Source: Bacteroidales bacterium (GTDB lineage: Bacteria; Bacteroidota; Bacteroidia; Bacteroidales; SM23-62). From it: DNA of 31,523 nt. The stretch is taken from contig JADHVS010000030.1 of assembly GCA_016783865.1 (NCBI GenBank), positions 1-31,523 of the forward strand, in the 5' to 3' direction. Of this stretch, positions 1 to 31,523 are shown one piece after another. Under the pieces are notes generated by a model. It saw only the letters and a program-made list of their open reading frames with translations, did not search any database and was not told where the DNA came from. Made by a program: the position numbers and the translations under genes. Numbering within the stretch: the first letter of the stretch is position 1; every line of letters begins with the position of its first letter.

Positions 1-360
1 GCTAATGTATCTGCTTCAAATGATACTTTTGATTTGAATATAAGCATTGAGACAGGAATAATTTCTGAGTTAGCTATTCCTGAGAAGTATGAGCTCAGGC
101 AAAATTTCCCTAATCCTTTTAATCCGGAAACAAATATCATTTATGGCTTGCCCAAAGAGTCAAATGTTAGAATTGATGTCTATAATCTTTTAGGGCAAGA
201 GGTAGTGACTCTGGTTAATGAAAAACAGGAATCAGGCTATCATTCAGTACAATGGAACGGTTGCGATAAATCTGGAACTATGATGAAATCCGGGATTTAT
301 ATATATCAAATTACCAGTGATGGATTTAGTGAAACGAAGAAGATGATATTGTTGAAGTAA
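1..360 (+). CDS. C-terminal part of a secreted protein with T9SS type A sorting domain (5' end outside window)
   Basis: The frame is open from base 1, so this is the 3' end of a longer gene; the first in-window start-like codon (TTG at 34) is not a believable start. The last ~95 residues form the sorting domain seen on T9SS cargo and FlgD-like Ig folds: a QNFPNPFNPETNI motif, then VRIDVYNLLGQEV, a W-x-G turn (VQWNGCDKSG), SGIYIYQI and a basic end KKMILLK. In the family this domain directs an exported protein through the outer membrane and is usually removed or anchored at the surface. The passenger domain is not in the window, so the function is unknown. A strong terminator follows 28 bases after the stop codon. 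Confidence 0.85.
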   Translation, partial: ANVSASNDTFDLNISIETGIISELAIPEKYELRQNFPNPFNPETNIIYGLPKESNVRIDVYNLLGQEVVTLVNEKQESGYHSVQWNGCDKSGTMMKSGIYIYQITSDGFSETKKMILLK

Positions 361-388
361 AGCTAATATCTGTTTCATATAGTTATTG

Positions 389-420
389 GGGGTGGCAATT
401 TAAACTGCCACCCCTTTTTA
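389..420 (+). terminator. Intrinsic terminator after the sorting-domain gene
   Basis: A perfect 9-bp stem, GGGGTGGCA at 389-397 against TGCCACCCC at 406-414, has an 8-base loop and is followed directly by TTTTT. This is a textbook rho-independent terminator, 28 bases past the stop of the secreted-protein gene. Confidence 0.9.
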
Positions 421-459
421 ATATTTTGTATTGGAAATAGATAAATCGTATTTCCTAAC

Positions 460-515
460 CCCGACAAGTCGGGTCTTTTGCCAAAGGCATCTCTCTGAGA
501 GAACCCTTCGAAAGG
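460..515. repeat. Four consecutive small hairpins
   Basis: Four short inverted repeats lie nearly end to end: CCCGAC/GTCGGG (460-473), GCC/GGC (480-488), TCTCT/AGAGA (490-502) and CCTT/AAGG (505-515). Loops are 2 to 3 bases. The first is strong, the others weak. The arrangement may be a dispersed intergenic repeat or a structured RNA; its role is unknown. Confidence 0.45.
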
Positions 516-738
516 ATTGTAAGTTAATTTATTTGTTTACCTATTTATTGAAGTATTACAACCAGTTTTTAAATCACTTTGGAAAAATATGGGTTTTCGG
601 TTATATTTAATAGATATTTGAACTATTATGGCGGAATTATAGTCTGCTATAAAGTAAGCACTTTTAGAATAATGAACAAGAATTGACTATTTATGATTTT
701 AGAAGTTATTATTAATCAATGTTCTAAAATCGGCGTTC

Positions 739-758
739 CCTGCCTGACGGCAGGCAGG
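739..758. repeat. Palindromic 20-mer
   Basis: CCTGCCTG at 739-746 is the exact reverse complement of CAGGCAGG at 751-758, around the loop ACGG. It is a GC-rich island in AT-rich DNA with no T-tract after it, so it is not a normal terminator. It resembles the short palindromic elements dispersed between genes in many FCB-group genomes; copy number cannot be judged from one window. Confidence 0.6.
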
Positions 759-789
759 CTTGTTCAATATTCAAATTATTCGATTTTCT

Positions 790-817
790 TTGATTTTACG
801 GACGGACTAATTAGTAA
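790..817 (+). promoter_or_regulatory. Possible promoter of tRNA-Leu
   Basis: TTGATT at 790-795 and TAGTAA at 812-817 are separated by 16 bases and end 21 bases before the tRNA. The match to a sigma-70-type promoter is moderate, and placement is the main argument. Confidence 0.3.
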
Positions 818-838
818 TCGTGTTCATCGATGCTATTT

Positions 839-928
839 GCCAGAGTGGTGAAATTGGTATACACGCTAGGCTTAGGACCTAGTTCTCGTAATGCGGGATT
901 GTGGGTTCGAATCCCACCTCTGGTACCA
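839..928 (+). tRNA. tRNA-Leu (anticodon UAG)
   Basis: A complete cloverleaf can be drawn. The acceptor stem is GCCAGAG (839-845) with CTCTGGT (918-924), including one G-U pair at the end. The anticodon stem CTAGG/CCTAG encloses the loop CTTAGGA, giving anticodon TAG at 873-875, which reads CUN leucine codons. A long variable arm, expected for leucine tRNAs, precedes the T-arm GTGGG-TTCGAAT-CCCAC. The discriminator A is followed by a genome-encoded CCA (926-928). Confidence 0.97.
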
Positions 929-932
929 GGCT

Positions 933-961
933 TTGACAGGTAGATGTGCTGGATTTAGGAT
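933..961 (+). promoter_or_regulatory. Sigma-70-type promoter for tig-clpP
   Basis: TTGACA at 933-938 and TAGGAT at 956-961 are separated by exactly 17 bases. The -35 box begins 5 bases after the tRNA ends. Transcription would start near 968, giving a leader of about 90 bases before tig. Confidence 0.6.
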
Positions 962-1057
962 GTATCTGCAATATGGCGGATACAAGTTTTACCAGAAGTC
1001 TAATGAGGGACTCTTGTGAATAGTATAGTTAAATCCTTATTTTATTGAGGAAGTAAA

Positions 1058-2335
1058 ATGAAAGTTGTTGTTAACAATACCAGTACAATCGAACGCAGTG
1101 TAAAAGTTAAACTTGATTGGGAAGAAGTCGCAGATACATACAAAAAAACTTTTAATAGGCTGCGTAAAGGGTTAAAAATAGACGGTTTTCGTCCTGGAAA
1201 AGTTCCAGTAGCAATTGCAAAGCGGCTCTTAAGTACAAAAATTAAATACGATTTTAGTAATGATGTTGTTGAGACAACTTACAGAAAGGTATTAGAGAAA
1301 AACGGTATTGACGATTATGTGGATTTAACTGTAAAAGATATTGACTTTAAAGAGAATGAATCTTTCGATTATTCTATGAGCATAGAGGTTGATCCTGAAA
1401 TAAAAATCATTAATTATAAAAAAGGTTTTCCGGTTTCTAAAATGACTTATGTTGTTGATGAGGAGAGTGTTGACCTGCATTTGGAGGCCATGCGGGAGCA
1501 GTATGCAGAGGTTAGAGAAGTAACTGATGGAGCTCAAGAGGGACATTATATTTTATGCGATTTGCAGGAAACCGAAAAGGGAGTTCCGATTGTAGGTAAG
1601 AAAATAGAAGACAGGATGATAAAAATCGGAGAAGGTGTATTTAGAGAGCCCGATGCAAATAAACTTATTGGGGCAAAATCTGGTGATAAAATATTGTTTA
1701 GTATAAAACAGGAAGATGGAACTGAAACAACTTATGAAATTAATGTCAAGAGAGTTGAGTCTCGCATTTTTCCGGAACTAACTGATGATTTCGTTAAAGA
1801 AAATTTTGAGAAATTTGATAGTTATGAAGAATTCAGGAAACAAATTGAGAAATCTTTACAAGAGGATTGGGATAAACGTTCTGAAAAAGAATATATGAGG
1901 GCGATCTCAGATTATTTTGTTAACAAAATTGATTTTGAGCTACCTCCGTTTCGTATTAGTAGATTTTTAGATAGTATTGTTGAAAGTAAAAGAAAAAATA
2001 GTCAAACTGAAATTGATGAAAGTAAGTTCAGAGAGCAGTATAAATCTAATGCGATATGGGAAATAAAGTGGTATTTGATTCAACGAGAGCTAGTAAAGAA
2101 TGAAAATATTGATGTAAGTAGTGACGAAGTAGAGTCAAAGATTAAAGAGATAAGTGAACGTTATCCGGAGATTGAGCGGAATGATTTTGTTCAATTTTAT
2201 AGAAGAGATGAAAACCGTTTGAGTTTAAAAAATGATATTTATGACAGAAAGCTTTTTAATCATCTAAAACAATTCGCAAAAGTTAAAAAGGAGATTGTTA
2301 AAACCAGCGAACTCCGCAAAAGGAATATTATATGA
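1058..2335 (+). CDS. tig: Trigger factor
   Basis: Ribosome-bound chaperone that shields nascent chains in the cytoplasm. The length of 425 residues is normal for the family. The N-terminal ribosome-docking domain carries the signature GFRPGKVP at residues 43-50. A middle FKBP-like region (about 150-235) is followed by the helical C-terminal chaperone arms. The middle region is shorter and lacks the conserved MIPGFEDGIKG-type segment of the E. coli domain, so prolyl isomerase activity is doubtful. GAGGAAG at 1047-1053 sits ahead of the ATG. The stop overlaps the clpP start (ATGA), so the two are translationally coupled, as in many bacteria. The gene is strongly AT-rich compared with the clusters after 3479. 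Confidence 0.95.
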
Positions 2336-2940
2336 GAGAAAAAGACCAAGTGTATATACCAATGGTTGTTGAGCAAACAGGTCGAACAGAAAGGGCTTAT
2401 GATATTTACTCCCGACTGTTAAAAGAGAGAATTGTTTTTTTAGGGGATCCAATAGGTGATCACGTTGCAAGCCTGATAATTGCTCAGTTGATATTTTTAG
2501 AGGCAGAAGAACCTAAAAGAGATATTTCACTGTACATAAATTGTCCGGGCGGCTCTGTTACAGCCGGATTGGCGATTTTGGATACGATGCAGTATATCAA
2601 ACCTGAAGTTGCTACTATTTGTGTAGGGCAGGCTGCAAGTATGGCAGCGATTCTCCTGGCAGCAGGAGAAAAAGGGAAAAGGTCAGCACTGCCTAATTCA
2701 AGGATCATGATACATCAGCCACTTGGAGGTGTAGAAGGTCAGGCAAGTGATATTGAGATTCATGCAAAAGAGATGATCAAATTAAGAGATAAACTCAATG
2801 GAATATTATCGGAATTAACCTCCCGCCCGCTTGAAAAGGTTATTAAGGATACAGATCGTAACTATTTCATGTCAGCTGAAGAGTCTAAAGAATACGGAAT
2901 AATTGATGAAATTCTCGGAAAGAGAACAAACAATAAATAG
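2332..2940 (+). CDS. clpP: ATP-dependent Clp protease proteolytic subunit
   Basis: Peptidase subunit of the cytoplasmic Clp protease, which degrades proteins unfolded by ClpX or ClpA. The 202 residues align end to end with E. coli ClpP. The catalytic serine is S103 in GQAASMAA and the histidine is H128 in MIHQPLGG. The third triad position, D185 in E. coli (DTERDRF), reads DTDRNYF here, so it is Asn177 (codon AAC at 2860-2862). Listeria ClpP1 is a known case of Asn at this place, so the enzyme may still work, perhaps with altered activity. The start overlaps the tig stop by 4 bases. clpX, often the next gene, is not downstream. Confidence 0.95.
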
Positions 2941-2955
2941 ATTTTTTTATCCGGA

Positions 2956-2974
2956 AATATTTTGATAAAATATT
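2956..2974. repeat. AT-only inverted repeat after clpP
   Basis: AATATTTT (2956-2963) and AAAATATT (2967-2974) form a perfect 8-bp stem with loop GAT. There is no G-C pair and no T-run after it, so at best it is a weak terminator of tig-clpP. Confidence 0.35.
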
Positions 2975-3080
2975 GATTAATATTCATTTTAGAGTGGGGT
3001 AATAAAGACGGAGATGGTCAATTTAGATTTGTAAAATTCATTGGAATTGAAATAGAATTGAAAAATTATTAAAAAAAAAC

Positions 3081-3109
3081 TTGACCTGAATCATATTTTG
3101 TTATATATT
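3081..3109 (+). promoter_or_regulatory. Sigma-70-type promoter upstream of the receptor cluster
   Basis: TTGACC at 3081-3086 and TATATT at 3104-3109 are separated by 17 bases. It points toward the receptor remnant at 3224 and the intact receptor at 3479. It was probably the promoter of the now-broken receptor and may still serve the cluster. Confidence 0.45.
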
Positions 3110-3223
3110 GAAAATTGTGAGGGTAGGAAAAAATAAATATACATAAGTTTGTAAAAATTGAATTTATTTCAATTTGACTTTGATGACAAAAAAAGTTTAA
3201 CAACAATGTAAAGAAGAAGCGAT

Positions 3224-3416
3224 ATGGTACAACGTATCGTAATTTTCGTGTTTTCAATTTTAATCCCTGTGGCTCTTTTAGCAGAGACAGTTGGAAAAAT
3301 TTCAGATATTGGTTGGTGGATATACCGCTGATATGGGTGGGGTAAACTCTGGCGTGGTCAAAACCAAGCTCAAAACCGGCACACCTTCTTTTAAGGGATC
3401 CATTAAAGGGAATTGA
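3224..3416 (+). pseudogene. Remnant of a TonB-dependent receptor gene with internal deletion and frameshift
   Basis: An AAGAAGAAG site precedes ATG 3224, which opens a clear signal peptide (MVQRIVIF... to PVALLAE) followed by TVGKIS, the usual beginning of a carboxypeptidase-regulatory domain. That frame ends at TGA 3329-3331. In another frame, 3315-3413 encodes GGYTADMGGVNSGVVKTK and onward to TGA 3414-3416. This aligns with GGYTAELGGGNSAVVRTT at residues 222-239 of the intact receptor that follows. About 190 codons of N-terminal and plug domain are missing between the two pieces, and the whole barrel is gone. It is a decayed duplicate or an ancestor of the downstream receptor. Confidence 0.8.
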
Positions 3417-3478
3417 CTTTATTGACTTAAAAAAATGAAGAGTTCAAATAATTAACTAAATAAAAGAGAGGTGAGATT

Positions 3479-6400
3479 ATGAGAAAGAAACTACTTATAA
3501 GCTTTATTATCGCGATAACCCCACTTTTCATCTTTGCACAACAGGGCAAATTGCGCGGCGTGGTAACAGATAACAAAACGGGTGAGCCACTCCCCGGAGC
3601 GAACATTACACTTGAGGGTACTACCCTTGGTGCAGCGGCCGATTTGAGTGGTATGTATATCGTGCTGGCTGTTTCGCCCGGAAGGTACACGGTGCGAGTC
3701 AACTACATTGGATACCAGACGTTAGCGATCTCGAACATCCGCGTAAGCGCAAACCTCACCACCACGGAAGATTTCCAGCTCACCCCCACAACTATAGATC
3801 TCGAGGCAGTCGAAGTGGTTGCAAAGCGCCCGCTGATCCAACGCAATACCACCAATACCATTCGTATGACAACCCAGGAAGATATTCAGAACATAGCAAT
3901 TCGTGGGTTAGACAATATTCTCGCCCTAGAAGCAGGTACAGTGCTGCAGGACGGAATACTGCATGTACGGGGTGGTCGCGAACGTGAAGTGGCATATTTA
4001 ATTGATAATGCAACAGCGACAATTCCCTACGTTGAGATCGGAACTGGGGGTAGGGGTATGCAATCGCAAAACCCTGGACTTAGTGAGAACCCTAACTATA
4101 GTGTTATACAAGAGGCAATTGAAGAGATTCAGATGCAGGCAGGGGGTTACACAGCAGAGTTAGGGGGTGGAAACTCAGCCGTTGTACGCACGACCGTGCG
4201 TACCGGTGGCTCCCAATACAAGGTTTCAGTTGATTACCGGACGGATGGACTTGCGAGTGTAGGCGAACAGTTTCTTGGAACATCGTCGTATGGCTACCAA
4301 AACGCCGTGCTCACCTTGAGTGGACCTATGCCTTTAGTTCCTAAACTCAGGTTCTTTGTGGCGGGTCAGTACAACTACATGGGCAACCGAACCCCAAGTT
4401 TTATTGAACCCTTCAAGTTTGAGGGCCTGACAGAGGATGGTTATTCGGGGAGATCAGCTTTTATTGATTCCCTACTACCTGAAAATGGTACGGTCGAGTT
4501 CAAGCGAAATCATCTGCCCGACAACTGGAGGAAAGATGGCTCTATCCAGGGTACGTTGCTGTTTCCCCTGACAGATGCCCTCAAATTGCGATTCACGGGA
4601 AATTATCAGGACATAAAATTCCTCGCCCAGGGTCGCACCTTCAGTTCATCCCTAGACAACTATTTCAATATGGATAGAAGGCCGGAAAGAAATGAGAAAT
4701 GGGGGTTAGCCAGCCTGCGAGCCACCCATATTTTAAACCCCAAGACCTTCTATGAAGTTACCCTTTCCTACTCGAATCGGTCCGCCGAGAGATTTGACCC
4801 TGTTTTCAAGGATGACTGGAGGGCCTATACAGACAGCGTAGCCAACTATGAAAAGGGATACGGGGTAGACTCAACCAATCAATGGCGGTCGATGTATCGG
4901 CCCCCCATGGAGTACAGCACCATCTACGATTTTACATTCGAAGCCCCAGGTGATCCCACCAACCAATACGAGAAAAATAGCCAATCGAATATCGGAGCGG
5001 CCCTCGACTTCACCACCCAGTTGACGAAAACCTGGGAGTTAAAAGCAGGCGGTCGATTCGACCAGTGGACCATGCGCCGTTTCAACATTCGGGATATTAG
5101 TGATTTAATGGAGGTTGAGTATGGAGTAGACGGAAGTTTAGACCCTAACAGATTTGCGGATGACTATGAACGGTGGGTGAAACTAGCTAGATCAGGTGAT
5201 AGACTCCGCCCGATCATCTACGGATACGACATCGATGGGAACGAATACGACGAATTTCCCAATGGTCCCCGTAAGCCGTTATTCGCCTCCTTCTACGTCC
5301 AGAATAAATTCGAACACCGCGATATGATCCTTAACATCGGTCTCCGCTTCGAAAGGATTGACATCAACGCCCCGATGCCAAAAGACCTTGAGGAACCCGC
5401 CTTTGACGAGGACCTCGACTGGATAATCGAAGACGAAATGAAGGAGAGTGATCCCTATGACTACTGGCTGCCACGGGTTACCTTTTCCTTCCCGGTGACA
5501 GATAAAACGGTATTTTACACCTTATATGGCAAATACGTACAGATGCCCAACTTGAGTTCCATCTATCATGGGGTTCCGAAAATCAGTATGACCGTCAGTG
5601 AGGTCACCCGTCGTCCATACGGTTACTTTGGAGATTGGGTAGGGTTTTCTGCCCAGCCGGAGCATACTACCCAATACGAAATGGGTATCCGCCAATCAAT
5701 ATCTGACAATTTTGCCCTCACTGCTACCGGGTTTTATAGGGACCTTCGGGATCAACTCCGATGGGATGTTGTCCGAGCAGTAGGAGAAGAATACGATCCA
5801 GAAGGTAACGTAGTTTACGCGGGTCGTCTCAACAATGACTTTGGTACGGTCAAAGGGGTGGAGCTGACCTTGGAGCTTCGACGCACCAAGCGGCTGGCTG
5901 CCAAGGCTAATTACACCTGGTCTGATACCCGCGGAACAGGATCCGATTCCAGACAATCAAGGGTCTGCGTGAGCGATGAAGTGATTGCAGAGTATCCCAC
6001 CCTCATCTTCCCGCTTGACCATCACCAGCCCCATAGGGGTTCGATGATGTTGGACTATCGCTTTGGCAAGGGTGATGGTGGTAAAATTCTTGAAGGTTTG
6101 GGTATGAATTTGCTATTGAACTTCAATAGCGGCCATGCCTACACCAAGATTGTGGAGCCGGAAAACCTTGGCCAGGCAAATCCGTGGAATGTGGGCGTGC
6201 GTGCATTGGGTGACTCCCGCTTCAGAAATCCTGAAGAGCCACTCAACTCTTCCCTAACGCCCTGGAATTTTAACATTGACCTCAACTTGAATAAGGTGTT
6301 CTACCTTGGCAGGTTTAACGTAGATGTGTATGTGAATGTGTTGAACCTGTTTGATACCAAACATGTTGTCAACGTTTATCCCATGACTGGAACTTCCGAA

Positions 6401-6574
6401 GATGATGGCTGGTTGAGGGCTCCGCTGGCGGCTCCGTTTCAGGAAATCCCCAACTATACTGATTTCTACAGGGCGATCAACTCTGATAACCGGTGGGCGT
6501 TTCAGGGGGTATGGGGGCAAGACCTTTATGGTACACCCCGCCAGATACGCTTAGGCGTGAGGCTGGAACTTTAA
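3479..6574 (+). CDS. TonB-dependent outer-membrane receptor with carboxypeptidase-regulatory domain
   Basis: Outer-membrane beta-barrel expected to import, or help display, a ligand using TonB energy. A signal peptide ends near IFAQ. Residues about 24-105 form a carboxypeptidase-regulatory-like domain (LRGVVTDNKTGEPLPGANI). A plug domain follows with LHVRGGREREVAYLIDN and EIQMQAGGYTAELGGGNSAVV (about 160-236), then a long barrel ending in the aromatic/charged pattern QIRLGVRLEL. At 1031 residues it has the size of SusC-like receptors, but no SusD partner is next to it; instead a large secreted protein and a PorV-like barrel follow. GAGAGGTG at 3466-3473 is the ribosome site. The ligand is unknown. 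Confidence 0.9.
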   Translation: MRKKLLISFIIAITPLFIFAQQGKLRGVVTDNKTGEPLPGANITLEGTTLGAAADLSGMYIVLAVSPGRYTVRVNYIGYQTLAISNIRVSANLTTTEDFQLTPTTIDLEAVEVVAKRPLIQRNTTNTIRMTTQEDIQNIAIRGLDNILALEAGTVLQDGILHVRGGREREVAYLIDNATATIPYVEIGTGGRGMQSQNPGLSENPNYSVIQEAIEEIQMQAGGYTAELGGGNSAVVRTTVRTGGSQYKVSVDYRTDGLASVGEQFLGTSSYGYQNAVLTLSGPMPLVPKLRFFVAGQYNYMGNRTPSFIEPFKFEGLTEDGYSGRSAFIDSLLPENGTVEFKRNHLPDNWRKDGSIQGTLLFPLTDALKLRFTGNYQDIKFLAQGRTFSSSLDNYFNMDRRPERNEKWGLASLRATHILNPKTFYEVTLSYSNRSAERFDPVFKDDWRAYTDSVANYEKGYGVDSTNQWRSMYRPPMEYSTIYDFTFEAPGDPTNQYEKNSQSNIGAALDFTTQLTKTWELKAGGRFDQWTMRRFNIRDISDLMEVEYGVDGSLDPNRFADDYERWVKLARSGDRLRPIIYGYDIDGNEYDEFPNGPRKPLFASFYVQNKFEHRDMILNIGLRFERIDINAPMPKDLEEPAFDEDLDWIIEDEMKESDPYDYWLPRVTFSFPVTDKTVFYTLYGKYVQMPNLSSIYHGVPKISMTVSEVTRRPYGYFGDWVGFSAQPEHTTQYEMGIRQSISDNFALTATGFYRDLRDQLRWDVVRAVGEEYDPEGNVVYAGRLNNDFGTVKGVELTLELRRTKRLAAKANYTWSDTRGTGSDSRQSRVCVSDEVIAEYPTLIFPLDHHQPHRGSMMLDYRFGKGDGGKILEGLGMNLLLNFNSGHAYTKIVEPENLGQANPWNVGVRALGDSRFRNPEEPLNSSLTPWNFNIDLNLNKVFYLGRFNVDVYVNVLNLFDTKHVVNVYPMTGTSEDDGWLRAPLAAPFQEIPNYTDFYRAINSDNRWAFQGVWGQDLYGTPRQIRLGVRLEL

Positions 6575-6634
6575 TTAATTGGTTCACTGATTGGATTGTT
6601 TGAACTAAGATTCAAAAAAAAGGAGTTATGAACT

Positions 6635-9600
6635 ATGAGGAAAATAAAATTTCTATACATCGTAGCCGGGGTTGCCCTACTCAGTATGCTTGTCGTGTCG
6701 GTTTCCTTTGGTAAAGAGGAAGCCGATATAACAATGCCCGGCCGCGGCTCGCTTTCCAAGTCAAGCGATTATAAGCCGGATCGTTACCAGATTCTCAACA
6801 TTAACAACTTGTGGACCTGGACGCGCAGCGACGGTATCTCCAACCATTCGCCGTTGGGGGATAACGGGACGTACTTCCCGCGCCGGACAGCCTGGCTTAT
6901 CTACACTGACGGCATCATGTGGGGTGGCAGATGTTACACAGATGAAGCCTTGACGCAACCCGCTCCGTTTGCCCAAGAAATTCGAGTGGGCGGCACCAAT
7001 TACGTCACTGGGTGTCGTGAAGGGCACATTGACGGCACGGGTGCTGTCCCTGTACCGTCCTCTCCTGGCGATGCTCGTATCTATAGAATCCGCCGCGACT
7101 ACGCATCCATGTCCGACGAGGATTTGAAGGCTGATGCTGAGGAATCTATCGAGTTCGAGCATGATGTGACTGATGCGGATATGCAGGCGGTCTACGATCA
7201 ATACGAGTTGGATTGGGAAAATTGGCCGGTTGAACTCGGTGCCCCCTACATTGATAGAGATGGGGACGGGGTCTATACCGCGCCGCCCCCCTTCAGTGCA
7301 ACCTTCACTGTAGACGATCTCATCGCTGAGGGTTACGACGAACCGGGAATTGCTGGGGCAGACCCAAACTCGCCAGCAGACCAGGTGGTATGGACGGTCT
7401 TCAATGATCTCGATGAGGCTCAATGTAAGGTCCTGCAGGGTTCCGAGCCGATGGGCTTGGAAGTGCAAATCAGTGTGTGGGGCTACAAACGCACCGACGC
7501 CCTGGGCAGTATCTATTTCCGCAGGGCAAGAATTATTAATAAGGGAGGCGTTGACACCAACGGTGATGGTACGGCGGACGGCTTCTTCTGGGTTGACAGT
7601 ATGTACGTTGCCCAGTGGTCAGATCCAGATTTGGGCTCAGCGGGTGACGACCTTTTAGGTTGCGATACCACTTTGAGCATGGGGTATGTGTATAATGGCA
7701 ATGCCAACGATAATGAATATGTTAAGTATGGTCTGCCCCCGCCGTCGGCAGGATATGATTTCTTGCAAGGTCCGATTGTTGCATCACCGGGAGATGTTGC
7801 GGTTTTCGACCTCAAATACCGAAACGATTTCAAGAATTTACCCATGACGTCCTTTTCGTGGTTTTCCGCCGGGAGTCCTATCTCTGACCCCCCGCGTGAT
7901 TATGGTCAAGGGACGTTGAGATGGTACAAGATGCTGCGGGGGTGGGTCCCCTTAGATGGACCCCTTGCATATTATCCATTCCCTGAGGGGGTAGAACCAC
8001 ATACATTTCCGTATTGTGGGGATCCGGTTACAGGAACTGGCCTTCTGGATGGTCAGGGAACGACCTACTCGTTTGCTCCGGGCGACCGCCGACTCAATTG
8101 CAGCACCGGTCCCTTTACCTTGGCTCCTGGTGACACGCAGGAAGTTGTTGTGGCTGTTGTATGTGGTATCGGTTCGGATAGATTCTCCAGTATTGCCGTA
8201 ATGAAGTTCAACGACCGTTTCGCGCAGTTGACTTACGACGCCCTCTTTCAGGTTTCCAGTCCACCAAAGGCGCCTTCAGTGACCGTTGCCGAGTTCGACG
8301 GAAAGGTAATCCTGGAGTGGGGCAGTGACATGGACATCGTTGCGGATACAGAGACCGACACGATATATCCCGGCACTTTTGTGTTCGAAGGTTACAACGT
8401 GTATCAATTCCCAAGTTCAGGGGCCTCCATTACAACCGAAGGAACAAAACGTATTGCCACCTATGACCTACCAGATGACCCGACGGTAATTCTGGACGAG
8501 CAATTTGACGTAAGCTCCGGTCAGATTCTGATGATGCCCGTTCAATTTGGCTCAAACAGCAACATACTGCGTTTCTTCGAATTTGACCGTGATTATGTCC
8601 TTGATATTGACAAAATCTACAACGGGCAGGAGTATTATTTAGCCGTTACGGCCTACTCACGGGCTATGGAACCGGGATTCTTGCCGGCGGCTCTGGAGTC
8701 GCCACCGACAGTCCTCACCGTTGTCCCCAAAATGCCGTTTGGAACCGAATATGTGGACGCATTGGGAAACGAAATATACTTAGGCGATACATTGGCCCAT
8801 ACTCACGTGGGTGCTAGCGATGGAGCAGCCTATCCAATCATCATTGATCCCACCGCCCTCACAGGCCATGACTATGAGGTCACGTTCGACACTCTCGCTC
8901 CTGGCGGTGAGCCCTCATGGACCCTTAAGGATCTCACCACCGGAGAAACGCTCATTCCGATCGGAATTAATCAGACCGGCGATGACGATTACCTCTTCAC
9001 TGATGGTTTTCAGTTGAGGGTAGTTGGAGCTCCGTTGGATTTCAAGGATTTTCAGTGTGTGGCCAATTGTAATGGTCCCATTGATCCACCTGAAGGGGCA
9101 GCTGCAGATTTTCAAGGTTTCCCTTCTCTAAGACCAACCGATGGTCAGCAATGTGGTGAAGGTCATTGGATGTTCCATACAGGTGACAATGGCACACGCG
9201 GCTCTTATGCCAAATTCAAAGAAAGATCCTGCCGAGGGGATAATTTCGATAGGTTAGTCCCCTATGATTGGGAAATGCGTTTTACAGCAGAGGGTAGTTA
9301 TTCGTTCAAGGGATATGAGGCAAATGAAGTTGTGGAAGTCCCATTTGAATTGTGGTGTATCGGTATGGGTACCCCGGATGACCCGAGTGATGACTATCGC
9401 CTGATACCATTGTTATTGGAGGACATTGGTGGTGTTGTAAATAATGAATATGACATGGCTTTGTGGGGAGCTGATCTTGAACATTCAGCTTCAGGCGGTG
9501 ACAATGACCCCTTTACCGATTGGGTATATTGGGAACAGCCGGTAGATATGTCATTTGGCGAGGCAGGATACGATGCCTACGTGACTGCATTAGGTGGTGC

Positions 9601-10153
9601 AGCGGTGGCTCCTCAGGCTGCATTAGATCTTGTTGGCGCTGAAGTCTTAGCCAGGACAGTCCTACTGAACTGGAATGGTGGTTCTGCGCCGCCTTTTAAT
9701 CAGGATTTACCGGAAGAAGGCACAATTTTCCGCCTCATCACCACAAAACCAAACACGATGACCGATGTCTTCAGATTTACTACCCCAGCGCCAACTACAA
9801 CGGCTGCACTTGATGAATTTAGTGCAAAAAAGGTGGGCGTATTCCCCAATCCATATTACGCTTTTAACCCAGCGGAGAGAAGTAAGCTTGCCAGATTTGT
9901 TACCTTTAACAACTTACCTCCAAAGGCGACCATCAGAATCTTCAACTTAGCCGGTCAATTGGTGCGAAAGATAGAGAAAGACAACACCTCGCAGTTCCAA
10001 CAGTGGAATCTGCTGAATCATAATTCCCTTCCGGTAGCCAGCGGTATGTACATTGCCTATATTGAAATGACATTGCCCGCAGACGGCAGCAAGGCCACGA
10101 AGATACTGAAGCTGGCGATCATACAAGAGCAAGAGGTGCTCGATGTGTATTAA
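6635..10153 (+). CDS. Large secreted protein with T9SS-type C-terminal domain
   Basis: 1172 residues with a signal peptide ending near VSFG. Residues about 45-540 match the exported protein at 24096-25874: shared WGG, RVGG, NLPMTSF, GPIVAS and DTQEVV-A-V-GIGS motifs mark one family whose function I do not recognise. From about 543 a fibronectin-III-like segment begins (PSVTVAEFDGKVILEWG), then about 500 residues absent from the paralogue. The end (about 1066-1172) is a sorting domain: FPNPYYAFNPAE, TIRIFNLAGQLV, ASGMYIAYIEM. Aspartate-rich stretches such as DRDGDGVYT may bind calcium. The gene sits between a TonB receptor and a PorV-like gene, which suggests surface delivery. GGAG spaced 9 bases before ATG 6635 supports the start. 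Confidence 0.8.
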   Translation: MRKIKFLYIVAGVALLSMLVVSVSFGKEEADITMPGRGSLSKSSDYKPDRYQILNINNLWTWTRSDGISNHSPLGDNGTYFPRRTAWLIYTDGIMWGGRCYTDEALTQPAPFAQEIRVGGTNYVTGCREGHIDGTGAVPVPSSPGDARIYRIRRDYASMSDEDLKADAEESIEFEHDVTDADMQAVYDQYELDWENWPVELGAPYIDRDGDGVYTAPPPFSATFTVDDLIAEGYDEPGIAGADPNSPADQVVWTVFNDLDEAQCKVLQGSEPMGLEVQISVWGYKRTDALGSIYFRRARIINKGGVDTNGDGTADGFFWVDSMYVAQWSDPDLGSAGDDLLGCDTTLSMGYVYNGNANDNEYVKYGLPPPSAGYDFLQGPIVASPGDVAVFDLKYRNDFKNLPMTSFSWFSAGSPISDPPRDYGQGTLRWYKMLRGWVPLDGPLAYYPFPEGVEPHTFPYCGDPVTGTGLLDGQGTTYSFAPGDRRLNCSTGPFTLAPGDTQEVVVAVVCGIGSDRFSSIAVMKFNDRFAQLTYDALFQVSSPPKAPSVTVAEFDGKVILEWGSDMDIVADTETDTIYPGTFVFEGYNVYQFPSSGASITTEGTKRIATYDLPDDPTVILDEQFDVSSGQILMMPVQFGSNSNILRFFEFDRDYVLDIDKIYNGQEYYLAVTAYSRAMEPGFLPAALESPPTVLTVVPKMPFGTEYVDALGNEIYLGDTLAHTHVGASDGAAYPIIIDPTALTGHDYEVTFDTLAPGGEPSWTLKDLTTGETLIPIGINQTGDDDYLFTDGFQLRVVGAPLDFKDFQCVANCNGPIDPPEGAAADFQGFPSLRPTDGQQCGEGHWMFHTGDNGTRGSYAKFKERSCRGDNFDRLVPYDWEMRFTAEGSYSFKGYEANEVVEVPFELWCIGMGTPDDPSDDYRLIPLLLEDIGGVVNNEYDMALWGADLEHSASGGDNDPFTDWVYWEQPVDMSFGEAGYDAYVTALGGAAVAPQAALDLVGAEVLARTVLLNWNGGSAPPFNQDLPEEGTIFRLITTKPNTMTDVFRFTTPAPTTTAALDEFSAKKVGVFPNPYYAFNPAERSKLARFVTFNNLPPKATIRIFNLAGQLVRKIEKDNTSQFQQWNLLNHNSLPVASGMYIAYIEMTLPADGSKATKILKLAIIQEQEVLDVY

Positions 10154-10204
10154 TACCACGCTGAATCATTTTCGGATTAAACAACTGAATAAGGAGAAAA
10201 TATT

Positions 10205-11260
10205 ATGAAAAACAGAGTCATATTACCTTTAGTGGTCTTCTGCGTGGTGATGGCCGTGATGGTCAGTAGCCTTGATGCGCAGGAGACACAGAATAATAGG
10301 ATCGGGAGCGCAGCAGCAACGGAGCTTCTGATACCGGTTGGTGCGCGGGACATGGCCATGGGGGGGTCGAGCATCGCAATCTCGGAGGGTGTTGAGGCTA
10401 TTCACTGGAACCCTGCCGGTCTGGCACTTCTTGCTACCTCCGCCGAGGGACTGTTCTCTTCGATGTCGTACATTGCTGACATCAATCTAAACTATGGTGC
10501 TGTTGGGGTTTCCTTCGGCCGCAAAGGTGTGGTAGGTCTCAGTGTGAGGTCTTTGGACTTCGGCGACATACCCCTGACCACAAATGACGATCCCGAGGGC
10601 GATGCAGGCAGGACATTCGCCCCCTCATTCATTACTGTAGGGGTGAGCTATGGTTTAAAGTTCACCGATAGGGTCAATGCTGGAGCTACCATTAAAGTAA
10701 TCTCTGAGAAGATGGGTCGAGCGTACGGTTCCGGATTTGCAGTGGACCTTGGTGTGCAATACCATGGGCTCGCTGGTGTCCCTGGACTCAACGTCGGCAT
10801 TGCCATGAAGAACTTCGGTCCCCAGGTTAGCTTTGGTGGATCTGGCTTATTACGCAGAGCTACCTCAAGCGAAGGGCGGCGCCCGGAACAGCATTACCTG
10901 AGCGACGCAGCAAGCTATGAGCTACCATCCGTAGTGGAAATTGGTGTGACCTACGCGCGCTCCTTAGGCGAGAACCTAAATTTGATAACAAATAGCACTT
11001 TCGTAAACAATAACCTGGCCCTCGATTCATACCGGTTCGGTGGCGAAGTAGGCTTCAGTATGGAAAAGTTGCGCTTGTTTGGCCGTGGCGGTATTGAGCT
11101 TTCCCAAACAGGAGATATTGACGAGTTTATTTTTGGTCCCACTCTGGGATTTGGTCTGTACTACGAAGCCGTTGGGATCAACTTTATGCTGGATTATGCT
11201 TGGCGGCAAGTCGAATACTTCAATAACAATTCAGTGTTTTCGTTAAAGTTTGGCTTCTAA
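10205..11260 (+). CDS. PorV/PorQ family outer-membrane protein
   Basis: 351 residues with a signal peptide ending near SSLDAQ, then the family's N-terminal pattern: ATELLIPVGARDMAMGG, AISEGVEAIHWNPAGLA. The rest is an amphipathic beta-barrel with glycine-rich strands ending in FSLKFGF. In Bacteroidota, PorV shuttles T9SS cargo from the translocon to the surface attachment complex and PorQ is a related barrel. This copy follows the 1172-residue sorting-domain protein by 51 bases and is probably co-transcribed, so it may handle that cargo specifically. No other T9SS component is in the window. AAGGAGAAAATATT precedes the start codon. Confidence 0.85.
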   Translation: MKNRVILPLVVFCVVMAVMVSSLDAQETQNNRIGSAAATELLIPVGARDMAMGGSSIAISEGVEAIHWNPAGLALLATSAEGLFSSMSYIADINLNYGAVGVSFGRKGVVGLSVRSLDFGDIPLTTNDDPEGDAGRTFAPSFITVGVSYGLKFTDRVNAGATIKVISEKMGRAYGSGFAVDLGVQYHGLAGVPGLNVGIAMKNFGPQVSFGGSGLLRRATSSEGRRPEQHYLSDAASYELPSVVEIGVTYARSLGENLNLITNSTFVNNNLALDSYRFGGEVGFSMEKLRLFGRGGIELSQTGDIDEFIFGPTLGFGLYYEAVGINFMLDYAWRQVEYFNNNSVFSLKFGF

Positions 11261-11295
11261 GTTTCGCTCGTAAAGTATCTATTAAAATTATAAGG

Positions 11296-11325
11296 AAGGC
11301 TGTCCTTAAGGGCAGCCTTTCTCTT
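11296..11325 (+). terminator. Intrinsic terminator after the PorV-like gene
   Basis: AAGGCTGTCC (11296-11305) pairs with GGGCAGCCTT (11310-11319), 10 bp with one G-T wobble, around the loop TTAA. TCTCTT follows. It closes the receptor, secreted protein and PorV-like unit. Confidence 0.85.
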
Positions 11326-11347
11326 ATCAACCAACCGTAGGTGATAA

Positions 11348-13702
11348 ATGTTAAGACGTTTTTTTGGCGCCCAAGAGTCTTTACTTTTATTTCTGCTCAG
11401 TTCTTCGGCTTTCCTTGCTTCGTGTGAGCAAGATACTGCTCCTGAATCCTACTTTCCTGAAACGGGCCGAAATGCACTTTACCAGCGTTCCCTCGACCTG
11501 CGAAGCAATCTTAACGTCCTATCTATTGCGATTCAACCTGGTTATGAGGATCTCTCTGGTTTAGCGTATTTCCGCCTTGGGCTGGGGGCAACAATTATGA
11601 GTGTCTATCTCACAAACGGAGAAGCCGGTGAGAGTGATGTCCAGGCAGAATATCCTGCCTATCTTGCAGCTATCCGCAGGGAGGAGGCCTCGAAGGCACT
11701 TTCGTATCTGGACGGCGAGGTTCATTTTCTTAATATGCCCGACATCGCCGCAGCGAGGGATTCGGCAAAGGTTCGGGAATTGTGGCCAAGTGACGTGCTC
11801 CAGACGTGTCTGACCAAACTTTTTTCTCGATTCAAGCCGGATATAGTCATGTTAGCTCGTGATTGGGAGGCTGGGGGAGAAAGTCCGAGGTGGGATGTCC
11901 TGTATTCTGATGTGTTGGTCGCAGTCATAAAGATTGCCCCAGTTAAATCGCATAAAAATTTAGCGGGAATGAATTCTCATCGGTTCTGGGGTGTCAATCG
12001 TGTTTTTATTGATGATGGGGAAAGAAAAGGGTTTTTAATTCACGTTGACCAGCGTCATCCACGTTGGGAAAAAACGTATCGCGCCATCGGGAGCGAGGCT
12101 GCGGGTGCGTATACTTCATTAGCGAGCCAGCAGCGTATATGGATGAATGGCGAGGAACCATCTTACCGTCTTGTATACCCCACCCCACCGTTACCAATTA
12201 ATGAAATTGATGCGGGGTTACCAGGGCCGTGCACGGAGCATTTGCGCTGGATAGAGCAGGAAATCCAGGAACTCAACGCAACTACGATTCACGGGAAAAC
12301 CGCAGATGCATTAAAGCGCATAGTAGCCATCTTGGACTCCGTCAGTTTTTACCTTGTGCGACCATATGACTTGCAAGCGCGTGAAAAGAGAACGTTGTTA
12401 CACTGGAAAAGGGGACTTGAAAGCCTCCGCTGCACGTTGCTCGGTGTCGAAGTAGAATATTCAATCAGCGATACGGTACTTACAGAGAGGCAGTTGACTT
12501 TTCTGACCATTGACACAGTTAAAGGAATTGACGGCAATGGGAAAACAGATATATATTTTACTGACCTTGACCCGGGATGGGCCATCAATGAAGACCTGAC
12601 CCAAAGACTACCGCTCAAGCTCCACCAGAAGTACCGTTTGCTTTCTCCAGCATGCGTTGACTATAGCTATCCACCCGGACAACATGAGTTAAAATCCTCA
12701 ACCCTTGGAAAGCCTTTTGTCTTTTTCATCCTTCACCGCAGCTTATCAAAAGAACAGAGCTTTGTACACAGCACCACGATAGATTTTACTTTTGCTCCAA
12801 GGTTTATCCCTGAGATTCTAACACCCATCGTTCGCATGGTTCCAGGCGAGCGGGTTGTATTTCGACTCACGAATCTCTCGCGGGATGGCGTGGCAGACAC
12901 TATTGGAATTGAAGATCCACTTGCTTCATCAACAGAAAGTGCATTTCGCTTGAGCTATAAAGGAAGCTCCCATCTCGATACGCTGTTCATTACGTGGAAG
13001 GGCAATCCAGATGAGGGAAGCTATTTGATACCGGTACAGATTGACGGAATAACAGTAGCAAATTTTGCTGCAAGAAAGTTCCATACCGAGATTGATACAT
13101 CCAAAAAAATTGGAATTATTACAGGATTACAGAATAGCCCGACAGAAAATGCCCTGCGCCGCTTGAACGTTAAATTTTCCAGTGTCGGATTAGGTCGAAT
13201 GTTTTTACAGCAGATTGATTCACTAAACGTCCTCATTGTTGACCGACGGGTACTCTCGTTGAAGCCGCAATTGGGAGATTTTAAGAGTGAGATGGACAAT
13301 TTCGTCAACAGGGGTGGTCATTTGATTGTTCTAGCGCAAGATGCTGCAACGTGGAATGCTAAACCGCTTTGGGCCGGGATGCGCTTAACACCAACACTAC
13401 TATTTGATGAGAATATCCCACTTAAGTCGGACTCAACATATACACTTCTCACCTATCCCAATCTCATTGCTCCTGAGGATTGGAACGGATGGCTTTATTT
13501 ACGGGGTTACAACTTTGTCTCAGGTAGCGCCCTTGAGGATGCGCAGCTTCCAGTGAAAGTAAAGCGATGGGGTACACCGCTTATCATTTTACTGAGAGAT
13601 GGTAAGGGAAAACGAACTTATGTTGATTTGGCACTCGGTCACCAGTGGATGAATATTCACCCAGGAGCGTTTCGATTACTAGCAAACATCATCTCATATT
13701 AG
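11348..13702 (+). CDS. Lipoprotein related to PIG-L (LmbE) deacetylases with lost metal site
   Basis: 784 residues. A signal sequence ends in lipobox LASC (Cys26). Residues 56-200 follow the PIG-L pattern: strand LNVLSIAI, then VYLTNGEAG, AIRREEASKALSYL, HFLNMPD and FKPDIVMLARD. In active members the first strand ends in a PHPDDE-type zinc motif; here it reads QPGYED (63-68). The second histidine motif is also missing (GESPRWDVLYSD, about 177-188). Active-site loss at both places suggests a pseudoenzyme. A domain near 587-665 (IGIITGL...LNVLIVDRRV...FVNRGGHLIVLAQD) resembles the glutamine-amidotransferase-like module on large PIG-L proteins. It may bind glycans or peptidoglycan, or act as scaffold. 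It starts a new unit with the GWxTD gene 23 bases downstream. Confidence 0.7.
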   Translation: MLRRFFGAQESLLLFLLSSSAFLASCEQDTAPESYFPETGRNALYQRSLDLRSNLNVLSIAIQPGYEDLSGLAYFRLGLGATIMSVYLTNGEAGESDVQAEYPAYLAAIRREEASKALSYLDGEVHFLNMPDIAAARDSAKVRELWPSDVLQTCLTKLFSRFKPDIVMLARDWEAGGESPRWDVLYSDVLVAVIKIAPVKSHKNLAGMNSHRFWGVNRVFIDDGERKGFLIHVDQRHPRWEKTYRAIGSEAAGAYTSLASQQRIWMNGEEPSYRLVYPTPPLPINEIDAGLPGPCTEHLRWIEQEIQELNATTIHGKTADALKRIVAILDSVSFYLVRPYDLQAREKRTLLHWKRGLESLRCTLLGVEVEYSISDTVLTERQLTFLTIDTVKGIDGNGKTDIYFTDLDPGWAINEDLTQRLPLKLHQKYRLLSPACVDYSYPPGQHELKSSTLGKPFVFFILHRSLSKEQSFVHSTTIDFTFAPRFIPEILTPIVRMVPGERVVFRLTNLSRDGVADTIGIEDPLASSTESAFRLSYKGSSHLDTLFITWKGNPDEGSYLIPVQIDGITVANFAARKFHTEIDTSKKIGIITGLQNSPTENALRRLNVKFSSVGLGRMFLQQIDSLNVLIVDRRVLSLKPQLGDFKSEMDNFVNRGGHLIVLAQDAATWNAKPLWAGMRLTPTLLFDENIPLKSDSTYTLLTYPNLIAPEDWNGWLYLRGYNFVSGSALEDAQLPVKVKRWGTPLIILLRDGKGKRTYVDLALGHQWMNIHPGAFRLLANIISY

Positions 13703-13725
13703 TATATTGAAGAAAAGGAGGTCGA

Positions 13726-15099
13726 TTGACTATTAAAAGACTAATTTTCTTGTGTGTTCTCGCTGCGTTCTATGGTGCTGGGCTATTAGCACAGGAGCTT
13801 ACCACCATTGGTTCATTTGTACTTAATCTAGATTATGCAAGGTTTCGCAACGATGATCAATCTGGTTACTTAGAAATCTATTATGGGTTTTATCCCCGCC
13901 TCCTCACCTACCATTGGTCGGAAGGTCAATATAAGGCTGGGGTGCAAATCTGGACTCGATTGAGGAATAATGAGACGAGGGCTTTTGCGGTTAATGAACG
14001 AGCGCTGTTGCAGGTTGCCGCAACGGATACGAATGAGGCTTCGTTCCGTTATCCGTTTATTACCCAAGCCGGTTATCTTATTCCATTGGGCGACTATACC
14101 CTTGAAGTGGTCGCTGCCGACTCGCTCGCCCCGTCGCGTCGAGATAATATCAACTTGACCATTACTATTAATACCTATCCTGGTAGGGTAGGGTGTAGCG
14201 ATTTGGAATTATGCAGCACTATCAAATCTTCCCAACAGAAGGACGATCCCTTCTTCAAAAACTCACTGGAGGTTGTCCCCAACCCCACACTAGTCTTTGG
14301 CATCACCACTAATCCTGTGATATTTAACTATTTGGAGCTGTACAACTTGAACCCCGAAGAAACATACAGGGTGAAAATACTCATAATTAACTCTGATGGG
14401 AATATAGCACGAGAGTCATCAAAAACACGTAAATATGGAGTGAGGAATGCGATTGAGGTGGGTACCACAAACGTGACGTCAATCCTATCAGGGAAATATC
14501 TTTTTCGGCATTTGCTTTTTGACCACAGTTCACGCGAACTAGGTCGAACAGAGAAAACGTTTTTCGTCTATAATCCACATCTGCAAGCCCCTTCGTTAAC
14601 CAGACCTTCTTTCCAATCGATCGAGCTGGCCGGGCTATCAGAAGAGCTACTATCAGCGGAGTTTCGACAGGCACAGTACATTGCATCAGACCGAGATATC
14701 AAGTTGTTCGCACAACTTGACTCTGAAGCCGGTAAGCGGGAGTTCTTGGCAAAATTCTGGGTTGATGTCGAGAGTGGGAGGTTCGACCTTCCACCGATTA
14801 AGCGTGCGCAGCATTTGCAACGTGTCATCGTTGCCAACGAACGGTACCGTTCAATGGGAAAAGAGGGTTGGCGGACAGATCGAGGCCGCGTCTATGTCCT
14901 ATACGGGGAACCAGATGAAATCGATCGATATCCCAGCCTGGGCGAAAGCAAGCCTTACGAGATTTGGCGTTACCATAGAATCGAGAATGGTGTGGAATTC
15001 GTGTTTGTAGATCGTTTAGGCTATGGAGACTATGAGTTAGTTCACTCTACTAAACGCGATGAGTTGCGAGATGATCAATGGCAACGCTTTTTGAGGTAG
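13726..15099 (+). CDS. GWxTD domain-containing exported protein
   Basis: 457 residues with signal peptide ending near GLLAQ. The C-terminal GWxTD domain is clear: FLAKFWVDVE, then EGWRTDRGRVYVLYGEPDEI with G381, W382, T384 and D385, then YEIWRYH and FVFVDRLGYGDYELV. Its biochemical role is not established; the domain is known mainly from exported proteins of Bacteroidota, Acidobacteriota and relatives. The N-terminal half looks like beta-sandwich. The start is TTG at 13726: an AAGGAGGT site lies just before it, no ATG fits, and the signal peptide begins at once. A rare start codon next to a strong site may set a moderate level. The gene follows the PIG-L-like gene by 23 bases. Confidence 0.85.
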   Translation: MTIKRLIFLCVLAAFYGAGLLAQELTTIGSFVLNLDYARFRNDDQSGYLEIYYGFYPRLLTYHWSEGQYKAGVQIWTRLRNNETRAFAVNERALLQVAATDTNEASFRYPFITQAGYLIPLGDYTLEVVAADSLAPSRRDNINLTITINTYPGRVGCSDLELCSTIKSSQQKDDPFFKNSLEVVPNPTLVFGITTNPVIFNYLELYNLNPEETYRVKILIINSDGNIARESSKTRKYGVRNAIEVGTTNVTSILSGKYLFRHLLFDHSSRELGRTEKTFFVYNPHLQAPSLTRPSFQSIELAGLSEELLSAEFRQAQYIASDRDIKLFAQLDSEAGKREFLAKFWVDVESGRFDLPPIKRAQHLQRVIVANERYRSMGKEGWRTDRGRVYVLYGEPDEIDRYPSLGESKPYEIWRYHRIENGVEFVFVDRLGYGDYELVHSTKRDELRDDQWQRFLR

Positions 15100-15209
15100 C
15101 TTCATTTACCACTGGATTCCTGCTTAGGTAGGCGTGATATTAATAGTTGTTATTCCGTAATCCAGTTTTCTTGGTTTTTTACCTGAAACTAATCAGTTAT
15201 GGAAGAGAA

Positions 15210-17483
15210 ATGGCAGCTCACAGAATCATTATCCTGTTGCTCGCTTTTTTAGTTTGTGCCTACCCCGCTGTAACGAATGCCCAGGAAGTTACAATTACCG
15301 GATTCGTACGCGATATAAATACGCACAAAGAGATAAGAGACGTAAATATTTATATAAAAGGTACACAAATCGGTACGACCAGTGACTTTGCAGGAAGGTA
15401 TTTGTTTCGAGTACCCGTTGCCACTCCCCAAATGGTAGTAGTTTTCCGCCATATTGCTTACGAGCAACGGGCAATCCCACTCGAATCGCTTTCGGAGATG
15501 CGCTACGTTTATCTGCAACCACGTGTAATTCCATTTAGGGGCGTTACAATTGAGGAGAAAAGATACAAACCAATAGAGATAGAAAAGGATTTGCCCCAAA
15601 CTATTTCCATGGTTGAAGCGCGGAATTTTGAAATTCGGGGGTATATTGACGCTGGCGATATGCTTAGAATAGATCACAGTGTTCAGGTGGAGGAAGAACT
15701 GAGCGGTAAAAAAACGGTCTCTATTCGCGGTGGCAACCCGGACGAAGTCTTGGTGTTGTATAACGGGATCAAAATGAACAGCACGTATGACAATACCTTT
15801 GATCTGTCGCTTATTGATTTGGAGGATATTGAAAGGTTTGAGATCATCAAGGGCAGCAATACGGCGCTCTACGGCCCTGAAGCATTTTCCGGTGTAATCA
15901 ACATCGTTCCCAAGGTGCAGCACGATTACAATATTCGATTTCAGCAGCGGTTGGGCACCTATCGTTCCGGGAACTGGGGATTGCACCTTTATCACAAGCT
16001 CAACCGTCTGCACGGATCTTACAGTTATAAACGCGGTGGTGCTAAAAGGAATTTTGTTGACATGGCCGATGACAAAGGACGGCTGGAAAACACCTCCTTG
16101 CATCATACCGCCAACCTCAGCTACAATTTTTCTGAACATTCCGATGTGATACTTGCAAATTCTCTGAGAGCCACGTATATCTATTCATCCCTGAATTATA
16201 ACAACCAGCGTGACGTCGAGAGCCTTTCGAATTTCAACGAGTTGCTATCTATCCAATATACAGGCGATATTGCCAGATTAAAAGATCTCGATCTGTCCGT
16301 ATCGCAGCAAAGGTTGGAGGAGGAACAGTTTCTGGTTAGTGGCACTGGTGCGCTTCACCGGAGTATAGAGGGTCGGACTATTTATATTAATACAAAGAAG
16401 GGCCTGAAATTCGGCATAGTAGACTTATTATTAGCCTATCAGTTCCAGCACGCCGAGCTCGATTTCAGCGACGAACGAAGAAATTTCCTTGAGCAACCTA
16501 TCGGTTTGGAGTCTGCGCAATTTCAACGGCAGCACCATGGTCTGGTGTCGATTGCCAAATTAAATGAAGACATCGGCTCGGGGTTTCTTAAGACAATTGA
16601 GGTGAGCGCCAGTTTGCGACACGATCGTGTGCAGGATGAGCAGGCCAATCCAATACTACGTAGCGAGCCGCCGGAGGAGGAGCAAGGAAGCATCGTGGGC
16701 GTTTTTAACGAAAATGACTGGCAAGAAAATATGTATAAGTTTGCCCTGAGCCTATCTGGGGATCGGAAGGATCTCGCTTTTAACGGCTATTTAAGCTGTG
16801 GTATCAATACCAAATTTCCGACCCTGTTTCAGCAGATTAGCTCACCGGCTTTGCTACTAGCAGACGCATCCCGATCAAATCTCAGTCCGGAAAAAAACCG
16901 CAGCTCGGAATTGAGCGTTGTCGTAGCCAGGGACATTCGGGGGAATAGAAGCATCTATGGCTGGCAAATATCCGGCAATTATTTCCAGAACTACTATGAC
17001 AATAAATTTCGCTTTACCATGACACCAGGTGTTCCAGTTAACTTCTATGACAACGTTCCAGATGCACGAATTTCCGGAATTGAGACCAAGTCGAGCGTTT
17101 TCTTCTTCCGCAAGAAGGTGACTATGGAATTGGGTATATCCCGCTACTTCATCTCAGAGAAGGCTGCCTTTCCCTTTAAATCCGACTTCAAACGCACTGT
17201 CAACTTCATCGTTGACCATGCTGGCTATTCATTTCAGATTCACTGGTTCAAAGAAGGGGAGCAAGCGGGATGGGTGCGCCAGAAAAATGGCCATTTTGCA
17301 GAGATAGTGCTCCCTGACTATTCAAACCTCGATTTGCATCTGAGTAAGGCATTCCAACTGGGGAAGTTGAAGCTATTTGCTAACGCCAGCGGACGCAACT
17401 TGTTATATGAAGACGAGGTAGTATTACAAGGTCTGGCCATCCGAGATCGCCGGTTCTACCTCACTGTGGGTGCACAGTACTGA
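15210..17483 (+). CDS. TonB-dependent outer-membrane receptor with carboxypeptidase-regulatory domain
   Basis: 757 residues from ATG 15210; the frame is open upstream to a TTG at 15147, but only from 15210 does a proper signal peptide begin (MAAHRIIILLLAF... ending TNAQ), preceded by GGAAGAG. A carboxypeptidase-regulatory domain (EVTITGFVRDINTHKEI) leads into the plug: VSIRGGNPDEVLVLYNGIKM, IERFEIIKGSNTALYGPEAF and SGVINIVPK, all standard receptor motifs. The barrel ends in FYLTVGAQY. It is shorter than the 1031-residue receptor upstream and not a close duplicate. With the lipoprotein 44 bases downstream it may form a receptor and surface-lipoprotein pair, but that lipoprotein is not SusD-like. 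The ligand is unknown. Confidence 0.9.
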   Translation: MAAHRIIILLLAFLVCAYPAVTNAQEVTITGFVRDINTHKEIRDVNIYIKGTQIGTTSDFAGRYLFRVPVATPQMVVVFRHIAYEQRAIPLESLSEMRYVYLQPRVIPFRGVTIEEKRYKPIEIEKDLPQTISMVEARNFEIRGYIDAGDMLRIDHSVQVEEELSGKKTVSIRGGNPDEVLVLYNGIKMNSTYDNTFDLSLIDLEDIERFEIIKGSNTALYGPEAFSGVINIVPKVQHDYNIRFQQRLGTYRSGNWGLHLYHKLNRLHGSYSYKRGGAKRNFVDMADDKGRLENTSLHHTANLSYNFSEHSDVILANSLRATYIYSSLNYNNQRDVESLSNFNELLSIQYTGDIARLKDLDLSVSQQRLEEEQFLVSGTGALHRSIEGRTIYINTKKGLKFGIVDLLLAYQFQHAELDFSDERRNFLEQPIGLESAQFQRQHHGLVSIAKLNEDIGSGFLKTIEVSASLRHDRVQDEQANPILRSEPPEEEQGSIVGVFNENDWQENMYKFALSLSGDRKDLAFNGYLSCGINTKFPTLFQQISSPALLLADASRSNLSPEKNRSSELSVVVARDIRGNRSIYGWQISGNYFQNYYDNKFRFTMTPGVPVNFYDNVPDARISGIETKSSVFFFRKKVTMELGISRYFISEKAAFPFKSDFKRTVNFIVDHAGYSFQIHWFKEGEQAGWVRQKNGHFAEIVLPDYSNLDLHLSKAFQLGKLKLFANASGRNLLYEDEVVLQGLAIRDRRFYLTVGAQY

Positions 17484-17527
17484 GACAACCGTTTTCAATG
17501 ATTAAAACTTAGAGGGTAAACAAGCAT

Positions 17528-18382
17528 ATGAAAGCAGCGCAGGTTCTCGTCAAGGTGTTAGTCACAGGTGTGTTTTTGGCAAGTCTCTCTGGCTGTACCG
17601 AAAATCCATTTGGTGACGACTCGATCTCCACTGGATCCAGGCAAATTACTGGCAGTGTTCAGCTCCATGACGGTTCCAACCCAGAAGGCGTTTATGTATG
17701 GCTTGAGGGCTTTAACATTGGTACTTACACGGATGAAGCCGGTGACTTTAAGTTAACTCTACAATCGGAATCGAGTCATGGCACATCAAGCGGTCTGAGC
17801 GGTATTTTCAATTTGTATTTCTATATTGCTAATTATCTGATCGACTCCTCGCAGGCTGTTGTCCAAGAGGGTGAATTTGTCTATGAACGGGGAGATATCA
17901 ACAAAGATGGCAGACTAAGTGCACCAAAGGTGATGCGGAGATTCCTACGAATTAACACTTTAGTGGAACCGTCGTCGGTTGTTGCAAATTATACTAATCC
18001 CATTGGAGTAACCGTTACCCTAACGGCTACGATTGATTCAAGTACTGTTATTATTCCCAAGTCAGTTGGGGGACTGCTAGGAGCTATCCTCGTTAAGAAA
18101 ACCGATTCCCAGGAAGTTATCATATACGAATCAGCTCCTTTAGCTGGAACGCGCGCTGTCGTGCTGGTCGGATTATCACCACGTATTATCGGCATGACTT
18201 TCAATCTTCTCCTGCAGCCTCTTGCTCCGGGCAACTATGAAGTTATTCCATATCTGCTCATCGCCCACGAGGCGATTCCTGAGTATCTGATTGAAAGCAT
18301 TGGCCCAAACGTCGAGAAGCTCGGCCCAAATTATCTCAAGATCCCATTTCAGCGAGAGGGGGGTAGTTTTGAGATTAATTGA
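17528..18382 (+). CDS. Lipoprotein with carboxypeptidase-regulatory-like domain
   Basis: 284 residues; lipobox LSGC with Cys23. Residues about 39-75 (ITGSVQLHDGSNPEGVYVWLEG, TYTDEAGDFKL) look like the carboxypeptidase-regulatory beta-sandwich found at the start of the receptors. A short motif GDINKDGRLS near 123-132 resembles a dockerin or EF-hand calcium loop. The remainder is beta-rich without a recognised family. AGAGGG at 17511-17516 precedes the ATG. It is 44 bases after the second receptor and is probably its partner in the outer membrane. Confidence 0.7.
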   Translation: MKAAQVLVKVLVTGVFLASLSGCTENPFGDDSISTGSRQITGSVQLHDGSNPEGVYVWLEGFNIGTYTDEAGDFKLTLQSESSHGTSSGLSGIFNLYFYIANYLIDSSQAVVQEGEFVYERGDINKDGRLSAPKVMRRFLRINTLVEPSSVVANYTNPIGVTVTLTATIDSSTVIIPKSVGGLLGAILVKKTDSQEVIIYESAPLAGTRAVVLVGLSPRIIGMTFNLLLQPLAPGNYEVIPYLLIAHEAIPEYLIESIGPNVEKLGPNYLKIPFQREGGSFEIN

Positions 18383-18504
18383 ATATCTGAGGATACCTGT
18401 GTAATTCTGTTCATAGATAAAAAATCGGGGATAATTAAACAGAACTTCACATAAACTAAAATCTGTAACAGGGTTTTCCCAGGAGAAAAATATAGAGCCA
18501 CACG

Positions 18505-19986
18505 ATGCATTTTAACAATCAAAAGTTGCTTAGGCGGATGATGCTCGTTTGTAGCTTAACCTTTCTTGCCGTCTGTAGCGAAAAGCCGACTCAACCTGGC
18601 AAAAATCCTGTCTCACTCCAAATAACTGCGCCAACGTTATCCATCTTTTCCGGCGGCACGCTGCAGTTATCTGCCATTGTCAGCTTCGCAGATGGAACAA
18701 CCGGTGATGTGACCGCCGAGGCGAACTGGTCAATCCTTCCTGGCCATGCCGGAACCGTGTACGAGGCAGGGCTTTTCGTCGCCACGAATAATTCAACGGG
18801 CGTTGAGACTGTTCGCGTAGACTATCAAGGTCAGACGGCGACTGAGCAAATCGAAGTTACTAAGCGAGCCAGATCATTAGCAGTCTGGCCTGTGACAACT
18901 ACTATCGAATCGGGAGGAAATATCCAGTTTGAAGCCATTGCGGAATTTCAAGATGCCAGCCAGGCATACGTCACTGAGGAGGTAATCTGGTCTCTCACGT
19001 CTGGTGTTATCGCATCTATCGATAGTAGCGGGCTGTTTCGATCTATACAGGGATTTACTGGTCGGGATACAGTGACCGGAAAGTTTCAAGCATTAACCAC
19101 ACAGAGCCAGGTGCAGGTGCAAGAGACGTTAGAAAATCCATTTGAAATGGTAACAATACCTGCTGGTAGTTTTATAATGGGTGATGATAGTAGTCAATGG
19201 GCCAATGAAAAACCAGCTCATGAAGTGTACACGGATGCTTTTGAAATTAGTAAGCATGAAGTTACCAATGAGCAGTACGCTGCTTATTTGAACGAGGCCC
19301 TCGACGCTGGTGAAATTTATGTTGAATCGGGCATTGTAACGGGTAGAAAAGGTCCTTTTGCATGGCTGACTTACTTAAGATTGTCGGGAAGTCCGCAGTT
19401 TCCGGATAGATATATTGAATATGTGGAGGTTGAACAGGGTATCTTCGCATTTCGTGTTAAGCCGGGATTTGAACAGTACCCAGTGGTAAGGTTGAATTGG
19501 TATGGTGCTGCTGCCTTTTGTTCTTTTTATGGCCTGCGCTTGCCAACCGAGGCAGAATGGGAGAACGCCTGTCGTGGGGGCCAACAACTAGAATACGGAA
19601 CACAAGATGGCAGCATCAGTCACGACTTGGCTAATTATGCAGGAGTGGGTGGTGGCGATATATACGAGGGCTTAGCGCCGATCCGTTCGTTCCCCCCGAA
19701 TCCATCCGAGCTATACGATATGAGTGGAAATGCCGCTGAGTATGTTTTTGACATTTATGATGCAAATTACTACTCTGTAAGCCCCACAACGAATCCTACT
19801 GGCCCAGGACCTGCTATGCCTATTGGCCGAATTCCTGGTGGCTTATCTCTTTGGCGAGGTGGCTCTTGGCTCTTTAACACCCAATTTTCCAGCTCCGCTT
19901 TTCGTGGATATATCGATGATCTGGCCGATACGAATTTATTGATCAACGGTTTTGTTGGTTTTCGCGTAGCGCGATCGTTGCCCTGA
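18505..19986 (+). CDS. Ig-like and SUMF1 (formylglycine-generating-enzyme-fold) protein, probably a lipoprotein
   Basis: 493 residues. The N-terminus is hydrophobic and ends in LAVC, a near-lipobox with unusual Val at -1. Two bacterial Ig-like (BIG2-type) domains follow at about 35-120 and 121-210. Residues 215-492 are a SUMF1/FGE-sulfatase fold: MVTIPAGSFIMG, HEVTNEQYAAYLN, GLRLPTEAEWENACRGG, LYDMSGNAAEYVFD, LWRGGSW and GFVGFRVAR. Active formylglycine-generating enzymes use cysteines just after RGGSW; here the segment is RGGSWLFNTQFSSSAFRG, with none. It is therefore more likely a binding or structural protein than a sulfatase activator, and no sulfatase gene is in the window. The best ribosome site (AGGAG, 18481-18485) is unusually far from the ATG. 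Confidence 0.8.
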   Translation: MHFNNQKLLRRMMLVCSLTFLAVCSEKPTQPGKNPVSLQITAPTLSIFSGGTLQLSAIVSFADGTTGDVTAEANWSILPGHAGTVYEAGLFVATNNSTGVETVRVDYQGQTATEQIEVTKRARSLAVWPVTTTIESGGNIQFEAIAEFQDASQAYVTEEVIWSLTSGVIASIDSSGLFRSIQGFTGRDTVTGKFQALTTQSQVQVQETLENPFEMVTIPAGSFIMGDDSSQWANEKPAHEVYTDAFEISKHEVTNEQYAAYLNEALDAGEIYVESGIVTGRKGPFAWLTYLRLSGSPQFPDRYIEYVEVEQGIFAFRVKPGFEQYPVVRLNWYGAAAFCSFYGLRLPTEAEWENACRGGQQLEYGTQDGSISHDLANYAGVGGGDIYEGLAPIRSFPPNPSELYDMSGNAAEYVFDIYDANYYSVSPTTNPTGPGPAMPIGRIPGGLSLWRGGSWLFNTQFSSSAFRGYIDDLADTNLLINGFVGFRVARSLP

Positions 19987-20063
19987 GTCCTAGGTCCATC
20001 CATCCTGAGAATGTGGGGATGAAAAGAACCGTTTAGTGTTAAATCCTGTCCGATTAGTACTAC

Positions 20064-20096
20064 CGAAAGAATTGATTAATGGGCTGTACTCTTTCG
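20064..20096. repeat. Inverted repeat upstream of the aminopeptidase gene
   Basis: CGAAAGA (20064-20070) and TCTTTCG (20090-20096) are perfect inverted arms separated by 19 bases, 36 bases before the M1 aminopeptidase start. It could be a protein-binding operator or a weak hairpin in the leader. Confidence 0.3.
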
Positions 20097-20131
20097 ATAA
20101 TCAGATAATAAATTTTTGGGGGGTAAAGTAA

Positions 20132-22636
20132 ATGAATAAGAGAAAAATGCCGGGATGGATTTTATCTGCGATTTTCATCCTTAGCTTGCTTAATTCAACA
20201 CATGCCCAAAGCTTACCCAAGGGAAAGTACCATCGAAACCGGGAACGGGTTATTGACATTATTCACTATAAAGCTGAGCTGAATTTTGATTTCAGTAAAA
20301 AAGAGGTAGCGGGAAAAGCGACTGTGATTTTCTGTCCACTGAATAAAATAAACAAATTTTCCTTAGATGCAATGCGACTGAAATTCGATACAGTTGATCT
20401 TATTCAAGAAACTGTAGCTAATCCATTAAAATTTGAACATCATGACCAAGCCCTTGAAATAACCCTTGATCGAATATATTCACCGAGAGATACTGTGACT
20501 GTGTCTATACGTTATTTAGCCCAACCCAATGCTGGTATGTATTTCTCGAAGGATTATGAAAAAGATGTCCAATTCTACATTTATACCTATGGAGAAGGAG
20601 GCCTTCACGCGAACTGGCTTCCCATTTATAACGACGTCAACGATAAATTCTCGACGGAGATGGTGGTAACCGTACCGCCTCCTTACACAGTCATCTCTAA
20701 TGGAAAATTAATAAATGTTGAAAAGCTGGAAAATGGGAGTCAGACTTTTCACTGGAAACAGGATTTACCCCATCCGAATTATCTCATTTCTATTTATGTA
20801 GGCGAATTTGAAAAGGGAGATCTACCGCCTGCATTTGGCACAATCCCGCTTAGCTACTGGGTTCCAAAAGGGAGATTGAAAGAGGGTGCTTACGTGTTTC
20901 GTAATACTACCAGGATGGTGGAATTCTTTTCAAACCGGTTTAATTACAAATACCCCTGGGATAAGTACGATCAAATAGCCTTTCCAGATTATGCCATAGG
21001 GGCAATGGAACATACTTCCATAACTGGACATCGGGCTTCGATGTTAAGAGATGAACATGCGCCTTCAAATTTTGGTCCCCCAGATTTCGAGAGTTATCAT
21101 AATGTTTGGACTGCTGAGGGTGTAATTGCCCATGAATTGGCGCATCATTGGTTTGGGAATAATCTAACCTGCCGTAATCTAAACTACCTCTGGTTGAACG
21201 AGAGTTTTGCCACCTATTGCCAGATGCTTTGGGATGAAGAATTTATGGGAAAAGAAACGCTTCTTCTTGACAGGCAGGATGCTATAGATCGTTACATGAA
21301 CTATGTGGCCGAAGAACATCTTATTCGCCCATTGGAGTATTCCTATTACGATACAGTTGGAGAAATTTATACGATAGAACTTACTTACTTCAAAGGGGCT
21401 ATAATCCTTCATATGTTGAGAAACATCCTGGGCGATGAGGATTTCTTTCGTACCTGGAGTTATTATCTGCACAAACATGAATTTTCCAATGTGAAAAGCC
21501 AGGATTTCAAGATCGCGATTGAAGAAGCCACAGGGAAAAATCTTGATTGGTTCTTTGATGATTGGATTTATGGCGGGGGATACCCGATTTTTGAAGTCAG
21601 TTATACCTATCTAAAAGATTGTAAACTCATTGACCTAACCGTTAAACAAGTCCAAGCGATCATTAAGGGTCAGGATCTGTTTACCTTACCGGTTGAGATA
21701 ATTATCGCCACTTCAAAAGGAGTAAAAAGGGAAACCATTTGGGTGAAAACCAAGGAAGATCAATTCCTCCTTGGTTGCGATGAGGAACCACTGATGGTCA
21801 GTTTTGATGGCAAGGGTGCTCTGGTGGCAGAGATCAGATTTAACAAGTCACTTGATGAACTGCTTTATGAGATAGAAAATGGTGAACTTCCCGGTCGCAT
21901 CTGGGCGATGAGGGAAATTGCTAATCGGTTTCCAGTACATCCAAAATCCTTACAAGCAATTTCAAACACCATATCAGGTGCCGCATTTTGGGGGCTGAAA
22001 GCCGAAGCAGCTCTTCTTTTGGGTAAACTCCGTACTCCAGAAGCAGAAAAGGTGATCTCAAAAGCATTGAAATCATTCAATTATAGAATTCGAAAAGCTG
22101 CTGTTTTGGCCTTACCGAATTTCAGGATACATTTTGCCGAGAAGATATTGAAAAATATCATAAAAAAAGACCCACATTCAGATGTAGTAGCAACAGCTAT
22201 TGTGGCATTGGCAAGAACCAACCCAGATGGTCAAACCGACTTCATACGTAAGCAAATCAACCGATCTTCCTGGTACGATGAGATTAAGATAGCCTGTTTG
22301 AAAGCATTCGAAATCATCGGAAATGAACGATTGGTTTCGTATATTAGGACCTTTACCGATGAAAAATACCATGAGTTTACTCGAATTGGTGCGCTCGAAG
22401 CTTGGAAGAGTTGCAGGCCTGATGATAGGGAATTACACGAGATTTTGATGAACAATGCTAAAGACACTCAAGCTGGTGTTCAACTGTTTTCGACAGAATC
22501 ATTGGGGTTGCTATACGTAGCTGAGGCTGTGCCACTTCTTGAAAAGATAGTCGACACATCTGGAGATATTGATTTCAGGGTTGCAGCAAAAAAGGCGCTA
22601 GTTGAGATAAAAAGAGTGGCTGATGCAAGTAAATAA
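20132..22636 (+). CDS. Exported M1 family aminopeptidase with HEAT-like C-terminus
   Basis: 834 residues with signal peptide ending THAQ. The M1 zinc site is intact: HELAH at 334-338 and the third ligand E357 in WLNESF, the standard HExxH-18-E spacing. The substrate-anchoring motif is GAMEH at 290-294, where the classical form is GAMEN. The catalytic tyrosine is probably the one in ELTYFKGA. From about residue 575 the protein is helical with HEAT-like repeats (AEAALLLGKL, IRKAAVLALPNF, VVATAIVALAR). It should remove N-terminal residues from peptides outside the cytoplasm. The stop codon lies inside the first copy of the 45-base direct repeat described at 22622. A GGGGGG tract 9 bases before ATG is the likely ribosome site. 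Confidence 0.92.
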   Translation: MNKRKMPGWILSAIFILSLLNSTHAQSLPKGKYHRNRERVIDIIHYKAELNFDFSKKEVAGKATVIFCPLNKINKFSLDAMRLKFDTVDLIQETVANPLKFEHHDQALEITLDRIYSPRDTVTVSIRYLAQPNAGMYFSKDYEKDVQFYIYTYGEGGLHANWLPIYNDVNDKFSTEMVVTVPPPYTVISNGKLINVEKLENGSQTFHWKQDLPHPNYLISIYVGEFEKGDLPPAFGTIPLSYWVPKGRLKEGAYVFRNTTRMVEFFSNRFNYKYPWDKYDQIAFPDYAIGAMEHTSITGHRASMLRDEHAPSNFGPPDFESYHNVWTAEGVIAHELAHHWFGNNLTCRNLNYLWLNESFATYCQMLWDEEFMGKETLLLDRQDAIDRYMNYVAEEHLIRPLEYSYYDTVGEIYTIELTYFKGAIILHMLRNILGDEDFFRTWSYYLHKHEFSNVKSQDFKIAIEEATGKNLDWFFDDWIYGGGYPIFEVSYTYLKDCKLIDLTVKQVQAIIKGQDLFTLPVEIIIATSKGVKRETIWVKTKEDQFLLGCDEEPLMVSFDGKGALVAEIRFNKSLDELLYEIENGELPGRIWAMREIANRFPVHPKSLQAISNTISGAAFWGLKAEAALLLGKLRTPEAEKVISKALKSFNYRIRKAAVLALPNFRIHFAEKILKNIIKKDPHSDVVATAIVALARTNPDGQTDFIRKQINRSSWYDEIKIACLKAFEIIGNERLVSYIRTFTDEKYHEFTRIGALEAWKSCRPDDRELHEILMNNAKDTQAGVQLFSTESLGLLYVAEAVPLLEKIVDTSGDIDFRVAAKKALVEIKRVADASK

Positions 22637-22666
22637 ACGAAGAGCGAGAAGGAAGTCAAAAATGAA
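22622..22666 (+). repeat. 45-base direct repeat, copy 1
   Basis: It differs from copy 2 (24056-24100) at only 2 of 45 positions (GGAAGTC against GGAGGTT). Copy 1 covers the last codons of the aminopeptidase gene (DASK and stop), an A+G-rich ribosome site, and an ATGAA. Weaker similarity runs on for about 19 more bases (14 of 19 by eye). To the left the two copies diverge abruptly. Confidence 0.92.
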
Positions 22667-22694
22667 GCACAGATTACTAAATTTAGAGGAATGA
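22662..22694 (+). pseudogene. Broken 10-codon start of the downstream secreted-protein gene
   Basis: The ATG in repeat copy 1 opens MKHRLLNLEE and stop. It lines up with MKQKLFYLSL, the start of the secreted protein at 24096. The stop at 22692-22694 is one base before the ATG of the barrel gene, so it may now act as a leader coupling translation to that gene. Confidence 0.55.
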
Positions 22695-22695
22695 A

Positions 22696-24021
22696 ATGAA
22701 ATTGCTTCAGTATATTCGCATTTGGATTTTGTTTGGGTTGTGTGTGTTCCTTACAGATAATCTTCATGCCCAACTTTCCGCCTGTCACAGCATTATGTTT
22801 CCCTATGATAATCCCAATAGAGTAATTTATTCTGCCGGAAGTTTGACATATTCTGCCGCCGATTATTCTGCAAACATTCAAAGCAATCCGGTAAGTTTTT
22901 CATTTGTTGAAAAGCCACAAATATTTTTCATTCTTAATCAAGATATTTCAAGATATCATATAACAGACATCAGGATAAATAAAACTCTTTTTAATAATGG
23001 GAATAATGATAAAGAAAGAAAACTTGATCCAGAATATAAACTATATCCAATATTTATATCATGCACTCTACCTTTGAATGTCGCTAACCAGAGAATTTTT
23101 CTGTCAGCATCATTAAACAAAATCCAGATGCCTGAACACGAAGTGCGGTTGACTGGCAATGAATATCCTGGTTTGGATCCCGAATTGGATTTCCATCATC
23201 AAAGGGATGGGCATGTTTGGAATGCCACGATGAATATTGGTTATCAGTTCCCCTTAAATATCAATTTGGGAATAACCTGGAGCCAATGGTTTGGCAGTTA
23301 TCATTGGTATGATTATAACACCTCACAGAGTGTCATCGGAGAAGGTAAATTCAAATATGATGGGAACAACTTCAGTATTGGTCTTCTAAAAAAGTATAAG
23401 GATCATTCGATTTCGATTAGTTATCATGCACCTCTCACATTAATGAAGGCGGATGATATTTACATCAAAAATATGGGTGAAGATAAGTATACTCTTCAAC
23501 AGAAATTTGATGGCGCTTTCAAATTGGGCATTGCTTTTATATTGAATGATAAATCAACGTTGTCTTTTGGCTATAGATATCAAAACAAATTTTCAATTGA
23601 AGGAATAGCAGTAAGATATGATAAGAGTCGTGAAATAAAGTATGAATACAGCAATTCACATCAAATTGCCATAGCATATGAATATATTGTTTATTTTAAA
23701 GGAAAAAAGCTTCCGGTCTTTTTATCCTATTGGGCAGATTGGCTTCCTAAAAAATCCGGATTTGGCCAATTAAATATTTATCAGGACTTTTCTGGCGATT
23801 ATCATTATCAACTTCCAGAGCTATATGAAAACATTGCTGGAGGTATTTGTTTTCCGTTTTATTTCTTGAATATTCATTTAACCGGTCAGTTGAATTTATA
23901 TCCAATTAGCGTAACGTACCTCCCGCTTAATTATACCCATATTATTCCACCATTGAGCTTTGATGCGAAAAGAATGAATGTCATATTCAATTTTGGTGTT
24001 TCGTATGCTTTTAAAAGATGA
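22696..24021 (+). CDS. Outer-membrane beta-barrel protein, FadL/OmpP1-like
   Basis: 441 residues with signal peptide ending NLHAQ. The body is a run of amphipathic strands with conserved-looking barrel phrases (LSFGYRYQNKF, KLGIAFILNDKSTLSFGY, LGITWSQWFG) and a C-terminal strand ending FGVSYAFKR. The pattern resembles the FadL/OmpP1 hydrophobic-substrate channels, but similarity is too weak by eye to assign a substrate. The gene is much more AT-rich than both neighbours: 13 and 17 G+C in the 60-base lines at 22981 and 23581, against 26 at 21301 and 34 at 24841. With the flanking direct repeats this suggests a later insertion between the aminopeptidase and secreted-protein genes. Confidence 0.65.
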   Translation: MKLLQYIRIWILFGLCVFLTDNLHAQLSACHSIMFPYDNPNRVIYSAGSLTYSAADYSANIQSNPVSFSFVEKPQIFFILNQDISRYHITDIRINKTLFNNGNNDKERKLDPEYKLYPIFISCTLPLNVANQRIFLSASLNKIQMPEHEVRLTGNEYPGLDPELDFHHQRDGHVWNATMNIGYQFPLNINLGITWSQWFGSYHWYDYNTSQSVIGEGKFKYDGNNFSIGLLKKYKDHSISISYHAPLTLMKADDIYIKNMGEDKYTLQQKFDGAFKLGIAFILNDKSTLSFGYRYQNKFSIEGIAVRYDKSREIKYEYSNSHQIAIAYEYIVYFKGKKLPVFLSYWADWLPKKSGFGQLNIYQDFSGDYHYQLPELYENIAGGICFPFYFLNIHLTGQLNLYPISVTYLPLNYTHIIPPLSFDAKRMNVIFNFGVSYAFKR

Positions 24022-24055
24022 AAATTCGTTTTATCGTCCTCAGCAACTCGCTGCG

Positions 24056-24100
24056 GATGCAAGTAAATAAACGAAGAGCGAGAAGGAGGTTAAAAATGAA
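24056..24100 (+). repeat. 45-base direct repeat, copy 2
   Basis: Second copy, 1434 bases after copy 1. Here the segment supplies the ribosome site GAAGGAGG and the first codons of the secreted-protein gene, while the aminopeptidase-end codons (DASK, stop) are present only as a fossil outside any gene. Confidence 0.92.
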
Positions 24101-25874
24101 ACAAAAATTATTCTATTTAAGCTTATTGACCTTCATTTTTGTCTCCGTAGAATCTTTTGCCCGAGAGCTTGCTACGGATCGTGCTCCATTATCGTTCCGG
24201 AAATCCTCCGGCAAACCTATGGCCACGCTGGTAAACATCAATAACATGTCTATGTGGGTTCAAGCCAACGGGAGCAATCGGAATGTGATTTACCCAAGAG
24301 GAACGGCCACTGTTGTTTGGAATGATGGTATCGTATGGGGAGGTTTCGTGAAAGATGACCATGATCCTGAACTTAGAGTAGGCGGACAAAGGTGGATCAT
24401 CGGCACTGTACCGGGGTGTATACTGTCTAAGGGGATTGCCGAAGATCCCAATGATCCAAATGTTCGTATCTGGCGCATTCGCCCAGACTGGCAAACAGCT
24501 GATTTGACCCAGGATGCGGCTGAATATTTTAATATCCCAATGGATAGTGTGAGGCAGGTGCAAATTGATGCAGTTCGGGTCCAATACGAAAAGGACCGGA
24601 ATGAATGGCCCTGGCAAAAAGGCGCTCCTTTTTATGATACAAATGGTAACAAAATTATGGATCATGGCGAAGAGCCGGGTTTAGCCCATGCAGATCACGT
24701 GGTGTGGTTTGTAGCCAACGATCTTGATGCTGCGGTGACAACAAATTTCTTTGGTTCACCACCAATCGGTTTGGAGATGCAAGTAACTTTATGGGCCTAT
24801 AATCGTACCGGATCGAGATTGAATGACGCTTTTCAGAACGCCATCTTCAAGCGCGCTAGACTCATTTACAAAGGCCGAGCCGATACACCGGACACGGCTC
24901 GTATTGATAGTATGTTTATTGGACAAGTTGTTGACCCGGATGTAGGAAAAGCCGGGGATGACTTTGCGGGTTGTGACACCTTACTTCAACTTGGTTATGG
25001 TTATAATTCCAAAAGTATAGATAATGATTTTCAGAAATTCAATATTTTTGCACCCGCTATTGGATATACACTGATTCAAGGTCCGATCGTGGCAAGTAAT
25101 AATCCTTTAGATTATGCAAACTTTGATTTTGGAAAACGAAGTGGTTTTATCAATTTACCCATGACGTCTTTCTGGCAAAAAGCAACAGGAACTACGGTCC
25201 GCATTGATATTTACGCCTTTAAAATGTACAAGGCCATGACTGGATTTTTACCTTTAATGGATAGCGAAGAACCTTTTTGGGATTGTAATGGGAACCCAAC
25301 AAGATTTATGGTCAGCGGCGATCCGGTTAAAGGAACGGGGTGTATAGATGGTATGCGTCATGTGCATCCAGGATTTCCAGGAGATCGTAGTTTTCAGATG
25401 AGTTCCGGACCTTTCACCATGTCCTTAGGCGACACACAGGAAGTTGTCATTGCCATAGTAGGGGGGATCGGTTCAGGTTGCCTGGCCAGTGTTTCTGTCA
25501 TGAAACATCATGTCAAGTGGGCTCGATTCTATGCACAGTGGGTTTTTGTAACAGGACTCGAAGAGGAGCCGCTTACTGAAGAATTATTATTACCACAAAA
25601 TTTTCGTCTATATCAGAACTATCCCAATCCATTCAATGTCAGCACCGAAATTTGTTACGATCTTCCAATTACTAAAAGTGTGAAATTGGCCATATATAAC
25701 CTGATGGGTCAAGTGGTTAAAGTCCTTGTGAATGAAACTCAGGAAGCCGGGAATTATGTATTTCAATGGGATGGAATGGACGTGCGTGGTGAGAAAGTGC
25801 CCAGTGGAATTTATTTATACAGAATTGAAGCAGGGTATTGGGTCTTGACAAAGAAAATGATACTGTTGCGGTAA
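24096..25874 (+). CDS. Secreted protein with T9SS type A sorting domain, short paralogue of the 1172-residue protein
   Basis: 592 residues from ATG 24096, where GAAGGAGG and a signal peptide (MKQKLFYLSLLTF... ending SFA) agree; the frame is open upstream to 24018 but that part is highly basic and has no signal. Residues about 40-480 match the 1172-residue protein: VNINNMSMW, DGIVWGG, RVGGQRW, NLPMTSF, GPIVAS, and DTQEVVIAIVGGIGS. It then skips the fibronectin-like and later regions and goes through a short linker to a canonical sorting domain (QNYPNPFNVSTEI, LAIYNLMGQVVKVL, FQWDGMD, PSGIYLYRI, KKMILLR). It is expected to reach the cell surface by a type IX route. The shared domain has no function that I can name. 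Confidence 0.85.
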   Translation: MKQKLFYLSLLTFIFVSVESFARELATDRAPLSFRKSSGKPMATLVNINNMSMWVQANGSNRNVIYPRGTATVVWNDGIVWGGFVKDDHDPELRVGGQRWIIGTVPGCILSKGIAEDPNDPNVRIWRIRPDWQTADLTQDAAEYFNIPMDSVRQVQIDAVRVQYEKDRNEWPWQKGAPFYDTNGNKIMDHGEEPGLAHADHVVWFVANDLDAAVTTNFFGSPPIGLEMQVTLWAYNRTGSRLNDAFQNAIFKRARLIYKGRADTPDTARIDSMFIGQVVDPDVGKAGDDFAGCDTLLQLGYGYNSKSIDNDFQKFNIFAPAIGYTLIQGPIVASNNPLDYANFDFGKRSGFINLPMTSFWQKATGTTVRIDIYAFKMYKAMTGFLPLMDSEEPFWDCNGNPTRFMVSGDPVKGTGCIDGMRHVHPGFPGDRSFQMSSGPFTMSLGDTQEVVIAIVGGIGSGCLASVSVMKHHVKWARFYAQWVFVTGLEEEPLTEELLLPQNFRLYQNYPNPFNVSTEICYDLPITKSVKLAIYNLMGQVVKVLVNETQEAGNYVFQWDGMDVRGEKVPSGIYLYRIEAGYWVLTKKMILLR

Positions 25875-25885
25875 GGAAAACCATT

Positions 25886-25914
25886 TTGACAGTATTTGTT
25901 AGTTGAACACAGTA
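25886..25914 (+). promoter_or_regulatory. Possible promoter of the serine hydrolase gene
   Basis: A perfect TTGACA at 25886-25891 is followed after 17 bases by ACAGTA (25909-25914), a poor -10 box. It lies 41 bases before the hydrolase start. Confidence 0.25.
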
Positions 25915-25955
25915 AAGTACATTATCAATAGTCAGTAACTTACTTGGAGGAAACT

Positions 25956-27491
25956 ATGCTTAAACCATTCTACCAAATCACACGAACGGCGCTGCTTCTA
26001 ATTTTCCTGCTGTTGGTTGTCGTTCCAACGAACGCTCAGATAGACCCTCTCACTGATCTGAACGCCTATGTCGAAAAAGCTATGCGGGATTGGAAGGTTC
26101 CCGGTTTAGCAATCGGAATTGTTAAAAATGACTCCCTTATCTTTGCAAAAGGCTATGGGGTCAGGGAAATCGGAAAGGAAGCGAAGGTAGATGAGCAGAC
26201 ACTCTTTGCTGTGGCCTCAAATACAAAGGCATTTACGGCAGCGCTGCTCGGTATGCTTGTAGATGAAGGCAAGCTCAGTTGGGATGATCGGGTGACCGAT
26301 TATTTAAAAGAATTCCAAATGTATGATCCCTTTATCACGCGCGAGATTAATATTCGTGACCTGCTCACACACCGCAGTGGACTACCGACCTTCGGGGGTG
26401 ATCATTTATGGATCGGTAACTCTCTTAGTCGCGATGAAATAATAGCCCGTATTCGTTATCTGAAGCTGAATGCGCAATTTCGCACAAAATTTCAATATCA
26501 GAATCTTATGTTTCTGGTAGCCGGTCAGATCATTCCAAAAATTATAGGTGTGAGCTGGGACGTGACCATTAAGGAGCGGATATTCACACCCTTAGGCATG
26601 GTGGAGAGCAACACGAGCATTATGAAGAATAAGGAAAATGTTGCTACTCCCCATGAGATTGTTAGGGGTAAATTAATACCAGTCGAGTATGATAATGTCG
26701 ATAATACCGCTCCTGCAGGAGCGATTAACTCAAACGTCGTGGAAATGGCGCAGTGGATGAGACTCAATCTTAATGATGGCGTTTACAAAGGTAAGCGGAT
26801 TCTTAGTCCCCAAGTGATGCGGGAAATGCATGCCATTCAAATGCCAATCACAATCTCAGCAGATAGAGAGAAGATGCTGGGAACACATTTCTTGGGATAC
26901 GGCTTAGGCTGGAGCATTTCAGATTACAAAGGTCATAAAATAATAAGCCATGGTGGTGGCTTATCAGGTATGATTTCTCTTCAGACAATGATCCCTGAGG
27001 AAAATCTCGGAGTGATTATTCTCACAAACTTAGCCCCCCACTCATTGACCCGAGCATTGACATATAGAATCTTGGATGCCTTTCTCGGCGAACCGGAGCG
27101 GGATTGGAGTGTCGCATACCTGGAACGCAGGAAAGAAGAAAGAGAAAAAAAGGAAAAAGCTGAAAAAGAATTGCAAGCAAAGCGGGTTAAAAGAACCAAA
27201 CCATCGCTTAAATTAAAAGATTACACCGGTAAATATTCTGACGAGTTATCAGGAGAGGCAGAAGTCAGACTTGAGAACCGTAAACTTGTCTTTGATTATA
27301 ATCCAAGGCATATTGGTGATTTAGAACACTGGCATTATAATACCTTTCGGGTTACCTGGCGTAATCCCATTTACGATATGCCTGAGAAAGCATTTCTTAC
27401 TTTTTATTTAAATGAAATGGGGAAGGTGGCTAAATTAAAAGTTACATTTTATGATCCCATCTATTTTAAAAAGGTACCCGGGTCTGAATAA
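25956..27491 (+). CDS. Exported serine hydrolase of the beta-lactamase (S12, class C-like) family with DUF3471-like tail
   Basis: 511 residues from ATG 25956, preceded by GGAGG at 25946-25950; an in-frame TTG at 25944 would destroy that site. The signal peptide ends PTNAQ. Catalytic motifs are complete: S88-N-T-K91 (SxxK), Y181-Q-N183 (YxN) and H332-G-G334 in place of KTG. A charged linker rich in K and E (about 385-410) leads to a C-terminal domain of the DUF3471 type (LKDYTGKYSDELSGEAEVRLENRKL). Family members include D-aminopeptidases, esterases and muropeptide hydrolases; true beta-lactamase activity is uncertain. With the dipeptide epimerase and aminopeptidase nearby, a peptide or muropeptide substrate is the better guess. 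Confidence 0.9.
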   Translation: MLKPFYQITRTALLLIFLLLVVVPTNAQIDPLTDLNAYVEKAMRDWKVPGLAIGIVKNDSLIFAKGYGVREIGKEAKVDEQTLFAVASNTKAFTAALLGMLVDEGKLSWDDRVTDYLKEFQMYDPFITREINIRDLLTHRSGLPTFGGDHLWIGNSLSRDEIIARIRYLKLNAQFRTKFQYQNLMFLVAGQIIPKIIGVSWDVTIKERIFTPLGMVESNTSIMKNKENVATPHEIVRGKLIPVEYDNVDNTAPAGAINSNVVEMAQWMRLNLNDGVYKGKRILSPQVMREMHAIQMPITISADREKMLGTHFLGYGLGWSISDYKGHKIISHGGGLSGMISLQTMIPEENLGVIILTNLAPHSLTRALTYRILDAFLGEPERDWSVAYLERRKEEREKKEKAEKELQAKRVKRTKPSLKLKDYTGKYSDELSGEAEVRLENRKLVFDYNPRHIGDLEHWHYNTFRVTWRNPIYDMPEKAFLTFYLNEMGKVAKLKVTFYDPIYFKKVPGSE

Positions 27492-27558
27492 ATATTAGGC
27501 TTGATGTTTGTTATTGAAACTCTGCAAAGCTCATAATATTGAGCTAAAGGCGTTTAGT

Positions 27559-28317
27559 ATGAAAACGATTCTCATAATGTTTTTTATCATTGTGATTTTT
27601 AAATCGCAATTATGGGCACAGCATTATATTACGCTTGGATTGGGATTAAGTGGAGCATTCTATGATTCTGAAGATCTAGATCGTTTCAAGGAAACATATA
27701 ATTTAGTGAATAAACAAAGTCTTTCGAGGTCCATGCAAGGCCTTGGAGAAGCGGTGGGTTTACGGTGGGAAGGAGGTTATCGTTATCTTGGTCGTTTAGG
27801 TATAGCGGTTTTAGTTGGAACACAAAACTATATAGGTAAAGATGCAGCCCAATATCGAAATGGTGAAGCGAGGAATCTAGAACTCGAAATGAACAGTTTA
27901 TATGTTGAATGTGAAATAGGACGCACGCATAAGATCTTCTTTGTGAATGGCATATTCACCTTCTTTTTCAATAGAACATTAATCCTTGAAAGCACATATT
28001 CCGGATCAATGAGCGAAAGTCCATTGAATGGAACTTATACAGGCGATACCTCTGTTTCAACAGATATGGGGATTGCGATAGGAATATTTAAAGATCCGAT
28101 TATTATTACTGGTAAAATAACCTATCCTATTTTTACCAGGGGTGAATCCACCGTTTTACAGGATAAAAGAATCAAAAAAGTCGAAAATGGGACCGATATT
28201 TTCCCTAATGATTATGTGGATTACTGTTATAGTAAGACGTACGATGGAATCGCAAGCGATATTGATGGATTGAAGATTTTAGTGACAGTTGCCTATGCAA
28301 TTCCGTTAAAGAAGTAA
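27559..28317 (+). CDS. Small predicted outer-membrane protein, function unknown
   Basis: 252 residues from ATG 27559; the frame is open upstream to 27508, but the signal peptide (MKTILIMFFIIVIF... ending LWAQ) starts at 27559. Only a weak AAAGG precedes it. The remainder alternates polar and hydrophobic residues and is glycine- and tyrosine-rich (YITLGLGLSGAFYD, GGYRYLGRLGIAVLVG), ending in ILVTVAYAIPLKK, as expected for a small barrel. I do not recognise a family. It follows the serine hydrolase by 67 bases. Confidence 0.6.
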   Translation: MKTILIMFFIIVIFKSQLWAQHYITLGLGLSGAFYDSEDLDRFKETYNLVNKQSLSRSMQGLGEAVGLRWEGGYRYLGRLGIAVLVGTQNYIGKDAAQYRNGEARNLELEMNSLYVECEIGRTHKIFFVNGIFTFFFNRTLILESTYSGSMSESPLNGTYTGDTSVSTDMGIAIGIFKDPIIITGKITYPIFTRGESTVLQDKRIKKVENGTDIFPNDYVDYCYSKTYDGIASDIDGLKILVTVAYAIPLKK

Positions 28318-28467
28318 TTATGGAGTCCGAATAAACGGTTGAGTTTGTGCCGATTCAGAAATACATCTGTTTATCGTGTTGGAAATCTTTTTTGAATTAA
28401 TAATAACTGATCGCCCTGAACTGCATCGGACAGTGCGTAAGATTTAAAAGCATAAGGAGGTGAACAA

Positions 28468-28737
28468 ATGAAATTTGTTGAAGATCCAAGAATAAAAGTT
28501 GCTCGAAGGTGTCTTGTCTTGGCATGGCTTTATTTTTCCATCTATCTTATCGTCATTATGGGTTCGTCATATCTTTTAGGGATAAAACCCTATTTATGGG
28601 GATTGCCACGTTGGGTGGCCATTGGTAATATCCTCGTCCCGGTTGTCTTTGTGCTCATCTTAATATTCGTGGTGGAAAAATTCATCACTGACATTCCCTT
28701 AACAGATGATAAAGAAAAACCGGAGGAGAAAAAATGA
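28468..28737 (+). CDS. Small two-helix membrane protein, YhdT (DUF997)-like
   Basis: 89 residues with two membrane segments (about 14-36 and 50-69) and a charged tail rich in K and E. The size, the early positively charged ARR before helix 1, and the position immediately before a sodium:solute symporter match YhdT-type proteins that accompany PanF-like symporters. It is probably a small accessory subunit in the inner membrane. A strong AAGGAGGTG site precedes ATG. Its stop overlaps the symporter start (ATGA), so the two are translationally coupled, which supports a complex. Confidence 0.75.
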   Translation: MKFVEDPRIKVARRCLVLAWLYFSIYLIVIMGSSYLLGIKPYLWGLPRWVAIGNILVPVVFVLILIFVVEKFITDIPLTDDKEKPEEKK

Positions 28738-30197
28738 ATGCGGCTATTCTTTCTTTTTTGGCATATACAGGAATATTGATTGCCATCGGGATATGGTCAT
28801 ATAAGATCGTAGAAAAGGTTCCAATCGCAAAATACGAAGAAGAGTTCTATGCAGCGGGTAGAGGTCTGGGGGGAATTGTCGTAGCCTTAATCATTGCAGG
28901 CGGACTCGCCAGCGCGGGAACCTTTATCGCGGGTCCAGGAATGACTTATGCTTATGGCTATTCCTGGGTGCTTTTCAATAACTTCCAGATTTTCATGAAC
29001 CTTTTATTATTGGCTCCAATAGGTATAATAGTCGGAATTGTCGCACGGAGGGTGAATGCTGTAACCTACTTGGATATATTCAGAGCCAGATATCAAAGCA
29101 AGGCCATAATAATAATTCTATCAGTTTTAGTCACTGTCTTCTTGCTGCCCTATATGGCAACACAGTTCGTAGGCGCGGCAAGGGTCATTGCTCAGATGAC
29201 AGGCATGGGATACTTTACTTCTCTGGCCCTTGGATCCGTTGTGGTGCTGTTCTATTGTGTCTTGGGCGGGATGCGAGGAACATCTATAGCGACTCTTATA
29301 CAAGGCATTGTCATAACCGTTGGATGCATACTGCTGTTTATTGGCACAGTAAATTATGCTGGAGGATTCAAAAATTCGACCGAGATCCTTGCCGCGACTG
29401 ACATAAAATTTCTTTCGCCAACCATGGGAGGTAAGTTTCCTCCACCTTTTGCTTTTTCAATTGCTTGTATGGCAGGTTTTTTTATAGTTGGCATGCCGCA
29501 TGCTATGCTTGGCGCTCTTACATATAAAAACACGAGAGCTCTCAAAAGAGGCATCTGGATGGGAGGGATATTGGTTTTAATATGGACACTTCTTTTGTGT
29601 ATGTCAGGAGTAATAGGTCGTGCAATAAAACCCGATCTTGCAGTGCCGGATGAAATCAGCCCCTGGCTGGCAATGCATGTGATGCCAGAAGCTCTGGGAG
29701 GAGTTGTCTTAGCAGGCATTGTGGCTGGAATCCAGACAACGGTAGCTGCCATGGCCATCATCATAACCTCAAGTATTGCAAAAAATCTTCTCAAAGAACT
29801 CAAACCAGATATATCCAGTGAAAAAGTGAAATCAGCATCGAGATTGACCATGGGAGCCTGCCTGGTGATAGCCATGGGTTTAGCTCTGCTGCAACCTACC
29901 TTGATACAGTGGATAATCTATTTCTCAATTGGGGGACTGCAAACTGCCACATTTGGACCTATACTTTTGGGAATGTTTTGGAAAAGGGGAAACAAGTGGG
30001 GAGCTATAGCCTCAATTAGCTGGGGAATGATTACATATGCATTCGCATACACTACTATGGGTTCACAAACAGCACTGTGGGGGACGCATCCTTCACTCAT
30101 CTCTATCGTGACGGCTATAATCGTTTATATTGTGGTCAGCTTGGCTACGCCCCAGCCGTCCGATAGAATCGTGCAGACGTTTTGGGGTAAGCAGTGA
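28734..30197 (+). CDS. Sodium:solute symporter family transporter (PanF-like)
   Basis: 487 residues with about 13 hydrophobic segments, the usual size and topology of the SSS family. Characteristic stretches include FYAAGRGLGG near residue 40, LASAGTFIAGPGMTYAYG in helix 2 and FYCVLGGMRGTSIATLIQG in the central region. The protein should import an organic solute with sodium across the inner membrane. PanF carries pantothenate, but SSS substrates cannot be read from sequence; the dipeptide epimerase 63 bases downstream makes a peptide or amino-acid-type substrate equally plausible. Confidence 0.88.
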   Translation: MNAAILSFLAYTGILIAIGIWSYKIVEKVPIAKYEEEFYAAGRGLGGIVVALIIAGGLASAGTFIAGPGMTYAYGYSWVLFNNFQIFMNLLLLAPIGIIVGIVARRVNAVTYLDIFRARYQSKAIIIILSVLVTVFLLPYMATQFVGAARVIAQMTGMGYFTSLALGSVVVLFYCVLGGMRGTSIATLIQGIVITVGCILLFIGTVNYAGGFKNSTEILAATDIKFLSPTMGGKFPPPFAFSIACMAGFFIVGMPHAMLGALTYKNTRALKRGIWMGGILVLIWTLLLCMSGVIGRAIKPDLAVPDEISPWLAMHVMPEALGGVVLAGIVAGIQTTVAAMAIIITSSIAKNLLKELKPDISSEKVKSASRLTMGACLVIAMGLALLQPTLIQWIIYFSIGGLQTATFGPILLGMFWKRGNKWGAIASISWGMITYAFAYTTMGSQTALWGTHPSLISIVTAIIVYIVVSLATPQPSDRIVQTFWGKQ

Positions 30198-30260
30198 AAA
30201 AGATTCCTGATAGAAGATTTCAGAAATGATAGTACCACAAAATAAGAAGGAGGAACCGTA

Positions 30261-31370
30261 ATGGGGAAACTAAGAATAAATAGTGTCGATATTTATAAGG
30301 CGGATATCGAATTCCATGAGCCGTTCAGAATAGCCATCATGGAGATGACCAGTGCTGCAAGCGTTTTCATAAGAATCAATACTAGTGAGGGTCTGTACGG
30401 CTTGGGTGAAGCCAATCCTACGTGGGGGATTACAGGCGAAACGCAAGCCATCAATCTTGCCGGAGCTGTTGACCTTGCCAGGTTACTGCTCAATAAAGAT
30501 CCGCTCAATATCGAAGAGCGGATGAGAGAGATTGACCGATTTTTGATCCACAACAGCACACTTCGGAGTGGTTTTGATATGGCCTTGTATGATCTTCTGG
30601 GTAAAGCCGCCGAACTTCCATTGTATGCTCTTCTTGGAGGAGGAAGGCGTTCTTTCTGGACGGATAACACGATAGGAATTGCCGATCCTGACTACATGGC
30701 TAGAAAGGCCAAAGATTATAAGGATCAGGGCTTCAAGGCGATCAAGGTGAAATTGGGGACGACGCTGGATCAGGATGTTGAAAGGATCAGGAAAATCCGC
30801 AAGGCTGTGGGGGATGACATTCCCATCCGCATCGATGCCAACCAGGGATGGGACTATAAGACGGCCGTAACCACGCTCCAGGCGCTGGAACCCATGGGAA
30901 TCGAGTACTGCGAACAGCCCATCGCTTGCTGGGACTACGAGAATATGCGGCGGATCAGACAGAATACTTCGATTGCTATCATGGCTGATGAGTCGCTTTT
31001 TAACCATCATGACGCGTTTAAGCTTGCATCCATGGGGTGCTGCGATTACTTTAATATTAAACTGGCAAAATGTGGAGGCATCCACACCGCTCTAAGGATC
31101 AATGCGATTGCTGAAGGTGCCGGTATTCGCTGTATGGTAGGATGCATGACGGAGACACGACTCGGTTTGACAGCGGCGGCGCATGTGGTTTCCGCGCGGC
31201 CCAATATTCAATATGCCGACTTAGATGGTTATTTACTTCTGAAGAGTGATCCTGTTGTTGGAGGTTCACGTTATAATGTTGGAGAAATAACACTGCCCGA
31301 CACTCCTGGTCACGGTGCAGATATAGATCCTGGTTTCTTGAAAAATTGTGAATCTACGACAGTTAAGTAG
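30261..31370 (+). CDS. Dipeptide epimerase (L-Ala-D/L-Glu epimerase-like, enolase superfamily)
   Basis: 369 residues, cytoplasmic. The muconate-lactonizing subgroup residues are all present: K162-V-K164 at the end of strand 2, metal ligands D192 (RIDAN), E218 (CEQP) and D243 (MADES), and the opposite base K267 (FNIKLAKCGG). The D320-L-D322 pair matches the DxD motif that binds the peptide ammonium group in dipeptide epimerases. These enzymes invert the C-terminal residue of dipeptides, classically L-Ala-D-Glu from peptidoglycan, though many have other preferences. AAGGAGG precedes ATG. It lies 63 bases after the symporter and probably shares its transcript. Confidence 0.9.
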   Translation: MGKLRINSVDIYKADIEFHEPFRIAIMEMTSAASVFIRINTSEGLYGLGEANPTWGITGETQAINLAGAVDLARLLLNKDPLNIEERMREIDRFLIHNSTLRSGFDMALYDLLGKAAELPLYALLGGGRRSFWTDNTIGIADPDYMARKAKDYKDQGFKAIKVKLGTTLDQDVERIRKIRKAVGDDIPIRIDANQGWDYKTAVTTLQALEPMGIEYCEQPIACWDYENMRRIRQNTSIAIMADESLFNHHDAFKLASMGCCDYFNIKLAKCGGIHTALRINAIAEGAGIRCMVGCMTETRLGLTAAAHVVSARPNIQYADLDGYLLLKSDPVVGGSRYNVGEITLPDTPGHGADIDPGFLKNCESTTVK

Positions 31371-31381
31371 GTTAAACTCCC

Positions 31382-31523
31382 ATGATTATTAAAAATAGCA
31401 TTCCAAAAACTTGTCGGTTTCTACTGGCATTTGTACTTTTTCATATTTCTCTTCTTTATGCTCAAGCCTGATTCACTCTTAGAAGAGATCATTCAACAGG
31501 TTTCAGGAGAGAAGGCCTGGTGG
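31382..31523 (+). pseudogene. Start of an exported protein with apparent frameshift, cut by window end
   Basis: ATG 31382, 11 bases after the epimerase stop, opens a good signal peptide (MIIKNSIPK... to SLLYAQA) but meets TGA at 31469-31471. From 31467 another frame reads PDSLLEEIIQQVSGEKAWW to the window edge without a stop. Removing one C from the CC at 31467-31468 would fuse them as LLYAQADSLLEEII, a natural cleavage site and mature start. This is a single-base frameshift or a sequence error. The mature start resembles that of exported metallopeptidases, but too little is present to assign a family. Confidence 0.6.

Follow-up and report, generated by a model that had tools for sequence, protein, structure and literature searches.

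Foreign DNA can enter bacterial genomes without a mobile element by homology-facilitated illegitimate recombination in natural transformation, where one side of the incoming DNA is homologous and the other is joined without homology. In selenoprotein genes, the usual spacing of the bacterial SECIS is 16–37 nt. A 2026 review (PMC13188914) counts the MtrB/PioB-type proteins (GSU2204 family, NF041027) and the TonB receptors of the FCYXU type (NF049945) among the predicted selenoproteins in its Table 1. Here, we describe a 31,523 nt stretch of DNA from a Bacteroidales bacterium (the window), in which a gene for a predicted outer-membrane β-barrel lies between the two copies of a direct repeat. Features of the locus are listed in the table.

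Features of the barrel locus, with positions in the window
Feature	Position	Strand	Details
Left neighbour: 834 aa aminopeptidase of the M1 family with HEAT repeats, its tail in repeat copy 1	20132..22636	+	PF01433, PF17900, PF13646
Repeat copy 1	22619..22685	+	Last five codons and stop of aminopeptidase gene, 25 nt gap, first 8 codons of secreted-protein gene
Leader ORF, MKHRLLNLEE then stop	22662..22694	+	Remnant of secreted-protein gene start
Inserted segment, 1367 bp	22686..24052	+	No counterpart in L001
Outer-membrane β-barrel, predicted FadL fold, 441 aa	22696..24021	+	Sec-less member of a family with an in-frame TGA in distant members
PPLSFD, residues 418–423 of the barrel	23947..23964	+	Site of the TGA in distant homologues; TGA and following residues missing here
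Repeat copy 2	24053..24119	+	Last five codons and stop of aminopeptidase gene, gap, start of 592 aa gene
Right neighbour: 592 aa secreted protein that has a sorting domain for type IX secretion	24096..25874	+	PF18962, PF13860

The initial annotation recognized a 45 nt direct repeat from position 22622 with two differences. That repeat is present and its true extent is 67 nt, gapless and 87% identical (58/67). A search for a 32 nt core with up to three mismatches gave two hits in the window, both exact, and none in 100 shuffled sequences, so the repeat is not due to chance. A dispersed intergenic repeat was rejected, as the core is found only twice in the window and a 27 nt core has no exact match in 130 loci or in a viral collection. 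The expected start of the secreted-protein gene is in copy 2, and also in copy 1, where the similarity runs 24 nt into the gene. The gap between the two genes, put at about 31 bases, is 25 nt in copy 1 (from the stop at 22636 to the ATG at 22662).

The comparison at the junction covers one relative with readable DNA, L001, from a closely related Neomarinimicrobiota MAG, and includes no outgroup that shares the junction. L001 is collinear with positions 9174–28365 of the window apart from indels, in five long pieces that share 81–90% nucleotide identity and one of 171 columns that shares 72%. Its aminopeptidase is 84% and its secreted protein 86% identical to those in the window. In L001, these two genes adjoin, with a gap of 22 nt, at a single junction copy (9961–10023) that has no barrel gene, and the L001 genome (G001, completeness unknown) yielded no match to the barrel profile at E ≤ 0.001. 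An uninterrupted junction with one repeat copy in a relative is what the initial annotation had named as support for insertion. Because the beginning of the secreted-protein gene is present, truncated, in copy 1, the two-gene junction is older than the arrival of the barrel gene. The empty site, the gene-start remnant and the intact neighbours are all observed, and insertion of the barrel gene at an older junction of two genes is well supported. Neither a transposase (among ORFs of at least 100 aa) nor terminal inverted repeats (in a check of flanking repeats) were seen in the inserted segment, in agreement with the earlier reading. The stop of the leader ORF (22692–22694) is one base ahead of the barrel ATG, with GAGGA just upstream, and the two reading frames are possibly translationally coupled.

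A FadL-type fold is predicted for the barrel, which scores 14.4 bits against PF03349, below the curated cut-off of 29.7. Its homologues reach at most 55.8 against NF053685, where the cut-off is 250, and the protein in the window does not match this model. When nine proteins were scanned against NCBIfam (E ≤ 0.1), only BamG, PorV, PorQ and AcfA models, and no selenoprotein family, were returned. The predicted fold likens the barrel to FadL/TodX and BamG; a ligand or a BAM partner is only putative.

The barrel gene is more AT-rich than both flanks, as had been noted. Its GC content is 33.9%, whereas the two neighbours have 40.6% and 43.6%, and the remainder of the window has 44.4%, 10.5 points more. 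As proof of insertion this is weak alone, because low values also occur in other genes of the 17 scored: 32.7% in a trigger-factor-like gene, 36.3% in a 269 aa gene and 39.7% in clpP. The codon-usage distance of the barrel gene (0.351) is the fifth highest of the 17. Eight barrel genes from seven other genomes, one of them partial, range from 5.7 points below to 3.2 points above the GC content of the rest of their locus. At E ≤ 1e-5, the barrel profile matched 3 of 245 genomes in the phylum of L001 and 8 of 82 in that of a KSB1 MAG. In seven larger loci around barrel homologues, neither the aminopeptidase nor a full-length secreted protein was found, and a conserved pairing of barrel and aminopeptidase was therefore discarded. 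The neighbours of the homologues vary between genomes, and no pattern bearing on the function of the Sec barrel was drawn from them. Type IX sorting tails occur in two of the seven loci, adjoining the barrel in L129 and approximately 8 kb away in L123.

Comparison of the two repeat copies revealed different gene-start alleles. Copy 1 encodes HR (MKHRLLNL), as in the relative P0011, and copy 2 encodes QK, as in L001 and P0012. Among the 120 relatives listed of 670, KHRLLNL was found near the N-terminus only in P0011; P0077, a remote relative, likewise starts MKHR. The repeats thus look like two junction alleles rather than one duplicated target, and the circular or tandem intermediate of a single junction that was initially suggested is not supported in that form. 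Identity to L001 at 4-fold sites is 0.65 in the aminopeptidase gene and 0.81, 0.85 and 0.90 in the three genes to the right. A one-changepoint model gave a log-likelihood ratio of 34.7 (maximum of 8.1 in 500 permutations), with the best position at approximately 24.88 kb, about 0.8 kb inside the secreted-protein gene and off the repeat; the genes differ in synonymous rate. Together, the allele difference and the drop in synonymous divergence near the junction indicate recombination with a second lineage. Within aminopeptidase residues 701–800, 27 sites are common to the window and L001 alone, compared to three shared with P0131 alone, and the secreted protein is about equally close to L001 (87.1%) and P0011 (87.9%). 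Protein site patterns are mosaic at several places in the locus, and the allele argument could therefore reflect unrelated exchanges.

We consider it probable that the barrel segment was captured at this junction by a recombination-assisted illegitimate route involving two junction alleles. The ancestral order would have been the aminopeptidase gene, a short gap and the gene for the protein secreted by the type IX system. In the lineage of the window, the 1367 bp segment with its one FadL-fold barrel gene would have been captured at codon 8–9 of the secreted-protein gene. A second junction copy would have arrived with it and kept that gene intact, so that neither neighbour was broken. The barrel gene would have come to lie right behind the leader ORF, which would supply a start and a ribosome site. 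From the allele matches, the left copy may represent the resident P0011-like allele and the right copy the QK (L001-like) allele on incoming DNA. Uptake would have been by transformation or a similar route. On the side of the secreted-protein gene, where the divergence step and allele mosaic are seen, the DNA would have recombined by homology, and on the other, where there is no similarity to L001 beyond the join, a foreign barrel fragment would have been attached by end-joining. Homology-facilitated illegitimate recombination is the best fit, a mechanism that we infer only tentatively and rate at somewhat under an even chance.

Direct repeats delete readily, and the barrel gene with both repeats could have been present in the common ancestor and removed from L001 by recombination between the 67 nt copies. 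Between lipo284 and the gene for the aminopeptidase, L001 has lost another gene by deletion at a 5 nt match (ATCTG) that left the 3′ end in place, so loss of the barrel gene there via the repeats is conceivable. However, the copies differ from each other at 9 of 67 positions and from L001 at 10 and 11 of 64 plus a 3 nt indel, a comparison that turns on few differing sites, and the sparse occurrence of the barrel in the phylum and its strong GC contrast also make this history unlikely. In that case too, the two-gene junction came first, as shown by the remnant in copy 1, and only the age of the insertion would change. Equally improbable is single-crossover integration of a circle carrying the barrel gene and a junction copy. 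Such an event would leave mosaic junction copies on both flanks, and a circle from the P0011 lineage would account for the allele match in copy 1, but neither a circle nor an integrase nor a related free form was found. A search of 72,556 plasmid and 50,697 phage records returned no match to the barrel protein (E ≤ 1e-5), which led us to reject cargo of a mobile element, and none of 58 pattern matches in a search of viral contigs with the barrel profile was confirmed.

Target-site duplication by a transposition-like enzyme acting in trans would fit the clean boundaries and preserved neighbours. Target duplications are usually 2–14 nt, though, and the 67 nt length, the missing inverted repeats and the two-allele pattern make this explanation very unlikely. 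Six regions around barrel homologues have no comparable flanking pair; L124 has one 22 nt pair (77%), 1394 nt apart, with one copy within the barrel gene. Slightly less credible still is an assembly artefact joining two strains. The record is unplaced and perhaps metagenomic, and the locus is mosaic, but the barrel protein (one member sequence) is present on three contigs, the longest of 104,813 bases, and both neighbours and the reading frames are intact.

Relatives of the barrel in 11 genomes, from the three phyla to which a Neomarinimicrobiota, a KSB1 and a Calditrichaceae MAG belong, have one in-frame TGA at the same place, before the last strand. The coding sequence is conserved on either side of it and continues into that strand. 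The motif is P[YWF][ST]-TGA-x(4-6)-S[SR][FY][DE]. When it was searched in 155 loci, TGA hits were confined to barrel loci, and the single non-TGA hit (TAA) was in an unrelated locus. None of 12 weaker FadL-like loci has the TGA, and G287 has a second barrel copy without it. A Cys homologue is represented by one sequence, P0006, in which PPWS-C-AGLTSSNFDAKK aligns with PPWS-U when U is entered as Cys. The barrel in the window has no TGA at this site and reads PPLS-FDAKR. ARAGORN found tRNA-Sec in nine of the 11 genomes (not in G325 or G338). SelB exceeded the cut-off in nine of ten (not G165; G338 was left out), against a high background of 57/82 and 166/245 genomes in two phyla. Loss of the Sec trait in the lineage of the window might have explained the missing Sec, but the L001 genome has both tRNA-Sec and SelB.

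Directly 3′ of the TGA is a SECIS-like hairpin. In a set of ten sequences, from which G325 was omitted because it is near-identical to G324, 92.9% of the cells of a 7-pair helix are paired. Covariation in this helix is 0.413, compared to 0.145 ± 0.040 in shuffles (0/500 as high) and at most 0.089 when the helix is slid. Against random synonymous codons with the position fixed, 65 of 70 pairs form (expected 42.5 ± 4.3; 0/20,000). With the position re-chosen at each draw in nine full genes, the count is 58 of 63 (46.3 ± 2.4, maximum 55; 0/5,000). Minimum-energy folds include the helix in seven of nine sequences, with G286 and G289 folding otherwise, and their z-scores are weak (+0.05 to -2.24).

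The TGA-bearing barrels look like members of a selenoprotein family not described before, and the barrel in the window appears to descend from it after loss of Sec. No FadL-type selenoprotein was on point in the literature searched, partly by title, in Table 1 of PMC13188914 or in NCBIfam. Taking the evidence jointly, we think it very probable that the inserted gene came from a FadL-fold outer-membrane selenoprotein family, patchy in the three phyla above. Sec would lie in the loop before the last strand, facing outward by FadL topology, and would be ancestral in the sampled family. The clade of the window would have lost it, with P0006 as a Cys relic, and capture would have brought the gene, as a compact unit without a promoter, into a row of genes linked to secretion.

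The locus preserves a legible record of a single gene entering a gene row with no visible mobile element: the empty site, both junction alleles and the truncated gene start can still be seen, and the neighbours are undamaged. The Sec family, a by-product, is the weightier result. If true, Sec chemistry would gain a new setting, beyond the reducing interior of the cell, in a surface loop of a FadL-type channel. Annotation that takes the TGA for a stop would cut such barrel genes short. The family spans Sec, Cys, Met and deletion states and can be tested directly.

Compared to known systems, the barrel family scores far below the curated cut-offs for FadL/TodX and BamG, the FadL-family subunit of the Bacteroidota BAM complex, and differs from them in the in-frame TGA that its distant members carry at the last loop. 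The MtrB/PioB-type protein is also an outer-membrane barrel but belongs to a separate family, as does the TonB receptor. The candidate hairpin, known from sequence alone, has a short stem, and shares with the bacterial SECIS its place right behind the TGA, a loop 16–22 nt on and a G first in a three-base loop. In contrast to typical homology-facilitated illegitimate recombination, the captured piece here would be a third DNA placed between two overlapping junction alleles.

The locus of a close relative, the Neomarinimicrobiota MAG B71T3L11 (L001), is collinear with window 9174-28365, indels excepted. In L001, the aminopeptidase gene is followed after 22 nt by the secreted-protein gene, which has a GTG start, and no barrel gene lies at this single junction copy. 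For these comparisons, a profile of the 592-aa secreted protein (14 rows, the window's own among them) was used and 79 loci were retrieved from the genome collection. The initial annotation had proposed insertion of the barrel gene into an ancestral junction, and the uninterrupted two-gene arrangement in L001, with one repeat copy, bears this out. In the genome behind L001 (G001), the barrel profile had no match at E<=0.001.

In the window, copies of the junction flank the barrel gene (see the table), with 9 mismatches over 67 nt. The 45-nt repeat recognized earlier lies within them and does contain 2 differences. A 32-nt core occurs exactly twice in the window and never in 100 shuffles. Copy 1 comprises the aminopeptidase tail, a 25-nt gap and eight codons of a secreted-protein gene. 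The reading frame begun there (MKHRLLNLEE*) stops one base before the barrel gene starts, and a GAGGA lies a short way upstream. Copy 2 begins with an aminopeptidase tail (ADASK*) and leads into the 592-aa gene, which is intact. A CTCGCT ... AGCGAG inverted pair straddles the right insertion boundary and may be due to chance.

Coordinates of features in the window and related loci
Feature	Sequence	Position	Remarks
Junction copy 1	window	22619-22685	67 nt, 87% identity to copy 2
Junction copy 2	window	24053-24119	67 nt, 87% identity to copy 1
Inverted pair	window	24047-24082
493-aa gene	window	18505-19986	formylglycine-enzyme-like (judged by eye)
Deletion region	window	18390-19918
Deletion region	L001	7262-7330
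Trigger-factor-like and clpP genes	window	1058-2940	named by eye; 33-40% GC
Tandem barrels of G287	L125	6835-8109, 8167-9447	minus strand
Repeated barrel 3' end of G214	L123	9492-9741
TGA and SECIS-like hairpin	L123, L124, L125, L126, L127, L128, L118, L119, L120, L143, L082

Because copy 1 holds the cut-off start of the secreted-protein gene, the two-gene junction, judged from its sequence, must predate the barrel. We keep alive the alternative that the barrel was formerly present in L001 and then lost, as L001 demonstrably deletes genes: the 493-aa gene is missing, while its 3' end persists beside the stop of lipo284, a gene to the left of the aminopeptidase, and the deletion join has a 5-nt match (ATCTG). 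Insertion of the barrel gene is well supported; it is an event of an ordinary type whose scar is exceptionally easy to read.

The secreted protein starts with MKQKLLNL in L001 and the protein-collection relative P0012, and with MKQKLFYL in the window's intact gene. The start in P0011 (88% identical), MKHRLLNL, exactly matches the copy 1 remnant. Simple duplication of the copy 1 allele would require H and R to have reverted to Q and K in copy 2. Within residues 1-50 of the secreted protein, six sites join the window with L001 versus one with P0011; over residues 451-550, the counts are 5 and 15. Aminopeptidase residues 701-800 share 27 sites with L001 versus three with P0131, with most other blocks reversed, and trees leave the window's placement unsettled. 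Synonymous divergence from L001 is 0.39-0.61 on the left side (1.68 in the fast lipo284), versus 0.31, 0.21 and 0.23 in three right-hand genes, dropping from ~0.6 to ~0.2 over the barrel region. From this drop and the L001-like aminopeptidase segment in a gene otherwise mostly nearer P0131, we read window 20132-28317 as a recombination mosaic relative to L001. Because of the two start alleles, the mosaic sites and the divergence step, we favour a mechanism in which the right side would have arisen by recombination with a second lineage and the left by illegitimate joining. The P0012 and P0017 type IX secretion (T9SS) proteins, 84% and 62% identical to the window's, have near-identical signal peptides (LLNLNLLVFILVSVQSFGQELATD), and 5' ends of such genes may be exchanged.

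Besides itself, the barrel has eight relatives in the protein collection: seven share 72-38% identity with it, and the eighth, a partial one with 59% coverage, shares 81%. In genome sets that overlap and whose phylum labels were taken from MAG titles, the barrel profile matched at E<=1e-5 in 2/171 genomes of G001's class, 3/245 of its phylum and 8/82 in the phylum of a KSB1 MAG (L003). Of 40 genomes from the phylum to which a Calditrichaceae MAG (L021) belongs, 10 matched at 1e-8, G338 being the sole strong match (1.5e-105); none of 64 genomes in the phylum of L009's genome matched at 1e-15, and the 10 genomes behind other loci gave no match at 1e-4. Neither the aminopeptidase nor a full-length secreted-protein relative was found in seven larger barrel loci; type IX sorting tails occur in barrel loci L129 and L123. 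As initially suggested, the inserted gene is more AT-rich (33.9% GC versus 44.4% in the rest of the window). Eight barrels in seven other genomes differ in GC from the remainder of their loci by -5.7 to +3.2 points. The window's trigger-factor-like and clpP genes are also far AT-richer than most of the window.

Most strong barrel-profile matches contain one internal, in-frame TGA at a constant site, P[YWF][ST]-TGA-x(4-6)-S[SR][FY][DE], followed by the last strand. Such barrels occur in 11 genomes (G163, G214, G273, G284, G286, G287, G289, G324, G325, G338 and G165), where G325 is near-identical to G324, G287 is counted for one of two copies, and the G165 site (WFS-TGA) was read by eye on a short contig. 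No TGA was found in 12 weaker FadL-like loci scanned, and P0006 has Cys at the putative selenocysteine (Sec) site. The tandem G287 barrels, one with PPYS-TGA and the other with PPSSM and no TGA, would be a natural Sec/non-Sec pair. The 3' end of the G214 barrel recurs 147 nt downstream across an N run, perhaps representing a collapsed tandem barrel. In a family tree of 17 rows, built without C-terminal columns and rooted at its midpoint, G273 has a long branch; two changes suffice for the TGA pattern, and every row outside the window's clade has the TGA, the second G287 copy excepted. The window's barrel has lost the putative Sec residue and its surroundings.

A SECIS-like hairpin lies 3' of the TGA, its loop 16-22 nt downstream, and its seven pairs covary across 10 sequences. 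Set against protein-coding demand, 65/70 pairs form at a fixed place versus 42.5 ± 4.3 in random draws, and 58/63 versus 46.3 ± 2.4 when the place is re-chosen in each draw; the hairpin pairs better than the encoded protein requires. Single-sequence folding is less clear (z-scores +0.05 to -2.24), with G286 and G289 among nine folded favouring another fold. tRNA-Sec was found in 9/11 TGA genomes and SelB over the cut-off in 9/10 tested; since the background in these phyla is high, the machinery is what a selenoprotein would need and adds little proof.

In a model of the G286 protein (pLDDT 79.8), the putative Sec is residue 407, in a loop between strands 380-398 and 412-431 that, from FadL topology, we take to face outside. 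On these sequence features, the distant homologs are probably an undescribed selenoprotein family, and selenoprotein ancestry appears strongly supported for the inserted gene. An NCBIfam (June 2026) scan of nine proteins matched no selenoprotein model. A 2026 review of prokaryotic selenoproteins gives 119 families or subfamilies in its Table 1; the part covered here includes a TonB receptor as well as an outer-membrane barrel of the MtrB/PioB type and has no FadL-type barrel (PMC13188914). The FadL-type family is distinct from the MtrB/PioB type, which is also an outer-membrane barrel. Thus, outer-membrane selenoproteins are already known as a kind, and the putative FadL-type family is new as far as these searches and that part of the review tell.
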